Below are positions 1 to 64,000 of a DNA stretch of 64,000 nucleotides, piece after piece. Position 1 is the stretch's first letter, and each line of letters starts with the position of its first letter. The notes under the pieces were generated by a model. It searched no databases. It had not been told where the DNA came from and saw only the letters and a program-made list of their open reading frames with translations. A program made the position numbers and the translations under genes. The stretch is from positions 1 through 64,000 of the forward strand of contig JNKJ01000026.1 of assembly GCA_000702025.1 (NCBI GenBank). Direction: 5' to 3'. The stretch comes from Blautia schinkii DSM 10518. GTDB taxonomy: Bacteria; Bacillota; Clostridia; Lachnospirales; Lachnospiraceae.

Positions 1-106
1 TGCTCGCTTCCCTTCAACTAATCGGTAACTGCGACTAAGCCGCTCGAGAAGAGCTCTCGCGGCTAAGTCTCCGTAACCGCTGGATTTTCAGGCGCGCTTC
101 CGCAAA
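1..106 (+). repeat. Palindromic non-coding repeat, copy 1
   Basis: The segment begins TGCTCGCTTCCCTTCAACTA and ends with the block GGATTTTCAGGCGCGCTTC plus CGCAAA. Between these flanks lies an imperfect 57-bp palindrome (about 23-79). Its outer stem is CGGT (23-26) with ACCG (76-79), and an inner CCGC/GCGG stem follows. An inverted second copy with the same flanks lies at 485-589. The left end touches the window edge, so the element may extend further. No coding capacity is seen. It resembles an extragenic palindromic repeat or the DNA of a structured RNA; I recognise no named family. Confidence 0.75.
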
Positions 107-432
107 ATCTGCCTGACAAGCCCCCGCACCGCTTCCCCTTATCCTCGCCTTTTTCTACGTTTTCGGTTCTTTCGTGAGTTTGATTTTTTCACCGTAAGAT
201 TTATTTGTTTTTGCGAGTAATGGGGTAAGTGTCTATGCTTGTGTGTATATTTAGCGGCACAGTGTGCCGGTGGTACGTGTACAGCGCTGACTGTGGCGGA
301 GCATAGATTAAATTTTTTGGCCGCGCTAAAAGCTTTATGTCCTGTCAGCTTGATGCGAGGTGTTCGACTTACGTTTTGACAGCATTCCGGATAAAACGAC
401 AAACCCTATGAAGGGGTGGGAACGTAGAGGAA

Positions 433-641
433 GGTGGGAGAAAGGCGGCCGGGGAGCCGGGCTGGGAAAACCGCGTGAGGATGATTTGCGGAAGCGCGCC
501 TGAAAATCCAATGCCTACGGAGATTTAGGCGCGAACGCTCTCGTGAGCGTCTTAGTCGCAGTTGGCATTTAGTTGAAGGGAAGCGAGCATCAGCCTCACG
601 CGGTTTCCCCTGCCCGGCTCCCCGGCCGCCTTTCTCTCACC
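433..641. repeat. Long inverted repeat, 47-bp arms
   Basis: Arms 433-479 and 595-641 are reverse complements at 44 of 47 positions and share the G+C-rich core GGCGGCCGGGGAGCCGGGC. They enclose repeat copy 2. The stretch 107-432 between the two repeats has no supported gene: its only long ORF has a TTG start, no ribosome binding site and a low-complexity basic tail. No T-run follows the arms, so this is not a simple terminator. Confidence 0.8.
485..589 (-). repeat. Palindromic non-coding repeat, copy 2 (inverted)
   Basis: Read on the minus strand, this repeats the flanks of the copy at 1-106 almost base for base. The outer stem differs: AATGCC (510-515) pairs with GGCATT (564-569), where copy 1 uses CGGT with ACCG. 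The inner stem also differs but still pairs (ACGCTC with GAGCGT). Pairing is kept while sequence changes, which suggests selection on the folded or palindromic form. The copy sits at the tip of a larger hairpin with arms 433-479 and 595-641. Confidence 0.75.
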
Positions 642-688
642 GTTCGATAACTTCTCGGGGAACCCCTTCCAATTCATAAAATAATAAG

Positions 689-717
689 TTTACGAACCGC
701 ATAATGTGTAATATACT
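689..717 (+). promoter_or_regulatory. Probable sigma-A promoter of uppP
   Basis: A TTTACG -35 box (689-694) and a TATACT -10 box (712-717) are separated by 17 bp. They lie about 115 bp upstream of the uppP start codon. A GAGGACGGA/TCCGTCCTC hairpin (721-758) begins almost at the predicted transcription start. Confidence 0.5.
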
Positions 718-720
718 TAA

Positions 721-758
721 GAGGACGGAAATCTTGAAGTCATAGAATCTCCGTCCTC
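721..758 (+). other. Hairpin in the uppP leader
   Basis: GAGGACGGA (721-729) pairs perfectly with TCCGTCCTC (750-758) around a 20-nt loop. It would form at or near the 5' end of the uppP transcript. The T-run is poor (GTTATTGATTT), so it could be a weak terminator, an attenuator or a 5' stabilising stem. Confidence 0.45.
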
Positions 759-832
759 GTTATTGATTTCAGGGGCAGCCTGCGGGAGGTTTCAGAAAAT
801 ATGCGAGAATGCAGAAACAGAAAGGGGAGCTT

Positions 833-1735
833 ATGGATATTATTGAAATACTGAAAGTAATTTTGCTGGGAATTGTGGAGGGAATCACGGAGTGGCTGCC
901 GATCAGCAGTACGGGACATATGATTCTTGTGGATGAATTTATCAAATTAAACGTCACGCCTGAGTTCAAGGAGTTTTTCCTTGTGGTCATCCAGCTTGGG
1001 GCAATCCTTGCGGTGGTGGTGTTGTTTTGGGGGAAGCTGTGGCCTTTCTATAACCGTCCGCTGTCGAAGAGCACGAAGGCTGCACTCAATAAGCAGCCGG
1101 CTGTTTCCAGAGGCGTAATGACCTTTGTAGAGCGCTTTTGTGACAAAGATAAATGGGTGCTGTGGTTTAAAATACTGGTCGCATGTATCCCGACGATTGT
1201 CATTGCGCTTCCGTTTAATGATATTATTGAGGAGAAGTTTAATAATTATCTGGTGGTAGCGATTGCGCTGATTTTCTATGGCGTACTGTTTATTGTGATT
1301 GAAAATTATAATAAGCGTAGAAAGCCTGTATGCACCAATTTAGATAATCTCAGCTTTAAGACCGCTTTTCTCATCGGGATTTTCCAGGTGCTTTCCGTAA
1401 TTCCGGGTACCTCGCGTTCCGGTTCTACGATCATCGGCGGTATCCTTGTGGGAACCTCCAGGACGGTGGCTGCGGAATTTACCTTTTTCCTGGCGATTCC
1501 GGTGATGTTCGGGGCCAGCCTTTTAAAGCTAGTGAAGTTTGGATTAAGCTTTACAGGTGCCGAGGTTCTGATTCTTGTGATTGGCCTGGTTGTGGCTTTT
1601 GTAGTGTCTATTCTGGCAATCAAATTCCTGATGGGGTATATCAAGAAGCATGACTTCAAAGTGTTTGGCTGGTACCGGATTGTGCTTGGTATTCTGGTCA
1701 TCGGATATTTTATTGGTAAAAATGTTATGGGATAA
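833..1735 (+). CDS. uppP: Undecaprenyl-diphosphate phosphatase (BacA/UppP)
   Basis: This 300-residue membrane enzyme dephosphorylates undecaprenyl diphosphate to recycle the lipid carrier of peptidoglycan synthesis; loss or gain changes bacitracin sensitivity (family knowledge). The first catalytic motif, [15 protein letters not shown], lies near residues 15-30 and the second, PGTSRSGST, near 190-199. Both are intact. Multiple hydrophobic segments fill the rest, as expected for the family. I chose the ATG at 833 because AGGGGAG lies just upstream and homologues begin at this point; an in-frame ATG at 809 has no suitably placed ribosome binding site. The stop codon lies in the first unit of a tandem repeat that leads to glpK. 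Confidence 0.95.
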
Positions 1736-1825
1736 AACAAAAGCTTATGGGATGAATCAAATTTTATATAGGGATAAAACAAAAGTTTATGGAATGAATC
1801 CCTCTTTGTTGGGATAAAACAAAAA
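1729..1825 (+). repeat. Three tandem repeats between uppP and glpK
   Basis: The string GGGATAAAACAAAA occurs at 1729, 1771 and 1811, spaced 42 and 40 bp apart, with further partial identity between copies (TTATGG.ATGAATC). The first copy contains the uppP stop codon, so the array looks like a duplication of the gene's extreme 3' end. The third copy runs into the glpK ribosome binding site. Confidence 0.8.
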
Positions 1826-1839
1826 CGGAGGTACATAGT

Positions 1840-3336
1840 ATGGGAAAGTATGTAATGGCATTGGATCAGGGGACGACCAGCTCGCGCTGTATTCTGTTTG
1901 ACAAGCTGGGTAATATGTGCAGTGTGGCGCAGAAGGAGTTTACCCAGTATTACCCGAAGCCGGGCTGGGTGGAGCACGATCCGCATGAAATCTGGTCCTC
2001 ACAGATGGCTGTGGCTACGGAGGCAATGGGTAAGATCGGGGCTGACGCAGGGGATATCAACGCGATCGGCATTACAAACCAGAGAGAAACTACAATCGTG
2101 TGGGATAAGACAACAGGAAACCCTATTTATCCCGCGATTGTGTGGCAGTGCCGCCGTACGTCGGATATGATCGACGAACTGGAAAAGGAAGGGTTCACAG
2201 AGATTATCCGCAAGAAAACAGGGTTGATTCCGGATGCTTATTTTTCCGGTACAAAAATTAAATGGATACTGGATTATGTACACGGAGCCAGGGAAGCGGC
2301 GGAAAAAGGCGAACTCCTTTTCGGTACTGTGGACACCTGGCTGATCTGGAAGCTTACAAAGGGTGAAGTACATGTGACTGATTATACGAATGCTTCCCGC
2401 ACCATGCTTTTTGACATCCATAAAAAGCAGTGGGATGACGAGATTCTTAAGCGCCTGGATATTCCCAAATGTATGCTTCCTGAAGTAAAGCCAAGCAGCT
2501 GCATTTATGGATATACGAATGAGAATCTGATTGGCGGGCGTATCCCTATCGCCGGGGCTGCGGGGGATCAGCAGTCCGCGCTCTTCGGGCAATGCTGCTT
2601 CGAATCCGGTGACGTGAAAAATACATACGGCACAGGCTGCTTTCTGTTGATGCATACCGGAAATCAAGCGGTGGAGTCCAGCCATGGGCTTCTCACCACA
2701 ATCGCGGTAAATGCAGACGGTACGCCTGGATATGCGCTGGAGGGAAGCGTTTTTGTGGCCGGAGCGGCAATCCAGTGGCTCCGGGACGAGGTGCAGATAT
2801 TGGAAAATGCGCCCGCCTCTGAGGAGTATTGCCTTTCCGTGCCTGATACAAACGGTGTTTATGTGGTGCCTGCGTTTACCGGACTTGGCGCGCCGTACTG
2901 GGATCAGTATGCGAGAGGCGCTGTGCTCGGACTCACCAGAGGGGCGGGAAAGGCCCATCTCATCCGGGCTACGGTGGAATCTCTGGCTTATCAGGTAGGT
3001 GATGTCATCCGTGCGATGCAGAAGGATGCAGGTGTTAGACTCAATTCCCTGCGCGTGGACGGAGGAGCCAGCGCCAACAATTTCCTCATGCAGTTTCAGG
3101 CAGACCTTCTCGATGCGGAGGTAGTGCGCCCAAGCTGTATTGAAACCACAGCGCTTGGGGCTGCATACCTGGCAGGACTGGCTACAGGCTTTTGGAACGG
3201 AGCAGAGGAAGTGAAACGCAACTGGCAGATGGAAAGGATTTTCCGTCCGGAAATCAGCGAGGACAAGCGTGCCCGCATGTTGAAGGGGTGGGAAAAAGCA
3301 GTGCAGTGTACCTTTGACTGGGCAAAAGAGGATTAA
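1840..3336 (+). CDS. glpK: Glycerol kinase
   Basis: This enzyme phosphorylates glycerol to sn-glycerol 3-phosphate with ATP in the cytoplasm. It belongs to the FGGY kinase family and its 498 residues match the usual length. DQGTTSSR (residues 9-16) is the N-terminal phosphate-binding motif, [10 protein letters not shown] lies mid-protein and GLGAPYWD starts near residue 348. A GGAGG site lies 8 bp before the ATG. In many Firmicutes the loop before the PIAG.AGDQQ motif carries a histidine phosphorylated by HPr. Here that loop reads [15 protein letters not shown] and has no histidine, so PTS control by that route is not evident (inference). No glycerol facilitator or glpD lies in the window. 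Confidence 0.97.
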
Positions 3337-3401
3337 AGCAAATATTTTCAGGCTTTCAGGGAGCACAAAAAAATGTCCGCGGGACAAGCGGCAGATAGAC
3401 G

Positions 3402-3430
3402 AAAAAAGAGGAGGATTCCTCCTCTTTTTT
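3402..3430 (+). terminator. Rho-independent terminator after glpK
   Basis: AAAAAAGAGGAGGA pairs with TCCTCCTCTTTTTT around a very short loop. The 3' arm ends in a T-run, and it stands 65 bp after the glpK stop. Confidence 0.9.
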
Positions 3431-3520
3431 GTAGAAAAAACCCATAGGAATTTAGGCCGAAAATGATATAATGTAGCAGTGCTAAAATGAGAAAATTAAC
3501 GATATGGAGGAAACAAATGT

Positions 3521-4825
3521 ATGGAGTCCTATGGGTTTTTACTGGATCTGGCCCTGATTTTACTATCAACTAAGCTCTTCGGGCTTTTGACGAAGCGGAT
3601 ACATATGCCCCAGGTGGTGGGGGCATTGGTTGCCGGACTTTTGATGGGACCGGCGGTGTTTAATATTATCCATGAAACGGAGTTTATCCATCAGATGTCA
3701 GAGATAGGCGTGATTGTGCTTATGTTCTGTGCCGGTCTGGAAACAGATATTGATGAGCTCAAGCGTTGCGGAAAAGCTTCTTTTATTATCGCCTTGCTGG
3801 GTGTGCTGATTCCGCTGGCCGGAGGTTTCGGAGTGGCATGGTTCTTTAACCGTCCGGGTATGATCGAGTCTACGGCCAACAGCAGCCTGTTCCTGCAGAA
3901 TATTTTTATTGGTGTGATACTCACCGCTACTTCGGTTAGTATTTCGGTGGAAACACTTAAGGAAATGGGCAAGCTTAACACCAAGGCAGGAAATGCCATT
4001 CTCGGCGCTGCTATAATCGACGACATTCTTGGTATTATTGCACTCACTCTGATCACGAGTATGGCAGATACCAATGTAAATATTTTTATTGTTCTGCTGA
4101 AGATTTTTGGCTTTTTGGTGATGGTGGCTGTGGCGGGCGTGCTGCTTCACCGTATTTACAAATTTTGGGTGCAGCGCTATGAGGGTAATCTCAGAAGATT
4201 CGTAATTGCAGCCTTTGTCATCTGCTTATTGATGGCATATTTTGCGGAAGTTATCTTCGGTGTGGCTGATATTACCGGAGCATTTTTCGCCGGATTGATG
4301 GTTACCAAGACTACGAAGACCAACTATGTTGCTAAGCGATTTGACACCCTGTCGTACATACTTTTGTCACCTATATTTTTTGCGAGTATAGGCATTCAGG
4401 TCCAGCTCCCCGGGATGACTGCTAATATCATCTGGTTTGCAGTGATTCTTACTGTGGTGGCTATTCTTACCAAGATTGTGGGCTGTGGTTTCGGTGCGAA
4501 AATGTGCGGTTATAAAAATAAAGACTGTATCCGTATTGGAGCAGGTATGATTTCGCGAGGCGAGGTCGCGCTCATCGTGGCTGCAAAGGGAAATGCCGTA
4601 GGCCTCATGTCCGCAGCATTATTAGGCCCGGTAGTCATTGTGGTGGTGCTCACTACGATTGTTGCGCCAATCCTTCTCAAGATTACCTTTTCCCATAAGA
4701 AAAAATCCGGCGGCAGCGGTACCCCAGAGGAAGTCGAGATTCCATATGAGTCCGATTTGATGAAGAATTATAATCAGAAAGAAAGCTGGGAGGTGTCCGT
4801 ACATCCCCAGGAATTCAGTAGATAA
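3521..4825 (+). CDS. Cation:proton antiporter, CPA2 / Kef type
   Basis: This 434-residue integral membrane protein matches the Na+/H+ exchanger fold of the CPA2 family (PF00999). It begins with a long hydrophobic segment, and roughly a dozen hydrophobic segments follow. The typical QVVGALVAGLLMGP motif lies near residues 30-45. GAAIIDDILGI carries the paired acidic residues at the ion-binding site. A short polar C-terminal tail follows the last membrane segment; there is no RCK/TrkA-N domain. A TGGAGG site stands 10 bp before the ATG. A nearby ATG at 3517 is out of frame. The ion specificity (Na+ or K+) cannot be read from the sequence. The gene is separated from glpK by a terminator and appears to have its own promoter, with TATAAT at 3467-3472 and no clear -35. 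Confidence 0.9.
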   Translation: MESYGFLLDLALILLSTKLFGLLTKRIHMPQVVGALVAGLLMGPAVFNIIHETEFIHQMSEIGVIVLMFCAGLETDIDELKRCGKASFIIALLGVLIPLAGGFGVAWFFNRPGMIESTANSSLFLQNIFIGVILTATSVSISVETLKEMGKLNTKAGNAILGAAIIDDILGIIALTLITSMADTNVNIFIVLLKIFGFLVMVAVAGVLLHRIYKFWVQRYEGNLRRFVIAAFVICLLMAYFAEVIFGVADITGAFFAGLMVTKTTKTNYVAKRFDTLSYILLSPIFFASIGIQVQLPGMTANIIWFAVILTVVAILTKIVGCGFGAKMCGYKNKDCIRIGAGMISRGEVALIVAAKGNAVGLMSAALLGPVVIVVVLTTIVAPILLKITFSHKKKSGGSGTPEEVEIPYESDLMKNYNQKESWEVSVHPQEFSR

Positions 4826-4876
4826 GGTCTATAACAAATTAAGGTTTATACTAAATACTTAAGGAGGCAGAAGATA

Positions 4877-5731
4877 ATGAAACGCAAATATACAGTAATT
4901 GCATTATGTGCCGCTATAACTCTGACAGCTGCAGGGTGTGGTAAAGGAAATGGTATAGCGGAAATTACCCCTACACCGGCCCCAACCGCGACGCCCACCC
5001 CTGTCCCGGCCACGCCAACACCTATGCCGACACCAACATCTGCGCCCCGCAAAATTGGCGTAAAAACTGCAGATGCTAAATTTGTATCTCTTACCAACAG
5101 CACAGGAAAAGTGCTGCGCGGCATTTATCTGAGGACCTCCGGAAGTGAGGAGTGGGGCGAAAACCTAATCCCCACGGAGTCATCTGTAAAGGTTTCTGAG
5201 GAGGTGCAGATGTATTATAGTCCCTCAGAAGAGACGGATGCAGTATATGATTTGCAGATTGTGATCAGCAGTGATGAGGCTTATGAGATATACAGTGCGG
5301 ATTTGTCTGATATGGAAAAGACGAGTCTGCTTATCCAGGACGATATGGCTTTTCTGCGATATATGAGCCTTAGTTCCAAGAAGGAAATGAACACAAAGGA
5401 TAACGAACAGGCAGACGTTTATGACGACAGTTCTGATGATGAGAATTATGATAGTAATTATGATTCGGATGATAGCGACTATGACGATGACGGCTATTAT
5501 GATCCGGATTATGATAATGGTGATGACAACGGCAATAACAGCGATGATATTGGCGGGGATGATACCGGTGATGACAATGGAACGGATGACGGAAACAACG
5601 GAGACGGAGACGGCGGCTATGACGATGGCGGAGATGATACCGGCGACGGAGATGGCAGCTATGATGATGACGGCAATGATGGCGGCGGTGATATCGTCTG
5701 GGACGAGAATGGAAATTGGACCGAGAATTGA
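4877..5731 (+). CDS. Lipoprotein with TP-rich linker and Asp/Gly-rich tail
   Basis: I do not recognise a family. The protein has 284 residues. It starts with a lipoprotein signal peptide ending in the lipobox TAAGC (Cys near 21), so it should be anchored on the outer face of the membrane. A Thr-Pro repeat linker (about residues 32-58) leads to a folded domain of about 110 residues. The last 110 residues are almost entirely Asp, Gly, Asn, Tyr and Ser in short DDG-type repeats, giving an extremely acidic tail that could bind metal ions (inference). TAAGGAGG precedes the ATG. It lies 36 bp before modA and probably shares its transcript. The low-complexity tail gives long spurious ORFs on other frames. 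Confidence 0.8.
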   Translation: MKRKYTVIALCAAITLTAAGCGKGNGIAEITPTPAPTATPTPVPATPTPMPTPTSAPRKIGVKTADAKFVSLTNSTGKVLRGIYLRTSGSEEWGENLIPTESSVKVSEEVQMYYSPSEETDAVYDLQIVISSDEAYEIYSADLSDMEKTSLLIQDDMAFLRYMSLSSKKEMNTKDNEQADVYDDSSDDENYDSNYDSDDSDYDDDGYYDPDYDNGDDNGNNSDDIGGDDTGDDNGTDDGNNGDGDGGYDDGGDDTGDGDGSYDDDGNDGGGDIVWDENGNWTEN

Positions 5732-5767
5732 TTGGTTTGGAGCTGGTGCCAAAGGGGAAGTGAAGGT

Positions 5768-6595
5768 ATGATAAAAAGAGTATTTGCAGCATGTATGTCA
5801 GGATTATTAAGTGCAGCACTTTTATGCGGAAATGTATATGCCGCAGAGAAGGACGAGCTGAAAAGTGATTTAGAGGGAGAGGTTTATACCTTTATTGCCG
5901 CAAGCCTTTCCAATGCCATGGAGGAAATACAGAAGAAGTTTCATGAACTTTATCCTGAGGTGGAGATTCTATATAATGCAGACAGCTCCGGTACTCTGCA
6001 GACACAGATTGAGGAAGGGGCCCGCTGTGATATCTTTTTTTCTGCTGCAAGCAAGCAGATGGATGCTCTTATAGAAGGAGGTCAGGCGAAGGCGGATTCC
6101 GTGGTCAATCTTCTGGAGAATAAGGTGGTACTGATCAAGCCTGTGGGCGGAGAGACGAAGGTCACTGGTTTTGAGAATATCATGGACGCGGCCAACATGG
6201 CTCTGGCAGGAGACAGTGTGCCGGTGGGCCAGTATGCCAGAGAGATTTTTGAAAATCTTGGTATATCAGAAGAAGTTAAAAAAATGGAGATCAATGAGGG
6301 TAAAAATGTAACGGAGGTGCTGGCCGCTGTGAGCGAGGGCAGCAATGAGGTAGGTGTGGTGTATGCCACAGATGCGGCTTCGGTGTCGGACAGCGTAGAT
6401 GTGATTGCCGAAGCACCTGACGGATCACTTAAAACACCGGTGCTGTATCCTGTGGGCCTTATCACAGACCAGGAGGCAAAAGAGAGTGAGCGGCAGGCTG
6501 CGGAAGCTTTTCTGGAGTACCTGCAGTCTGATGAAGCACTCAGAGTATTCCAAGAATATGGATTTGCACCGTATAAGGGAGGCACTGAGGAGTGA
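5768..6595 (+). CDS. modA: Molybdate ABC transporter, substrate-binding protein
   Basis: This 275-residue exported protein captures molybdate (or tungstate) and delivers it to ModB. A signal peptide spans about residues 1-24. The motif FIAASLSNAMEEI opens the mature fold, and SSGTLQTQIEEG with CDIFFSAA matches the ModA oxyanion-binding regions. The cysteine near residue 19 is preceded by ALL rather than a good lipobox, so lipidation is uncertain. I chose the ATG at 5768, preceded by GGGGAAGTGAAGG, over a longer frame from 5732. It is followed by modB after 54 bp. Confidence 0.93.
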   Translation: MIKRVFAACMSGLLSAALLCGNVYAAEKDELKSDLEGEVYTFIAASLSNAMEEIQKKFHELYPEVEILYNADSSGTLQTQIEEGARCDIFFSAASKQMDALIEGGQAKADSVVNLLENKVVLIKPVGGETKVTGFENIMDAANMALAGDSVPVGQYAREIFENLGISEEVKKMEINEGKNVTEVLAAVSEGSNEVGVVYATDAASVSDSVDVIAEAPDGSLKTPVLYPVGLITDQEAKESERQAAEAFLEYLQSDEALRVFQEYGFAPYKGGTEE

Positions 6596-6649
6596 GCCAG
6601 TGAACCGGCAGATTGGATACTGCGGAGTGAAAAGGCGGTTTAAAGGACA

Positions 6650-7345
6650 ATGACAGAATTTTTACAGAGTATTAATTGGAGTCCTTTGTGGATTTCTCTA
6701 AAAACCGGGCTGGTGGCCACGGTGATTGCTTTTTTTCTGGGGATATTCTGCGCCAGAAAGGTCATGAAACTGCATCCCACAGCCAGGGGGATTCTGGACG
6801 GTATTCTTACTATGCCGCTGGTGCTGCCCCCGACTGTGGCGGGCTTTTTTCTCCTGCTGATTTTCAGTGTGAAACGGCCGCTGGGGAGTTTTCTTCTTGA
6901 GAATTTTGACTGGAAGATTGTTCAGACCTGGAAGGGGTGTGTGATTGCAGCGGCAGTGATTGCTTTTCCGCTTATGTACCGTAATGCCCGGGCTGCCTTT
7001 GAGCAGGTGGATGTGAATCTGATATACGCCGGGGAGACGCTGGGAATGAGCGACAGCAGAATCTTCTGGAAGGTTGTGATGCCGACAGCCGCTCCGGGTA
7101 TTGCTTCCGGCACGGTGCTGGCCTTTGCCCGGGCGATTGGAGAATACGGGGCCACATCCATGCTGGCCGGGAATATATTAGGGAAAACCCGGACAGTGTC
7201 CGTAGCGATCGCTTCTGAGACGGCCGCCGGGAATTATGGGATGGCAGGCTTTTGGGTTGCAGTGATCATTTTAATTTCCTTTGTGATAGTAGCTGCCATC
7301 AATGTTGTATCTGGCAGAGGAATGAAAACGAAAAGGTGGATGTAA
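6650..7345 (+). CDS. modB: Molybdate ABC transporter, permease
   Basis: This 231-residue inner-membrane permease has five or six hydrophobic segments. The cytoplasmic EAA loop reads AGETLGMSDSRIFWKVVMP and contacts the ModC ATPase. The stretch AFARAIGEYGATSMLAGN is highly typical of ModB. AAAGG lies just before the ATG. The stop codon TAA shares its last base with the modC start codon, so the two are translationally coupled. Confidence 0.95.
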   Translation: MTEFLQSINWSPLWISLKTGLVATVIAFFLGIFCARKVMKLHPTARGILDGILTMPLVLPPTVAGFFLLLIFSVKRPLGSFLLENFDWKIVQTWKGCVIAAAVIAFPLMYRNARAAFEQVDVNLIYAGETLGMSDSRIFWKVVMPTAAPGIASGTVLAFARAIGEYGATSMLAGNILGKTRTVSVAIASETAAGNYGMAGFWVAVIILISFVIVAAINVVSGRGMKTKRWM

Positions 7346-8421
7346 TGGCTGTCAGTATAGATATACAGAAGAAATTCCGTGGCTTTGAGCTTCGGGTAAA
7401 GCTTGAGAGTGGCTCAGGTGCAATGGGCATCCTTGGCGCATCCGGAAGTGGGAAAAGTATGACGCTCCGCTGTATCGCGGGAATTGAGAAGCCGGATGCG
7501 GGCAGGATTATTGTCAACGGCAAGACTATGTTCGATTCTGAAAGAGGGATAAACTTAAAGCCTCAGGAGCGCAGGATTGGTTATCTTTTTCAGAATTATG
7601 CCTTGTTTCCCACAATGACGGTGGAGGAGAACATCGGTTGCGGTTTCCGCGGCAGGAGGAATAGCACATGCGGCGGAAAGGCGGAGAGGGCGGTTAAAAT
7701 CGGGGATTTCATTCAGCGTTATCAGTTGCAGGGGCTTGAGAAGCATTATCCTTCCCAGCTTTCCGGCGGGCAGCAGCAGCGGGTGGCTCTTGCACGGATG
7801 ATGATTGGGGAGCCCGAAATGATTCTTCTGGATGAGCCGTTTTCTGCTCTTGACGGGTATTTGAAGGACGTGATGCAGCGGGATATGCAGGATTTTCTTA
7901 AGGATTATCCGGGAGATATGATGCTTGTGACCCACAGCAGGGATGAGGCGTACAAGTTCTGCACTCATCTCATGTTGATGAGAGAAGGAAGGGCTATGAT
8001 TTCCGGTGAGATAAAGGAGATTTTTGAGCATCCCAAGCTTCTGGATGCAGCCAGGCTTACGGGCTGTAAAAATTTTTCGCGTATTGAGAGATTGGATGAG
8101 CATCATTTATATGCTCTTGATTGGGGAATCAGACTTGCGGTGGAGGAAGCAGTGGGGCAGGATGTGACCCATGTAGGCATCCGCGGACATTGGATGCGTC
8201 CCGCAGAGGAGGAGAGAGAGAATTGTCTGCCTGTGGAAGTGACGGAATATATCGAAACGACCTTTGAGCATCAATACATGATAAAAAATCCCCGCATGGC
8301 GGAGACACAGTGCGTGTGGTGGATGCGGCCAAAGAGCAGCTTTTCTGAGAGAGCGGACGAAGGAGTTCCTCCATATCTGTGCCTCCCGCCGGAGCATTTG
8401 ATGCTTTTGCGGGAAAATTAA
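7345..8421 (+). CDS. modC: Molybdate ABC transporter, ATP-binding protein
   Basis: This 358-residue ATPase energises ModB. Walker A GASGSGKS is near residues 30-37, the signature LSGGQQQR near 138-145 and Walker B MILLDEP near 159-165. The last 120 residues are diverged but sit where ModC carries its molybdate-sensing TOBE domain. The ATG at 7345 overlaps the modB stop by one base and has AAAAGGTGG upstream; a longer in-frame ORF from 7252 lies inside modB and is rejected. The 3' end overlaps the convergent regulator gene by 4 bp. Confidence 0.94.
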
Positions 8422-9500
8422 TGACTTTTTGAATATTTGATATAATCTACGACCATCATTGCCAGCTTGAAGGTAAGAGCGTCCTCGAAGGTACGGATAT
8501 CAAGGCCGAATTTCTTCTGGAGCTTTTCAAAACGATACACCAGAGTGTTGCGGTGTACATAGAGCTGGCGTGAGGTCTCTGAAAGATTCAGGTTGTTTTC
8601 AAAGAAAGTGCGGATGGTAATGAGCGTTTCCTCATCAATGGAATCCAAGGTCTCCTCTTTGAAAATCTCGTCGATAAACATTTCACAGATGGATACCGGG
8701 AGCTGATAGATCAGTCGGCCGATACCAAGCTTGTTGTAGCCGAATACATTGCTCTCTGCGTAGAAAATCTTACCAACCTCAAGTGCTGTGCGTGCTTCCT
8801 TATAGGCACCGGAGAGATGCTTGATATCTTCGGCAATATTACTGTAGGATACCCACGCTGAGGTCATGGCTTCTGTGTTGAGCATATCTACCAGCATGGT
8901 TGCAATGCTCTGGAGATCTTCATACGTTTCTGTAGTCTGAAGCTCGCGCACAATGATGATACCGGAATCGTCAATGGCAGTGATAAAGTCCTTTGTCCGG
9001 GCAGAGAAAATATTGCGGATGGTCGCCAGCGCATTTTCGTCCTTATTCTGCTTTGTTTCCACGAGAAATACAGCCCTGCGAACAGAGGTGGCGATGTGCA
9101 GCTTTTTCGCCCTGTTAAACGCATCCACTTCGCTGTAGCTGTCCAGGAGCAGGTTCTGCATAAAGGTGTTTTTATCACTTTTTTCCGCATAGGCGGTGAG
9201 CAGAGTCTGGATTTGGCACACAGCGAGCTGCCCGATCATAGCGACGGCTTCTCCGTTGCCCCAGACCAGGAGTACATAGGCTGGCAGGCTGCCCTCCATA
9301 ACCTTAAACAGGCACACGTTTGTGTTAGACATACAAAGGGCGGAGCTTTCGCGGAATTCTTCCAGCTTGGCGGCCTGAGGCAGCTTCTTTTCACAGGTGC
9401 TGATATAAATACTGTCGTCCTCGTTTAACAGACAGTAATCGTAGCCGCTGATCTTTTTCCAATCCTCCAGACATTTCTGTAAAATTTGCTGTATTTTCAT
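8418..9500 (-). CDS. PucR/CdaR-type transcriptional regulator
   Basis: The protein has 360 residues. The C-terminal 70 residues contain the HTH of the PucR/CdaR family (PF13556), visible as LSETSRQLYVHRNTLVYRF. The N-terminal half lacks a recognisable sensor name but is the size of the usual ligand-binding region. Its ligand is unknown. It converges on modC with a 4-bp overlap, so it may not be part of the molybdate system. An AAAGGA site stands 11 bp upstream of the ATG. Confidence 0.8.
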   Translation of the reverse strand: MKIQQILQKCLEDWKKISGYDYCLLNEDDSIYISTCEKKLPQAAKLEEFRESSALCMSNTNVCLFKVMEGSLPAYVLLVWGNGEAVAMIGQLAVCQIQTLLTAYAEKSDKNTFMQNLLLDSYSEVDAFNRAKKLHIATSVRRAVFLVETKQNKDENALATIRNIFSARTKDFITAIDDSGIIIVRELQTTETYEDLQSIATMLVDMLNTEAMTSAWVSYSNIAEDIKHLSGAYKEARTALEVGKIFYAESNVFGYNKLGIGRLIYQLPVSICEMFIDEIFKEETLDSIDEETLITIRTFFENNLNLSETSRQLYVHRNTLVYRFEKLQKKFGLDIRTFEDALTFKLAMMVVDYIKYSKSH

Positions 9501-9556
9501 ATGCAGTATATCCTTTCAGTGGTGATTGTCAATTGGTAAGGTATATATTATAACAC

Positions 9557-9586
9557 AAAGGCCCAGGGAATTGTTCCCCAGGCCTC
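9557..9586 (-). terminator. Probable terminator of the msmX unit
   Basis: On the minus strand GGCC..GGGAA (from 9584 down) pairs with TTCCC..GGCC around a 3-nt loop and is followed by TTTGTGTTAT. The T-run is weak. Confidence 0.55.
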
Positions 9587-9605
9587 TAAAAAGATTCCTA
9601 CATAA

Positions 9606-10718
9606 TTAGTTTGTGATAACCAGTTCTGTCTCTTTGTCGAAGAAATGAGCTTTTTCCATATCGAAAGCAAATTTAATCGGGTCGCCGGTCTTGGAAGTTG
9701 TACGTGGGTCAACACGTGCAGTTACCTGGGTTCCGTTTACATCAAAGTATAAGAATACTTCAGCACCGAGAAGCTCGTAAACCTTAACTACAGAAGTCAT
9801 TGGTGCGCTTGGTGTAGCTTCGATGAACATCTGGGAATCGTGGATATCTTCCGGACGAATACCCATAACAACTGTCTTTCCTACATAACCGCCGTCTTTA
9901 AGAACTTTCGCTTTTGCAGCCGGGATAATCTGCTCGGAATCGCCGATTTTTGCTACTAAGTTAGCACCGGACTCTTTGATAGTTGCATCCAGGAAGTTCA
10001 TCTGCGGAGATCCCATGAATCCTGCTACGAACAGGTTCTGTGGTCTCTGGTACAGGTTCTGAGGTGTATCTACCTGCTGAACAACACCGTCTTTCATAAC
10101 AACGATTCTGGTACCAAGGGTCATAGCCTCTGTCTGGTCATGTGTTACGTAGATGATGGTAGCGCCCAGTCTCTGATGGATCTTGGAAATCTCGATACGC
10201 ATCTGTACACGGAGCTTAGCATCCAGGTTGGAGAGCGGCTCATCCATAAGGAATACCTTAGGATCACGAACGATAGCACGGCCCATGGCAACACGCTGTC
10301 TCTGACCACCGGAAAGAGCCTTCGGCTTACGGTCAAGGAGTTTCTCCAGGTCGAGGATTCTTGCTGCTTCACGAACCTGTTTGTCAATCTGGTCTTTCGG
10401 AACTTTACGAAGTTTCAGACCGAATGCCATGTTGTCATATACAGTCATATGAGGATACAGAGCGTAGTTCTGGAATACCATTGCAATATCACGGTCTTTC
10501 GGCTCTACATCGTTCATAACTTTATCGCCAATTTTCAGAGTACCGCTGGAGATTTCTTCCAGGCCGGCGATCATACGAAGAGTGGTGGATTTACCACATC
10601 CGGATGGTCCTACGAAAATGATGAACTCTTTGTCTTCGATTTCCAGATTGAAGTCTTTAACTGCCTGGAAGCCGTTCGGATACTGTTTGTTAATGTGCTG
10701 TAATGATAAACTTGCCAT
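9606..10718 (-). CDS. msmX: Multi-sugar ABC transporter ATPase, MsmX/UgpC type
   Basis: This 370-residue cytoplasmic ATPase belongs to the family that energises many carbohydrate ABC importers. Walker A GPSGCGKST is residues 37-45, the signature LSGGQRQR lies near 135 and Walker B VFLMDEP follows. The C-terminal third is the MalK-like regulatory OB-fold region, with GIRPEDI visible. GGAGGAAGAATC precedes the ATG at 10718; a longer frame from 10811 adds residues without support. It stands alone, with no permease or binding protein next to it. Two binding-protein and permease sets in this window (44330-47486 and 60386-63509) lack an ATPase and are likely clients, as shown for MsmX in Bacillus (inference). 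Confidence 0.93.
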   Translation of the reverse strand: MASLSLQHINKQYPNGFQAVKDFNLEIEDKEFIIFVGPSGCGKSTTLRMIAGLEEISSGTLKIGDKVMNDVEPKDRDIAMVFQNYALYPHMTVYDNMAFGLKLRKVPKDQIDKQVREAARILDLEKLLDRKPKALSGGQRQRVAMGRAIVRDPKVFLMDEPLSNLDAKLRVQMRIEISKIHQRLGATIIYVTHDQTEAMTLGTRIVVMKDGVVQQVDTPQNLYQRPQNLFVAGFMGSPQMNFLDATIKESGANLVAKIGDSEQIIPAAKAKVLKDGGYVGKTVVMGIRPEDIHDSQMFIEATPSAPMTSVVKVYELLGAEVFLYFDVNGTQVTARVDPRTTSKTGDPIKFAFDMEKAHFFDKETELVITN

Positions 10719-10852
10719 GATTCTTCCTCCAAAATGATTTTTAATATAGTTGAGTGTTTCGTTAATGTGCTTTTTTTCATCTGTTAACAGTATAGCGAAA
10801 AGAGCTGGCAAGGGCTAGAGAAGAATCGTACAAAGTTTTTTTGGGTTTCTTG

Positions 10853-11743
10853 TCAATCTGACGAAAAAAGACGGGGGCGGCGTTCGTTAACGAACATGCC
10901 CTGAAACAGCTCTGATTGAAACATCTTTACGAACCAGTCGCATTTGCACAGGAACAAGTAGTAGATATTAAGCCCGCAGCCGTTCAGAGTCTCAAAGTTG
11001 CCCTGGCCTTTGGCGATGATTACGTCAGCGTTGTTCAGGAGGCTGAGAGTCTCAGTGTTTATGTCGTTTAGTGCAGTGCCGCAGATACCGCTGCCGTTGC
11101 CCGCCACATGTACGATGTCTGTCAGGCCGCACATTTCTGCGTCCTCCATTGTTGCGTCGTTGACGATTGGAAGTCCGCGCACAACAGCTGTGATTTCTAC
11201 CTGAGGATAGAGCTCCTTAAGAATCTCTATGGCGAGCTTGTCAATCACGATTTCCCCACAGTTATCCAGCAGATATACCAGACTCTGTGCGGAAGCCATG
11301 TCGCTGCGGAAGTGTGCGTATTCCTCTTTATCGAGCGGGTCCTTATTTTCCGACTCGATCATGGAGAGCATCTGCTCTTTGTCCACATGGGAAAGGGCGG
11401 CGAAATCAATATAATTTCCGATGCGGGCGTGTAAAAGCGCGGACTCCAGAGGGTCGCCACTGCTGCGTATCATTCGGCGGAGTTTTTCCTCCAGGTTGAG
11501 CATCAGAAGATTAAAATCTTTCTTTATCTCTGTGTAATCCTCCAGGGGCTGCCCCCAGAATTCACTGAACAGATGCTTGAATTCCAGCGATATGGCCGGT
11601 GCGGACTCATCCGGCTCAGCGTCAGCGAAACGGCGGAGGATTTTCTTCATGTAGATTATTTTTTTCTCTTCGTCCTCAAAGGAACGTATATTTTCTTCTT
11701 GCTTGTTGATCTGACAACACATGCAGTAGGGATTTAAACGCAT
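10853..11743 (-). CDS. DUF89 / ARMT1-like damage-control phosphatase
   Basis: The 296-residue protein carries the DUF89 (PF01937) hallmarks DNCGEIVIDK, GLPIVNDAT and AKGQGNFETL, which bind a metal ion and phosphate in characterised members. Such proteins hydrolyse damaged or side-product phosphometabolites, often sugar phosphates (family knowledge). An N-terminal CYCMCC-like cysteine cluster (PYCMCCQ) is typical of the bacterial subgroup. AAGGAGA lies before the ATG at 11743; the longer frame to 11848 has no ribosome binding site. The physiological substrate is not known. Confidence 0.88.
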   Translation of the reverse strand: MRLNPYCMCCQINKQEENIRSFEDEEKKIIYMKKILRRFADAEPDESAPAISLEFKHLFSEFWGQPLEDYTEIKKDFNLLMLNLEEKLRRMIRSSGDPLESALLHARIGNYIDFAALSHVDKEQMLSMIESENKDPLDKEEYAHFRSDMASAQSLVYLLDNCGEIVIDKLAIEILKELYPQVEITAVVRGLPIVNDATMEDAEMCGLTDIVHVAGNGSGICGTALNDINTETLSLLNNADVIIAKGQGNFETLNGCGLNIYYLFLCKCDWFVKMFQSELFQGMFVNERRPRLFSSD

Positions 11744-11820
11744 GAGATTTCTCCTTATGTGACCGTATATGATATCCTGTTTAATCATATATGATATTCT
11801 GTCTATTCCTATATGGCATT

Positions 11821-11994
11821 CTATTTGATGAGGGTATATTGCATCCATTCATAATGGAGCACGCATCCTTCAAAAATTTCCGGCGGAAGCAGTGCCAGTG
11901 CCACCAGCTTCTCTTCCTCCTGGGGCATGTCTATACGCTGAAGGTGAGCGTAATCGCCGTCAATTTGGATTACTTTATAATCGCATGTTAGCAT
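11821..11994 (-). CDS. Small protein, DUF3006-like
   Basis: The product has 57 residues. It reads IDGDYAHLQRID near the start and ALLPPEIFEG near the middle, which resembles the DUF3006 pattern of a small beta-barrel, but the match is by eye only. An AAAAAGGAGG site lies 7 bp before the ATG at 11994, and the start is 16 bp downstream of the GNAT stop, so the two are likely co-transcribed. The longer in-frame ORF to 12192 overlaps the GNAT gene antisense-free but in another frame and lacks a start signal. Confidence 0.7.
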   Translation of the reverse strand: MLTCDYKVIQIDGDYAHLQRIDMPQEEEKLVALALLPPEIFEGCVLHYEWMQYTLIK

Positions 11995-12010
11995 AGTTGA
12001 GCCTCCTTTT

Positions 12011-12295
12011 TTATTCCCGCGAACGCGCCAGCACGTCCGAATACTCCGGGTGTTTCTCAAACCATTTCTGTGCGTAGGAGCAGGTGGCAACTGCCTTCTT
12101 GCCGCTTCTGCGGAGACTCTCGGCAGAAGCCTGTACCAGCTTTCCGGCAACGCCCTGTCCGCGGAGGGAATCATCCACGAAGGTGTGATCAATGTTCACG
12201 GTAGTGCTGTCTACAGGCGGAAAGGTGATTTCTGCGATGGTGTCGCCGGCTTCGTTTGTGGCATAGATGCGGTTCATTGTATAATAAAATTCCAT
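12011..12295 (-). CDS. GNAT-like acetyltransferase, YjdJ/short type
   Basis: The 94-residue protein matches the short GNAT family (PF14542). The acetyl-CoA-binding segment reads LRGQGVAGKL near residues 44-53, and CSYAQKWFEKHPEY is typical of the C-terminus. GGAGG lies 7 bp before the ATG. The acceptor substrate is unknown. It is followed 16 bp later by a 57-residue gene. Confidence 0.85.
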   Translation of the reverse strand: MEFYYTMNRIYATNEAGDTIAEITFPPVDSTTVNIDHTFVDDSLRGQGVAGKLVQASAESLRRSGKKAVATCSYAQKWFEKHPEYSDVLARSRE

Positions 12296-12367
12296 TTTAT
12301 TGCCTCCTCATATTAGATTTTATGATAATTTCATGATAATGGTATAGGATTGCCGTATTGTGGGGGC

Positions 12368-12808
12368 TTAAGTGTCTATTCTTTCGAGATAATGTATGTT
12401 TTTATTCCGGTAAACGATATCTTCTCGGCTGGTAAAGCCTATTTTTCCCCAAAAACCATTGCCGGTTTCATTCCTTGAGAAAACGACAAGTGCGGCTTTA
12501 TTTATACCTTCTGCGTCAAGAGCCTTTAGAGCGTGTTCCACAAGCTGTTTTCCGATTTCCCGTCGTCTGTAATCTGTATGCACGGTGGTATGATAGATAA
12601 AACCCCGCCGTCCGTCATGGCCGGATATGATTACTCCGATGACTTGGCCGTCATCTTCTGCTACAAAGCATGTGGTGGGATTTCTCTTCAAATATTTTTC
12701 AATACCATTTTTGCTGTCGTCTATATCGTTCAGCCCCATGCCAGGGGTACTGATCCAGAGATTGTAGACAGCATTATAATCATCAATAGTCATCACTCGA
12801 ATATTCAT
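12368..12808 (-). CDS. GNAT family N-acetyltransferase
   Basis: The 146-residue protein is a GCN5-type acetyltransferase (PF00583). VHTDYRRREIGKQL near residues 77-90 is the acetyl-CoA pyrophosphate loop, in which the usual G is replaced by E (RREIGK). NGFWGKIGF near 118-126 is the conserved C-terminal beta-strand region, and the order of segments resembles YpeA. AAGGAGATAACTT precedes the ATG. Substrate is unknown. Confidence 0.88.
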   Translation of the reverse strand: MNIRVMTIDDYNAVYNLWISTPGMGLNDIDDSKNGIEKYLKRNPTTCFVAEDDGQVIGVIISGHDGRRGFIYHTTVHTDYRRREIGKQLVEHALKALDAEGINKAALVVFSRNETGNGFWGKIGFTSREDIVYRNKNIHYLERIDT

Positions 12809-12909
12809 AAGTTATCTCCTTGGTTGGCTTTTATTGTGACGGTTTATCTTCTAATATTATAGGGCAAGGCAGGGAGGGACGCAAGGATTTGTTGCGTTGC
12901 AAGATTTAC

Positions 12910-13827
12910 TCAGTGCATATGCAGCTGTCGGTATGTATTTAGCAACATTTTCAATTCCCCTGGTAACAAGTCTTTTGCGTGTTCGCTTAATTGGTCAACA
13001 AGATATTCTTTTTCTGCGTTCGTCCATCGAAACTCTGGTTCCATATATGGCAGATATGCCTTGTTTAATTCGTCCAGCTGTAAAAGCTTAAAATGGTGTT
13101 TGACATCCTCGTTTTGGCATGACTGTATAAGGTGGGGATCAAGGGTTCCGTTTTTCCATAATGCTGGGTATGACTTAAGAAATTTATAATGGGGATTTTG
13201 GTTCATGCTTTTTCTGATATTAGACCAATAAATCCTAAACGATCGTTCTTTTTTCGGATTTATTGTTAGCAAAGATGCAGCGATTGCCGGTTTTTGGTTT
13301 GTCACATATTGATTGTCAGAACGAAAGAAAAATGTATTTGGATAATTTTCATCGGTAGATTTTCCTGTTGCCATAAAACCAATTCCGAAATACCCGTAAT
13401 TGTTATGTTCATCTCGGATTTCTTTCCAAAATATATATTCTAATTTTTCCATTCTTGTGGAAAAGTTTTTAAGTTTTCTTGGGTTAAATTTAATGATTTG
13501 GCATGAGTCTATGATATTTAAAAGAGTATCGCTGGTAAAATATTTTATTCTACTTTTATATAAATCCGGGAAGTATGTACTATGTTCATATGAATCGATA
13601 TCATAAGTTCTATTGCACATCCCTTTATATAGTTTTTTTGCGCTTAGCCTGCCTTGTCGGTATTCAAAGAGTTCGGGGATATCCACTAAATATTGCAAGC
13701 CAAGCAGATGCGGTAAATCCCAGGGATGGAACATAAATTTAATAATATCACCATCGACAAGTGGAATGCTGAACTGTGTTTTTATTAACTTTTCATAATC
13801 GGTTATGATATTTTGAATGATTCTCAA
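12910..13827 (-). CDS. PBECR4-like nuclease-domain protein (TTG start)
   Basis: The protein has 305 residues. FMFHPWDLPHLLGLQYL near residues 30-47 and a conserved helix and NYPNTFFF further on resemble the PBECR4 domain (phage-associated Barnase-EndoU-ColicinE5/D-RelE-like nuclease fold). The match is by eye and the nuclease activity is unproven. The start is TTG at 13825-13827, with a perfect AGGAGG six bases upstream; no ATG is as well placed. Upstream on the same strand is a promoter, an RNA of about 220 nt with two imperfect repeats and a hairpin terminator, an order known from type III toxin-antitoxin loci (inference). It has no signal peptide or membrane segment. Its A+T content looks higher than that of neighbours, which may mean transfer. 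Confidence 0.6.
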   Translation of the reverse strand: MRIIQNIITDYEKLIKTQFSIPLVDGDIIKFMFHPWDLPHLLGLQYLVDIPELFEYRQGRLSAKKLYKGMCNRTYDIDSYEHSTYFPDLYKSRIKYFTSDTLLNIIDSCQIIKFNPRKLKNFSTRMEKLEYIFWKEIRDEHNNYGYFGIGFMATGKSTDENYPNTFFFRSDNQYVTNQKPAIAASLLTINPKKERSFRIYWSNIRKSMNQNPHYKFLKSYPALWKNGTLDPHLIQSCQNEDVKHHFKLLQLDELNKAYLPYMEPEFRWTNAEKEYLVDQLSEHAKDLLPGELKMLLNTYRQLHMH

Positions 13828-13856
13828 TATGTTCCTCCTATTAATATGTATAATAG

Positions 13857-13889
13857 AAATGTCCCCTGAGCCAAGCCCAGAGGACATTT
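13857..13889 (-). terminator. Leaky terminator-like hairpin before the PBECR4-like gene
   Basis: AAATGTCC (13857-13864) pairs with GGACATTT (13882-13889), and an inner CTGGGC/GCTCAG stem extends it. On the minus strand it is followed by only three Ts and CTATTAT, so partial read-through into the downstream gene is expected. Confidence 0.6.
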
Positions 13890-14076
13890 CCAGGATATTT
13901 TTTGTTTTTCCTCATAGATGAGTTAGATACTGTCGGCTCAATAGCCAAACCTACTTGGAGACCTCCGCTTGCATTTGGTATCTCTCACACAAGCTTCATC
14001 AGCCAAAATAGCCACTCCTCCGTAGAAAAGTAACACTAATAACATACTTCATCAATGCAATAAATATTCTGCTTAC
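13857..14076 (-). ncRNA. Candidate structured leader RNA with two repeats
   Basis: On the minus strand the region from about 14076 to 13857 starts at a good promoter and ends in a hairpin. Two imperfect copies about 55 nt apart each begin CGGAGG (plus positions 14017-14022 and 13962-13967) and each contain a TTTGGCT hairpin: GGCTGATGAAGC in one and GGCTATTGAGCC in the other. I recognise no named riboswitch, 6S, SRP or T-box signature. It might be an RNA antitoxin or an attenuator for the TTG-start gene. The remainder of the 13828-14247 gap has no gene. Confidence 0.45.
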
Positions 14077-14082
14077 AAATAT

Positions 14083-14110
14083 ATTATAGCATGAAAATGC
14101 GTTTTTGCAA
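14083..14110 (-). promoter_or_regulatory. Promoter of the structured RNA
   Basis: On the minus strand TTGCAA (14105-14110) and TATAAT (14083-14088) are separated by 16 bp. Transcription would start near 14076. Confidence 0.65.
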
Positions 14111-14247
14111 TAATGAAATCAAAAAATCATCACTTTATCAATTTGGTTGCATAAAAGGTGTTCGTCCGCCCCTCCCATCGTGTGATTTTTTACTTGCAAT
14201 TTAGTAAAAAATTTAGTAAAATTAATAAAACGTCAGGAGGTAATGAT

Positions 14248-15264
14248 ATGGCATTGCGGGCAAAGGACATCGCGGAAATGCTGGGGGTTTCCACAGCGAC
14301 CGTATCTCTGGTATTGAATAATAAGCCGGGGGTGGGAGAGCAGAAGCGGCAGGAGATCATCCAGAAAATAAAGGATCTGGGCTGTGATTACATGCTTAAG
14401 GGCGTTTCAGTCAATAAAGGGAGCATAGGTTTTGTGGTGTATAAAAGATGCGGACGTATCATAGATGAATCGCCATTTTTTACGTACATTCTTGAGGGAA
14501 TTACGAATAGTATTAACAGTTATGGCTATAATTTAAGCTTTATATATATGAATAAGAATATGGCACCGGAGGAGCAGCGTCTGTTGCTTATGTCATCCAA
14601 CTGCTCAGGGCTGATCATCTTTGGCGTGGAGATGCAGAGGGAAGACCTCCAGGTTTTTGTGGATTCGGGGCTGCCATTTTCCATCCTGGATAATTCCTTT
14701 CAGGAGAGCGATGTGGATTCTGTGGCTATTAACAATATACAGGGAACCAGCAAGGCAATCCAGTATCTTTATGACATGGGACACCGGGATATTGGCTATA
14801 TTCGCAGCAAGGTGCGTATCAACAGCTTTGACGAGCGGTATCAGGTGTATAAGACTTGTTTGAGGAAGCTTGGTCTTGAGTTCCGGAAAGAGTTTGTGAT
14901 GGATGTGGATTATTCGGAGACAGAAGTTCGGAGAGATGCGAGAGCATATTTTAAAGTGAACAAAATACATCCCACTGCCTTTTTTGTGGAAAATGATTTT
15001 CTTGCGTGCGGTGCCATGCAGGAAATCCAGGAGCTGGGGCTTCGTGTGCCGGATGATATTTCGATGGTAGGCTTTGATGACCGTCCGATCAGCCAGCTTG
15101 TGCAGCCGAATTTAACAACCGTAAATGTACCTAAGAATATTTTCGGCCCGGCCGCCGTGGACCTGCTGATGACAAGGATGAAGGATAAGCGAGAGCAGTC
15201 TTTGAAAATTGAGATTGGAACGAACCTGGTGAGCAGGGACAGTGTAAAGAAAATATCGAGATGA
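14248..15264 (+). CDS. LacI family transcriptional regulator
   Basis: The 338-residue protein has an N-terminal LacI HTH, visible as KDIAEMLGVSTATVSLVLNN (residues 5-24), and a periplasmic-binding-protein-like effector domain ending with DDISMVGFDDRPIS and the usual C-terminal dimer region. AGGAGG lies 7 bp before the ATG at 14248. A longer frame from 14158 adds 30 residues and lacks a signal. Just upstream, ATTTAGTAAAA occurs twice in tandem (from about 14200), a possible autoregulatory site. The most likely target is the dehydrogenase gene that follows, after its own promoter (inference). The effector is not identifiable. Confidence 0.9.
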   Translation: MALRAKDIAEMLGVSTATVSLVLNNKPGVGEQKRQEIIQKIKDLGCDYMLKGVSVNKGSIGFVVYKRCGRIIDESPFFTYILEGITNSINSYGYNLSFIYMNKNMAPEEQRLLLMSSNCSGLIIFGVEMQREDLQVFVDSGLPFSILDNSFQESDVDSVAINNIQGTSKAIQYLYDMGHRDIGYIRSKVRINSFDERYQVYKTCLRKLGLEFRKEFVMDVDYSETEVRRDARAYFKVNKIHPTAFFVENDFLACGAMQEIQELGLRVPDDISMVGFDDRPISQLVQPNLTTVNVPKNIFGPAAVDLLMTRMKDKREQSLKIEIGTNLVSRDSVKKISR

Positions 15265-15358
15265 ACATTGTAATGGAAAATAATTGGCAAGATGAATGAT
15301 GGATAGACCAACGATGGTAAAATAAACAACAGTCAAATAAATTAAGCTTAGTTATGTT

Positions 15359-15390
15359 AGGCGTTTGCACGTAAGCTGCAGACGCCTTTT
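15359..15390 (+). terminator. Terminator of the lacI-type gene
   Basis: AGGCGTTTGC pairs with GCAGACGCCT around ACGTAAGCT and is followed by TTTT. Apart from this and the promoter at 15461-15489, I see nothing in the 15265-15616 gap. Confidence 0.8.
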
Positions 15391-15460
15391 GTATATTAAA
15401 AAACTATAATAAATATAGGAATAAATACTTAATAATACTAAACTATATTAAGAAAAACAC

Positions 15461-15489
15461 TTGACTTTCTTTACTTGTATTGCTATATT
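15461..15489 (+). promoter_or_regulatory. Promoter of the sorbitol-type dehydrogenase gene
   Basis: TTGACT (15461-15466) and TATATT (15484-15489) are separated by 17 bp. The start codon is 128 bp downstream, leaving a long A+T-rich leader in which a LacI-type operator could lie. Confidence 0.65.
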
Positions 15490-15616
15490 ATATTTAATAA
15501 TCATAGGAAATCACATAAAATACAATAAAAACTATTCAATATGCACAATTGCTGGGGATTAAATTTGTTGAGTGTTGTTAAGTGTAATAGCTTACTGCGA
15601 AAAGGAGAAAACAACA

Positions 15617-16660
15617 ATGGAAGGTACAATGAAAGTTTGTGTTATGACAGGCGCAAGAAAAATGGAGTGGACAGAGCGGGAAATTCCGCAGCCGAAGAAG
15701 GGTGAGCTTCAGATTAAGCTGGAATATGTGGGAGTATGCGGCTCTGATCTTCATTTCTATGATGAAGGCAGACTGGCAAACTGGGTTCCGGAAGGCCCTC
15801 TGGTGCTGGGACATGAGCCGGGAGGTATAGTAACTGCTATCGGCGATGGTGTGGAAGGCTTCGCGGTGGGCGACAAGGTTGCTATTGAGCCAGGAGTACC
15901 GTGCGGTCAGTGTGAGGACTGTCTGAATGGCCACTACAACTTATGTAAACATGTTAAGTTTATGGCTATCCCGAAAGAAAAAGATGGTGTATTTTCTGAG
16001 TATTGTACACATGAAGCAAGCATGTGCTTCAAGCTCCCGGAGAATGTAGATACCATGGAGGGCGCACTCATGGAGCCTCTGGCAGTGGGAATGCACGCCT
16101 GCGAGCTTTCTAATGCAAAAATCGGCGAGACTGCCATTGTCCTGGGCTGCGGCTGTATCGGACTTGTAACCATCATGTCCTTAAGAGCAAGGGGCGTGAG
16201 TGAAATCTATGCGGTTGACATTATGGATAAGCGTCTGGAAAAAGCAAAAGAAATTGGTGCAACCAGAGTGTTTAACAGTAAAACAGAGGATATTGTGGAG
16301 TTTGCCAAAACTCTGCCGGGCGGCGGAGCAGATCAGGTGTATGAGTGTGCAGGCAATCGTTTTACCACGCTTCAGACTTGTAAATTGATTAAGAGAGCCG
16401 GAAAGGTTACTCTCGTAGGCGTATCCCCGGAACCGATTCTTGAGCTGGATATTGCTACTTTAAATGCTATGGAGGGAACGATTTATTCGGTATACCGTTA
16501 CCGTAATTTATACCCCACAGCAATTTCCGCAGTGGCATCCGGAGCAATACCGCTTAAGAAAATCGTGTCTCATGTGTACGACTTTAAGGATTGTATTGAG
16601 GCAGTGGATTACAGCTTGAACCACAAGGATGAGGTAATTAAATCGGTAGTGAAATTCTGA
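15617..16660 (+). CDS. Zinc-dependent sorbitol/xylitol-type dehydrogenase
   Basis: This 347-residue medium-chain dehydrogenase oxidises a polyol to a ketose with NAD+ (family knowledge). The catalytic zinc ligands are C41, H66 and E67 (GHEPG). The structural zinc is held by C96, C99, C102 and C110. The Rossmann motif GCGCIG spans residues 177-182. AAAGGAGA lies 8 bp before the ATG; an upstream in-frame start at 15572 has no signal. Placement downstream of a LacI regulator and ahead of a terminator suggests a single-gene unit. Sorbitol, xylitol and galactitol cannot be told apart from sequence alone. Confidence 0.92.
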   Translation: MEGTMKVCVMTGARKMEWTEREIPQPKKGELQIKLEYVGVCGSDLHFYDEGRLANWVPEGPLVLGHEPGGIVTAIGDGVEGFAVGDKVAIEPGVPCGQCEDCLNGHYNLCKHVKFMAIPKEKDGVFSEYCTHEASMCFKLPENVDTMEGALMEPLAVGMHACELSNAKIGETAIVLGCGCIGLVTIMSLRARGVSEIYAVDIMDKRLEKAKEIGATRVFNSKTEDIVEFAKTLPGGGADQVYECAGNRFTTLQTCKLIKRAGKVTLVGVSPEPILELDIATLNAMEGTIYSVYRYRNLYPTAISAVASGAIPLKKIVSHVYDFKDCIEAVDYSLNHKDEVIKSVVKF

Positions 16661-16796
16661 TGAAGCTGGTTCATCAAATACTTTATATGGTTGATTTTAT
16701 TCTTGTGTACGTGTGATACAGTGTGTGAACAACACGATTTAATTGCGCCAGTTAATCAATGACGTAATGATGCGTATTAATCATAAGTTAAAATAA

Positions 16797-16841
16797 GCTT
16801 CCGGCAGAAGAATAGCATAAGCTGATCTGCCGGAAGTTTTT
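16797..16841. terminator. Bidirectional terminator
   Basis: CTTCCGGCAGA pairs perfectly with TCTGCCGGAAG around a 17-nt loop and is followed by TTTTT on the plus strand. It lies between the convergent dehydrogenase and solute-binding protein genes. Confidence 0.85.
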
Positions 16842-16877
16842 GGATGTCGGGATGCAACTATCAAAGAGTGCGGAAAG

Positions 16878-17894
16878 TTATTTATTGACCGCGTTCTGTG
16901 CGTACTCCGTGGTTACCAGGTCTTCGTAAGCTAATCTGTTCTGCAGCTCGCCCGCGCCTTCCAGGATATCCTGAAGGAGCTCGAAGCTGTCTTTTTCAAA
17001 TACAAGGTTATCTTTCCAGGTGTCCTGATCATAGTAGCGTTTTACTATGGTGATTACGGTATCCAAGTCGGTTTCCTCAAACTGAGGAGCGATAACCTCT
17101 GCAATTTCTTCCGGGGTATGCTTGTGAACATACTCCATGCCTCTTTGGAGTGCGTTGGTAAATTTCTGGATTACCTGAGGATTTTCTTCCATAAAACTTG
17201 TTTTGGCGCTGTAGGAGGTGTAAGGGACATAGCCGGAGTCCACACCAAGAGAAGCTACCACGTAGCCTGCACCCTCTTTTTCCAGAGCGGTTGCGGATGG
17301 TTCAAATTCGACGCTGAAGTCTCCCAAACCGCCAGAAAATGCGGCAGCAGTGGAACCGAAATCAATACTTTGGTCGATTTCCACGTCCTTTTGTGGGTCA
17401 ATACCGTTCTCCTTGAGGATATACTCGAATACCATTTCAGGCATACCGCCTTTTCTTCCGCCCAATACCTTACTGTCTTTTAGATCATTCCAGGTAAACG
17501 ACGGCATTTCCTCCCGTGCCACCAGGAAGTTTCCGGCCCGCTGGGTGAGCTGGGCGAAGTTGACTACCGGATCAGTAGCGCCTTCCTGAAAGGCGTAGAT
17601 AGATGCCTCCGCACCCATGAAGCCGATATCTGCCTCACCGGAGAGCACGGCGGTCATGGTCTTATCGGCTCCAAAACCGTTCACGAGCGTGAGGTCCAGG
17701 CCCTCATCCGCGAAATATCCCTTCTCAATCGCCACATACTGGGGAGCGTAGAAGATGGAGTGTGCCACCTCGTTCAATGTCACCTTGGTAAGCTCGGCGT
17801 CCTTCGTATCCTCTTTGCCTGCAAAAGCAGTCACAGGCAGGGCGGTAACCGCTAGAATCACGGCCGCCGCCAATGCAATCCATTTCTTTTTCAT
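16878..17894 (-). CDS. SsuA/THI5-like ABC substrate-binding protein
   Basis: The 338-residue exported protein belongs to the NMT1/THI5-like family (PF09084), with KVTLNEVAHSIFYAPQYVA and GYFADEGLDL in the first mature segment. Members bind sulfonates, nitrate or pyrimidine precursors. The signal peptide ends near AFAG and has no lipobox cysteine. TAAGGAGG precedes the ATG; the longer ORF to 18008 lacks a signal. No permease or ATPase lies next to it, so it looks orphaned. A 34-bp segment encoding part of its signal peptide is repeated 184 bp upstream, at the end of the GH78-like gene. Its ligand is unknown. Confidence 0.85.
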   Translation of the reverse strand: MKKKWIALAAAVILAVTALPVTAFAGKEDTKDAELTKVTLNEVAHSIFYAPQYVAIEKGYFADEGLDLTLVNGFGADKTMTAVLSGEADIGFMGAEASIYAFQEGATDPVVNFAQLTQRAGNFLVAREEMPSFTWNDLKDSKVLGGRKGGMPEMVFEYILKENGIDPQKDVEIDQSIDFGSTAAAFSGGLGDFSVEFEPSATALEKEGAGYVVASLGVDSGYVPYTSYSAKTSFMEENPQVIQKFTNALQRGMEYVHKHTPEEIAEVIAPQFEETDLDTVITIVKRYYDQDTWKDNLVFEKDSFELLQDILEGAGELQNRLAYEDLVTTEYAQNAVNK

Positions 17895-18023
17895 ATAATA
17901 CAGCCTCCTTATTTTGCTGATATATAATATATGGAGAAATGGAAAGTTGGTGACAGGTAAGGTGGATAATTTGTATTCTGAGAAATAAAGTATCCTTTTT
18001 GCCTGCAAAGGCAGTCACATGCA
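17806..18023 (-). repeat. 34-bp direct repeat, signal-peptide fragment
   Basis: Segments 17806-17839 and 17990-18023 match at 31 of 34 positions. The first encodes the LPVTAFAGKEDT part of the solute-binding protein signal region. The second encodes nothing complete but contains the last codons of the GH78-like gene and its stop. It looks like the remnant of a duplicated solute-binding-protein 5' end. Confidence 0.8.
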
Positions 18024-20150
18024 CACTGTAATCGCCTCCGGAACCTTTATTACCGGAGCTTTGCCTTTCTCCATCTTTATTTCGATTTTCCCAAATGGTG
18101 TTGGAATCTCCATTTCCGCAAAATCAAGGCCGTAAAGTGAGGGAGCAAGTGAAATTTTTCTAAATCCTGGCTCTAATATCTGAAGTCCTAATAATTTGGA
18201 CGGCAGTTGATAGGTAGGAGTTCCGGCCCAGACGTGGCTGTAGTCAAAACCATACCCGGACATATCATACCAGCCTTCCTGCAGGCCCTTTTCAAATTCC
18301 GTCATTTCCTTCCAGCGCATGAGCTGCTGTATTCCATATTTTTCAAATAAACCTACCTTATAGATTGCCTCCAATACAAAATGCATGAAATATGGCTGGG
18401 GATTGATCAATGTCATATCATTTAAAATGGTTTCCATAATACGGACCTGTTCCTGCTGTGGTGCAAGATCATACAAAACTGCAATCGTATTGGTATGCCA
18501 GGAATAATAACGTTTCTTCGTATTTGCCTGTATCCATTTGCCAGAGCGGTGTTCGAAATTATGGCCGTCAAAATAAAGCCCTTTATCCGAATCGTAGAAA
18601 TATTCCTGAAAAGACACTTTCAAAATATTTGCCCGTGAATGATAACGTTCTGCCAGAGCGCGATTTTCTATAATCTCAAAAATTTTCGCAGACATATTTA
18701 AACCACCGTAATAAAAGGCGTTTAAAATTGCCTGTCCAAGGGCGGCAGGGGGATGGTGCAGGCTGATACCGTCAACTACAAGCCAGTCCACAAACATATA
18801 GCTTGGAGGATTGCTGATAATTTCATCCTTTTCCGTATAAGAATGCATCTTCTCCATCAATAGCTCAATAGCATCCGCAACCTCTGCGAAAACAGACATA
18901 TCGCCGCTGAACAGATAATAGTCGTAGACCATCATCAGCCAGATCATGCTGTAGGTGGTATGGAACATATATCCGTCATAAAGCTTGAGGCAGTCTGCAA
19001 TTCTTATAATATCCAACCGCGTAAGCCTGGTATCTCCATCAGTAAAATAATTCATAAGACTGGAAATAAAATAATCTCCGCTGCAGCCAAGATTCTCCTG
19101 ATGCCACGGGCTGTCCAGCTCGATTGTCTGGCGGCAGATTTTGAGTGCATGGCGGCCCATACGAAAGATTTTATTCAGCGTTTCGTTGGAGCAGTGGAAA
19201 TATCCTTCATTTTGAATGGGATAGTGCACAAACATTCCCGCAATCTTATTCACTTTCAAAGGTTTCTCGCCGCTGTTATAAACAAACACCTTCATTCCGC
19301 CGGAGCTTACCATAGACAATCCGCGGAATTTCACAGAGGAATTGCCTGTGATCGTGTCTGTAAGGTTCACATTTTTGTGCAGATACCGTTCAAAATCACG
19401 GATAAGTATGGTATATTCTCCGTCGGCTTCAACCTCCACAATATGATAAATGGAATAGATTTTGTCGAATTCGTAAGTCATTTCTTTCATTTCGCCGGGA
19501 TTTACGATAAAAGGGCTAAAGCTCTCGGGAATCAGTTCTTCCTCGTCCAGCATCAAAATATCCGGTCTTTTAAGACTCCACACAGGGTCTGTTACCGAAG
19601 CGTACAGCCATTTGTCACAGCACAAGGTAAAATCAGTTTTGTTTGGAGAGAGATAAGCATTGTTTTTTCTGCCCAGCCAACTACTGTCCGAAAGGATGAT
19701 TTCATCCGTTCCATCTTCAAACGAGCATCTGGCCGCTACAGCCAACCCGTTTTTTCCCTGTGACATATCGCAGAGTACGGATGGCACGTTTTGGACCATG
19801 ATATAAAATTCTACCTGCTCAGATTCCGGTTTTACAATATATGTATTAAAATACTGGACAGGCATGGGACGGTCAATCTCATAGTCACCGCCTGCGCCCA
19901 CCGGTCCGGATCCTGTAAAAGTACCATTTACATATAGCCAGAATTTGACATCCGCACTGATTTCTATGGTTATATCCGTTATTTTCTTTTCAAAAGAAAT
20001 CACTTTTTTAAATTCAGCTACAGCGAATTTGCAGTCATCGTTGTATGGATCGAACAGAGATATGGGTGATTTCTGGTAATCCATATATACATCCTTATTC
20101 AGCCATATCCATTTTGCTTTATTTATCACAGTCTGCCACTCCTCTATCAC
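18015..20150 (-). CDS. GH78-like alpha-L-rhamnosidase family enzyme
   Basis: The 711-residue protein has an N-terminal beta-sandwich (KFWLYVNGTFTGSGPVG) and a C-terminal alpha/alpha barrel of the GH78 superfamily. ELDSPWHQENLGCSGDY near residue 345 aligns with the catalytic D-x-P..E....GD block of bacterial alpha-L-rhamnosidases. SHVWAGTPTYQLPSKLLG and EPGFRKISLAP followed by PTPFGKIEI match the conserved C-terminus. No signal peptide is present, so it should act in the cytoplasm on imported sugars. The ATG overlaps the preceding yhcH-like stop by 4 bp (ATGA). It may release L-rhamnose or a related 6-deoxy sugar; substrate is not provable here. The final codons lie in a duplicated fragment of the next gene. 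Confidence 0.82.
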   Translation of the reverse strand: MIEEWQTVINKAKWIWLNKDVYMDYQKSPISLFDPYNDDCKFAVAEFKKVISFEKKITDITIEISADVKFWLYVNGTFTGSGPVGAGGDYEIDRPMPVQYFNTYIVKPESEQVEFYIMVQNVPSVLCDMSQGKNGLAVAARCSFEDGTDEIILSDSSWLGRKNNAYLSPNKTDFTLCCDKWLYASVTDPVWSLKRPDILMLDEEELIPESFSPFIVNPGEMKEMTYEFDKIYSIYHIVEVEADGEYTILIRDFERYLHKNVNLTDTITGNSSVKFRGLSMVSSGGMKVFVYNSGEKPLKVNKIAGMFVHYPIQNEGYFHCSNETLNKIFRMGRHALKICRQTIELDSPWHQENLGCSGDYFISSLMNYFTDGDTRLTRLDIIRIADCLKLYDGYMFHTTYSMIWLMMVYDYYLFSGDMSVFAEVADAIELLMEKMHSYTEKDEIISNPPSYMFVDWLVVDGISLHHPPAALGQAILNAFYYGGLNMSAKIFEIIENRALAERYHSRANILKVSFQEYFYDSDKGLYFDGHNFEHRSGKWIQANTKKRYYSWHTNTIAVLYDLAPQQEQVRIMETILNDMTLINPQPYFMHFVLEAIYKVGLFEKYGIQQLMRWKEMTEFEKGLQEGWYDMSGYGFDYSHVWAGTPTYQLPSKLLGLQILEPGFRKISLAPSLYGLDFAEMEIPTPFGKIEIKMEKGKAPVIKVPEAITVCM

Positions 20151-20611
20151 AGGTTTTCATATTTAATCTTAAATACGATTTTTTTCATTGGAATGCTTTC
20201 CTCAACAGAAATACAGGGCATATGACCGTCCGTCGGAAAATAATAGCCGAACATACCTTGGGTTAATAAATTCTTGTTTTTCACATTTGTTCCGTCATAA
20301 AAGGCAATATCTCCATCTGGTCTCCGGTCTTCCACTAATTTTAATTCATCGAGCGGGTTCCAGTAAATATATTCTTCGCCTTTTACAATATATTGTAAGT
20401 CTGTATAGATTTCATGCGATTCAATCAATCCCTGTGATAAATCTTTTGTTTCGTAGCTCTGGACAAGGGCAAAAAGATTATCACCGTCCAGGTTATAGCG
20501 GCCATCCTTAAGATTTTCTCTTCTTTCTTTTTCTATGAAAGCAAGGATAGTATCTGCAAATGGTCTGATTACCGGATATTTCGTAAGATTTGTAATTTTG
20601 TCAACAATCAT
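20147..20611 (-). CDS. yhcH: YhcH/YjgK/YiaL family protein (NanQ-like anomerase)
   Basis: The 154-residue protein belongs to the DUF386 family. E. coli YhcH is an N-acetylneuraminate anomerase (NanQ), and relatives sit in sugar-acid operons. Visible features are GRYNLDGDNLFALVQSY and HEIYTDLQYIVKGEE, with conserved metal-binding candidates H and E, and a C-terminal PCISVEESIPMKKIVFKI. GGAGG lies 8 bp before the ATG at 20611; an ATG at 20626 overlaps that site. It is followed by the GH78-like gene with a 4-bp overlap. This placement supports a role in handling an acidic sugar released or imported by this locus. Confidence 0.88.
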   Translation of the reverse strand: MIVDKITNLTKYPVIRPFADTILAFIEKERRENLKDGRYNLDGDNLFALVQSYETKDLSQGLIESHEIYTDLQYIVKGEEYIYWNPLDELKLVEDRRPDGDIAFYDGTNVKNKNLLTQGMFGYYFPTDGHMPCISVEESIPMKKIVFKIKYENL

Positions 20612-20702
20612 AGCTATTTCCTCCAATGATATTATTCGGCTATTCTTTCAGAAAGCAACGAGACAGGCATAACAGCCCTCATGTCCGCAAAGTAAGTGTT
20701 TC

Positions 20703-20743
20703 AAAAAAGACACCAGAATAAAAGAAGTCCTCTATTCTGATGC
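20703..20743 (-). terminator. Terminator-like hairpin between dctM and yhcH
   Basis: On the minus strand CATCAGAATA pairs with TATTCTGGTG, one G.T included, and is followed by TCTTTTTTG. It may end part of the transcripts after dctM, lowering expression of the two downstream enzyme genes. Confidence 0.7.
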
Positions 20744-20756
20744 CTTATTCATATGT

Positions 20757-22052
20757 TTACATAAACGTATTCGGAATGAACATAATGATATCCGGTATAA
20801 ATGTAACGATAAACAGCAATGCAATCATGATCAATACCATTGGTAGTATTTCCCGAATCACACCTGCAATTTTCGTCTTACCAAGCCCGGAGACAATAAA
20901 CAATAGCATCCCGAACGGCGGTGTAGAAAGGCCGATCATCATATTCAGACAGATTACGACACCGAAATGTACCAGATCGATACCCAATGCAGTGACAAGG
21001 GGTAGTACCATTGGCACGAATACAAGCTGGATTGTACTCACATCAAGTACACAGCCCAGAAGCAGGAATACGATATTTACAATAAGCAGGAATATGTATC
21101 GGTTATCCGTAAGGTTGAGTACCACGGTTGAAATCGTATTCGGAACCTTTGCCATGGAAATGATGAAAGAGAACAGGTAAGAGGTTCCGCAAAGAAGTGC
21201 TAAGGTTGCTGTATTTGCAGCGCTTGCTTTCAGAATCTTCCATAATTTCTGAGGGCTGAGGTTCTTATAGATCAGAATAGAAATAATGATTGCATAAGTT
21301 GCGGCTACAGCACCAGCCTCGGTCGGTGTACATACGCCTGAATAAATTCCACCCAGAAGGAGCACTATGGTAAAGAGTGCCGGAATAGCAGAAATAGTTG
21401 CCTTCAGGAACTCTTTTTTGCTCATAATGATACCGGTGGGGTACTTTCTCTTTTTTGAAATAACTGCACAATAAACGGACAGCAGTAATGCAAGGAGAAT
21501 TCCCGGAATCATACCGCCCATGAACAGTTTGCCGATGGACGCACCGGAGAGCATGGCATAGATAACCATTGGAATCGACGGCGGGAAGATTGGCCCTACG
21601 GTAGCGGAAGCGGCTGTGATAGCACAGGAGAATTCCGGGTCATAACCTTCTTTTTTCATCTGTTCGATTTCCATAAGTCCGATACCGGAAGCATCTGCGA
21701 TAGCCGAACCGGTCATACCGGAGAAAATCAGGGATGCAGCAACATTTACCTGTGCGGTACCGCCATGGAATTTACCAAGAAGTCCATTACAGAAATCAAA
21801 TAATTTGTCTGTAATCTCTCCTTCGTTCATTACGTTCGCCATAAAAATAAACAGCGGAGCTGCAAGCATGGTATAGCCTGCATACATATTTCCGGTGATA
21901 ACACCGAAAACATTTGTAAGTTTATCGAAATCTGTCAAAAGAAAAAATACAATGCTGGCAGTGAGCATAGAAAAGGATACAGGCATTCTGATAATGAAGC
22001 AGATTGCCATTACGATAAACATTACTATAACAGCCTGAGTTGCAGTCATCAT
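20757..22052 (-). CDS. dctM: TRAP transporter large permease (DctM)
   Basis: The 431-residue membrane protein belongs to the DctM/IT superfamily (PF06808). Around 12 hydrophobic segments are visible. SGMTGSAIADASGIG and ATVGPIFPPSIPMVIY are the conserved re-entrant loop motifs of sodium-driven TRAP permeases, with the matching GLSTPPFGMLLF near the C-terminus. The start ATG overlaps the dctQ stop by 4 bp. Together with dctP and dctQ it forms a complete tripartite importer for an organic or sugar acid. Confidence 0.96.
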   Translation of the reverse strand: MMTATQAVIVMFIVMAICFIIRMPVSFSMLTASIVFFLLTDFDKLTNVFGVITGNMYAGYTMLAAPLFIFMANVMNEGEITDKLFDFCNGLLGKFHGGTAQVNVAASLIFSGMTGSAIADASGIGLMEIEQMKKEGYDPEFSCAITAASATVGPIFPPSIPMVIYAMLSGASIGKLFMGGMIPGILLALLLSVYCAVISKKRKYPTGIIMSKKEFLKATISAIPALFTIVLLLGGIYSGVCTPTEAGAVAATYAIIISILIYKNLSPQKLWKILKASAANTATLALLCGTSYLFSFIISMAKVPNTISTVVLNLTDNRYIFLLIVNIVFLLLGCVLDVSTIQLVFVPMVLPLVTALGIDLVHFGVVICLNMMIGLSTPPFGMLLFIVSGLGKTKIAGVIREILPMVLIMIALLFIVTFIPDIIMFIPNTFM

Positions 22053-22537
22053 AGTGCCCCCTCCTTGTATAGTTTGCGTATTTTGATCATTTCAATAACA
22101 GAACGGACGATCATTTCAATCATCATATAGATGAACGGTGCAAAAACAATCTTATAAGGGAATTTTAATACACCTGTGATCATTTTCTGTCCCATCCATT
22201 TGTCCAGACATGGCATAAAAGCTAGTGCAAGACAAACAATCAGCAGAATGTTATAAGCCATCCTGAAGATATATCTGGTTTTCTGGCTGACTGTATCATA
22301 TACAAGTCCAAATACTACATGGGAATCTGTTTCCATTGCTTTGCCGACGCCGAAGAACATGGTCCACATGTAGGCAAGCACGGAAATCTCATTACTCCAT
22401 GTGATAGATTTTCCGAAGAAATAACGTGCAATAACCTGTGCGATAAATGTCACGAAAATGATAGTAAAGGTAATTGCCGGAACTGTTTCGCCCAGAAAAT
22501 CAAAAACCACTTTCATGATTTTCTTTAATTTATCCAT
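22049..22537 (-). CDS. dctQ: TRAP transporter small permease (DctQ)
   Basis: The 162-residue protein has four hydrophobic segments and the DctQ hallmarks FVTFIAQVIARYFFGKSI and WSNEISVLAYMW. AGGAGGGG lies 6 bp before the ATG at 22537; a longer frame to 22582 has no signal. It couples the solute-binding protein with DctM. The gene follows dctP after 87 bp, in which a strong hairpin lies. Confidence 0.95.
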   Translation of the reverse strand: MDKLKKIMKVVFDFLGETVPAITFTIIFVTFIAQVIARYFFGKSITWSNEISVLAYMWTMFFGVGKAMETDSHVVFGLVYDTVSQKTRYIFRMAYNILLIVCLALAFMPCLDKWMGQKMITGVLKFPYKIVFAPFIYMMIEMIVRSVIEMIKIRKLYKEGAL

Positions 22538-22585
22538 TTTAACCCCTCCTGACTCTGTGTGAGTAATATCAATGGAAATCATAGA

Positions 22586-22611
22586 AAGGGGACAGGCGTA
22601 CCTGCCCCCTT
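22586..22611 (-). other. Intercistronic hairpin between dctP and dctQ
   Basis: AAGGGGACAGG pairs with CCTGCCCCCTT around CGTA. There is little T-run. Such stems after solute-binding genes often cut read-through or protect the 3' end so that the binding protein is made in excess. Confidence 0.65.
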
Positions 22612-22624
22612 CCTGAGTGAAAAA

Positions 22625-23644
22625 TTATTTTGCTAAGGCCTGGATTTCATCATAAAGCTCCATATCCCAGTTTCCGGTCAGATTGTTGTCGATGTAGTAA
22701 GCAGTGGTTTTTTCTTTGAATTCGTCGATGTCCGGATAAGTAATGGTAAGGCCTTCGCCCTCAAAGAACTCGATCATTTCCTTTTCTTCTGCAAGTCTTT
22801 CCTCATCGTTCCATGCGATTATATCTGCAACAGCGTCCTGAACTGCCAACTGCTGAGCCTCGGTCATGTTTTCCCATGATTCTGCGTTTACAGAGATCAT
22901 AAGAGAGTCAACAACGTGGTTTGTGATCGCCATATATTTTGTTACTTCGTGGAAACCGGCATTTTTGTTGGAAGCAAGCGGGTTGTCCTGTGCTTCGATT
23001 GCACCCGTCTGAAGTGCTGTGTAAAGCTCGGAGAAAGCTAATGGAGTGGGTTCTGCGCCAAGAGCAGATCCGAGCTGCATCCATGCATCAGAGTTAGGCA
23101 TACGCAGAAGAACACCCTTCATATCGTCATAGCTGTTAATCTCGGTTTCTCTTGTGTTGATGACACGGCTTCCGAGGTAGATAGCCCCGAGAACCTTGAT
23201 TCCCATTGCTTCTTCTGCTGCCGGATAAATTTTTTCAGATGCGAAATCACTGTTCAGAGTGTCATGCATGTGGTTATAATCTTTCCAGAAATAACCGGAT
23301 GCAAACATTTCATAGGACGGTACTTGGGTAGCCATTGTCGGGAATGACAGGTAGCAAAGCTGCATATCGTTGTCAATAAGCGCCTGAAGCTCGTTCTCAG
23401 ATGAATATAAGGTAGAATCTGTGTAGACATCGCATTTTACAGAACCGCCGGAGTATTCCTCAACCTTTTCTGCAAATAAATGCATTGCCTTTGCATGTGT
23501 GTCGGAAGAAACACAGTTGCCCGACCAGATTAAGGTCGTCTCCGGATCTCCGGAAGCGTCATATTCTGCTGCAAATACGGGTGAGGTTGCTGCAAGTACA
23601 AGGGATGCTGTTAATAAGGTTGCTACTAATTTTTTGATTTTCAT
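22625..23644 (-). CDS. dctP: TRAP transporter solute-binding protein (DctP)
   Basis: The 339-residue exported protein belongs to PF03480. The signal peptide ends near VFAAE and has no lipobox cysteine. GVLLRMPNSDAW near residue 185 carries the conserved arginine that binds the substrate carboxylate, and GAIEAQDNPLASN follows. GGAGG lies 7 bp before the ATG at 23644. The ligand should be a carboxylate-containing molecule; the neighbours point to a sugar acid. Its ligand could be sialic acid, another ulosonate or an aldonate. Confidence 0.94.
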   Translation of the reverse strand: MKIKKLVATLLTASLVLAATSPVFAAEYDASGDPETTLIWSGNCVSSDTHAKAMHLFAEKVEEYSGGSVKCDVYTDSTLYSSENELQALIDNDMQLCYLSFPTMATQVPSYEMFASGYFWKDYNHMHDTLNSDFASEKIYPAAEEAMGIKVLGAIYLGSRVINTRETEINSYDDMKGVLLRMPNSDAWMQLGSALGAEPTPLAFSELYTALQTGAIEAQDNPLASNKNAGFHEVTKYMAITNHVVDSLMISVNAESWENMTEAQQLAVQDAVADIIAWNDEERLAEEKEMIEFFEGEGLTITYPDIDEFKEKTTAYYIDNNLTGNWDMELYDEIQALAK

Positions 23645-23675
23645 GATATGTCCTCCTTCATTTTGACATTTTATT

Positions 23676-23698
23676 TTAATGTTCTTACAGAACATTAA
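23676..23698. promoter_or_regulatory. Perfect 10-bp inverted repeat before dctP
   Basis: TTAATGTTCT and AGAACATTAA are exact reverse complements separated by TAC. The element lies 32-54 bp upstream of the dctP start and downstream of the PfkB-like gene stop. It could be an operator or a hairpin at a processing site. No T-run supports a terminator. Confidence 0.6.
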
Positions 23699-23732
23699 GG
23701 TACATTTCATTATGTTATCTTGTTGATTCGCC

Positions 23733-24740
23733 TTACTGATTTGTGCTATCAGAAAAATATTTAGCAAAATCCTCCAGTGTACACATGCCGTTCCCCGGTT
23801 TATGTAAAGTACCTTTCAAAACAGCCAGCACATAGTTCATTGTAAGTGCTTCTTTTTTCTGAATCATTGCCATACTGATACCGGCAATAATAGAAGGTAA
23901 TGCTCCGCAGTTATATGTAGGATCTTTTAGATATGCCTTTCCGTAAGTTGTGATTTCTGCATTTACAAAGGCTGTCTCGTACTGTTCATTGTATACGCAC
24001 ACCATGGAAATACCCTGCTGTATCAGCTTCTGTGCGGCAGGGACCATGTCCTTAGGACTGCCTGACGGTTGATTTACATAATCAGCCAAAATAGAAGTGT
24101 GGATTACAACCGCGTAGGGCTGCTCCTTTAAGCCTTCCTTTAATAAAGAACCCTCTGCACAGAAAACAGTGCGCACATTTTTAAGCTTTGCCTCTGAAAT
24201 CCATGTGCGATAAATATTGTCAGGAACACCAGGTGGAATACTGCCGCCAACTATCAGCAGATCATCCGGTTTCAGTCCGGCCATAACCTTTTTGCGTTTC
24301 ATATCAAGGTTTTTTAGTGCTGTCTGTGAAATGCTCCATGGCCGTTCCTTCATTAGAGTGACAGGCTGTCCGTTTTTATTTAAAACCTGTACAACGGAAC
24401 GCATCTTTCCCTCTGCTTCCGCGAAATGAAATGGGAGCTTGAGCATCTGCATAAACTGTTCCTGCGTTTTTTTATCTGTGGAAAATTCAAATCCCGCACA
24501 CATAGAGGTATAACCGCATCCGGCCAGAATCCTGCTCACCTCGATTCCGAGACCGCCGATATCTGCTGTCATGGAGTGCAGTTCGTTTTCCTCACCCGCC
24601 GTTAATCCGTCAACAATCAGGGTTTCTATCATGCTTGGATTGAGGGTGAGAGTGACGATACGTCCGGATTTATCCTCCTGTGCTTCCAGGGTCCGGTAAA
24701 ACTTTTCCCACATTGTTCTTTTATTTTTCAGAATTTCCAT
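23733..24740 (-). CDS. PfkB-like protein with degenerate active site
   Basis: The 335-residue protein follows the 1-phosphofructokinase/tagatose-6-phosphate kinase branch of PfkB: VTLTLNPSMIETL (residues 29-41), ADIGGLGIEVSRIL (59-72) and GGSIPPGVPDNIY (165-177). The catalytic anion-hole motif is normally G-[AS]-G-D. Here residues 279-283 read GALPS, so the catalytic aspartate is proline. The usual GGKG lysine near residue 64 is leucine. It is therefore likely a pseudokinase or an enzyme with altered chemistry. AGGTGA stands 7 bp before the ATG. It lies between the aldolase and transporter genes and looks intact, with no frameshift. Confidence 0.82.
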   Translation of the reverse strand: MEILKNKRTMWEKFYRTLEAQEDKSGRIVTLTLNPSMIETLIVDGLTAGEENELHSMTADIGGLGIEVSRILAGCGYTSMCAGFEFSTDKKTQEQFMQMLKLPFHFAEAEGKMRSVVQVLNKNGQPVTLMKERPWSISQTALKNLDMKRKKVMAGLKPDDLLIVGGSIPPGVPDNIYRTWISEAKLKNVRTVFCAEGSLLKEGLKEQPYAVVIHTSILADYVNQPSGSPKDMVPAAQKLIQQGISMVCVYNEQYETAFVNAEITTYGKAYLKDPTYNCGALPSIIAGISMAMIQKKEALTMNYVLAVLKGTLHKPGNGMCTLEDFAKYFSDSTNQ

Positions 24741-24760
24741 GTCTGCATCACCTAAAAAGT

Positions 24761-25684
24761 TTATTTACTAAAAAAGCATTTCCGGAAGAATTCTGTATGA
24801 TCATGGAACTGCTGAATCTCAAGAATTCTGTTGTAGGTAAGAAGCGCGTTGTCCTGCCTTCTTGATTTTGTTGTAATATCAATGCCTTCCAGTTTCATAT
24901 GGTATTTGCTGTTGCATGGATAAACCTGACATTCAAAGGTGGAAGCGGCACCAAGATAATTCATCATGATTTCTGCTTTTTCCGGTTCTTTGTCAAAATT
25001 CCTGCAAAGCCATACATATAAATCCGGGTGGAAGTTTGCCATCACACCGGAATAACCGTGGCAGCCCATTTTTAAGCTTTCGAGAAGTGTGGAGCCGTTT
25101 GCATTGAAAATTTTAAGAGGAGTTCCCTTAATGGCTTCAACCTTTGCTTTGAGCTGGTCCACATCACAGCAGGTATCCTTCAGGAAAGAAAACTTGCCTG
25201 TTTCCGCGCACCATTTCAAAAGCTGCGGTGAAACAAGACGTTTGTAAGGATACGGGCATTCATAAATGCCAAAGCTTTCTGCGTCAATATGTTCCAACAG
25301 ATACTCGATGTTGCGTTTTGCCGTATCTTCATCTTCCTCGGGCTTCGCAAACTGATTGGAAATGAATACGTAAGAACCAACCCCGGCATCAATGACAGCC
25401 TGCGCTTCCCTGATCTGATCCTCTACAGACTCCGCGCAATGGCCGGATGCGATTACTCCGATATGCTTCGGAGTATTGTCGATGACAAATTTTGCAAGCT
25501 CCAAACGTTCCTGCGGAGTCAGCTCAAACATTTCACTGGACTGACATACTGCAAAAATACCGTCCACTCCCATTTTATCATACCATTCAATAATTTTGAG
25601 TACGCCGTTATAATCAATTTTGTTATCTTCTGTAAAAGGTGTGATCATTACCGGCCATACACCACCGGCAATTTCTTTCGCCAT
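24761..25684 (-). CDS. DapA/NanA-family aldolase or lyase
   Basis: The 307-residue protein belongs to the dihydrodipicolinate synthase / N-acetylneuraminate lyase family (PF00701). K169 in FSFLKD is the Schiff-base lysine and Y141 in GIYECPYP the conserved tyrosine. The second loop, usually G[ST]TGE, reads CQSSE (residues 47-51), so the substrate is not standard. Members cleave or form 2-keto acids with pyruvate. It is the first gene of the operon that includes the TRAP transporter. AAAGGGGG lies before the ATG. It could cleave a ulosonate or 2-keto-3-deoxy acid; it is unlikely to be lysine-pathway DapA. Confidence 0.9.
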   Translation of the reverse strand: MAKEIAGGVWPVMITPFTEDNKIDYNGVLKIIEWYDKMGVDGIFAVCQSSEMFELTPQERLELAKFVIDNTPKHIGVIASGHCAESVEDQIREAQAVIDAGVGSYVFISNQFAKPEEDEDTAKRNIEYLLEHIDAESFGIYECPYPYKRLVSPQLLKWCAETGKFSFLKDTCCDVDQLKAKVEAIKGTPLKIFNANGSTLLESLKMGCHGYSGVMANFHPDLYVWLCRNFDKEPEKAEIMMNYLGAASTFECQVYPCNSKYHMKLEGIDITTKSRRQDNALLTYNRILEIQQFHDHTEFFRKCFFSK

Positions 25685-25699
25685 ATTTCCCCCTTTCTT

Positions 25700-25724
25700 T
25701 CTTAAAACAATCTTTGTTTTCTAA
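25700..25724 (-). promoter_or_regulatory. Imperfect palindrome upstream of the aldolase gene
   Basis: CTTAAAACAA and TTGTTTTCTAAG are inverted with one bulged base. The element lies 16-40 bp before the aldolase start, in the divergent region with araC. It could be an operator or a leader hairpin. Confidence 0.4.
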
Positions 25725-25858
25725 GAAAAAAAATAGTATAATTTGAAGATGAACCCATGATATCATATTCTTGAAATGGATGCTTTCAACATAATACTTC
25801 GTACGATTTTATACATTTGGCTGTTAAGTAATCCGATTTTATGTTTTTGGGAGGAATT

Positions 25859-26752
25859 ATGAAAGGAACAGAAATATTTGATCCGTTTACCTGGTCAGAA
25901 AGTAAAAAGATTATCACTGCTGACCATCACCACATTTCAGGGCTTGCAAATATTACTTATTGTACCATAAGTTCAGCGGATTTTGCTGCACTGCATTATC
26001 ATTCTGACATTATAGAGATTCACTGTATTGTAAAAGGGCAGCGGACTATCCTTGTTTCGGAGGACGGTATTATGAATGAGTATACAGCCCTTGGAAATGA
26101 ACTGATGCTCACTTACCCATTTGAGCTTCATGAAACGGGGAACCATACGAAAAACCGTAATGAATATTATGCAATCCAGATCAGCGTAAGAAAAGACATC
26201 TCTCTTCTCGGATTAAATGAAGAGTACAGTGCGCAGCTTCGCAATGAATTAAAAGCGCTGCCAAATCGTCACCTTAAGGTAGGGCATACGCAGATTTCCA
26301 TGCTGCGTACTGCCTGGAACTTTTTTACGCTGGGACCACAGCCGGACTTTTATACAGGCTCCGCTTATCTGATATGCTTTCTGCAAAACCTGAAATATCT
26401 GGAACCGGCCATAAAAATAAACAAAAAGCATATCTACAATCCCATGCAGAATGTGTTCACGTTTATCAATGAGAATATCGACAAGAAAATCATGCTGCAG
26501 GAGCTTGCTGATATATCCGGTTATTCACTTTCCCATTTTAAGTTTATTTTTAAGGAATCTTTTGGGATTACACCTGCAGAATATATCTCGCTTCAAAAGA
26601 TTAATTATGCAGAAAAGGAGCTTTTGAATTCTGATGTCTCTATTACAGAACTGGCACACAAGCTGAGTTTTTCGTCCAGCAATTATTTTTGCAGTGTGTT
26701 TAAGAAAATTTTGGGAATCACACCATCTGAATATAGAAAAATGAAATGCTGA
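25859..26752 (+). CDS. AraC family transcriptional regulator
   Basis: The 297-residue protein has an N-terminal cupin-like sensing half (HYHSDIIEIHCIVKG) and a C-terminal double HTH of AraC type. LQELADISGYSLSHFKFIF and ITELAHKLSFSSSNYFC are the two recognition units, ending in GITPSEYRKM. GGGAGG precedes the ATG at 25859; an in-frame ATG at 25841 is less well placed. It is divergent from the aldolase-TRAP operon and is likely its regulator. The inducer is unknown. Confidence 0.9.
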   Translation: MKGTEIFDPFTWSESKKIITADHHHISGLANITYCTISSADFAALHYHSDIIEIHCIVKGQRTILVSEDGIMNEYTALGNELMLTYPFELHETGNHTKNRNEYYAIQISVRKDISLLGLNEEYSAQLRNELKALPNRHLKVGHTQISMLRTAWNFFTLGPQPDFYTGSAYLICFLQNLKYLEPAIKINKKHIYNPMQNVFTFINENIDKKIMLQELADISGYSLSHFKFIFKESFGITPAEYISLQKINYAEKELLNSDVSITELAHKLSFSSSNYFCSVFKKILGITPSEYRKMKC

Positions 26753-26839
26753 TTTAAGAAGAGATGCATGGATCTGGCCAATAAAAAGCCTGATGATAAC
26801 CATTATAGTACGATAACGAAATATTGGCTATTTGACGGA

Positions 26840-26871
26840 AACAGCCCGGGAGTGGTTAACTCCAGGGCTGT
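26840..26871. terminator. Hairpin between convergent araC and ABC operon
   Basis: ACAGCCC.GGAGT pairs with ACTCC.GGGCTGT around a short loop, with two mismatches. Long T-runs are absent on both strands, so efficiency may be low. Confidence 0.6.
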
Positions 26872-26925
26872 AGTCTGTAACTAGATACATCTTAAGATTT
26901 TTTTCCATTTCTAATTAACTACGTT

Positions 26926-28602
26926 TTACAATTTTTCTAACCGCCTTATCCCATACAAATAAAATAGCCTGTCAATGAGAAAAGCTGCTGCGCAAAGGCA
27001 GCCGGTAAGCACGGCGGTAAACGTCACAGGACTTACAGAAAGTTCTCTCACCCAATCTCCAAAGACAATTACAAGTACCGAGACTGCAACGATTCCAAAT
27101 AGAAACATTACAAAACCTGCCGTGTTCTTGGACCCCACATCGCCTTCACTTTCCCATACCAGCTTCGGTTTGACAAGTCCATAGATCATTTCGATGTCTA
27201 TCAGAATCAGGAGAAGCAAGACATTAAATATAAAGGTGAAGGGAATACACCACCAAGGAAAGCCTTTCCACAGAACCAGGATTATTTCCGCTATTACCAT
27301 ATAGACTCCGCTGCCTGTGCCGCAGATGATGAAAGCGGCATTTCTTTTTGCTTTTAACTGCAGCTTATAGGATACTGGAAGCTGTTTCATAATGAGAAAG
27401 CTTTGTCCCTCTCTTGAGATTGAGAGCGGTGCCGTGGCATTGAGCGAAGCGGTGAATACGGTAACGGAAAATACTGCACAAAACAATAAGAAAATAAAAT
27501 ATACGGGTGACTGTTCTGTGGTAAAAATGTTCATTATTGTTTGAAAACTGCTTTTGGCCGATGAGGAAAAAAGCTCGGGTATGATGAGAAGTATAGGCCA
27601 GCCCAGTGTGAGGAAAAGACACTGTATATAATAGGCTGGTGTTCTGAAAATAATTCTGAGTTCCTTGCGGGTATAGCTTTTCAAAATATTTGTTCTGCGG
27701 TTTACGTGCGCAAGCTGTCTGGTGGTCATTTTCTTATGGGTGGCGGAGGCTGACTGCATTCCGATAGCGCCGGCCAGATACAGTAATTTTGCCGCTGCCA
27801 GGAAAATGATGATGGATGCTGCTGCCATAAGCAGGCTCCACAGTATAGAAAGTGCGTCTTTTTTCACCATGACATCCACAATGAAAGGGATATCCGGAAA
27901 TACTGCCGTGATTCTGCTGATTGACTGCGCTAAATCGGCAATTGTTTCCTCTACTGCGGATACATTCATACTCTGTACTGCATTTCTGACAATATCATAA
28001 AGCATGTACGCTGCCATCAGTCCCACCGCACCGATGGCGGCCGTGCGTTCTCTGTTTTTGGAACCGCCCAGCAGACGCATAACAAGCATCGATACCACAG
28101 CGGCAGTTGTCAAAGGTACAATTGGGAGTAAAACAACTGCCATCAGAGCACCAATCCAGTAAAAAGCAGGTTCCCTGCCGGCATAACCGTATCCTGCCAG
28201 TACCGGGGCCAGGATGAAGAAGCTGATATAATATTCATAAACAGCAGCAACAATCAGTTTTGCGCCTGTGATCTGCCCTGAGGTAAACGGCATCACAAGG
28301 AGTGATTCCAGATTTGATGAGAGGTAAAATGTATTGATACAGGATACAATCCCGGCGGCAAAGATAAACGCAGAGATTACAAACATGATAAAGCGCAGCA
28401 TAATTCCGTCTCCGTCAATGGAGGCAAAAAGCTCCTGCAGGAGGCTTCCCCCTTGAAAGAGATAATATATCAGCGGAATGATACATAGTAGGAGCAGGAA
28501 GTTTAAAATATTCTTTCCGTTTTTCTTCTTATGGTCATCTGTCGTCCCGGTTCCCAGGCTGCATTTCAGGAGGACAGATGCCAGTTTAATTGTCTTTCCC
28601 AT
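26926..28602 (-). CDS. ABC-2 type permease
   Basis: The 558-residue membrane protein has about a dozen hydrophobic segments and partners with the ATPase gene, whose 3' end it overlaps by 17 bp. The region LRFIMFVISAFIFAAGIV and the YTRKELRIIFR segment near the middle resemble ABC-2 exporters of the bacitracin/antibiotic or cell-envelope type. The substrate is unknown. GGAG lies 10 bp before the ATG. It is the last gene of a four-gene unit. Confidence 0.85.
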   Translation of the reverse strand: MGKTIKLASVLLKCSLGTGTTDDHKKKNGKNILNFLLLLCIIPLIYYLFQGGSLLQELFASIDGDGIMLRFIMFVISAFIFAAGIVSCINTFYLSSNLESLLVMPFTSGQITGAKLIVAAVYEYYISFFILAPVLAGYGYAGREPAFYWIGALMAVVLLPIVPLTTAAVVSMLVMRLLGGSKNRERTAAIGAVGLMAAYMLYDIVRNAVQSMNVSAVEETIADLAQSISRITAVFPDIPFIVDVMVKKDALSILWSLLMAAASIIIFLAAAKLLYLAGAIGMQSASATHKKMTTRQLAHVNRRTNILKSYTRKELRIIFRTPAYYIQCLFLTLGWPILLIIPELFSSSAKSSFQTIMNIFTTEQSPVYFIFLLFCAVFSVTVFTASLNATAPLSISREGQSFLIMKQLPVSYKLQLKAKRNAAFIICGTGSGVYMVIAEIILVLWKGFPWWCIPFTFIFNVLLLLILIDIEMIYGLVKPKLVWESEGDVGSKNTAGFVMFLFGIVAVSVLVIVFGDWVRELSVSPVTFTAVLTGCLCAAAFLIDRLFYLYGIRRLEKL

Positions 28603-29320
28603 CGCCGGTCAGCTCCAGGAAAATATTTTCCAGGGATGTATCCTGTGCAAAGCGTGATTTCAACTCCTCCAGGGTGCCCAGGAACTTGATTTCCCCTTTT
28701 CGGATGATCACGATATTATCGCATAGTTTTTCTGCTACCTCCAGTACATGAGTGGAAAAGAGTACGGATTTTCCACTGGCAGCGTGCTCTTTCATCATTA
28801 GTTTTAATTCATGGGATGCCTGAGGGTCCAGTCCGGTCATCGGTTCATCCAGTATCCAGACGGAAGGATTATGGATCAGTGCCCCCATGACCATTATCTT
28901 TTGGCGCATACCGTGGGAATAGCTGAGAATTTTATCGCCCAGAGATTGTTCAATGCCAAAACGTTTCGAATACGTGGAGATAAAGGCAGAGCGCTCTTCT
29001 GTAGGTACTTCGTAAGCATCCGCCATAAAATTCAAGTATTCAATTCCTTTTAAGCGCAGAAAATTATCCGGGGTATCAGACACAAATCCGAACTGTTTTT
29101 TGGCTTTCAGAGGTTCTTTTACAATGTCTGTTCCGTTGATCAGTATATTGCCTGAATCGGGTTTCAGTACGCCGGTAATCATTTTTAGGGAAGTGGTTTT
29201 ACCGGCACCGTTGGGGCCAATGAAGCCCGTGATTTTTCCGTCAGGCACGGTCCACACAGCATCCCGGACGGCTGTTTTTTCTTTCCCAAAGGTCTTTGTC
29301 ACATGGTTTATTGTGATCAT
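28586..29320 (-). CDS. ABC transporter ATP-binding protein
   Basis: The 244-residue ATPase has Walker A GPNGAGKTT (35-43), a signature YSHGMRQK in which the usual LSGGQ is replaced, and Walker B VWILDEPMTGLD. A signature starting SxG is common in exporter ATPases of the BcrA/YtrB type. It starts 12 bp after the histidine kinase stop, with AAAGGATAAAG as binding site. It should power the adjacent ABC-2 permease. Confidence 0.94.
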   Translation of the reverse strand: MITINHVTKTFGKEKTAVRDAVWTVPDGKITGFIGPNGAGKTTSLKMITGVLKPDSGNILINGTDIVKEPLKAKKQFGFVSDTPDNFLRLKGIEYLNFMADAYEVPTEERSAFISTYSKRFGIEQSLGDKILSYSHGMRQKIMVMGALIHNPSVWILDEPMTGLDPQASHELKLMMKEHAASGKSVLFSTHVLEVAEKLCDNIVIIRKGEIKFLGTLEELKSRFAQDTSLENIFLELTGDGKDN

Positions 29321-29332
29321 CTTTATCCTTTC

Positions 29333-30658
29333 TTAAGTCGTGGGCAGTATGATTTTTACACAAAAGTAATCTTTATCATGACTAATTTGAATGTGCCCTT
29401 TATTTTTATCCACGACATGTCTGACGGAAAGCAGGCCCATACCTGTTCCGTCATTCTTGGTTGATAGGTAAACACCGTCTTTGAATGCGATAGTGTTTCC
29501 ATAGGTGTTTTTGATCATTATTACAAGCTGTTCATGTCTCATCACAGCGTATATGCTTATGAATTTATCAGTTCCGCATTTACTTATACATGCATGGATT
29601 GCGTTTTCTACCAAATTTCCAAAAACTATGCATAAATCTATGTCAGGTATAGCAATATAGCGTGGGAGCTCAGCCTTTATGTTAATTGTGATGCCCTCAG
29701 TTTTTGCAATCTCACTATAGTGTAGGAGAATAATATTTATTACATGGTTTTGGCACACAGGGCATTCTTCCCTGTCCAGATACACAGGCATTAGCCTGGA
29801 TATATATTGATTCAGCTCTTGTGATTTCTGCTGCTTGGCAAGCCCATGAATCGTAAGCAGATGATGGTGCCAGTCATGGCGGATACGCGCTGTCTCGGCG
29901 ATGTTGTCCAGAAGCCGCTGGTATTGCTCCTCTTGCATTTTTAATTGCGCAGTGATAAGTATGGCGTGCTCAACTGCGATTGTTTTTTCATATGTTTCAA
30001 TTAAAAGAAGCAGTGCTATGCAGAAAAATATGTAGGAGCTCAGCGACCATAATATGCAGAACATTAAATCGCGGATTGTCGCATGGACCCGTTCGTCCCA
30101 GTAATCGTTTGTCATTTTTACATAAAACATTAGATAGGTGAGGGCAGGTATCAGCCAAAGATACTTCCAGGCGGCAAACTCTGTATTAAATTCGATAACC
30201 CTTTGATAAAGCTTCACCATTAAAAACCAAATCAATGGCACGTAAATGATCAGAATACCGATAGAAGCGGCAGTATACGCCGGATAAAAGGGAAACTTCA
30301 GGTCTGCCATGATTACAATTAGTTTTGCAATCGTCATGATATTTGCGTAAAAATTCAAGGAAACCAGAACAACAAAAATAATTTCTAAAAAGCTGCATTT
30401 TACTGCTTTAGAAAATATGAATACTGCATAGGCAATCCAGAAAATGATAGCAGGTGCGGCATACTGATCATAACTTGCCCCAGCCGCCAGAAACAGTACT
30501 GTTATGATCACACTGACAATGGTGAGTGTTGAGAAAAGCAGTACTGTTTTCAGACGGCCATAACGGAATCGGCTTTTTAAAGGTACGCATATAAAATATA
30601 AAAAAACTACTGAGCTGAAAATAATTCTCAGAGTAATGCTGATAACATTGGTAATCAT
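29333..30658 (-). CDS. Sensor histidine kinase, GHKL / AgrC-like
   Basis: The 441-residue protein has six or seven N-terminal membrane segments over about 210 residues and then a cytoplasmic kinase. RIRHDWHHHLLTI near residue 262 carries the phosphorylatable histidine. FGNLVENAIHAC is the N box and GTGMGLLSVRHVV the G box of HATPase_c_5 type. It overlaps the SH3b gene by 4 bp and is followed by the ABC genes. No response regulator lies next to it, which is unusual for an AgrC-like kinase. The signal is unknown. Confidence 0.9.
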   Translation of the reverse strand: MITNVISITLRIIFSSVVFLYFICVPLKSRFRYGRLKTVLLFSTLTIVSVIITVLFLAAGASYDQYAAPAIIFWIAYAVFIFSKAVKCSFLEIIFVVLVSLNFYANIMTIAKLIVIMADLKFPFYPAYTAASIGILIIYVPLIWFLMVKLYQRVIEFNTEFAAWKYLWLIPALTYLMFYVKMTNDYWDERVHATIRDLMFCILWSLSSYIFFCIALLLLIETYEKTIAVEHAILITAQLKMQEEQYQRLLDNIAETARIRHDWHHHLLTIHGLAKQQKSQELNQYISRLMPVYLDREECPVCQNHVINIILLHYSEIAKTEGITINIKAELPRYIAIPDIDLCIVFGNLVENAIHACISKCGTDKFISIYAVMRHEQLVIMIKNTYGNTIAFKDGVYLSTKNDGTGMGLLSVRHVVDKNKGHIQISHDKDYFCVKIILPTT

Positions 30659-31476
30659 TCCACTGCAGCGAGATAGTCACTGTAGGAATATGCGATATCG
30701 CCTGTTTTCTCAAATGTGAAGCGATACCAGCCGTTTTCAACCGCACTGACCTTGACACGGTCGCCGATAGCAAGAGTACCGAGTACAGCGCCATTGAGGG
30801 TAGGCTCCTTACGCACGTTTACCACATGTGTGGCAGCCATGGTCTGAGGGAAATCCGGCACAAGATAATCATCATATACATAAACGGTTTCTCCGTTGCG
30901 TTCGCACTGATACCAGCATAGATTATCCAGATTTCCGGTTACATGGATATCATTGCCGGCTTTGAGCACATCCACGATCGTGCCGCCCGGCTGTCTGCGC
31001 ATATTCACGTCTACGGTGGCCTGCATCATGATATCCAGGTTTGTAAACTCGTCGTCATCGTCGTCCTCGTCATCTGAAAACTCATCGGATGCACCGCCTG
31101 CCCGGTTGCCTACATATTCCTCCTCGGGAACAAGAAAGCTTGCATATACATATGCGTTGGAAGCATATCCGGTAATCTGGTACCAGTCACAATCTGTGCG
31201 ACGTGCTGAAACATAATATTTTTCGCCCGGGTTTAATACATCGATAACGTTACCGTTTGGATAATCACGCACATTGCCGGCACCAGTCGCTACATAGTAA
31301 GATCCTATATTGTCTAAGAGCGCGGAATCATCTACCAGATCATCACCGGCCATTTCGCGGTCGTGTTCGATGCCCTCCCGGATATCAGAGGGCATTGCGC
31401 TGACAGGCGCAGTAATTGTAAGGGATGCTGCGATTATGGCTGTTCCTGCTAAAAGCTTTCTGTTTTTCATATTCAT
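30655..31476 (-). CDS. Secreted protein with three SH3b-like domains
   Basis: The 273-residue protein has a signal peptide ending near VSAMP and three SH3b repeats (about residues 60-115, 155-205 and 215-270), each with the pattern NVR..P.G..I..L. An Asp-rich linker (EFSDDEDDDDDEF) separates the first two. SH3b domains bind cell-wall peptides or peptidoglycan in other proteins. AAGGAGA lies 7 bp before the ATG at 31476. The stop overlaps the histidine kinase start by 4 bp, so the two are probably made together, and it may present a wall-derived signal to the kinase (inference). Confidence 0.87.
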   Translation of the reverse strand: MNMKNRKLLAGTAIIAASLTITAPVSAMPSDIREGIEHDREMAGDDLVDDSALLDNIGSYYVATGAGNVRDYPNGNVIDVLNPGEKYYVSARRTDCDWYQITGYASNAYVYASFLVPEEEYVGNRAGGASDEFSDDEDDDDDEFTNLDIMMQATVDVNMRRQPGGTIVDVLKAGNDIHVTGNLDNLCWYQCERNGETVYVYDDYLVPDFPQTMAATHVVNVRKEPTLNGAVLGTLAIGDRVKVSAVENGWYRFTFEKTGDIAYSYSDYLAAVE

Positions 31477-31527
31477 TGTATGTTCTCCTTTATTTCGCAA
31501 AGATATGGTGTGATAAATAATTCCGTA

Positions 31528-33303
31528 TTATATGAGGTGATAGCGTTCCAGAAACTCTTCGATAAATGTGCCCTCGATTTTCTTAAGAGCTCCTTTCTCC
31601 AGCAGTTCGAGAAGAAATGGGAGTTTCAGGTCCGTAAGTTTTTGTTTGTCCATCATAAAGTAAGTTGCCTGCAGCAGGTAGCGGATATCATAACAGGATC
31701 CGAATACCTCAGGTACACCCCGGTCTACATCAAGCAGTGTGTAGACTGCTTCCATTGCAGTACGCACAGAATATTCAGTGGTAAATACAGTGCCGCGCAC
31801 AGTATCAGAGAACTGGCCGATAAATGCGAAGTTCTTGCAGCCTTCCGGTACTACTTTAGGCCGGTCGCCCTGGGCGCGGGGCATAAAGAATGCAGTGATG
31901 TAAGGCATGATGCACGGATTACATCTGGCAGAATGCTCTGAAAGTTCTTCAATCTCCTCTGTAGGAACACCCAGATGGTATAGCCATTCCTGCGTTATTT
32001 CTTTTCCTGTACATTCGCGTAAAGGTTTTTTTATGTAATCTCCGGGTTTGTCCACATATAGACCGTAAATCCATACTACAAGCTGACCGTCCGGCTGCTG
32101 TTTGAAATGAGGCTGGCGGTTTACGGTCCAGCTCATCAGCCAGGAAGAATCTCTCACTGTCACAATTCCGCCTGTAACTACCTTTCCGCTGAAAGGGTCG
32201 CGTTTGCAGATTTTTTCAATATATGGAGGGATTTTTTCATCCAATGTGGTCAGTGTGGCGGATTCCCAGGTACTCTTGCTCACATCTCCGCAGAATTTTT
32301 CAGGACGGCCAAAAGAAGGATCCTGACTGGCGATATTGCGCCAGAGGTCCCAGCACGCGCCCTCGCCGGAAGTGATGTCCAATTTTGGAGCCATGTCATG
32401 AGTGCCGACAACAGCGCTTTCCGTACAGCTTCCGTTTGTGACAAAGACTAGATCATCCTCTGTCAGGCTGATTGTTTTTTCTACGCCGTTCTCTACAATT
32501 ACAAGCTGCTTTGCCAGCTTCACATCGCTGTCCTTTTCAAATATTACATTCGTGACACGTGTATTATATTGGATTACAACGCCATGGCTCTCCAGATATT
32601 TGACCATGGGAAGAATCAATGATTCGTACTGATTATACTTCGTGAATTTCAGGGCAGAAAAATCAGGGAGTCCGCCGATATGATGGATGAAACGCTGTAT
32701 ATACAGTTTCATTTCTAAAGCACTGTGCCATTTTTCAAAGGCAAACATAGTCTGCCAGTAGAGCCAGAAGTTAGACTGGTAAAATTCGTCATCAAACACA
32801 TCATCAATAGTCTTGTCATAGAGCAGTTCATCCTTAGTCATGAAGAGGTTGATGATCTCCATAGATGCTTTTTCGGAAAGTGTAAATTTACCGTCTGTAT
32901 GTCCATCCTCTCCCCGGTTTATGGTGGCGCGCATCAGAGAATAATTGGGATCCTTTTTGTTCAGCCAGTAAAATTCATCCAGTACGGAAGCATCCTCGAT
33001 TTCTAAGGACGGAATAGAGCGGAACAAATCCCACAGACATTCAAAATGGTTCTCCATTTCCCGTCCGCCGCGGATGACAAATCCTTTTTCCTCATTATAT
33101 ATACCGTCACAGGCTCCGCCGGGAAGAGCGCTTTCCTCAAGGATATGGATTCGCTCGCCCTTCATCTGGCCGTCACGGATCAAAAAACATGCGGCAGAGA
33201 GAGAGGCCAGCCCGGCGCCTGTCAGATACGCTGATTTACGGTCGACATTTTCCGGCTTGACCGGACGTGCAAAAGCTTCGTAATTACCGCTGGAATAGTA
33301 CAT
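31528..33303 (-). CDS. ohyA: Oleate hydratase
   Basis: The 591-residue flavoprotein (PF06100) adds water to the cis-9 double bond of unsaturated fatty acids to give 10-hydroxy acids. The FAD motif [10 protein letters not shown] is near residues 29-38. [15 protein letters not shown] carries the conserved glutamate, and [17 protein letters not shown] and [18 protein letters not shown] are typical of the family. No signal peptide is present. GGGGG lies 9 bp before the ATG. It follows a small membrane protein gene by 43 bp, forming a unit preceded by the operator motif at 33734-33763. Confidence 0.96.
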
Positions 33304-33346
33304 AGAAAATACCCCCTTGTTTTTGTGCCGTTAAACTAGATTCGGC

Positions 33347-33652
33347 TTATTTTTTTACCAGTGTCTTTTTAATAATAACTATATTGGAAATGATTGAGAT
33401 AATTACGGCTGCCAGACATGCCAGGGTAATCCAGCCGCTGATTTTTTCATTAAAGAAAAGACGCAGTGTGTAGAGAAACGCAAGGCCGAAGGCGCCCATT
33501 AAAATGGTTGTAATACCTGCCGGCCTTGAATATTTCTTTAAAGATTCCTCCGTGTATTTTCCAGCGCTGACAAATAATGGTTTATTTGTAATGAGCATGA
33601 TAACCCCGCAAAGCGTGATCAATCCTAAAAAAATGTAATCTACATTTGGCAT
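33347..33652 (-). CDS. Small three-segment membrane protein
   Basis: The 101-residue protein has three hydrophobic segments (about residues 6-24, 46-66 and 74-94) and basic ends. I recognise no family with certainty. It is the first gene of the oleate hydratase unit. It is preceded by the 29-bp operator-like motif at 33734-33763. A short GGGGGG stretch before the ATG may serve as binding site. It may affect membrane fatty-acid state (inference only). Confidence 0.8.
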   Translation of the reverse strand: MPNVDYIFLGLITLCGVIMLITNKPLFVSAGKYTEESLKKYSRPAGITTILMGAFGLAFLYTLRLFFNEKISGWITLACLAAVIISIISNIVIIKKTLVKK

Positions 33653-33733
33653 TTAGAACCCCCCTTTTCTCTGCTCGTTGAGCAGTAAAATTGTATTTTT
33701 TGAAATCTATTTCATTTTATAATATTCCGTCAA

Positions 33734-33763
33734 AAAATACATCGGTAATGTGGGGGTGCTTTT
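33734..33763 (-). promoter_or_regulatory. Operator-like motif, site A
   Basis: On the minus strand the motif reads AAAGCACCCCCACAT, then four variable bases, then GATGTATTTT. Site B at 36411-36439 matches at 25 of 29 positions, and all mismatches fall in the central four bases. A TATAAA-type -10 follows 12 bp downstream. The gene start is 81 bp downstream of the motif. Confidence 0.8.
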
Positions 33764-33775
33764 CGCAAAAGACTG

Positions 33776-36280
33776 TCAGAGTTCGTCTAAAATATGCAAG
33801 TGGTGTATTTTTTTGATTGCTTCATCCATACAGCCTGCGTCCAGCTTTCTATAAATCAGCTCTATGTGGGAACGGACAGTTGAAAACTGAATTCCCAATT
33901 CTTCGGCAATCTTGCGGTAGCTGTATCCTTTGCACATGAGTTCTGCCACCTTTTTTTGTCTTTGGGTAAATTTGATTTCAGGTTCCTTTCTGTTACTTAC
34001 GACTGGACTTTCTAAGCCGGCCTGCTCCACAACGCCTATATAAAGCTTTCTGACAAAGGTGGAAGATAGTGCGCCTTGATAATCGCTGCGCATAGTCCAG
34101 TTTTTCAAGCCGGATAAAATATTTTTGAGATTAGTGCCATGGTTAAGGAAACACTGTTCATAACCAATAGTCTGGGCGGTATATACAGCTTCGACAAGAT
34201 AAGGCAATGCCTGTTTATTACTGCCGCGTTTCTTTTTGGAATAAGATACAGCCAGGAGTATATTTGCTTCAATGATATCAGTGGTCCTGTTTAGGGCTTT
34301 GCACATTTCGAGAAGCTTTTCCAGCAGGATGATGGAATGGCTGTAATTTCCTAAGGCTATGTGTGCCTTCGCTGTGGTGAAATGCGCATAAAGCCTGAAA
34401 AAATCCATGTGGCCATATATTTCTGTACCTCTGGTTTCTAGCCATTTTCCGGCAGCTGCGGTATTGCCGGATTCAATTTCGTTTGCGGAGATGACCGCAT
34501 CAAAATTAGACTGCAGATAAAATGCCTTATCCGCGTCAATCATTTTTTGTATATCCTGCTGAATCAGGGTTTCCTGTTCCGGCTGCTTCATGGCGTGAGT
34601 AACTGCCAGGAGTAAGGTCATGGCACAAAATTTTGATTCCGGCGCAAAGCTGTTCTTGAGTTCGGCAATTGCTGAGAGTGCGAATTTCTGTGCGGACAAC
34701 AAATTGCCTTGTTCGTAATAAAGTCCTCCTTTAATACAGTTTATGAGCATGGGACATTCATCCCCCAGAAGGGGGCCCAGAACCTTTCCAAGTGAATCTA
34801 TGCTTTCATCTGCATTTCCGATAAGCAATTCTGCAAAATCCCGGTAGGACTTGTGGTAAAAAGGCAAGTATAGTGTAGCTGAACCGCGTACCCCTTGAAA
34901 TTTCACAGGCACTTTGGTATTGAACGCTGCTTTCAAAATGTCATTCAGAGTGAGACGAAAATCCATGGAATAAAGAAAAAATATATTGTGCGCCAGTTCA
35001 GGATTCTGTTCTGCAATCCGGGGATAGTTTTGGTAGTAGTGATCTGCGTAAACTTTAAAATCTTCAATCCGCCCTTCGTTCCGTGCAGTAAAGGCCATCA
35101 TATAATACAAATGCGGGTATCTGTCTAAAATCTCTTCATCAAGGGAACTGCGGACTGCATTCATTACCTGTTCTGCATCAAATCCGGCACGGTCCATTTC
35201 CTCCAGGAGATCAAAGCAGCAGGCTATCTGACCGTAGTCCTTGATTTGGGAAAATCTGTCTACGGCATGGTAAAAGTCCTTTTGCTCCAGATACCATTCC
35301 CCTGCTTTACGTATTTGACTAATGCGGTACTCTTCAGGCATTTCCAGAAAGATTTTCATGAGAAATTCCCGGAACAGGCGGTGAAAGCGGTAGACGCCCT
35401 CACGATGCTTGGATAAGAAGGCGCCCTTTCCCAGTAATTGCTCCAGAAGCCCGGCGCTGTCGGTTTCCCCGGTCAATGCATTGCAGATGGGTTCTGTCAA
35501 TTCCTCCTCGATACAGGTTCCGAGCATAAACTGTCTGGAACGCTCATCCCACATTTCCCATACCTGGGTTTTCAGGAAGCTTTCCAGCCAATCCTTGGGC
35601 ATGTTTTCTGTGGGGATATGGTTTTCGGAAAGGAGCAGTGCATTAATCCCTATAGGCCAGCCCTCCGTAAATAGGAGGATTTCCTCTATCTGCCTGCCGG
35701 TTATGGCAATGTTCCTGTTTTTGTATAATGCATAAATTTCCTTGGTATCAAAAAGTAGTTCTTCCTGGGGAATAAAGCATAGTTCGTTTTTTAGAAACAG
35801 CCCGCTGAATGCCTCCGGAAGGGAACCTCTGCTCAACAGACAAAGCTGAAAGCCGGAAGGCAGGCGCATAAGAAAATCTTTTAGGATTTTTAGCGCATAA
35901 GAATCTGTCACATAGTGAAGATCATCAATGACCAGGCTGGCTTCTTCGTCTTTGGGCAGAGCCGCCGCCGCCCGCATTAGAAATTCAACAGGGGCTCTAT
36001 GGAAATCAGGATGTTTTGTGAAGGAAGTAATATAGTTCTGATTTTCTATAGAAAGCTCCTCAAGGCCGTCTTTAAGTTTACAGCACAGATCTGCGGCTGT
36101 ATTATCATATTCATCCAAGGTTATCATTGCATTGGGCTGCTTCCTGCTATCCAGCCACTGTCCGGCAAAGACTGTTTTTCCATAACCTGCAGGCGCCTGT
36201 ATGTATAGGATGCGGCAGTTTGTCATTGTACTTGCCAGTTTCATTAATCGGCGGCGGTTTATAGTATTTGATGATGTCAC
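33776..36280 (-). CDS. MalT-like LuxR (LAL) transcriptional activator (GTG start)
   Basis: The 834-residue protein belongs to the large ATP-binding LuxR regulators. Walker A APAGYGKT is near residues 29-36 and the Walker B region is EASLVIDDLH. A long helical TPR-like middle follows. The C-terminal LuxR HTH reads FTQRQKKVAELMCKGYSYR and IAEELGIQFSTVRSHI. The start is GTG at 36278-36280 with GGAGG six bases upstream. Such proteins respond to inducing ligands. It lies between the oleate hydratase unit and a membrane-protein gene, both preceded by the same motif, so it is the likely activator of both. Confidence 0.93.
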   Translation of the reverse strand: MTSSNTINRRRLMKLASTMTNCRILYIQAPAGYGKTVFAGQWLDSRKQPNAMITLDEYDNTAADLCCKLKDGLEELSIENQNYITSFTKHPDFHRAPVEFLMRAAAALPKDEEASLVIDDLHYVTDSYALKILKDFLMRLPSGFQLCLLSRGSLPEAFSGLFLKNELCFIPQEELLFDTKEIYALYKNRNIAITGRQIEEILLFTEGWPIGINALLLSENHIPTENMPKDWLESFLKTQVWEMWDERSRQFMLGTCIEEELTEPICNALTGETDSAGLLEQLLGKGAFLSKHREGVYRFHRLFREFLMKIFLEMPEEYRISQIRKAGEWYLEQKDFYHAVDRFSQIKDYGQIACCFDLLEEMDRAGFDAEQVMNAVRSSLDEEILDRYPHLYYMMAFTARNEGRIEDFKVYADHYYQNYPRIAEQNPELAHNIFFLYSMDFRLTLNDILKAAFNTKVPVKFQGVRGSATLYLPFYHKSYRDFAELLIGNADESIDSLGKVLGPLLGDECPMLINCIKGGLYYEQGNLLSAQKFALSAIAELKNSFAPESKFCAMTLLLAVTHAMKQPEQETLIQQDIQKMIDADKAFYLQSNFDAVISANEIESGNTAAAGKWLETRGTEIYGHMDFFRLYAHFTTAKAHIALGNYSHSIILLEKLLEMCKALNRTTDIIEANILLAVSYSKKKRGSNKQALPYLVEAVYTAQTIGYEQCFLNHGTNLKNILSGLKNWTMRSDYQGALSSTFVRKLYIGVVEQAGLESPVVSNRKEPEIKFTQRQKKVAELMCKGYSYRKIAEELGIQFSTVRSHIELIYRKLDAGCMDEAIKKIHHLHILDEL

Positions 36281-36410
36281 GGTGTACCTCCATGTGCTGC
36301 ATAATTATCTTAAACTTGATAAATTTTGTTTGTAATTATATTAACATTCTCAAGTGATACAGTCAAATTTCAATGTGCGCATTTTGCAAAAAAATTTCGA
36401 AATTCTCGAC

Positions 36411-36439
36411 AAAGCACCCCCACATGGTGGATGTATTTT
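36411..36439 (+). promoter_or_regulatory. Operator-like motif, site B
   Basis: The motif reads AAAGCACCCCCACAT, then GGTG, then GATGTATTTT, in the same orientation relative to its gene as site A. A -10-like TATTAG/ATTAGA stands 11-12 bp after it. The gene at 36502 begins 62 bp downstream. The rest of 36281-36501 has no gene. Confidence 0.8.
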
Positions 36440-36501
36440 GGACTAAATTGTATTAGAATGTCGACATTAAAACATATTTTACATATTGAGGAGGGCAAAA
36501 A

Positions 36502-36915
36502 ATGCCAGGTAAAAGTTATATTAAATTCACAAGTGTGTTATTGATTCTGTCAGCTATAATCGCAATTATTGTATATCCTGTGGCAGGTTTGCTGTTTGGG
36601 AAGGCAACGATTGACACTGGAGAAAAGATGGGCTGGATATTTGTTGTAATCTGTCTGGTTTATACACTTGCTGCTATACTTCAGTTCGTAGCAGGAATCA
36701 AAGGTATGAAGGGATGCAACATAAAAGAAGAAGCCGCTGATCTCATGAAGTGGGGAAAAATCGTTTTGGTAATCGCTTTGATTGCCGGAATCGTAAACTT
36801 CATAGGCTCTGTTATGAATAATGAGTCGATTCTGACAAGTATCATTGGTATTGTACTGGGACTTATTTTTCCGGCACTTTATATCTACGGCGCATCTTTA
36901 AATGAGAAGGCCTGA
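36502..36915 (+). CDS. Four-segment membrane protein
   Basis: The 137-residue protein has four hydrophobic segments (about residues 9-29, 45-66, 88-104 and 110-131). I recognise no family. A GGAGGG site stands before the ATG and the operator-like motif at 36411-36439 lies upstream, so it is probably co-regulated with oleate hydratase. A strong terminator follows, so it is a single-gene unit. Confidence 0.85.
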   Translation: MPGKSYIKFTSVLLILSAIIAIIVYPVAGLLFGKATIDTGEKMGWIFVVICLVYTLAAILQFVAGIKGMKGCNIKEEAADLMKWGKIVLVIALIAGIVNFIGSVMNNESILTSIIGIVLGLIFPALYIYGASLNEKA

Positions 36916-36945
36916 GATTAACTGAATATTATTCCGACGGGACGG

Positions 36946-37011
36946 CCGCGGAGAAGCTGCTGCATTGATGATTGCAAAGATCACAGGCAGGAGGTTCTCC
37001 GCGGTTTTTTT
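36946..37011 (+). terminator. Terminator after the membrane protein gene
   Basis: CCGCGGAGAA (36946-36955) pairs perfectly with TTCTCCGCGG (36995-37004), followed by seven Ts. Confidence 0.9.
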
Positions 37012-37151
37012 GTGAGTATGATACAAGAGGTTTGGGTGATTATGTTATTATGCAGAGTATACTTTTTATTTTATTCGAGAACCGATTGCATTCTCAGAGT
37101 ATCTAATTAGTGTAAAATCAATCGGCCGATAGAAAAAATGGAGGTTTCAAT

Positions 37152-37634
37152 ATGACAAGAGATAAGTTTATAGCGGAGGTCCGGGAATCGGAGGCTATGC
37201 TTTATCATGTGTCGAAATCCATCCTAAAGAACGATGCAGACTGCGCGGATGCAGTGCAGGAGGCCCTGCTCAAGGGCTATGAAAAGCTGCACACGCTGAA
37301 AGAGGATGCGTTTTTCAGGACCTGGATGACCAGGATACTCATAAATGAATGCTACAAAATCTGCAAAAAGAATAAAAATATTGTACCCTATGAGGAATAT
37401 ATACAGAATGCAAAGCTCTGGGAGGAGGACCGCTATAGTCACCTTTACCAGGCAATCCTGGAGCTTCCCGGTGAGCTGCGTGTTCTTGTGACGCTTTACT
37501 ATCTGGAGGGCTTCAGCCAAAAGGAAATCAGCGAAATATTGAATATCCGGGAAGGTACGATCAAAAGCAGACTGTCAAGAGCACGGAGAATGTTAAGGGA
37601 AGAATTATCAGATGAGGAGGAATTATTATGTTAG
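37152..37634 (+). CDS. ECF-type RNA polymerase sigma factor
   Basis: The 160-residue protein has sigma-70 region 2 (KNDADCADAVQEALLKGYEKLHTL and FRTWMTRILINECYKICKK parts) and region 4 (GFSQKEISEILNIREGTIKSR, near residues 121-141) with no region 3. It directs RNA polymerase to stress or envelope-type promoters. GGAGG precedes the ATG. The end overlaps the next gene by 7 bp, so sigma factor and its partner are translated together. Confidence 0.94.
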   Translation: MTRDKFIAEVRESEAMLYHVSKSILKNDADCADAVQEALLKGYEKLHTLKEDAFFRTWMTRILINECYKICKKNKNIVPYEEYIQNAKLWEEDRYSHLYQAILELPGELRVLVTLYYLEGFSQKEISEILNIREGTIKSRLSRARRMLREELSDEEELLC

Positions 37635-38713
37635 ATAACAGAGATTGGGCAAATGCAGCACCCGAGGTTCCCCAGGAATTTCACGAGCGATTTGAAAAAA
37701 CATTACGCAGTATTGAGACTGCCAAACGGCCAAGACGAAAAATGAGCTTTCGTATTCTGGCTGTGGCAGCAGCGCTCTGCGCTCTGTGTACTGCTACGGT
37801 GGCGGCTAATGAAATTTTTAACTGGAGTGACGCGCTGGTTGAGCGTTTTAAGCCTTCCCAGGAGCAGCAGCAGAAACTGGCGGACAGTGGGAATATACAG
37901 GGTATCGGCCAGTCTGTGACCCAGAATGGGGTGACAGTTACCCTTGACCAGGCAGTTATGGATAAGGAACGTTTGTACATGCTTTTTGCTGTCGAGACTC
38001 CTGAAGCCATTAAAATGGATCATACCGTAGGATTTGACAGCGGGTTGAATGTTACACTTGACGGAAAGGATATCCTGGACGCTGCAGAAAACGCCAGCGG
38101 AGGCGGCAACGGCGGATTTGTGGATGAGAAAATGCTTGGCGGCCAGTCAGAGCACAAACGGTTCTATGAGATTAACTATAATATCATGGATACAACGGAT
38201 GAATTTGATTTCAGCAACAGAACCGTGGGAGTTTTGTTGGAGAATCTAGTGTTAGGCGCTGATAAAGCTATGCCTGGTGAAGTAGTGGCAGAGGGTAAAT
38301 GGGAATTTACCTGGAATACAGGTGAAATCCAAAAAGGAAAATTGTTTGAGATTAATGAGACTTATGACTTGGGCGGATATGATATCCTTGTGAAAAATGT
38401 GGAGATTACCCCGTTAAGCTATACCGTAAGTGCGGATTTGAGTGATGCTCTGAAGGTAGAAGAGGATGAACGGAATACGTTCGAGTACAACGGAGATGAC
38501 CCTGGAATGGAGATTGACACCAGGATTGGTGTAAGCGCTGTGGAATATGCGGATGGCACGAAGATTGAAACTGGGTACTTCGGCGGAGGTACGGATGTGG
38601 ATGAGGAGGAACAGTCCTATATTGTGACAGAGGGCTTTAATAATGTGGTTGATGTGGATAAGATAGAAAGCATTTATATTATGCAGGGTGAAGTTAAAAT
38701 TCCGGTTAAATAA
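37628..38713 (+). CDS. DUF4179 membrane anti-sigma-like protein
   Basis: The 361-residue protein has a cytoplasmic N-terminus, one membrane segment (about residues 41-60) and a large extracellular part with the DUF4179 fold (PF13786), GVTVTLDQAVMDKERLYMLF being typical. Such proteins pair with ECF sigma factors in Clostridia and likely hold the sigma factor until an outside signal arrives (inference). The overlap of 7 bp with the sigma gene supports pairing. No signal is known. Confidence 0.88.
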   Translation: MLDNRDWANAAPEVPQEFHERFEKTLRSIETAKRPRRKMSFRILAVAAALCALCTATVAANEIFNWSDALVERFKPSQEQQQKLADSGNIQGIGQSVTQNGVTVTLDQAVMDKERLYMLFAVETPEAIKMDHTVGFDSGLNVTLDGKDILDAAENASGGGNGGFVDEKMLGGQSEHKRFYEINYNIMDTTDEFDFSNRTVGVLLENLVLGADKAMPGEVVAEGKWEFTWNTGEIQKGKLFEINETYDLGGYDILVKNVEITPLSYTVSADLSDALKVEEDERNTFEYNGDDPGMEIDTRIGVSAVEYADGTKIETGYFGGGTDVDEEEQSYIVTEGFNNVVDVDKIESIYIMQGEVKIPVK

Positions 38714-38729
38714 GGCTATGGATTTGTCG

Positions 38730-38770
38730 AAAGCGGCGAGCTTGGGTTTTCTACTAAGCTTGCCGCTTGC
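38730..38770 (+). terminator. Hairpin after the DUF4179 gene
   Basis: AAGCGGC..GCTT pairs with AAGC..GCCGCTT around a loop of about 13 nt. No T-run follows, so it may be a weak or factor-dependent terminator. Confidence 0.55.
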
Positions 38771-38860
38771 TGCAACTGCCAACAATCCAATGACAAACGA
38801 TTTTTGTTGTGTTATTATGGGTATAAATAAGTAGATAAGCAGAAGGGAGAGAAGCCCTAT

Positions 38861-40567
38861 ATGACTACAAAAAAGAAATTGCCGATTGGTATTGAGGATT
38901 TTGAGAAAATCAGGAAAAATGATTTCTACTATATTGATAAAACGAGCCTTATTGCAGAACTGCTCTCTAACTGGGGAGAGGTGAATTTGTTTACGCGCCC
39001 CAGGCGATTCGGGAAATCGCTTAGCATGAGTATGTTGAAGCATTTTCTGGAGATTGGGTGTGAGGAAGAGCTGTTCGACGGATTGAAGATATTGCGGGAA
39101 AAAGAATTATGCAAAAAATACATGGGAAAATTTCCGGTGATTTCTATAACACTAAAGGGCGTGGATGGTCTTTCGTATGAAGCGGCGGCAGCGGCAATGC
39201 GCAGTGTGGTGGGGACAGAAGCGGAACGATTTTCTTTTTTGGTGGAAAGTGAACGCCTGACAGCTAATGAGAAAGAGAAATACCGCGCAATTATCCGCTT
39301 GGAAAACGGTGTTTATACAATGGACGATGTGGTACTGGTATCGGCTTTAAAAACATTATCCATGCTTATCTCAAAACACTATAGTGAAAAAACAATCATT
39401 CTTATAGATGAATACGATGTACCGCTTGATAAGGCCTTTCAGTGGGGATACTATGAAGAAATGGTGTCGCTCATTCGGGGCTTTCTCGGCAACGCCCTGA
39501 AAACAAATGAGTATTTGCAGTTTGCTGTTCTTACGGGATGCCTCCGTATCAGTAAGGAGAGCATTTTTACGGGTCTGAATAATATGAATGTCATGTCCAT
39601 CACAGATGAATATTTTGATGAGTATTTTGGTTTTACGGATGCTGAGGTCCAGGAGTTATTAGACTATTATGGTGTGGAACATGCCTTTAAGACAATGAAG
39701 CAGTGGTATGATGGTTATCGCTTTGGCAATACTTCGATTTACTGTCCTTGGGATGTTCTCAAATACTGCCAGGCACTTACGAAAAACCGAAATGCTGTCC
39801 CGGAAAATTACTGGGCCAATACCAGTGGGAATGCTATGGTACGGCGTTTTATTGATAAGGCAAATCAGCAGACAAGAAATGAAATAGAGAAATTGATTGC
39901 GGGTGAATCAATAACAAAAGAAATCAATATGGAATTAACTTATAACGAACTGGATTCGACAATAGAACATTTGTGGAGTGTTTTGTTTACGACAGGTTAT
40001 CTGACACAACAAGGGAGAGAAGGACAGAAAGGGTATACGCTGACCATACCTAATAGAGAAATCAGGAAGCTTTTTATCTCACAGATTAAAGAATGGTTTA
40101 AAGATACCACTCATGCGAATGCATCCCAGATTAAAAGCTTTTGTGCCGCATTTCCCAATGCGGATGCAGATTTAATAGAAAAAATGCTGAATGATTATTT
40201 ATGGGGAACGATTAGTATCCGGGACACTGCTGTGCAGAATGACAGGAAAGAGAACTTCTATCATGGGATGCTGCTTGGATTATTGCAGTATCAGGATAAC
40301 TGGCTTATAAAATCTAATGCGGAATCAGGGGTTGGATTTTCGGATATTCTAATTGAAACACCAGAGCGTACAGGGATTGTAATAGAAGTAAAATATGCAC
40401 ATGATGGGAATCTTGAAAAGTGCTGCAGGGAGGCAGAAGAGCAGATTGAGGGAATGGAGTATACTGCGCGTCTTGTGGAAGATGGGATGAAAACAATTGT
40501 CAGGTATGGGGTGGCCTTTTATAAAAAGCGTTGTAAAGTTACTTGCTGTGGAAGCAGGACAAGATGA
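38861..40567 (+). CDS. AAA-ATPase-like protein with PD-(D/E)XK nuclease domain
   Basis: The 568-residue protein joins an AAA-ATPase-like domain (PF09820) to a C-terminal DUF1703 nuclease domain (PF08011). TRPRRFGKSLS (45-55) is the Walker A-type motif, ILIDEYDVPLD (about 184-194) the Walker B, and GFSDI..IVIEVKYA (about 490-512) the D-(D/E)xK catalytic residues. Members are frequent in gut Firmicutes and Bacteroidetes, often in multiple copies and in variable regions. The role may be defence or a genetic-element function; it is not established. GGGAGAG lies upstream of the ATG. It stands alone between two unrelated units. Confidence 0.9.
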   Translation: MTTKKKLPIGIEDFEKIRKNDFYYIDKTSLIAELLSNWGEVNLFTRPRRFGKSLSMSMLKHFLEIGCEEELFDGLKILREKELCKKYMGKFPVISITLKGVDGLSYEAAAAAMRSVVGTEAERFSFLVESERLTANEKEKYRAIIRLENGVYTMDDVVLVSALKTLSMLISKHYSEKTIILIDEYDVPLDKAFQWGYYEEMVSLIRGFLGNALKTNEYLQFAVLTGCLRISKESIFTGLNNMNVMSITDEYFDEYFGFTDAEVQELLDYYGVEHAFKTMKQWYDGYRFGNTSIYCPWDVLKYCQALTKNRNAVPENYWANTSGNAMVRRFIDKANQQTRNEIEKLIAGESITKEINMELTYNELDSTIEHLWSVLFTTGYLTQQGREGQKGYTLTIPNREIRKLFISQIKEWFKDTTHANASQIKSFCAAFPNADADLIEKMLNDYLWGTISIRDTAVQNDRKENFYHGMLLGLLQYQDNWLIKSNAESGVGFSDILIETPERTGIVIEVKYAHDGNLEKCCREAEEQIEGMEYTARLVEDGMKTIVRYGVAFYKKRCKVTCCGSRTR

Positions 40568-40653
40568 ATGCAGAAATCCTGTTTCTGTAAAGCATAGATG
40601 CCAATAGGCTCATTTTACTACACTAAGTACGGATTTTGATTAAAGGTACAACA

Positions 40654-42459
40654 ATGAAACGAGTAAAAAATTGGTTTTTGAATTTAAGCATCCAGAGAAA
40701 ACTTCTATACTGTGCTTTGGCGATTACATTGGTGGTGCTGCTTTCCGCGAGTATCTCTCTCTATGTTGCAGCATCGCGTATAGTGATGGCACAGACCGAA
40801 AAGCAGTCGGCAGGTGTGATTAAGGAGCTGTCGGTAAATCTGGATCATTATTTTGAAATGGTGGAAAATTCCTTTGACTATATTGCCAATAACAATACCG
40901 TGCAGGAGGAATTAAAATCAGATACCCCCTATTGTTCAGACGGAGAGCAGTATTACAGCTACTTTTCCCGGGCGGGTCAGATACGCAGGCTTCTGCTTCA
41001 AGGCTATACCAGTGTATATATGAATGATATTGAGCTATACGGTTATAATGGAGCCGACCATCTTCTGTATAACGGAGAGCAGATTCTGCTCAGTGACAAG
41101 GAGATTCTGCACGAAAAGGCAGAGGAGGCCAATGGCAGATGTGTCTACTATAATGCTTCAGAGGGAACCGGGCTGATTTATATTGCAAAACAGATTAAGG
41201 ATTCTCTTACCATGGAGCCCTTGGGAATTCTTCAGGCTTCCATTAAAGTGAGCTATCTCAAAAAGATGACGAAATCGGCCCAAAGTTCTTTGATGGCCGA
41301 GTTGTTTTTACTTGATGATAACAATAAAATAATATTGAACAGCATGGAATACAGAGCAGATAAGCTGGCTGACCAGTACGTGGGGACAAGCGGAAGTTTC
41401 GTGACAAAAATTAATAGCCAGACATATAATTGTGTTTACCAGAAAAGTTCCGATACAGGTTTTCTCTTGGTAGGTATGATTCCCATGAGCTTTTTGCAGA
41501 GTACGGCCCGGGAATTGCAGAAAACGGCGGTAATCCTTCTGGCTATAAGTGTAATCCTCTGCGTGGTGCTGACATCTGTTTTGGCGAAGGGAATTGCCGG
41601 GCCCATTGAACGCACCAGCAATGCTATGAAAAAATTCGCCGGGGGAGACTTTACCGTACGTCTTCCTGAGGGGCGTACAGATGAAATCGGAGCCATGAAT
41701 TCTGTGTTTAACCATACCATAGAAGAGATAGAGACTCTTCTTAAGAAGGTCGTTGAGATGGAGACGGTGAATAAGGATATTGAATTCCAGGCACTTCAGG
41801 CTCAGATCAATCCCCATTTTCTTTACAATGTTCTGGACACCATTAATTGGATGGCGAGGAAAAAGGGCGAGGAGAATATCTGCCATATGGTCACGGCTGT
41901 CAGCAGTCTGATGCGGGCCAGTATCAGTAATAAAAAGAGTATTGTAAGCATCCGTGAGGAAATGAAATATGTACAGGATTATCTTTATATCCAGGAGACG
42001 AGATATGGGGATAAATTTACATCATATCTGGAGGTAGATGAGGAGCTTAACGATATACCTATCCCAAAGATGACAGTACAGACATTGGTGGAGAACGCGG
42101 TGGTCCACGGCGTGGAAAATGCTACGTGGGACTGCTTTTTGTCTGTGACCGGAGAGCTTGTGGGAGAGACAGCGGTGATCAAGGTAAAGGATGACGGTGT
42201 AGGGATTCCGGCTGACAGGCTTGCGTCTTTGCTGAATCCGGAGACAGAGCAAAAGGAGAGCAGGGAGAAGGATGGGCGTACACATACAAGCCTTGGTGTT
42301 TATGCAGTGAGGAAGAGGCTTGATTACATATATGACGGAGAGGCCCGGATGAGTATTACCTCAGAGGAAGGGAAAGGAACTGAGGTTATATTAGAAATAC
42401 CATTAAAGGAAGTCAGGAGAGTTGTCATTGATGGAACTTCGGGTAATGATATTAGATGA
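40654..42459 (+). CDS. YesM-type sensor histidine kinase
   Basis: The 601-residue kinase has a membrane segment (about residues 12-36), an extracytoplasmic sensing region, a second segment near 280-302, a HAMP region and a His_kinase/HATPase core. QINPHFLYNVLDTINW near residue 388 carries the phosphorylatable histidine, VQTLVENAVVHG the N box and DDGVGIP the G1 box. I chose the ATG at 40654, preceded by AAAGGT, over a TTG in frame at 40636. It overlaps the response regulator gene by 29 bp. It likely senses a carbohydrate handled by the ABC transporter that follows. Confidence 0.92.
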   Translation: MKRVKNWFLNLSIQRKLLYCALAITLVVLLSASISLYVAASRIVMAQTEKQSAGVIKELSVNLDHYFEMVENSFDYIANNNTVQEELKSDTPYCSDGEQYYSYFSRAGQIRRLLLQGYTSVYMNDIELYGYNGADHLLYNGEQILLSDKEILHEKAEEANGRCVYYNASEGTGLIYIAKQIKDSLTMEPLGILQASIKVSYLKKMTKSAQSSLMAELFLLDDNNKIILNSMEYRADKLADQYVGTSGSFVTKINSQTYNCVYQKSSDTGFLLVGMIPMSFLQSTARELQKTAVILLAISVILCVVLTSVLAKGIAGPIERTSNAMKKFAGGDFTVRLPEGRTDEIGAMNSVFNHTIEEIETLLKKVVEMETVNKDIEFQALQAQINPHFLYNVLDTINWMARKKGEENICHMVTAVSSLMRASISNKKSIVSIREEMKYVQDYLYIQETRYGDKFTSYLEVDEELNDIPIPKMTVQTLVENAVVHGVENATWDCFLSVTGELVGETAVIKVKDDGVGIPADRLASLLNPETEQKESREKDGRTHTSLGVYAVRKRLDYIYDGEARMSITSEEGKGTEVILEIPLKEVRRVVIDGTSGNDIR

Positions 42460-44044
42460 TGAATATATTATTTTAGATGGTCTGTGCTCTTTTCCGTGGG
42501 AAGAATACGGATGCAGGGTGACGGCTATGGCGAAAAACGGCCTTGAAGGAGTGGATAAGCTTAAAGAGGCGGCGCCTGATCTGATTTTGAGTGATGTGAA
42601 AATGCCGGGAATGGACGGTTTGGAATTTTCCGCAAAAGCAAGGGAAATGTTTCCGGATGTGACGATTGTGATTCTTACAGGATATGACAGTTTTGCATAT
42701 GCGAAACAGGCAATCAGCATCGGAGTGGAGGAGTATCTGCTTAAGCCAATTGATTATGATGTCCTGAAAGAGACAGTGGGACGGCTAACGGGTGCAATCA
42801 GAGAAAAAAAGCGGAGTCAGGAGCATGTCCGTGATCTTCAGAAATATTTCAACAGCTCTCTCCCACAGCTTCGGGCGAAATTTGCCGCAAATCTGCTTTA
42901 CGGAAGAATTCAGGGTAAAAGTGAGATGAAGGCGCAGGAGGATTCCCTTCATCTGCAAATAGAAAAGTATATTGTATGCGTTGGCAGGAAGCTTAGTGAG
43001 CAGGGGCGCATGGATGAGTGTGACAAATGGATTGAAGAGTTTGCATACGTCAACATTTTTGAAGAGATTTTTCATGACTATGGGATTCAAGTACTCAGTG
43101 ATTATAATACAGCCACTATGGAGTATAATTTCATTCTTCTTTTTCAGAAGGAGGAAGAGGACACAGTCTGCATGGCAAGGGCGCTGGAGGCCTGCGGAAA
43201 AATTCAGGACGAGGTGGAAAGGTATCTGAATGTGTATATGAATTTTGGACTTGGCGAGGTGGCGCAGGATGGGTATGAAGCCAGCGGTGAGTATCGAAAG
43301 GCACAGAAGGCGTGCCGTCAGTGTATATATCTTGGTACAAATGTGATACTGAAATATGAAGACCTTCATTTAGACAAGCAGAAGGAGTTTGTGATTACCA
43401 CAGGCGAGAAAAGCCATTTTATGATGACTCTGTTTCAGGGGAGCTTTGTGAGCGCCCGTGAGGAACTGTACCAGATGTTCGGGAGGGCGGAAGAGGACAG
43501 TTCCGGAGCAAAGTTTGCGGCAATGGATTTATTGATCAGCTGTATGAAATTTCCATATACCTGTGCGGTGGAGAGCGATATCCAAAACAGAAGCTGGAAT
43601 GTGTCCGTACTGCAGGAGGGTGTAAAGAAAATCGCGGAATGTGAGACTACAGAGGAGGTGATCGGCTGTCTCCTCAGAAATTTTGAAAGTCTCATTAAGC
43701 TGAATACGGAAGGTGCGGATGAAAGGAACTTAAGGCTGGTGCGGAGTATACAGGATTATATTGACAGGAATTACGCGGGGGATCTGTCTATGGATGAGCT
43801 AACGGACAGATTCCATGTAAGCCGTACCTATATCAGCCGTCTTTTGAAGAAATATACCGGGCAGAGTTTCCTGGAGTATCTCACTGACGTGCGGTTTAAG
43901 CATGTTGAGCAGCTTATTGCATCTAACAAGTATAAGCAGTATGAGATCGCCGAGATGGTCGGGTACAAGGATTTCGGATATTATATAAAGGTATTTAAAA
44001 AGCGCTACGGGATGACTCCGAATGAGTTCCGGAAGCATATTTAA
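42431..44044 (+). CDS. YesN-type response regulator, AraC HTH
   Basis: The 537-residue protein has a receiver domain with the phospho-acceptor D55 (LSDVKMPG) and K105 (LLKPID), a long linker region and a C-terminal AraC double HTH (MDELTDRFHVSRTYISRLL and YEIAEMVGYKDFGYYIKVF). AGGAGA stands 10 bp before the ATG at 42431; a TTG three codons earlier is too close to that site. It should activate the transporter and GH32-like genes downstream. Confidence 0.93.
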   Translation: MELRVMILDDEYIILDGLCSFPWEEYGCRVTAMAKNGLEGVDKLKEAAPDLILSDVKMPGMDGLEFSAKAREMFPDVTIVILTGYDSFAYAKQAISIGVEEYLLKPIDYDVLKETVGRLTGAIREKKRSQEHVRDLQKYFNSSLPQLRAKFAANLLYGRIQGKSEMKAQEDSLHLQIEKYIVCVGRKLSEQGRMDECDKWIEEFAYVNIFEEIFHDYGIQVLSDYNTATMEYNFILLFQKEEEDTVCMARALEACGKIQDEVERYLNVYMNFGLGEVAQDGYEASGEYRKAQKACRQCIYLGTNVILKYEDLHLDKQKEFVITTGEKSHFMMTLFQGSFVSAREELYQMFGRAEEDSSGAKFAAMDLLISCMKFPYTCAVESDIQNRSWNVSVLQEGVKKIAECETTEEVIGCLLRNFESLIKLNTEGADERNLRLVRSIQDYIDRNYAGDLSMDELTDRFHVSRTYISRLLKKYTGQSFLEYLTDVRFKHVEQLIASNKYKQYEIAEMVGYKDFGYYIKVFKKRYGMTPNEFRKHI

Positions 44045-44189
44045 ATATTTTTGTTTACAAGCAACTGGCTGCTGGTATTCCGGGTGAATAAAAAATGGCT
44101 GGATGTCTGTGACCGCCATGTTTCGCACGGTATGCGCAGTAAATGAGCAGACCTGTCTGAATTGTTATGATAAATTCAAAGATGTTTAG

Positions 44190-44238
44190 AATGGGAGATT
44201 TGTGTACAGCAAGAAAGTGTGCACAAATCTCCCATTTT
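44190..44238 (+). terminator. Strong hairpin after the response regulator gene
   Basis: AATGGGAGATTTGTG pairs perfectly with CACAAATCTCCCATT around a 17-nt loop and is followed by TTTT. It separates the regulatory pair from the transporter operon. Confidence 0.75.
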
Positions 44239-44253
44239 GACTTGTATTTCCAA

Positions 44254-44282
44254 TTGTTTCAAGAATACAGAAACGATACAAT
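44254..44282 (+). promoter_or_regulatory. Promoter of the first sugar ABC operon
   Basis: TTGTTT (44254-44259) and TACAAT (44277-44282) are separated by 17 bp. An inverted GTTTC/GAAAC pair overlaps the spacer. The gene starts 48 bp downstream. Confidence 0.55.
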
Positions 44283-44329
44283 AAAGTCACAAAGAACAAG
44301 ACAACTCACCAACAAGGAGGAAAAAAGAA

Positions 44330-45616
44330 ATGAGGAAAATGAAAAAAGTATTGTCATTGCTTATGACAGCAGCAATGACGGCGGGCATCCTGACAGGTAC
44401 AGGCGCAGCCACTACATTTGCAGGAGATGGAGAACGGACAAAAATCACTGCATTACTAAAGGGAACAGAATCTACAGAACAGTTTCTTGTATTCGATCAT
44501 CTGCTTCAAAATTTCTGCGAGGAAAAGGGTCTTGATTACGAGATTGAGCTGGTAAATGATATGCAGGATTATTTTACAAAGCTTCAGATGTATATCAACA
44601 GCAATACCCTGCCGGATATTTACGGCTGTCCAAATGGAACTCTTTCACAGGCATGCCTTGATATTGACGCTTTGGTAGATGTGGGAGCTGAACTGGAGAG
44701 AAACGGTTACGCTGAGAACCTGAACGGGGCTGTACGGGACTTCCTCACAGATGCTAACGACGGAAATCTTTATCTCTTCCCGCAGGGTCTGTATTGTGAG
44801 TATTTCATGTACAGAAAAGATATCTTTGAAGACGCAGGCATTACCGAAGCGCCGGCAACCTGGGCAGAATTCGAAGAGGCATGCCAGAAGATTGCGGATA
44901 TCGGAGAGATTCCGGTTGTAGTGGGAGGCTCTGACGCATGGCAGCTTATGAGATATCTTTCTTTCTCCCCATGGAGAGTTACAGGTTCGGATTTTATTAC
45001 CAATTACCAGAGCGGTACGGATTCTTTCACTAAAAATGAATCGGCCAAATATGCGGTCAACCTTCTTGCTGATTTAGGTACAAAAGGATATTTTGAACCA
45101 GGGTTTGCAAGTGTAGACTTTACTTCTGCATGTAACCTTTTCTTCGGAGGTACGGGAGCAATTTTCTATACTGGTTCCGGTCAGATAGGGCTGGCAGAGG
45201 AAATGTATGACAATGGCGAGCTTGGTTTCTTCCCTGTTCCGGATACGGAGGGAATGGAGAATATGTCCACAAACGTACCTATCCATGCCGGTTTTGCGGA
45301 GGGCTTTAATAAGGCTACTTATGATGAGACCATGCAGGAATTCTTTGATTATATGTGTGAGAATTTCTCAGAAGCATGTTATACCAAGGCTCAGATTTTC
45401 TCCCCATTCAATGAGGAATTACCGGAAGGTTTACCTCAGCTTTATTACGATACCCAGCCGATGTTTGCGGAAGCGGATACTGCATGGACATCCTGGGATG
45501 ATAAGCTGGATTCAGACGTGCTGACTAAAATCGTGGATGAGCAGCAGAAGCTGGCACAGGGGATTACTACTCCGGATGAATTTATCACTACCTGTGATTC
45601 CTTTGTTGAAAAGTAA
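44330..45616 (+). CDS. Carbohydrate ABC transporter substrate-binding protein
   Basis: The 428-residue protein belongs to extracellular solute-binding family 1. A signal peptide spans about residues 1-32, but the region that would hold a lipobox reads LTGTGA, without cysteine, so it should be released by signal peptidase I rather than lipid-anchored. AAGGAGG precedes the ATG. It is the first gene of an operon with two permeases. No ATPase is present here. The sugar is unknown; the GH32-like enzyme downstream suggests a fructose-containing oligosaccharide or a relative. Confidence 0.9.
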   Translation: MRKMKKVLSLLMTAAMTAGILTGTGAATTFAGDGERTKITALLKGTESTEQFLVFDHLLQNFCEEKGLDYEIELVNDMQDYFTKLQMYINSNTLPDIYGCPNGTLSQACLDIDALVDVGAELERNGYAENLNGAVRDFLTDANDGNLYLFPQGLYCEYFMYRKDIFEDAGITEAPATWAEFEEACQKIADIGEIPVVVGGSDAWQLMRYLSFSPWRVTGSDFITNYQSGTDSFTKNESAKYAVNLLADLGTKGYFEPGFASVDFTSACNLFFGGTGAIFYTGSGQIGLAEEMYDNGELGFFPVPDTEGMENMSTNVPIHAGFAEGFNKATYDETMQEFFDYMCENFSEACYTKAQIFSPFNEELPEGLPQLYYDTQPMFAEADTAWTSWDDKLDSDVLTKIVDEQQKLAQGITTPDEFITTCDSFVEK

Positions 45617-45672
45617 TAGGAAACTATGACGCTACAAAATGGTTACAGTAATCGGTAATATATGTTTAAGGA

Positions 45673-45702
45673 AGGGGCTGGCGGTTTTCGTCAGTCTCTT
45701 TC
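45673..45702 (+). other. Hairpin between binding protein and permease genes
   Basis: GGCTGGCG pairs with CGTCAGTC (G.T pairs included) around a short loop, followed by TCTTTC. It may attenuate read-through so the binding protein is produced in excess. Confidence 0.55.
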
Positions 45703-45765
45703 AAAGAAAAACCTAAAAGGTATGATAAAGGCTACATAGTCTTTATTGCGGAAAGGAGGGGTTCT

Positions 45766-46650
45766 GTGCAAAAAGCATTTGGAAAGAAATCTGTCATATT
45801 TCTATTTATTTTTCCTGCATTTTTGATTTATACAGCATTTGTGATTGTTTCAATCGTATGGGCGGGATATTATAGTTTTTTTGACTGGAGCGGTGTAGGT
45901 GAAAAGGTATTTGTAGGTTTGAAAAATTATATCGAGCTTCTGACACAAGATAGTATTTTCAGGTCTACGATATGGCATACCTTGATATATACAGTAATAA
46001 ATGTTGTGATTCAGGTATTCGGTGGTCTGCTGTTTGCGGTGCTTCTCAGCAGAATAAAGAAAGGCAGGGTTCTGCTGCAGACACTGTATTACATTCCGGT
46101 GGTTATTTCCTCAGTGGCTATCTGTCAGATATTTACTAAGTTATTATCGGTTACGCCGACCGGAATCATTAATCAGCTACTCTCCATGATCGATCCTTCA
46201 CTGAAAGTGATGGAGTGGATTTCGAATCCGACAATCTCGCTGTATGTCACAGCCTTTGTGGAGGCATATAAATATCTGGGATTGTATATGGTTATTTTCT
46301 ATGCGGCATTGATCGGTGTTCCGGATGAACTGGGAGAAGCGGCTCTGATTGACGGAGCCACCACTTTTAAGGAATACCTGTATGTGAGGATTCCGTATAT
46401 CAAGCCTGTGATCATTGCGAACTGTCTGTTGGTTCTCAACGGTTCCCTGCGCTCCTTTGAGTTTTCTTATCTGCTCACACACGGAGGACCGGGAAATGCT
46501 TCGGAGCTGATGACAACTTATATGTATAAGCAGGCGTTTACCAGTATGAAATACGGATATGGCAGCTCGGTGGCAATCATGATCGTCATTATTTGTATGG
46601 TAGTAGGAATGATATTCCGTAAGATGACAAGAGAGGGGGAGGAAGAATGA
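45766..46650 (+). CDS. Sugar ABC transporter permease, MalF type (GTG start)
   Basis: The 294-residue protein has six hydrophobic segments and the EAA loop GEAALIDGATTFKEYLYVRIP. GGAGGGG lies 5 bp upstream of the GTG at 45766. The downstream permease overlaps by 4 bp (ATGA). Confidence 0.95.
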   Translation: MQKAFGKKSVIFLFIFPAFLIYTAFVIVSIVWAGYYSFFDWSGVGEKVFVGLKNYIELLTQDSIFRSTIWHTLIYTVINVVIQVFGGLLFAVLLSRIKKGRVLLQTLYYIPVVISSVAICQIFTKLLSVTPTGIINQLLSMIDPSLKVMEWISNPTISLYVTAFVEAYKYLGLYMVIFYAALIGVPDELGEAALIDGATTFKEYLYVRIPYIKPVIIANCLLVLNGSLRSFEFSYLLTHGGPGNASELMTTYMYKQAFTSMKYGYGSSVAIMIVIICMVVGMIFRKMTREGEEE

Positions 46651-47486
46651 GAACGAAGAAATTTACCGTGGGCGGCACAGTGAAGTGGTTTCTTGCGATT
46701 ATTCTTGTAATTGTGCAGGTATATCCTTTTTTATACGTGTTTACCTCCAGCTTTAAGTCGCTGGATGATTTCAGAAAACTGCCGGCATATGCACTGCCTT
46801 CAGCCCTTGATCTGAGCAACTACATAACGGTTTTTACCAAGAGCCATATGCTCACGTATTTTAAAAACAGTGTTATCGTTCTTATCGGTGTGCTGGTACC
46901 GCTTCTGCTCATTGCGCTTATGGCGGGATTCGCTTTAAGTAAAATTAAATTTAAAGGAAAAAAGGTTCTGCTTAATTATTTTCTGCTGGGGTTGATGCTT
47001 CCCATGCAGGTGGCGTTGATTCCTCTTTTTACCATATTTAACAAGCTGGGCCTGATCAATACCTATGCGGCCATTATTCTGCCTCAGATAGCGTTTTCAT
47101 TATCCTATTCTATCCAGCTTTTTTACTCTTTCAGTAAATTTTTTCCGGAGGAAATGCTGGAGGCGGCAATCATTGATGGATGCTCACCGGCAGGATGTTT
47201 TGTCAGGATGGTTATTCCGCTGTCTATGAACTCGATTATTACAGTTGCTACCATGCAGGCGGTATTCTGTTGGAACGAATATATTAATGCGTACACATTC
47301 ACAAGGTCCACAGATATGAAGACGGTCACTTTGGGATTAAATGACTATGTGGGAAGCATGGGACTCACAGATTGGGGAGCAACCTTTGCGGCAATTACTG
47401 TCACGGTGATACCTGTTTTTATCTTCTATTTCCTTAGCAGTAAAAAAATGCTTTCCGGACTTACCGCCGGATCAGTTAAAGGGTAA
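46647..47486 (+). CDS. Sugar ABC transporter permease, MalG type
   Basis: The 279-residue permease has six hydrophobic segments and the EAA loop EEMLEAAIIDGCSPAGCF. Its start overlaps the first permease stop by 4 bp. Together they form the membrane channel. No gene for an ATPase follows; the MsmX-type ATPase at 9606-10718 is the likely partner. Confidence 0.95.
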   Translation: MRTKKFTVGGTVKWFLAIILVIVQVYPFLYVFTSSFKSLDDFRKLPAYALPSALDLSNYITVFTKSHMLTYFKNSVIVLIGVLVPLLLIALMAGFALSKIKFKGKKVLLNYFLLGLMLPMQVALIPLFTIFNKLGLINTYAAIILPQIAFSLSYSIQLFYSFSKFFPEEMLEAAIIDGCSPAGCFVRMVIPLSMNSIITVATMQAVFCWNEYINAYTFTRSTDMKTVTLGLNDYVGSMGLTDWGATFAAITVTVIPVFIFYFLSSKKMLSGLTAGSVKG

Positions 47487-47518
47487 GCAGGGACTAAGCA
47501 GCCACGGAAATAAAATCT

Positions 47519-47574
47519 GTATCAGCAGATAAACCCAGCATCAGTAGATAGGGCTGATAGCAGTAGATGAAATA
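47519..47574 (+). repeat. Short repeats before the GH32-like gene
   Basis: Three near-copies of an AGCAGTAGAT-like unit (AGCAGATAAAC, ATCAGTAGATAGG, AGCAGTAGATGAA) recur at a period of 18-19 bp. They lie between the permease stop and the GH32-like ribosome binding site. The function is unknown. Confidence 0.5.
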
Positions 47575-47626
47575 AATATATGCTTTACAGTGAAAAAATA
47601 AATGATACAACACAGGAGGTTACATA

Positions 47627-49018
47627 ATGAATCAATTATATTATCAGTTTCCGGGGACATGGTTTGGCGATTGTATGCCTTTCGGCCATGGAGATAAATT
47701 CTATTTATATCATCAGAGGGATACAAGAAACCCGGAACCATTTGGAGAACCCTTCGGATGGGACCTTGCCGTTACTTCTGATTTCGTCCATTATGAGGAC
47801 AAGGGAGTGGCAGTTCCCAGAGGCGGAGATGAGGAACAGGATCAGTTTATTTTCGCAGGAAGCGTTTTTGAGGCGGAAGGACAGTATCATATTTTTTATA
47901 CAGGCTATAATCGTGACTATCCGGCCCAGGGAAAAGCATCTCAGGTGCTCATGCATGCCTACAGCGATGACCTGGTTCACTGGAATAAAACACAGGATAA
48001 GCTTACTTTTACCCCGCAGGAGGGTTATGATCCCGATGATTGGAGAGATCCCTGGGTAATTAAGGACGAGGAAAATGATCAATATTTGTTAATCCTTGGC
48101 GCAAGACTAAAAGGACCGAAAACAAGGCAGACCGGAAGGACGGTAAAGTTTACCTCGAAGGATTTGAAAAATTGGAAGTTTGAGGGAGATTTCTGGGCGC
48201 CTGATCTCTATACCATGCATGAAATGCCTGATTTGTTTAAAATGGGAGATTGGTGGTATCATATTGTAACGGAATACAGCGACAGAAGCAAGATGGTTTA
48301 CCGCATGAGCAAGAGTCTCAATGGTCCTTGGATTGCCCCGCCAGACGATGCATTTGACGGAAGGGCTTACTATGCAGGGCGTACGTTCTGTTTGAATGGG
48401 CAGAGAATCCTTTTTGGCTGGGTGGCATCAAAGGATAAGGATGACGACAATAATAATTTTATTTGGGGCGGTACTTTTATGGCCCATGAGGTGTATCAGA
48501 GAGAGGATGGAACTCTTGGTGTGCGGATTCCGGAAACAGTGTGGAATGCTTTTGATAAAGAGGAGAAGATTCCTGATTTTGTGATAGATACATCCTCTAA
48601 AAGGTCAGAAACGGTGGTTTCAGAAAATACCGGAGATATTTTCAGATTTGAGGCAGAGGTGGAATTCTCTGAAGGGACCAGAGCCTTTGGTGTGCGGTTC
48701 TATGAGGACGGAAACAGCGGAGAGGCATTCCAATATATGTTCCACATACCGGAAAACCGTTACGTATTCGAAAAGTGTCCCAACTGGCCATGGCCGGCAA
48801 ACCAGAACATTGGACTTGAAAGGCCCGTTAATCTGATTCCTGGAAAGAAGTATACAATTTGTATGATTGTAGACGATACAATCGCAACATTGTATGTAGA
48901 TGGAATTGCACTTAATGTAAGAGCGTATAAAAAGCCGGGGACCGTTCTTTCTATTTTTGCATCTGAAGGTTTAATTAGTGTTACTAACTGTAGTGTGGCG
49001 AAGGGACTGAAAAAGTAA
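47627..49018 (+). CDS. GH32-like glycoside hydrolase
   Basis: The 463-residue protein has the five-bladed propeller and C-terminal beta-sandwich of clan GH-J. R140-D141-P142 and E199 (HEMPDLF) match the transition-state stabiliser and acid/base of GH32. The nucleophile block, normally NDPNG, reads GDCMPFG with D15 as the candidate. There is no signal peptide, so it acts in the cytoplasm. ACAGGAGG precedes the ATG. The altered first block means the substrate may not be sucrose or inulin. The operon position ties it to the preceding ABC importer. Confidence 0.85.
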   Translation: MNQLYYQFPGTWFGDCMPFGHGDKFYLYHQRDTRNPEPFGEPFGWDLAVTSDFVHYEDKGVAVPRGGDEEQDQFIFAGSVFEAEGQYHIFYTGYNRDYPAQGKASQVLMHAYSDDLVHWNKTQDKLTFTPQEGYDPDDWRDPWVIKDEENDQYLLILGARLKGPKTRQTGRTVKFTSKDLKNWKFEGDFWAPDLYTMHEMPDLFKMGDWWYHIVTEYSDRSKMVYRMSKSLNGPWIAPPDDAFDGRAYYAGRTFCLNGQRILFGWVASKDKDDDNNNFIWGGTFMAHEVYQREDGTLGVRIPETVWNAFDKEEKIPDFVIDTSSKRSETVVSENTGDIFRFEAEVEFSEGTRAFGVRFYEDGNSGEAFQYMFHIPENRYVFEKCPNWPWPANQNIGLERPVNLIPGKKYTICMIVDDTIATLYVDGIALNVRAYKKPGTVLSIFASEGLISVTNCSVAKGLKK

Positions 49019-49052
49019 TCGGATTTGAGACGGTAGATTTATCTTGAAAAAG

Positions 49053-49107
49053 CAGACAGGCAGGAAAAAGTCAAAATATGGTTTGGCTTCTGCCTGTTTT
49101 GTTTTTT
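49053..49107 (+). terminator. Terminator after the GH32-like gene
   Basis: ACAGGCAG pairs with CTGCCTGT around a loop of about 27 nt with additional AAG/CTT pairing, followed by TTTGTTTTTT. Confidence 0.8.
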
Positions 49108-49144
49108 CTGATATTTAGTTGCTCAATGTTGTACCCTTTTTCTA

Positions 49145-49236
49145 TGCCGTTAAATCTCTGATTTTGCTGTAAAATCTTTATGTTGTGAAATCCTCTATAC
49201 TATGTTGTGAAATCCTTTATATTGATTGACATCCCT
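49145..49236 (+). repeat. Phased degenerate repeat array upstream of malQ
   Basis: Five degenerate copies of a TG.TGT.AAATC-like unit begin near 49145, 49165, 49181, 49203 and 49224, spaced 16-22 bp. The best two copies are TGTTGTGAAATCCTCTA and TGTTGTGAAATCCTTTA. Spacing of around two helical turns is expected of a multi-site regulator operator. Confidence 0.55.
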
Positions 49237-49315
49237 CTATAAATATGCCACTATATCTATATGAAAAAACACTTATGTGAAGCTGCAAGGAAGCTCAATT
49301 ATACAACTTACCCAG

Positions 49316-49450
49316 ATTAATGTTTGTACAGTTTTGTAAGCTGATGTACAGATGTAGGGTGCCATGCGAAGCATCATGTGCAACCAGTGCCGCCCGGCGT
49401 ATTTACGCCGGGAGGCACTAGCAGCAAGTACGTTGAAGTGTACTTGAAAT
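49316..49450 (+). other. Structured malQ leader
   Basis: A near-perfect 34-nt hairpin (49386-49419) has arms starting AGTGCC.CCCGGCGTA with one mismatch and a two-base loop. A second stem CAAGTAC with GTACTTG lies at about 49424-49445, and ATGC-GAA-GCAT lies upstream. There is no T-run. The rest of the 49019-49471 gap has no gene. It could be a 5' UTR element or an extragenic palindrome. Confidence 0.55.
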
Positions 49451-49471
49451 CACATATCGGAAGGAGAAAAT

Positions 49472-50971
49472 ATGGCAAATCAAAGAAAGTGCGGCGTGCT
49501 GCTCCCGGTCAGCAGTCTGCCGTCGAAATATGGAATCGGATGTTTTTCAAAAAGTGCTTATGAATTCGTAGATGCATTGAAGGAGGCGGGACAGAGCTAT
49601 TGGCAGATACTTCCTCTTGGGCCCACGGGTTACGGCGACTCCCCTTACCAGTCGTTTTCCACCTTTGCGGGAAACCCCTACTTTATCAGTCTTGAGGATT
49701 TGATTGAGGAGGGCGTGCTTACACAGGATGAATGTGACAGCGTGGATTTCGGAAATAAGGCGGATAGTGTTGATTATGCGAAGATATACAACGGCCGTTT
49801 CGGGCTTTTACGCAAAGCATATGAACGAAGCAATATCAGCCAAAACCCGGAGTTTTGCAGATTTCAGGAGGAGCAGGCGTACTGGCTCAAGGACTATGCT
49901 CTCTTTATGGCTGTGAAAGGCCGCTTCGGCGGTTCGCCGTGGAGCGAATGGGCTGAGGATATCCGGCTTCGCTGGCAGAATGCATTGGATTATTACCGCA
50001 GGGAGTTATATTTTGATATCGAATTCCAGGAATATATGCAGTTTAAATTCCGTCAGCAGTGGCATAAATTAAAAGCCTATGCCAACGAAAGGGGAATACG
50101 TATTATCGGTGATATTCCGATTTATGTGGCTATGGACAGTGCCGACACCTGGGCAAGCCCGTGGCTGTTTAAGCTGGATGAGAAGAACAGGCCCACGCAG
50201 GTGGCAGGATGTCCCCCGGACGGTTTTTCTGCAACCGGACAGCTCTGGGGCAATCCTCTGTACAACTGGGATGTACATATGGAGTCCGGATTTGACTGGT
50301 GGGTGAAACGTATTGCTCATTGCTTTGCCATGTATGATGTGGTGCGCATTGACCATTTCCGCGGGTTTGATGAATATTATGCAATTCCTTACGGGGACAA
50401 GACAGCGGAGAACGGATGGTGGGAGAAAGGACCCGGGCTTGAGCTTTTCTGGGCGGTTTCCCAGAGGCTCGGGCATAAGGATATCATTGCCGAGGATCTG
50501 GGCTTTATGACTGATTCTGTGAAATGGATGGTGGGAGAGAGCGGCTATCCGAATATGAAGGTCATTGAGTTTGCCTTTGACCAGCGGGATACGGGAAACG
50601 CCAGTGATTATCTGCCGCATAATTATCCGCGTAACTGTGTGGTTTATACAGGCACACATGATAATGAGACACTTGTGGGATGGTTTAAGGACATAAAAGC
50701 TGCTGAGCGCAAAATGGTGCGGGATTATCTTCATAATTACCACACCCCGGATAATGAGATTTATAAGGATTTAATCACCTTAGTCATGAGTAGTGTGGCG
50801 GATTTGTGTATCATTCCTATGCAGGATTATCTGGGGCTTGACAACCGGGCGCGCATGAACCAGCCGTCCACCCTGGGAAAGAACTGGAAATGGCGTTTGA
50901 AAGAAGGCCAGTTTCCGAAAAAGCTGCGCCGGGAGATGGCAGATATGGCTGTTAGGTATGGAAGATACTAA
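49472..50971 (+). CDS. malQ: 4-alpha-glucanotransferase
   Basis: The 499-residue GH77 enzyme transfers alpha-1,4-glucan chains between maltodextrins in the cytoplasm and releases glucose. The nucleophile region RIDHFRGFDEYYA is near residue 293, the acid/base region IAEDLGFMT near 339 and THDNETLVGW near 396. AAGGAGAAAATATG gives the start. Length matches the family. A long leader with repeats and hairpins precedes it. No glycogen phosphorylase lies in the window. Confidence 0.97.
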   Translation: MANQRKCGVLLPVSSLPSKYGIGCFSKSAYEFVDALKEAGQSYWQILPLGPTGYGDSPYQSFSTFAGNPYFISLEDLIEEGVLTQDECDSVDFGNKADSVDYAKIYNGRFGLLRKAYERSNISQNPEFCRFQEEQAYWLKDYALFMAVKGRFGGSPWSEWAEDIRLRWQNALDYYRRELYFDIEFQEYMQFKFRQQWHKLKAYANERGIRIIGDIPIYVAMDSADTWASPWLFKLDEKNRPTQVAGCPPDGFSATGQLWGNPLYNWDVHMESGFDWWVKRIAHCFAMYDVVRIDHFRGFDEYYAIPYGDKTAENGWWEKGPGLELFWAVSQRLGHKDIIAEDLGFMTDSVKWMVGESGYPNMKVIEFAFDQRDTGNASDYLPHNYPRNCVVYTGTHDNETLVGWFKDIKAAERKMVRDYLHNYHTPDNEIYKDLITLVMSSVADLCIIPMQDYLGLDNRARMNQPSTLGKNWKWRLKEGQFPKKLRREMADMAVRYGRY

Positions 50972-51141
50972 GGGGGGATTGCAGATACTATGTGACGTAT
51001 TGCAGAGCCGAACATTTTGTTATACAAAGAATGAAGTGCCGCCCGCTGCGAATATGTTGGAACATGTTTGGATGTTTCAGTAAAGTTATTGTCTTAGAAA
51101 AAAGGGCAGTAACAGTAGTTAAAATTTTGGGAGGGAAATGT

Positions 51142-52260
51142 ATGGAAAAGATGAAGAGAATGAAAAAAATGTTTCTTATACTGGCATTATGCTTTGTGAC
51201 GGGCATTGGCAGCGCACCAGCCGGTCAGTTGTTTGCACCTGTCCAGGTACAGGCAGCAGCAAAGATTACTGTGCCGAAGCTTGTTTCGGCAAAGGATTCC
51301 GGTGCAGACAAGGCAGTTGTGAAATGGCAGGCGGTAAAAGGTGTAAACGGCTACCGGGTGTATCGTAAGGCAGCAGGACAAAGCTTTAAAGCAGTCAAAA
51401 CAGTATCCGGCGCTTCCAAGGTATCTTATACAGACAGCGGTCTTAAAATGGGCACAAGATACTATTACACAGTAAAGGCCTATAAAAAGTCAGGGGACAA
51501 AACAGTATGGAGTGCTTATGACAATAAAGGCGTTACTATGGTCGCCGGCTTGTCAAAGCTTAAGCTTAATAAGTCTGCGCTTACCCTGGCAAAGGGAAAG
51601 ACCTATTCTTTAAAACTCAATAATACGTCCCTTGCTCCTAAATGGATCTCAAATAACACAGGCGTAGCCACGGTCAGCGGCAAGGGTGTTGTTACTGCAA
51701 AGAGTAAGGGCACGGCCACAATCACGGCTTCCCTTGGCGGCAGAAAATTTACCTGTAAGGTAACCGTAAGTGTTCCGGCCACTGTACCCGCGGGAATTAA
51801 CAAACTGAAAAAGTATATTACCACCTACGGACAGATGAATACGCAAGGAAATAAATGCATAGAGTTTGATTACAATGAAAATTCATGGGTAATTGTATAC
51901 GAGGCTTCAAAGAAAAGATTTGAGTTTTTGTGCTTTGCTGATATGGATGAGATTAATACACAGTCGGTAATGGCGATGTATGTGAATGCAGGGACACTCA
52001 ACTACGTGAATCCGGAATTTATATTTTTTGTGCGGGATGTAGACGCTGGTTTCCGGGCTACGGCAAGATTTAAGGCATCCACGTACACCTCTAAAACGAA
52101 TGTTCGTTTTAACATCATAGAGGCCACACACGACAACCTGCCCGATATCCAGGAGCTTGGAAATACGAATCTGAATCTTGCCTTTGTGGGATGGCAGGCA
52201 TTGCTGGAAACCGAGGTGGGAATTTCGCTGAAGAATATTGGATTTACCTCATATAAATAA
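51142..52260 (+). CDS. Secreted Fn3 / Big2-domain protein
   Basis: The 372-residue protein has a signal peptide (cleaved near VQAAA), a fibronectin type III domain (about residues 45-130; VKWQAVKGVNGYRVYRKA typical), a Big2-like Ig domain (about 135-215; KWISNNTGVATVSGKGVV) and a C-terminal unknown domain of about 150 residues. GGGAGGG lies before the ATG at 51142; a longer frame from 50992 has no signal. It probably sits at the cell surface, but no sorting signal or membrane anchor is present. It converges on the DUF5107 gene at a shared terminator. Confidence 0.87.
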   Translation: MEKMKRMKKMFLILALCFVTGIGSAPAGQLFAPVQVQAAAKITVPKLVSAKDSGADKAVVKWQAVKGVNGYRVYRKAAGQSFKAVKTVSGASKVSYTDSGLKMGTRYYYTVKAYKKSGDKTVWSAYDNKGVTMVAGLSKLKLNKSALTLAKGKTYSLKLNNTSLAPKWISNNTGVATVSGKGVVTAKSKGTATITASLGGRKFTCKVTVSVPATVPAGINKLKKYITTYGQMNTQGNKCIEFDYNENSWVIVYEASKKRFEFLCFADMDEINTQSVMAMYVNAGTLNYVNPEFIFFVRDVDAGFRATARFKASTYTSKTNVRFNIIEATHDNLPDIQELGNTNLNLAFVGWQALLETEVGISLKNIGFTSYK

Positions 52261-52278
52261 GATATGGTTTTAAAATAT

Positions 52279-52318
52279 AATGAACCCCTAAAGAGCGGCT
52301 GCTCCTTGGGGGTTCATT
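52279..52318. terminator. Bidirectional terminator
   Basis: AATGAACCCC pairs with GGGGTTCATT around a loop that contains an inner AAGAGC/GCTCCTT stem. It lies between convergent genes. Confidence 0.85.
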
Positions 52319-52323
52319 ATTCA

Positions 52324-55300
52324 TTATAAATGAGCTGCGCTGATTGCGCCCTGATAATCTCTCTGACGGTGGAGAATCTCGTCTAACAACTTTTTCGCCT
52401 CTGTTTTTTGGCCCAGTCCCAGATTGCCCAGTGCCCTCAGATAATTGCAATACTGTATGTTACGGAGCTGAATATCGTCCTGGAATACTTCGATTTCCGG
52501 GAGGGATACGGCAAAGAAATCGTAGGCTACATGGTCGAAAAGATGTTTTTCACCGTAGGCGATGAGCTTGTGGTAAGCTTTAACGGCGGCATCTTTCCTG
52601 CCGAGCTCCTGGCAGGCCAGTCCCTGATAGAAGATAAAGTCAGAGGGCTGGTCATTGTAATACAACACGCTTCCCGGCTCCTGCGGTCCGGAGGCAGCCA
52701 GCTCAAAGTATTCTTCTGCTTTATTTTCTTGTCCCATCATGCGGTATGCCAGACCCATGTAATAATATGCTTCGTTGTCCGGCACATTAGGGAGCTTGCC
52801 CTCGCCCAGGTTTTCAGGGTAGGTGAGTGTTGCCTCCAGATGGAGCAGCGCTTCTTCCGGTTTTTGAGCAAGAAGTTCCTCACGGGCAATCTGGATCAGT
52901 GCATATTTGTACTGCGCACTTACTTTGCCTTCACCGCCTTCCCAGGGGTGGAACTTACGGGAGGTAAGCCCGGCCAGCGCGTCCCGGAAGCGTCCGGTAC
53001 AATTTAAAAGATTGATGTAACGCAGATACAAGTCGTCTCTCGCAGCTGTGATATCCGGATGAGACTCCATAATGCGGAGCCTTTCTTCTGGTGAAACATT
53101 CATTTTTGCGGCAAGCTGGTCATATTCCAGCCACAGGCGAGGATAGGTAGAATCCAGCTCACACGCTTTTTTCATTACTTCCATAGCTTTTTCTGGGTTG
53201 TTTTGTTTATTGTAATAGGCAATGGCCAGGTTGCGCAGTGCAGTGGAAAAATCAGGTTTAGTCCTTGCACATGTCTCCCAATGGGAAACGGCATTTTCAT
53301 ACTGCTTTTTGTCATAGAGCAGGCAGCCCAGGTAGTAGTGGGCCATAGGAGCGTCGTCCATAGCTTTTATGGCTGTCTCCAGAATTTCGATTTCTTCTAC
53401 ACGGTTTGGGAAGCAGAAATCAGGAGTAGCTGTCTCGGCTGCTGCGAAAGCATCTTTTGCAAGGTCAGTCTTATTCTGCAGTGTATAAATATATCCCAGG
53501 TAATAGTTACACAGCGGGTTTCCATCCCTGCAGGCGGAAACCACGTCCTGTGCTTCTGTAAGGAAGCCGGACTTGATATAATCCAGGGCCAGCTCCAGAT
53601 AGTTGTGGGCTTCCTGGCGCATGGCTTTTTTCCAATAGGAAAGATCCTTTACAGCAAGACCTTTCTCATACAGGCAGCCCATATATAAAGGGTCAATATT
53701 CAGGCTGTCCTCAAGGAAGGACAGATTATCCATATCAAGCTTTCGCATGATGGCGGCCTTCAGGCAGCGCGCTTTCATATTGTGCCAGTTGCGGATCAGA
53801 GATTTTTCTACAAACTCCAGAGCTTCTTGGTAGTTTCCTTTTTTGCAGGACAGACAGGCAAGCCAGTAAAATCCGGCGCTTTGTGTTTCCGCACTCCAGG
53901 TGGATTTATAGAATGCGTCAAAGGCTTTGTCATCCTGTCCATCGGTGGTAAGAGCCAGGCCGAGGTTAAAATAGCTTTCCCCGTAATAAGGGTTGGGGCT
54001 TTTCCAGGTCTGTTTCTCGATGGCTGCTTCAAAATAGGGAATACTTTCTTTTACACGGCCTCTTTTATAGAGCAGGAGTCCATAGCCGTTGTTCAGACGC
54101 ATATCCGTGCTGTCTCTGCGCAGGCCCTCCAGATAATAATCTGCAGGCTCGTATGTTGCGTGACGGTACTGCTCCAGGTGAGTGGCAGAGAGATAAAGCT
54201 CTTCGGTTGTCTTCTGGTCCTGTGGGGCTTTCATTGCCTCAGCAGGCTCCGGGATGGGCTTAAGCTCTGCTTTGTATACGGAATACTCTACCAGGGTATG
54301 TCCTTTGCAGGAAACGCTTACCGTGCAGTCCGTCAGACAGGAGGGCGCGGGAAACTCTGCCTGGAAGCAGGCTTTTGGGGTAAGGTTAGCGTTGGTTTCA
54401 TAGAGTACCGTATCTTTTTCTTTTACAAGAATATGCGTCTCTTCGTAGTCCCCGGTTACGTATACCTTTAATGCTGCGCTGCCGTTTTGTCTGCCGCCGA
54501 TAGTTGCGTCACCGTTTTGTCTGCCGCCGGAAACAGTGCTTCCGTCCGGGACTTCAGTGATGCTGACGGCCGCTTCTTTTGTGGCGTTTCCTACACGGCC
54601 CACGCCTTTGTAAGGCATGAAATACTGGACAAAGGTCTTTTCTTCATGAGGCTTTAACCAGGTGAAGTCCGGCTGGTTGTCTGTGAAAACTCCGGTCATC
54701 AGTTCAATATAAGGTCCGTCGGTTTCGGTCAGGTTACGGTCCCAGGTGCGTCCGAAATCGCCGTTACCCCAGGTCCATTGTTTCTTTCCGGGGGAAACGT
54801 GATGGTCTGCCACATGAAGGAGCCCGGCCTCCAGGTTCTCGTCATAATTTCCGATAAAATCAAAATCCGAGTGTGCCGCCATATAGGAGGTGGGAACCGG
54901 CACGTTTTTATATCTGGAAATATCCACCCCTGCGGAGTAATCACATTTATAGTATTCTCCGGTGGCAATGGGGAAGGTGGATACGGCGCGTTTTCCGTGG
55001 TCCATAACTGCGTTTACATCCGGTGGAAATACGGAATAGGTGTGGTCGTTTACCGGTACCGCAGGGTTTGCCCACCACAGGAAGGTCTGCGGCAGATCAG
55101 TGTGGTTGTAAAGCTGGCCCTTGATTTCAATGTAAGCTTTTCCCGGATAGAGGGAAATAGAAGCCATCCCCTTAGTGCCGTACATCTTGTCTGTCTCACT
55201 TACATGGACAGTACAGGAGCCGTCCGGGTTTTCACAGATGGTATAGTCAACGGGAGAATAGGTGGAAGGACGGTGGTGCTGGGGCCAGTTAAATTCAATT

Positions 55301-55647
55301 CCGCCGGAGATCCAGGGTCCGGTTAATCCCACCAGGGCAGGTTTGATCACATGATTGTAGTATACGAAATCATATCCGTTTGTTTTGTCATAGGCTCTCT
55401 GAATCCGGCCTCCGATTTCCGGAAGTACCATGATTTTTAAATATTCGTTTTCCAGAAAAACAGCGTGATAGGTTACATCTTCTTTTTCATCAGAAATCTT
55501 CTCGGTTACCGGAAGCGGGTATACCTTTCCGGTGCTTCCCTGGTACGCTCTTTTTTCGATGAATAATGGATTTTTTTCGGGAGGATAGACTTTATATGTG
55601 GGAATCACATAATCCTCTTCCCAGATTCTTACACTTTTCTGTTCCAT
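52324..55647 (-). CDS. DUF5107 and TPR protein, probable carbohydrate-active enzyme
   Basis: The 1107-residue protein has an N-terminal DUF5107 region (galactose-mutarotase-like beta-sandwich, with GIEFNWPQHHRPSTYSPVDY near residue 115) and about 650 residues of TPR-type helical repeats, visible as NPYYGESYFNLGLAL and MAHYYLGCLLYDKKQYENAV. A short direct repeat encoding GGRQNG twice sits in the linker near residue 385. No signal peptide is present. DUF5107 proteins accompany glycan-degrading loci; the reaction is not established. GGAG precedes the ATG. It converges with the Fn3 gene and is divergent from an AraC regulator. Confidence 0.85.
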   Translation of the reverse strand: MEQKSVRIWEEDYVIPTYKVYPPEKNPLFIEKRAYQGSTGKVYPLPVTEKISDEKEDVTYHAVFLENEYLKIMVLPEIGGRIQRAYDKTNGYDFVYYNHVIKPALVGLTGPWISGGIEFNWPQHHRPSTYSPVDYTICENPDGSCTVHVSETDKMYGTKGMASISLYPGKAYIEIKGQLYNHTDLPQTFLWWANPAVPVNDHTYSVFPPDVNAVMDHGKRAVSTFPIATGEYYKCDYSAGVDISRYKNVPVPTSYMAAHSDFDFIGNYDENLEAGLLHVADHHVSPGKKQWTWGNGDFGRTWDRNLTETDGPYIELMTGVFTDNQPDFTWLKPHEEKTFVQYFMPYKGVGRVGNATKEAAVSITEVPDGSTVSGGRQNGDATIGGRQNGSAALKVYVTGDYEETHILVKEKDTVLYETNANLTPKACFQAEFPAPSCLTDCTVSVSCKGHTLVEYSVYKAELKPIPEPAEAMKAPQDQKTTEELYLSATHLEQYRHATYEPADYYLEGLRRDSTDMRLNNGYGLLLYKRGRVKESIPYFEAAIEKQTWKSPNPYYGESYFNLGLALTTDGQDDKAFDAFYKSTWSAETQSAGFYWLACLSCKKGNYQEALEFVEKSLIRNWHNMKARCLKAAIMRKLDMDNLSFLEDSLNIDPLYMGCLYEKGLAVKDLSYWKKAMRQEAHNYLELALDYIKSGFLTEAQDVVSACRDGNPLCNYYLGYIYTLQNKTDLAKDAFAAAETATPDFCFPNRVEEIEILETAIKAMDDAPMAHYYLGCLLYDKKQYENAVSHWETCARTKPDFSTALRNLAIAYYNKQNNPEKAMEVMKKACELDSTYPRLWLEYDQLAAKMNVSPEERLRIMESHPDITAARDDLYLRYINLLNCTGRFRDALAGLTSRKFHPWEGGEGKVSAQYKYALIQIAREELLAQKPEEALLHLEATLTYPENLGEGKLPNVPDNEAYYYMGLAYRMMGQENKAEEYFELAASGPQEPGSVLYYNDQPSDFIFYQGLACQELGRKDAAVKAYHKLIAYGEKHLFDHVAYDFFAVSLPEIEVFQDDIQLRNIQYCNYLRALGNLGLGQKTEAKKLLDEILHRQRDYQGAISAAHL

Positions 55648-55729
55648 GATATGTTCTCCTTTTTATATTTTGTTGTATATTTAAATTTCTTCATAGCTGA
55701 ACTTTACTCTATGCTTCCACAGTCAGCGG

Positions 55730-55826
55730 CAAAAGCAGATATGCCTGCTGCTCGTTTCTACAGGCAATCAGCCAAGCGGATGTGCTTGCCAGCAGATTAG
55801 ATCTGACTTGCAGGCTTTTGGTTTTT
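55730..55826. other. Possible multi-branched structured region
   Basis: CAAAAGC and GCTTTTG form an outer stem with an adjacent CTGC/GCAG. Inside are two short hairpins, CAAGC/GCTTG and CAGAT/ATCTG. Both strands fold, so the strand is undecided. It lies in the 320-bp gap between divergent DUF5107 and AraC genes. A TATAAT (55839-55844) follows on the plus strand. Nothing else is seen in this gap. Confidence 0.45.
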
Positions 55827-55966
55827 ACGACCCTATTTTATAATGGAGAAAGAAAAAAGAAAATGACATATCTTTTGTAAAGATGGACAATATTCCACAT
55901 ATCTGGTATGCTGAAATCATGGATGAATATATGAAAACAAAGGAAGACGGATTTAAAGGAGAATGG

Positions 55967-56815
55967 ATGTTTGTACTGCCCACGGAGTCGTTTCAGGACT
56001 ACGTACAGCATCCGCAGGTGAAAAGGCTGTATCTGACAGATGTGGGTTTTTTTCCTCATGCAGACCGGCATTACCGGGAGCGGAAGGAGGGTATTGAAGA
56101 GTATATTTTCATTTACTGCATGGAGGGAAGCGGGACCATCGAGCTTTTCGGAGACAAAAATTATACGCTTTATGAAAATCAGGCGTTTTGTATTCCTCGT
56201 TTCTGCGGACATAGGTATTCTGCGGACAAGGACAACCCCTGGAGTATTTTGTGGGTGCATTTTAAAGGGGAGGATGTACCTTTTTATCCGCTGGAAGAGA
56301 GAAAGATAATCACTTTTTCTTCCAAAAACGCGGCTAACCGTATGCTATTCTTATTTGAGTTACTTCTCCGGGTTTTGGGAGGAAACTATACATTAGGAAA
56401 CTTTATTTATATTTCCCAGGTTTTGTCCCTGATTCTGGGTGAGTGCTACTTCCGGGAAAAGGAGCAGGACACCCTGGAGCAGAACAAGCATGTGACAAAG
56501 GTGATCCGTTATATGTACAGCCATCTTCAGGAAAATCTTACTCTGGATGGCATAGCGGAGGAATTTGAATTTTCTAAAAGCTATTTAAACGCGGTTTTTC
56601 AGAAGTGTACCTCTCATGCGCCAATGGATTTTTATATCAGACTGAAGATGAAGGAAGCCTGTAAGCTGCTTCGTTCTACTGATTTGTATATTTATGAGGT
56701 GGGGCAGTATCTTGGATATTCAGATCAGTATTATTTTTCCCGGATTTTTAAAAAGGTGACAGGGGTTTCACCAAGGGAATACAGAGACAGTGATTATATG
56801 CATGTGGAGGATTGA
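55967..56815 (+). CDS. AraC family transcriptional regulator
   Basis: The 282-residue protein has an N-terminal cupin-like half (HADRHYRERKEG, EEYIFIYCMEGSGTIEL) and the AraC double HTH (LDGIAEEFEFSKSYLNAVF and YEVGQYLGYSDQYYFSRIF), ending in GVSPREYRD. I chose the ATG at 55967 because AAAGGAG lies five bases upstream and homologues begin near this point; an in-frame ATG at 55883 lacks any binding site. It is divergent from the DUF5107 gene and upstream of the second YesM/YesN locus, so it may control either. Confidence 0.88.
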   Translation: MFVLPTESFQDYVQHPQVKRLYLTDVGFFPHADRHYRERKEGIEEYIFIYCMEGSGTIELFGDKNYTLYENQAFCIPRFCGHRYSADKDNPWSILWVHFKGEDVPFYPLEERKIITFSSKNAANRMLFLFELLLRVLGGNYTLGNFIYISQVLSLILGECYFREKEQDTLEQNKHVTKVIRYMYSHLQENLTLDGIAEEFEFSKSYLNAVFQKCTSHAPMDFYIRLKMKEACKLLRSTDLYIYEVGQYLGYSDQYYFSRIFKKVTGVSPREYRDSDYMHVED

Positions 56816-56847
56816 GGATAGCCGGAAATCCTTTCTTTGGCTCTGAA

Positions 56848-56870
56848 ACTATAGAATGCAAACAAAATCT
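56848..56870 (+). promoter_or_regulatory. 23-bp shared operator motif, copy 1
   Basis: The motif starts ACTATA and ends AACAAAATCT. It matches the copy at 60288-60310 at 21 of 23 positions. It lies 94 bp before the response regulator start. Confidence 0.7.
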
Positions 56871-56963
56871 ATGGATTGTCACTGAAAATGTGAGGGGAAA
56901 ATATGGTACTTTAAAGGTAATTGTAAAGGCGGCAAAGAGAATAGTGATGAGGAGGGGCGTTTT

Positions 56964-58487
56964 ATGATCAGGGTACTGTTTGTGGACGATGAGGTTCTGG
57001 CCATGGATTATCTTCAGAATATGATTTCCTGGGAGGAGCATGGCTTTTTAGTGGTGGGACATGCGCGCAGTGGAAAAAAAGCGTTGGAAATGTATGACAG
57101 GGAGAAGCCGGATATTGTCATTTCCGACATTAAAATGCAGGGAATGGATGGCCTGGAGCTGGCCCAGCGTCTTAAAGAAAAAGACCCCGGTGTGATTGTG
57201 ATCCTATTGTCTGCCTATAAGGATTTTGAATATGCGCAAAAGGGCTTTGAATATGGTGTTTCTAATTACCTTCTGAAGCATGAGCTCTGTGAGGAAAAGC
57301 TTCTGTATGAACTGGAGAAGGTGAAAAAGAAGCTTTCCGAGAACGAGCAGAGAAAGAAAATTTACTATAAATATTTTACGAAACAGCTTATTTATAACCA
57401 GGCGGAGGATATGGAGCTTCCGGAACTGGGGAACAGCTTTTTCCTGGTCATGCTTCATAAGGAGGACCGCTTTGTCCATGGCTCATTTGTGGAACAAGGG
57501 TGGACGCAGGAGGAAACAGCTGTGTTGATGCGGTCATTGGAGGAAACGGTGGAGGACATTATGTTTATCTCCAGTGTATTGTTGAATTTGAATACGTTTA
57601 TCGTGCTCTATGGTATTGGTGATATTAACAGCAGATATACCATAAGCAGCCGCATCGGACAAATGTGCCGCAGGATTGGAAACAGTCTTTGCGATGTGGA
57701 GGGGTGTGGGTTCAATCTCATCCACAGTGATCAAATAAGAAAAAATGAGATCAGCCGGGTATTTCAAAAAATGTCGGCACAAGTCCGCCGCAGCGTATTC
57801 TGGAAGCCCTGTTGTATATATCCGCTGTCTCGTCTGAAGGAATCCGGCGAGGAGGAGAAAATATCCTGGAACGAGCAGCAGGAGGAGCTGCGGCAGATGA
57901 TCTGCAATCTGGAAGGAGGAATTCCGGAATTTATCTGCGGCCTTTTCGAGATGGTACGGCTGCCGGAATATAATCTCAGGGCTCTGCGTGAACTGGTCTA
58001 TATGCTGGAAAATCTCATGCGTGAGCTGGAAAATAAAGAGGGGATTGCTTATCCTGAGGAGGAAGAGGCAACAGGAAGCAGGATAGAGGACATTCAGGAA
58101 TATTATAAAGAACGAGCTGTCCGTATCTGCCGGGAGATTTCCGAGCAGGAAGACCAGCAGTATTCCGGTGTGGTCCGGGAAATAATCCGGTATATCCGCC
58201 AGAATTTCAGAGAGGAGCTGAGCCTGGAAATCCTGGGAGAGGAGTTCGGGATGAATGGAGTTTACCTGGGACAGGTTTTTAAAAAAGAAACAGGGGTGAC
58301 CTTCCTGAAATATCTTACAAATATTCGAATAGAAGAGGCGAAACGACTTCTGGATGACGGAAAGCTGAACATTGCCCAGGTGTCTGATATGGTGGGATAT
58401 AAGACCAGTCAGTATTTCAGCCAGATATTTGCGAAAACAGCAGGAGTGACGCCGCAGGAGTATCGTAAATGGAGCAAAAAGAGATAA
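56964..58487 (+). CDS. YesN-type response regulator, AraC HTH
   Basis: The 507-residue protein has a receiver domain with D55 (ISDIKMQG) and an AraC double HTH (LEILGEEFGMNGVYLGQVF and NIAQVSDMVGYKTSQYF). The usual KP of the receiver reads KH, common in this type. GAGGAGGGG precedes the ATG. It overlaps the following kinase gene by 19 bp. It probably recognises the 23-bp motif found here and before the next operon (inference). Confidence 0.92.
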   Translation: MIRVLFVDDEVLAMDYLQNMISWEEHGFLVVGHARSGKKALEMYDREKPDIVISDIKMQGMDGLELAQRLKEKDPGVIVILLSAYKDFEYAQKGFEYGVSNYLLKHELCEEKLLYELEKVKKKLSENEQRKKIYYKYFTKQLIYNQAEDMELPELGNSFFLVMLHKEDRFVHGSFVEQGWTQEETAVLMRSLEETVEDIMFISSVLLNLNTFIVLYGIGDINSRYTISSRIGQMCRRIGNSLCDVEGCGFNLIHSDQIRKNEISRVFQKMSAQVRRSVFWKPCCIYPLSRLKESGEEEKISWNEQQEELRQMICNLEGGIPEFICGLFEMVRLPEYNLRALRELVYMLENLMRELENKEGIAYPEEEEATGSRIEDIQEYYKERAVRICREISEQEDQQYSGVVREIIRYIRQNFREELSLEILGEEFGMNGVYLGQVFKKETGVTFLKYLTNIRIEEAKRLLDDGKLNIAQVSDMVGYKTSQYFSQIFAKTAGVTPQEYRKWSKKR

Positions 58488-60268
58488 AAAAGAGAAAGTA
58501 TCTGAAAAAACGTATATTAAGAAACATTTTTATTGTGCTGAGTATTTCCATGCTCACGGCAACCGGAATCAGCTATCTGTACTTTTCACGGGTAGTGCGG
58601 GAACAGAAGATTTCGGACGAAAGTTGGAAACAGGAGCAGGTGGCAGGCAGCCTTAGATTTATGGTGGAGGATATCCGTAACCTTTGCAGAAGTATGATTG
58701 TGGACGATGAACTTCAGGGGATTGCGGAGGACAGCGGAGAGCTGACAGCGTTTGAACAGGTCAAGAAAAAAGATACGATCTCTAAGCGGCTGAGATTTTA
58801 TAATAGCCTTCGTCCGTACATACGGGGTTCCTTTATTGAGATGGAGAACGGAGAGGACTACAGCAGCAGTGTGTCCAGCCAGGAGAAGGATTATTTAAAA
58901 CAACGCACGTCTATCCAGGCGCTGAAAACTTATAAAGAGCATCCGGACTGGGTGTTCTCGGATCCGTACTATGGAAATGACACTTGGGATTATGATGAAA
59001 TTATCTGCTTTAGAGCTGCTATTTTGGATAAATATAGTTATGGAAAAAGGATAGGAACCTTATACCTGGAAATCGCTTTGGATGCTTTTAGAGAACCGGC
59101 AGAAACATATGGCGAAGAATATGAAAATGTGTGTCTTACCGGAAACGAAGGAGTAATTCTATATCAGGTAAACCCGGAGGAGGAACGGCATACCATCGGC
59201 AGCCTTCTGGAGAAGGAGAATGACTGGCGCCAGGAGGGTGTACATCGTGTGGACGGAGGATATCTGATCTGTAAAGACATTGAGGATACGGGCTGGAAGC
59301 TCTATACGTGGATTACGAACACCTATTTGAGGGAACGTTCGGATTTTGTACTGAAGTTTTTCTTTTTATCCTTTGTTTTTTCCCTGGCTGCCATTCTGCT
59401 GAGTACAGGGCGGATGGTAGAAGAAATTATAAGGCCTATTTCCACCTTGTCCCGCAAGATGGAGGAAACCCATTATGACAAGCTGGTGGTGCAGGATATG
59501 GTAAATACAGGGGATGAGATTCAAACCCTGTATGAATGCTATAATGATATGGTAGAGGAAATCCAGCGGGGAATAGACCAGAGAATCCTTTATGAACGCC
59601 AGCAAAAGGACATGGAGTTCGACATTATGCTGTCCCAGATTAATCCTCATTATCTGTATAATGTGCTGAATACAGTGGTGTATCTTGCGGCTGCCGGGAA
59701 GAATAAGGATGTGGTGCAGCTTGCAAATCTTCTGATCTTCAGTCTTCAGGAAACTCTGCGGATTGGGGAGAAGAATGTGGAAACCACGGTGGAAAAAGAG
59801 CTGGAGCTTACAGAATGCTATCTAAAAATACAGGAGTATCGCTATCCGGATGCTTTTCAAGTGGAAATACAATGTGAGGAGGAGCTGAAAAACTACAGCG
59901 TGCCGAAAACGATCATCCAGCCGCTGGTAGAGAATGCGATTCTTCATGGAATCCTTCCTATGGAAGAGAAGGGCACTGTGCGCATTTGTATTACGCGGGA
60001 GGAGGAGATGCTGTGCGTGAGGGTGACAGATGACGGGGAAGGAATTTCTGAGGAACGTCTGCAGCTTTTCCGGAGAGGCGAGGCGATTGTTTATGGAAAT
60101 AGTGAGCGAAAGCATATCGGTATCAGCAATGTAAGAGACAGGATTAGTTATCTTTACGGAGAACCTTATGGAATGTGGATTGAACGGCTGCCTGAAAGAG
60201 GAACAAGAGTGACGCTTCACCTGCCCCTTAAGCCGGAATCAAAGGAAGAGCCGGCACAGCCTCTGTAA
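58469..60268 (+). CDS. YesM-type sensor histidine kinase
   Basis: The 599-residue kinase has a membrane segment (about residues 17-38), an extracytoplasmic region, a second segment near 293-313, a HAMP-like region and the kinase core. SQINPHYLYNVLNTVVYL near residue 393 carries the phosphorylatable histidine, IIQPLVENAILHG the N box and DDGEGISEE the G1 box. AGGAG stands about 8 bp before the ATG. It forms a pair with the overlapping response regulator gene. Confidence 0.92.
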   Translation: MEQKEIKKRKYLKKRILRNIFIVLSISMLTATGISYLYFSRVVREQKISDESWKQEQVAGSLRFMVEDIRNLCRSMIVDDELQGIAEDSGELTAFEQVKKKDTISKRLRFYNSLRPYIRGSFIEMENGEDYSSSVSSQEKDYLKQRTSIQALKTYKEHPDWVFSDPYYGNDTWDYDEIICFRAAILDKYSYGKRIGTLYLEIALDAFREPAETYGEEYENVCLTGNEGVILYQVNPEEERHTIGSLLEKENDWRQEGVHRVDGGYLICKDIEDTGWKLYTWITNTYLRERSDFVLKFFFLSFVFSLAAILLSTGRMVEEIIRPISTLSRKMEETHYDKLVVQDMVNTGDEIQTLYECYNDMVEEIQRGIDQRILYERQQKDMEFDIMLSQINPHYLYNVLNTVVYLAAAGKNKDVVQLANLLIFSLQETLRIGEKNVETTVEKELELTECYLKIQEYRYPDAFQVEIQCEEELKNYSVPKTIIQPLVENAILHGILPMEEKGTVRICITREEEMLCVRVTDDGEGISEERLQLFRRGEAIVYGNSERKHIGISNVRDRISYLYGEPYGMWIERLPERGTRVTLHLPLKPESKEEPAQPL

Positions 60269-60287
60269 ATGCAGGGAACAATGGCGG

Positions 60288-60310
60288 ACTATAAAATGCG
60301 AACAAAATCT
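60288..60310 (+). promoter_or_regulatory. 23-bp shared operator motif, copy 2
   Basis: This copy also begins ACTATA and ends AACAAAATCT, and differs from the other at two positions. A TAATAT -10-like box lies 9 bp downstream with no good -35, a layout expected for activator-dependent transcription. Confidence 0.7.
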
Positions 60311-60334
60311 TGAGAATGTAATATAGGAAAACAG

Positions 60335-60368
60335 TTTTTAAGATGGTAAGCTGTGTACATCTTAAAAC
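60335..60368 (+). other. Leader hairpin of the second sugar operon
   Basis: TTTTAAGATG pairs exactly with CATCTTAAAA around a loop of about 12 nt. It sits between the probable promoter and the ribosome binding site. Confidence 0.6.
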
Positions 60369-60385
60369 GAAGGGAGATACGAAAT

Positions 60386-61705
60386 ATGAAAAATCGTATG
60401 AAAAAGACAGCTGCATGGCTGTTGACGGCTGCAATGACGACAGGACTTATGGGCGGAACAGTTACCGTGAGTGCAGCGGAGGATTACAGTGGGGAGCTTC
60501 CCCAGGATTATGAAGGTACTCTTACTATGTGGGGATGGGATGATACCTGGTATGAGGCAATGACCAAAGCCTTTAACGAAAAATATCCCAATGTAAAATT
60601 TGAGTACACACCAATGGCAAACGGAGATACTCTTCAGAAATACCAGACAGCAATTGCTTCCGGTACAGAGCTCCCGGATATAGGCTGGGCGATCATTGAT
60701 TCCAGAGCGAAAGTATTTGAACTGGATATGTGGGAAGATTTATCGGCAGACCCATATAATTTTGACATCAACGAGGTATATGAATTTACCCATCCTAAAC
60801 TGGTAAATTCCAAAGGTCAGGTGTGCGGAATAGAAAATGGCCTGAATCCTGCAGGGCTTGCATATAGAAAGGATTTGGCAAAAGAATATTTAGGAACAGA
60901 CGACAGGGAGGAATTAGAAGCAATGTTCCCAACCTGGGAAGCGTTTATCGAAAAGGGAAAAGAAGTGTATGAAAAGAGCGGCGGAGAAATACATATGCTT
61001 CAGGGAATTGCAGACGCACAACAGTTTATCCGTGAGCAGGATGGAAAATCCTGGATTGAAGACGGTGTTATCAAGGTAACAGACGCATTGCAGCGCTCAC
61101 TGGAGCTGGCTTGTGAACTGCGTGACAATAATGTGGTAGATAAGCTGGAGGCATGGTCGCCTGCATGGTACGCTTCTTTTGGAGAGGGAAAACATATTTT
61201 TGGAGGCTGCGCTACCTGGTCTATTCCGTTTAATATCGTACCCAACGATCCCGAAGGAGAGACAACTGGTCATTGGGGACTTATGAGCGCGCCAGAGGGG
61301 AATATCAGCTGGGGCGGAACTACCATCGGAATTTCAAAAACCTGTGAGGATAAACGTCTCGCATGGGAGTTTGTGAAGTTTGCCACATTGTCTACAGAGG
61401 GAGCAGAGGCGCTTAATTCTATCGGCTTTTTAACCAGCGCAAAGAAGCCTTATGAAGAAAAACCGGAGCTGAAACAAATGAGCAGCCCGTGGTTCGGAGA
61501 CCAGGATCTGGGAGCAATGTTTATGGATGAAATTATTCCTAATATTAAGACAAGACCTATGAACTTTGATGATAATGTGATTCATGAAACTCTGAATCTG
61601 ATTACGACAGCCCTGAATAATGACCGGGATATGACTGCTGAGGATGCAATCGAACAGTTAAAAGAAGAATTAGAAATGAAGCTTCCGGATTATACAGTGG
61701 AATAG
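60386..61705 (+). CDS. Carbohydrate ABC transporter substrate-binding protein
   Basis: The 439-residue protein is a family 1 solute-binding protein with GTLTMWGWDDTWYEAM opening the mature fold. The signal peptide ends near TVSAAED and contains no lipobox cysteine. AGGGAGA lies 8 bp before the ATG at 60386; an earlier in-frame start at 60353 lies inside a leader hairpin. It is followed by two permeases after an attenuator hairpin. The sugar is unknown. Confidence 0.92.
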   Translation: MKNRMKKTAAWLLTAAMTTGLMGGTVTVSAAEDYSGELPQDYEGTLTMWGWDDTWYEAMTKAFNEKYPNVKFEYTPMANGDTLQKYQTAIASGTELPDIGWAIIDSRAKVFELDMWEDLSADPYNFDINEVYEFTHPKLVNSKGQVCGIENGLNPAGLAYRKDLAKEYLGTDDREELEAMFPTWEAFIEKGKEVYEKSGGEIHMLQGIADAQQFIREQDGKSWIEDGVIKVTDALQRSLELACELRDNNVVDKLEAWSPAWYASFGEGKHIFGGCATWSIPFNIVPNDPEGETTGHWGLMSAPEGNISWGGTTIGISKTCEDKRLAWEFVKFATLSTEGAEALNSIGFLTSAKKPYEEKPELKQMSSPWFGDQDLGAMFMDEIIPNIKTRPMNFDDNVIHETLNLITTALNNDRDMTAEDAIEQLKEELEMKLPDYTVE

Positions 61706-61715
61706 GAACCTATCA

Positions 61716-61744
61716 AGGACGCTGTGTGATGCAGCGTCCTTTTT
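61716..61744 (+). terminator. Attenuator hairpin after the binding protein gene
   Basis: AGGACGCTG pairs perfectly with CAGCGTCCT and is followed by TTTTTGT. Partial read-through to the permease genes is expected. Confidence 0.8.
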
Positions 61745-61779
61745 GTACCCAAAATTCAGAGAAAGTGGAGGAGAAAACA

Positions 61780-62691
61780 GTGAAAAGAACAAAGAAAACA
61801 TTGACCAAATGGCCTGTTATTTTTCTGGCTCCGTATTTTATATTTTACTTTATGTTTTTCGTTTATCCGACCCTGTATTCCTTTTTTATCAGTTTGACTG
61901 ACTGGGATACGGTTATGGGAGTAGCAAACCGGAAGCTCATTGGATTTGCCAATTATCTTCGCGTCTTTACAAAGGATAAATTATTTTTTAAAGCAATGGG
62001 AAATACCTTTTTATTTATGATCATATACATACCGATTTTAATCCTGGGAGGAATTGCCCTGGCAGTGCTTTTATATAAGCTGACAAAAACAAGGCGTCTG
62101 TTCCAGACCATAAACATCCTTCCCTATATTACCACTCCGGTGGCCATTGGTATGATCTTTTCTTTTATGTTTGACTGGTCTACCGGTATCATCAATAATG
62201 TTTTGATGAAAAGCGGAATCATAGAAGAGGGGATCAACTGGCTGGGAGGTGAGGCTACGGCCAGACTGGTTGTCATTTTTCTGATCGTGTGGAAAAACTT
62301 GGGCTACTATCTTTTGATTTACCTTGCGGCATTGTCCACAGTGCCGGAAGATATTTCAGAAGCAGCCATGGTGGACGGAGCCAATAAATGGCAGGTGTTC
62401 TGGAAAATCACGTTCCCGTATTTAAGACCCATTACGATTTTCCTTGTGCTTACCAGTATTATCAGCGGCTTCCAGCTCTTTGACGAGCCTTACCTGCTGT
62501 TCAGTAATATTAACTCTGTTCTGGGCGGTCCCGGCCGTTCCTGTATGACAGCCATGATGTATTTCTTTGACCAGACCTTTAAGAGCTCTACCAAGCTTGG
62601 ATATGGCGCGGCTGTCTCATATACCATCTTTGTGATCATCTTGGTGGTGAGCGGCATTGTTTCAAAAATTGTTAATAAGAAGGAGGACTGA
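61780..62691 (+). CDS. Sugar ABC transporter permease, MalF type (GTG start)
   Basis: The 303-residue protein has six hydrophobic segments and the EAA loop EAAMVDGANKWQVFWKITFP. GGAGGAG lies just before the GTG at 61780. An in-frame start at 61726 would lie within the terminator hairpin and is rejected. The second permease follows after 2 bp. Confidence 0.94.
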   Translation: MKRTKKTLTKWPVIFLAPYFIFYFMFFVYPTLYSFFISLTDWDTVMGVANRKLIGFANYLRVFTKDKLFFKAMGNTFLFMIIYIPILILGGIALAVLLYKLTKTRRLFQTINILPYITTPVAIGMIFSFMFDWSTGIINNVLMKSGIIEEGINWLGGEATARLVVIFLIVWKNLGYYLLIYLAALSTVPEDISEAAMVDGANKWQVFWKITFPYLRPITIFLVLTSIISGFQLFDEPYLLFSNINSVLGGPGRSCMTAMMYFFDQTFKSSTKLGYGAAVSYTIFVIILVVSGIVSKIVNKKED

Positions 62692-62693
62692 TC

Positions 62694-63509
62694 ATGACAA
62701 AATTAAAGAAATCCTTGTATGTGATACCACTTACGATTATCAGCATTATCTCCGTCATACCTTTTTATTTCATTGTATCTATGGCAACTCATAATACAGG
62801 AGAAATATACAGGGGAGAGTTTCTGACTTTTGGAAGTAAGCTGGTGGAAAACATCCAGACCATTATCTCCGGCGGATTTTTGAAATATTACTGGAACAGC
62901 TTTTATACCTCTATGTTTGCGGCGGTTATCTGTCTGGCGGTGAGCCTTATGGCTGCTTATGGACTGACGGTATATAAATATAAGCTGCGCTCCTTCATCA
63001 GCAGATTTATTCTTGCAAGCATGATGATTCCCGGACAGATCAGTCTTTTGGGATACACGGTGGAGATGAGAAACCTGGGGCTGATGAACACACATTGGCC
63101 GCTTGTATTTACCTGGGCTGCCAGTGCGTACAGTGTGTACTTTGTTTCTCAGTTTATGAAAAGTTCGCTGCCGATGGAACTGGTGGAAAGTGCCAGGATA
63201 GATGGCTGCGGAGAATTCAAAACCTTTATAAGTATTGCGGTCCCTATGGTAAAACCGGCAATCGGAACACAATTCATGCTTGTGTTTCTTTGGTCATGGA
63301 ATAACTTCCTGATGCCCAGCACAGTGCTTACACAAAGTGATAAGTTTACGGTTCCTCTGGGTATTCAAACATTGGCTACCGCTTATACACAGGACTGGGG
63401 CGCAAGAGGCGCGGCGCTTGCTATCTCCGTACTGCCCATATTAATCATTTTCGCAATCGGTTCAAAATACTTTATCAAGGGACTTGCAGCCGGAGCGGTA
63501 AAAGGATAA
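62694..63509 (+). CDS. Sugar ABC transporter permease, MalG type
   Basis: The 271-residue permease has six hydrophobic segments and the EAA loop LVESARIDGCGEFKTFISIA. AAGGAGG precedes the ATG. It completes the transporter. No ATPase gene is seen before the window ends. Confidence 0.94.
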   Translation: MTKLKKSLYVIPLTIISIISVIPFYFIVSMATHNTGEIYRGEFLTFGSKLVENIQTIISGGFLKYYWNSFYTSMFAAVICLAVSLMAAYGLTVYKYKLRSFISRFILASMMIPGQISLLGYTVEMRNLGLMNTHWPLVFTWAASAYSVYFVSQFMKSSLPMELVESARIDGCGEFKTFISIAVPMVKPAIGTQFMLVFLWSWNNFLMPSTVLTQSDKFTVPLGIQTLATAYTQDWGARGAALAISVLPILIIFAIGSKYFIKGLAAGAVKG

Positions 63510-63549
63510 GTATGTCCGGGATTTTTTGCGGGAGGAGAATGATTTAAAT

Positions 63550-64000
63550 ATGAAAAAAAGAAAAGGGGGCTTTGCCTGTCTGGGAGACAGTATCACCAGT
63601 GAACAGATGACGGGGATAGGTACTCTCATCTGTAGAAAGCTGGAAACGCCTCTGTTTGGTAACTTTGCCTGCGGATGGGCGACAGGTTCCGACTGGCACC
63701 GGGATGGAAATATTCTGACGCAGTTTTCACTGGAAGTACCGATAAACAGTTTTTGCGCTGAAAATGTTTTGTCAAATCAAGTTTTCCGACTGCTGCAGCA
63801 GGCACAGGATACAGGCTGCAGCCCGGCAATTGTTTATATTGCGATTTCGGCAAATGACGGTGCAAACGGAGGATATGCGGAGAAAAGCCCGGTTCCTCTG
63901 GTGGATGATGCGGAGCAGATTTGTGCTTTGGAATATAGTCAATTGACAAGAACAAGTCTTGCCGGTGCGTTGAGATGGGCAATAGAAACAATTCAGAGAA
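63550..64000 (+). CDS. SGNH-type hydrolase, 5' part
   Basis: The reading frame is open to the window edge, so 150 residues are visible. LGDSITSE near residues 11-18 is the block-I serine motif of SGNH hydrolases and esterases, with S14 the candidate nucleophile. YIAISANDG further on matches the block-III G-x-N-D motif loosely. No signal peptide is seen. GGGAGGAG lies about 12 bp before the ATG. The gene follows the second ABC transporter, so it may deacetylate imported glycans (inference). Confidence 0.75.
   Translation, partial: MKKRKGGFACLGDSITSEQMTGIGTLICRKLETPLFGNFACGWATGSDWHRDGNILTQFSLEVPINSFCAENVLSNQVFRLLQQAQDTGCSPAIVYIAISANDGANGGYAEKSPVPLVDDAEQICALEYSQLTRTSLAGALRWAIETIQR

Follow-up and report, generated by a model that had tools for sequence, protein, structure and literature searches.

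Matching 29-bp sites on either side of a MalT-like STAND regulator gene, probably operators of that regulator

Organisation of the locus

The window analysed here is the whole 64,000-nt stretch, and its genome is called G000. The features that concern us are grouped around the gene of a MalT-like regulator, and are listed below in order of position; G059 is a genome of the same genus.

26926-28602, minus strand: ABC permease (PF16949, ABC_tran_2), sixth and last in the likely operon
28586-29320, minus strand: ABC transporter ATP-binding protein, fifth gene of the likely operon
29333-30658, minus strand: membrane sensor kinase with a GHKL ATPase domain (G059 orthologue 64% identical, behind the SH3 gene)
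30655-31500, minus strand: SH3b-domain protein, with a hydrophobic stretch at its N-terminus (G059 orthologue 80% identical, directly behind the operator)
31528-33303, minus strand: oleate hydratase, second copy of its genome, with the RGGREM loop including E82, and Y201
33347-33652, minus strand: 101-aa hydrophobic protein, first gene behind operator 1 (weak DUF3784 match, E=0.0074, under the cut-off)
33714-33719, minus strand: putative -10 hexamer TAAAAT, 14 nt past operator 1
33734-33762, minus strand: operator copy 1, AAAGCACCCCCACAT-TACC-GATGTATTTT, 13 nt past the regulator stop codon and ahead of the 101-aa gene
33776-36280, minus strand: 834-aa MalT-like STAND regulator (P-loop NTPase, MalT-type TPR region, C-terminal LuxR/GerE HTH), GTG start
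36411-36439, plus strand: operator copy 2, AAAGCACCCCCACAT-GGTG-GATGTATTTT, between the divergently read regulator and 137-aa genes
36454-36459, plus strand: putative -10 hexamer TAGAAT, 14 nt past operator 2
36502-36915, plus strand: 137-aa hydrophobic protein behind operator 2 (no Pfam match above cut-off; DUF6768, E=0.017)

The six minus-strand genes from the 101-aa gene to the permease are separated by 43, 27, -4, 12 and -17 nt, and no terminator-like site was found on this strand from 33733 to 28586. They are likely to form one operon, read as a single transcript. A preliminary description of this DNA had the regulator activate oleate hydratase and two membrane proteins. Sites do precede these genes, but the 101-aa gene comes first and the hydratase second of six, and the minus-strand target set was incomplete, as the SH3 protein, the kinase, the ABC ATPase and the permease appear to belong to it as well. 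The SH3b-domain protein is likely exported. An ATG lying 24 nt further into its gene has a better ribosome-binding site.

The window oleate hydratase scores 923.8 bits against the NF010584 equivalog model (cut-off 567). It has R81 and E82 in the RGGREM loop as well as Y201, residues whose importance is reported in excerpts of PMC7948970. The other oleate hydratase of the same genome adjoins a TetR gene, and the operator is absent near it (best match 16/25).

Two copies of one site

Searching the window with the pattern AAAGCACCCCCACATNNNNGATGTATTTT returned two places with 0 mismatches, 33734-33762 (minus) and 36411-36439 (plus). As described earlier, the copies are alike except at the central four bases (TACC versus GGTG), with identity at 25/25 specified positions; the plus-strand coordinates given at that time were exact, and those of the minus-strand site (33734-33763) one base too long. 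Dinucleotide shuffling of the window, repeated 100 times, never produced the 29-bp site with up to 3 mismatches, and in the real sequence the next-best match after the two copies reaches 18/25. The likeness of the two sites is real, and chance is excluded as its source.

At the scale of the G000 genome, CACCCCCAC is present at 23 places, two of which, the two operators, carry the full site. With the shorter core CCCCCACATNNNNGATGNATTNT and up to 3 mismatches, 19 places were found (two with 0, one with 2 and sixteen with 3 mismatches), against 7 for the same pattern read backwards; in G059 the corresponding counts are 18 and 6. This excess over the control suggests that weaker sites may exist elsewhere. 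The exact core lies at the two operators only, so that the motif is not scattered over many unrelated sites of its own genome, an outcome that the preliminary description had named as contrary to its proposal.

Both copies have the same orientation relative to the gene downstream and stand at similar distances from it, as had been claimed: operator 1 lies 81 nt ahead of the 101-aa ATG (33652), and operator 2 lies 62 nt ahead of the 137-aa ATG (36502). The matching spacing of the -10-like boxes also holds, with a gap of 14 nt at both sites, and the G059 promoter has TAAAAT at the spacing of operator 1, 14 nt. At the proper spacing from the -10, the -35 slot matches at 2/6 positions in all three promoters (the two of the window and that of G059). 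Such a poor -35 fits activation, itself predicted from this layout, rather than repression. A weak sigma-70-like pair, TTGACG-18-TAGATT (9/12, 33733-33704), begins directly past operator 1, and this promoter may thus work without an activator.

The regulator

The domain make-up of the regulator is that of E. coli MalT, a STAND protein of the LAL-type LuxR class: a P-loop NTPase, a superhelical TPR sensor and a LuxR-type HTH. At the N-terminal end, the Walker A motif APAGYGKT is present in the regulators of both the window and G059, and A28, G31, G33, K34, D118 and D119 are invariant among 19 aligned homologues. The sensor region matches PF17874 (TPR_MalT) with 58.6 bits (cut-off 45), and residues 771-816 match PF00196 (GerE) with 36.7 bits (cut-off 23.5). 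Profile comparison with MalT structures gave matches to 8bob (positions 7-349, E 2.6e-51) and to 1hz4 (E 1.2e-12). A structure model (pLDDT 84.6), for which the homologue alignment omitted L035 and L095 (both with a reported internal stop), truncated L102, G170:C214 and L155-L161, was matched by Foldseek to 8bob, 1hz4 (E 2e-5) and 6mfv. The protein differs from MalT proper in scoring 216 bits against the NCBIfam equivalog NF003420, below the cut-off of 537, and in that the genes behind its candidate operators are not maltodextrin genes.

The recognition helix G[I/V]QFSTVRSHIELIYRKL is common to the window and G059 regulators, with one edge residue as the only difference. It is absent from all 27 distant homologues whose HTH could be read, a comparison that includes L092, L094, L098 and the L155-L161 set.

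Conservation within the genus

A search of genome contigs for close orthologues of the regulator returned one locus, L027 (71% identity), which belongs to G059. Close regulator and exact core occur together in 2 of 64 same-genus genomes, that of the window and G059, and neither was found in the other 62. There are two exact core sites in G000 and one in G059 (L033:2215, minus strand), and none was found in the 391 further genomes of the order sample. A one-mismatch match in G043 lies inside the open frame of another gene, in a genome without close regulator, and was taken as chance.

In G059, the 23-nt core is kept beside the 71% regulator, 23/23 pattern positions fitting, and stands ahead of the SH3 protein gene, followed by the GHKL kinase gene. 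The upstream flanks are unlike those of the window, and a MocR-type gene is inserted. There is no oleate hydratase at this locus, the single hydratase of G059 being elsewhere; homologues of the 101-aa and 137-aa proteins were not found in the G059 genome. No site lies ahead of the G059 regulator, where the 137-aa gene is missing too, so that the operator 2 half is not conserved. Loss of the motif in relatives keeping the gene order had been put forward as counter-evidence, and it applies here by half: this one relative retains site 1 but has neither site 2 nor the gene behind it. The search gave a single close relative, so that conservation is judged from two genomes. The unit common to both genomes consists of regulator, operator, SH3 protein and kinase; the oleate hydratase, like the 101-aa/ABC genes, appears to be a lineage-specific addition.

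Distant homologues

Apart from its own genome, the regulator has only distant homologues (25-39% identity), in 16 of 392 genomes of the order sample and 7 of 397 of the family sample. The genes around them differ from locus to locus (chemoreceptors, lipoproteins, Nif11-type leader genes), which argues against a family-wide target. Repeated sites were sought at 28 loci, including window positions 26000-42000 and the G059 stretch. A repeated 26-mer was found in non-coding DNA at 9 of them, and the window, L090 and L091 were kept. By eye, the repeats of L034, L095 and L101 resemble dispersed ones, those of L037 and L160 are near-by repeats, and that of L093 is the start-codon region of related genes; all were set aside.

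In genome G161, two distant homologues with a common recognition motif lie amid another shared site in five copies, each 23-24 nt ahead of a TGCTA-type -10. The consensus was derived from the sites that it then finds, and its matches with 0-2 mismatches are so by construction. Over 20 control stretches of 20 kb from G161 (400 kb) it gave 2 matches with 3 mismatches and none with fewer, and 20 mononucleotide shuffles per locus gave means of 0.15 and 0.1 matches. One match with 3 mismatches is also present in L156.

Interpretation

These data support the view that the two sites represent one operator class tied to the MalT-like regulator. In our reading, they are probably operators of the regulator encoded between them, which would switch on the 137-aa gene and the six-gene operon. 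That this protein binds both sites and activates is made probable by the matching recognition helices in both carriers of the site and by the G161 parallel. Upon binding a ligand, the regulator would take ATP and multimerise, and the multimer would bind each 29-bp site, covering the place of the missing -35, and bring RNA polymerase to the -10 at its fixed spacing. Operator 2 would then switch on the 137-aa membrane protein, and operator 1 the operon for the 101-aa protein, oleate hydratase, exported SH3 protein, GHKL kinase, ABC ATPase and permease. The activator-like promoter layout is as for E. coli MalT, for which inducer-dependent multimerisation and DNA binding are described in excerpts of PMC4381067 and PMC10427625. 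Several MalT boxes are reported for the MalT promoters studied so far, four of them in malPp800, whereas each promoter here has a single composite 29-bp site, and this counts against our explanation.

The regulator was also proposed to be a fatty-acid sensor at the head of a fatty-acid or membrane-stress regulon, its TPR region binding an unsaturated fatty acid that the hydratase would hydrate; its export, or protection of the envelope, would fall to the ABC transporter together with the small membrane proteins. A complete oleate hydratase (E82, Y201) does stand under the site, accompanied by an ABC transporter and two hydrophobic proteins, and in lactobacilli ohyA, the efflux gene farE and tetR are co-induced by oleic acid (excerpts of PMC11429459). 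In that FarR/TetR-FarE-OhyA arrangement, known from lactobacilli and S. aureus, the hydratase is likewise placed with membrane or export proteins, but here the regulator is of STAND/LuxR and not TetR type, the transporter is ABC_tran_2 and not FarE, and the TetR-linked hydratase of the genome is the other copy, which has no site. Moreover, G059 keeps regulator and site ahead of the SH3 protein and the GHKL kinase, without oleate hydratase, 101-aa or 137-aa gene, so that no fatty-acid enzyme is conserved as a target at the one relative locus keeping the site. The fatty-acid regulon of the preliminary description is at best partly supported, and we regard it as unlikely. Control of a hydratase by a regulator outside fatty acid metabolism has a precedent in SrrAB and ohyA of Staphylococcus, although, in the excerpts of PMC11669549, this two-component system is not linked to ohyA, while here the regulator, of another family, is next door. 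A literature search with incomplete journal coverage returned no paper pairing 'oleate hydratase' with 'LuxR'.

Genes for an ECF sigma factor (37152-37634), an AraC-type regulator (25841-26752) and the kinase, which may have a partner, are also near by, and the sites might serve one of these factors. ECF promoters are two-part, and the 29-bp site is unlike that. No ECF or AraC gene was found in the 13-kb G059 stretch, by BLAST to the window proteins and by eye; the regulator common to both carriers at the site is the close MalT-like orthologue, and the G161 family members show the same layout, which makes another factor improbable. An equally small probability is given to repression, in which the regulator or another protein would block RNA polymerase at both promoters: the overlap of the site with the -35 region and the weak TTGACG/TAGATT pair would suit it, but the 2/6 match of the -35 slot in three promoters is expected if an activator is needed, and MalT is an activator in the excerpts of PMC4381067 and PMC10427625. 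That the likeness is a leftover of a recent promoter-segment duplication, kept without selection, was already disfavoured and is very hard to maintain. The two copies do lie within one 3-kb locus, yet their flanks and central four bases differ, and G059 retains the core despite divergence of the regulator to 71%.

If the sites are indeed operators of the regulator, an operator would be known for one of the MalT-like STAND regulators in this gut-type clostridial group, the two promoters would be a ready reporter pair for a ligand search, and one of two oleate hydratase copies would have moved under different control. The case of G161 suggests that the family's operators might be read from repeated sites beside its genes and linked to recognition helices. 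More speculatively, and with some doubt on our part, clostridial MalT-like STAND regulators may be private local switches, each of them (or each small group with the same helix) having its operator only beside it, at a fixed distance from the -10, with target genes freely exchanged. Here, the core of regulator, operator and kinase would have gained an ABC module along with a duplicated oleate hydratase, which would thereby have passed from TetR-side to STAND control. In the oleate hydratase tree, the window copy groups with two TetR-side copies (95/85) on a long branch, which limits the claim to an old duplicate or an acquired copy. A homologue of the 101-aa protein adjoins the same ABC genes in G089.

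The probable operator and its promoters

The gene for the MalT-like regulator lies between two copies of a 29-bp site, each followed by a gene for a small hydrophobic protein.

Features around the regulator gene
33347-33652, minus: 101-aa hydrophobic protein gene, downstream of copy 1
33734-33762, minus: site copy 1, starting 13 nt past the regulator stop codon, upstream of the 101-aa gene
33776-36280, minus: regulator gene (834 aa), between the two copies
36411-36439, plus: site copy 2, upstream of the 137-aa gene
36502-36915, plus: 137-aa hydrophobic protein gene, downstream of copy 2

As the preliminary description had claimed, the copies differ only in the 4-nt centre and are identical at 25/25 remaining positions. 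The third-ranking score in the 64-kb window was 18/25, and no site with at most 3 mismatches was found when the window was shuffled (n=100). The spacing of the -10-like boxes, also claimed to match, is identical in three promoters, the two of the window and one from G059, the same-genus genome that carries the one close relative of the locus found: the hexamers TAAAAT, TAGAAT and TAAAAT each lie 14 nt past the site end. The would-be -35 slot reads ATGTAT, ATGTAT and ATGCAT (2/6 versus TTGACA). The site contains ACAT-N5-ATGT, and its centre falls at about -38 if transcription starts 7 nt past the -10, the position that MalT occupies at its promoters. A rival weak promoter pair, TTGACG-18-TAGATT (9/12), is present downstream of copy 1; 18 such pairs were observed in the region versus 22.2 in shuffles.

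The regulator combines a P-loop NTPase, a MalT-type TPR region and a LuxR-type HTH, the STAND/MalT make-up. A profile of 19 homologues matched the MalT structures 8bob (E 2.6e-51) and 1hz4 (1.2e-12), and the AlphaFold2 model (mean pLDDT 84.6, pTM 0.76) matched 8bob, 6mfv and 1hz4. By its NCBIfam score, the protein does not qualify as MalT itself (216 versus 537 bits). From promoter geometry and protein family, we infer that the regulator acts as an activator. MalT is described as multimerising upon inducer binding, then binding cooperatively to its boxes (PMC4381067, PMC10427625). Our literature search on MalT-like LuxR regulators in gut Firmicutes or Lachnospiraceae found nothing related.

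Co-occurrence of regulator and site

Regulator homologues (E up to 1e-40) were found in 6 of 145 relatives, a set including 63 other genomes of the genus; within the genus, only the window's own genome and G059 had one (71% identical). The exact core is carried by the same two, so that close regulator and exact core co-occur in 2/64 genus genomes. Allowing one mismatch added a single genome (3/64), in which the match falls within the open frame of another gene. The exact pattern CCCCCACATNNNNGATGNATT was found in 1/392 genomes of the order sample, the own genome, G059 being outside that sample. In the family and order samples, distant homologues (25-39%) occur in 7 and 16 further genomes, respectively; the latter 16 belong to the 392-genome set and lack the exact site. 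The recognition helix, GIQFSTVRSHIELIYRKL in the window regulator and GVQFSTVRSHIELIYRKL in that of G059, was found in 0/27 distant homologues with a readable HTH (truncated L102 excluded). It is likely that the site is the operator of this regulator.

Within the 6.68-Mb own genome, CACCCCCAC occurs at 23 places, 2 of which have the full site. The core CCCCCACATNNNNGATGNATTNT with at most 3 mismatches was found at 19 places there (2 with 0, 1 with 2, 16 with 3) and at 18 in G059 (1 with 0, 17 with 3), versus 7 and 6 for the core read backwards. Since the 3-mismatch class exceeds this control, weaker sites may exist elsewhere.

Genes downstream of the site

Copy 1 is followed by six minus-strand genes, encoding the 101-aa protein, oleate hydratase, an SH3-domain protein (30655-31500), a GHKL sensor kinase (29333-30658), an ABC ATPase and an ABC permease, separated by 43, 27, -4, 12 and -17 nt. 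No terminator-like site was detected on the minus strand from 33733 to 28586, in a scan that overall did no better than shuffles (10 versus 8.8). In G089, which belongs to a different genus, the gene for a homologue of the 101-aa protein (48%) directly precedes genes for an ABC ATPase (82%) and an ABC permease (46%) resembling the pair that ends the likely window operon; upstream of it there is no site (best 17/25 in the stretch). This adjacency marks out the 101-aa gene together with the two ABC genes as a separate unit, which in the window is split by the genes for oleate hydratase, the SH3 protein and the kinase.

The G059 site (L033:2215, minus) lies upstream of genes for an SH3-domain protein and a kinase, 80% and 64% identical to those of the window, with no oleate hydratase gene behind it. 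MocR-type regulator and aminotransferase genes separate it from the G059 regulator, upstream of which there is neither a second site nor a 137-aa gene. Homologues of the 137-aa protein (E up to 1e-4; 2/145, own and G051) and of the 101-aa protein (E up to 1e-3; 3/145, own, G049 and G089) were not found in G059, whose 90% completeness makes absences outside the locus uncertain.

A fatty-acid signal for the regulator is one option, in our view an improbable one, because the core common to both carriers consists of regulator, operator, SH3 protein and kinase. The window hydratase itself scores 923.8 bits (family cut-off 567) and retains R81, E82 and Y201; in S. aureus OhyA, activity is more than 100-fold lower with E82A and about 10-fold lower with Y201F (PMC7948970). 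The sole G059 hydratase gene sits on a different contig from the site, and is 95.8% identical to a second own-genome copy (76% identical to that of the window), which adjoins a TetR-type gene (PF14278, PF00440) in the same gene order as in G059. This TetR-type gene, scanned against families at L135, adjoins hydratase at 3/6 loci compared outside the window (L135-L137 among L135-L140); L135 and L136 lack the site (best 16/25, background). In the literature collection searched, no paper placed oleate hydratase under a LuxR-type regulator.

No response regulator gene adjoins the kinase gene within the likely operon. The own genome and G054 carry paralogues of the SH3 protein at about 40% identity (L151 6758-7579 and L152 6542-7348, both minus), which have neither adjoining kinase nor operator (best 16/25). 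Directly after the 137-aa gene come ECF sigma factor and DUF4179 (anti-sigma-like) genes (37152-38713). A protein with AAA-ATPase_like and PDDEXK_9 domains is encoded at 38861-40567.

Repeated sites near distant homologues

A repeated 26-mer was found in non-coding DNA at 9/28 loci around regulator homologues. G161, from another family of the order, has two paralogous homologues (37%) with a common recognition motif, KQTTLRSRI. Upstream of nearby genes there are five copies of AAAATATACCMTCWTGASG (mismatches 0, 0, 1, 1, 2), and TGCTA, continued as a -10-like element, follows each of them at 23 or 24 nt.

Copies of AAAATATACCMTCWTGASG in G161
L090 9939, plus
L090 14290, plus
L091 6711, minus
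L091 10008, plus
L091 1770, minus

The consensus was drawn from these same sites, so the matches are not independent of it; the evidence lies in the spacing and in absence elsewhere, 400 kb of G161 (20 stretches of 20 kb) containing none with fewer than 3 mismatches and two with 3. By analogy, this supports the idea that such regulators have local repeated operators of their own. Genes behind these copies include those for a DUF218 protein and lipoproteins.

At L037 (8671-12223, plus; 1612-5429, minus), a distant homologue is flanked on one side by a row of six paralogous small genes, with a Nif11 domain in each of the two that were scanned, and on the other by C39-peptidase ABC exporter and HlyD-type genes; given these neighbours, the locus may make a leader-peptide natural product under the control of a related STAND regulator.
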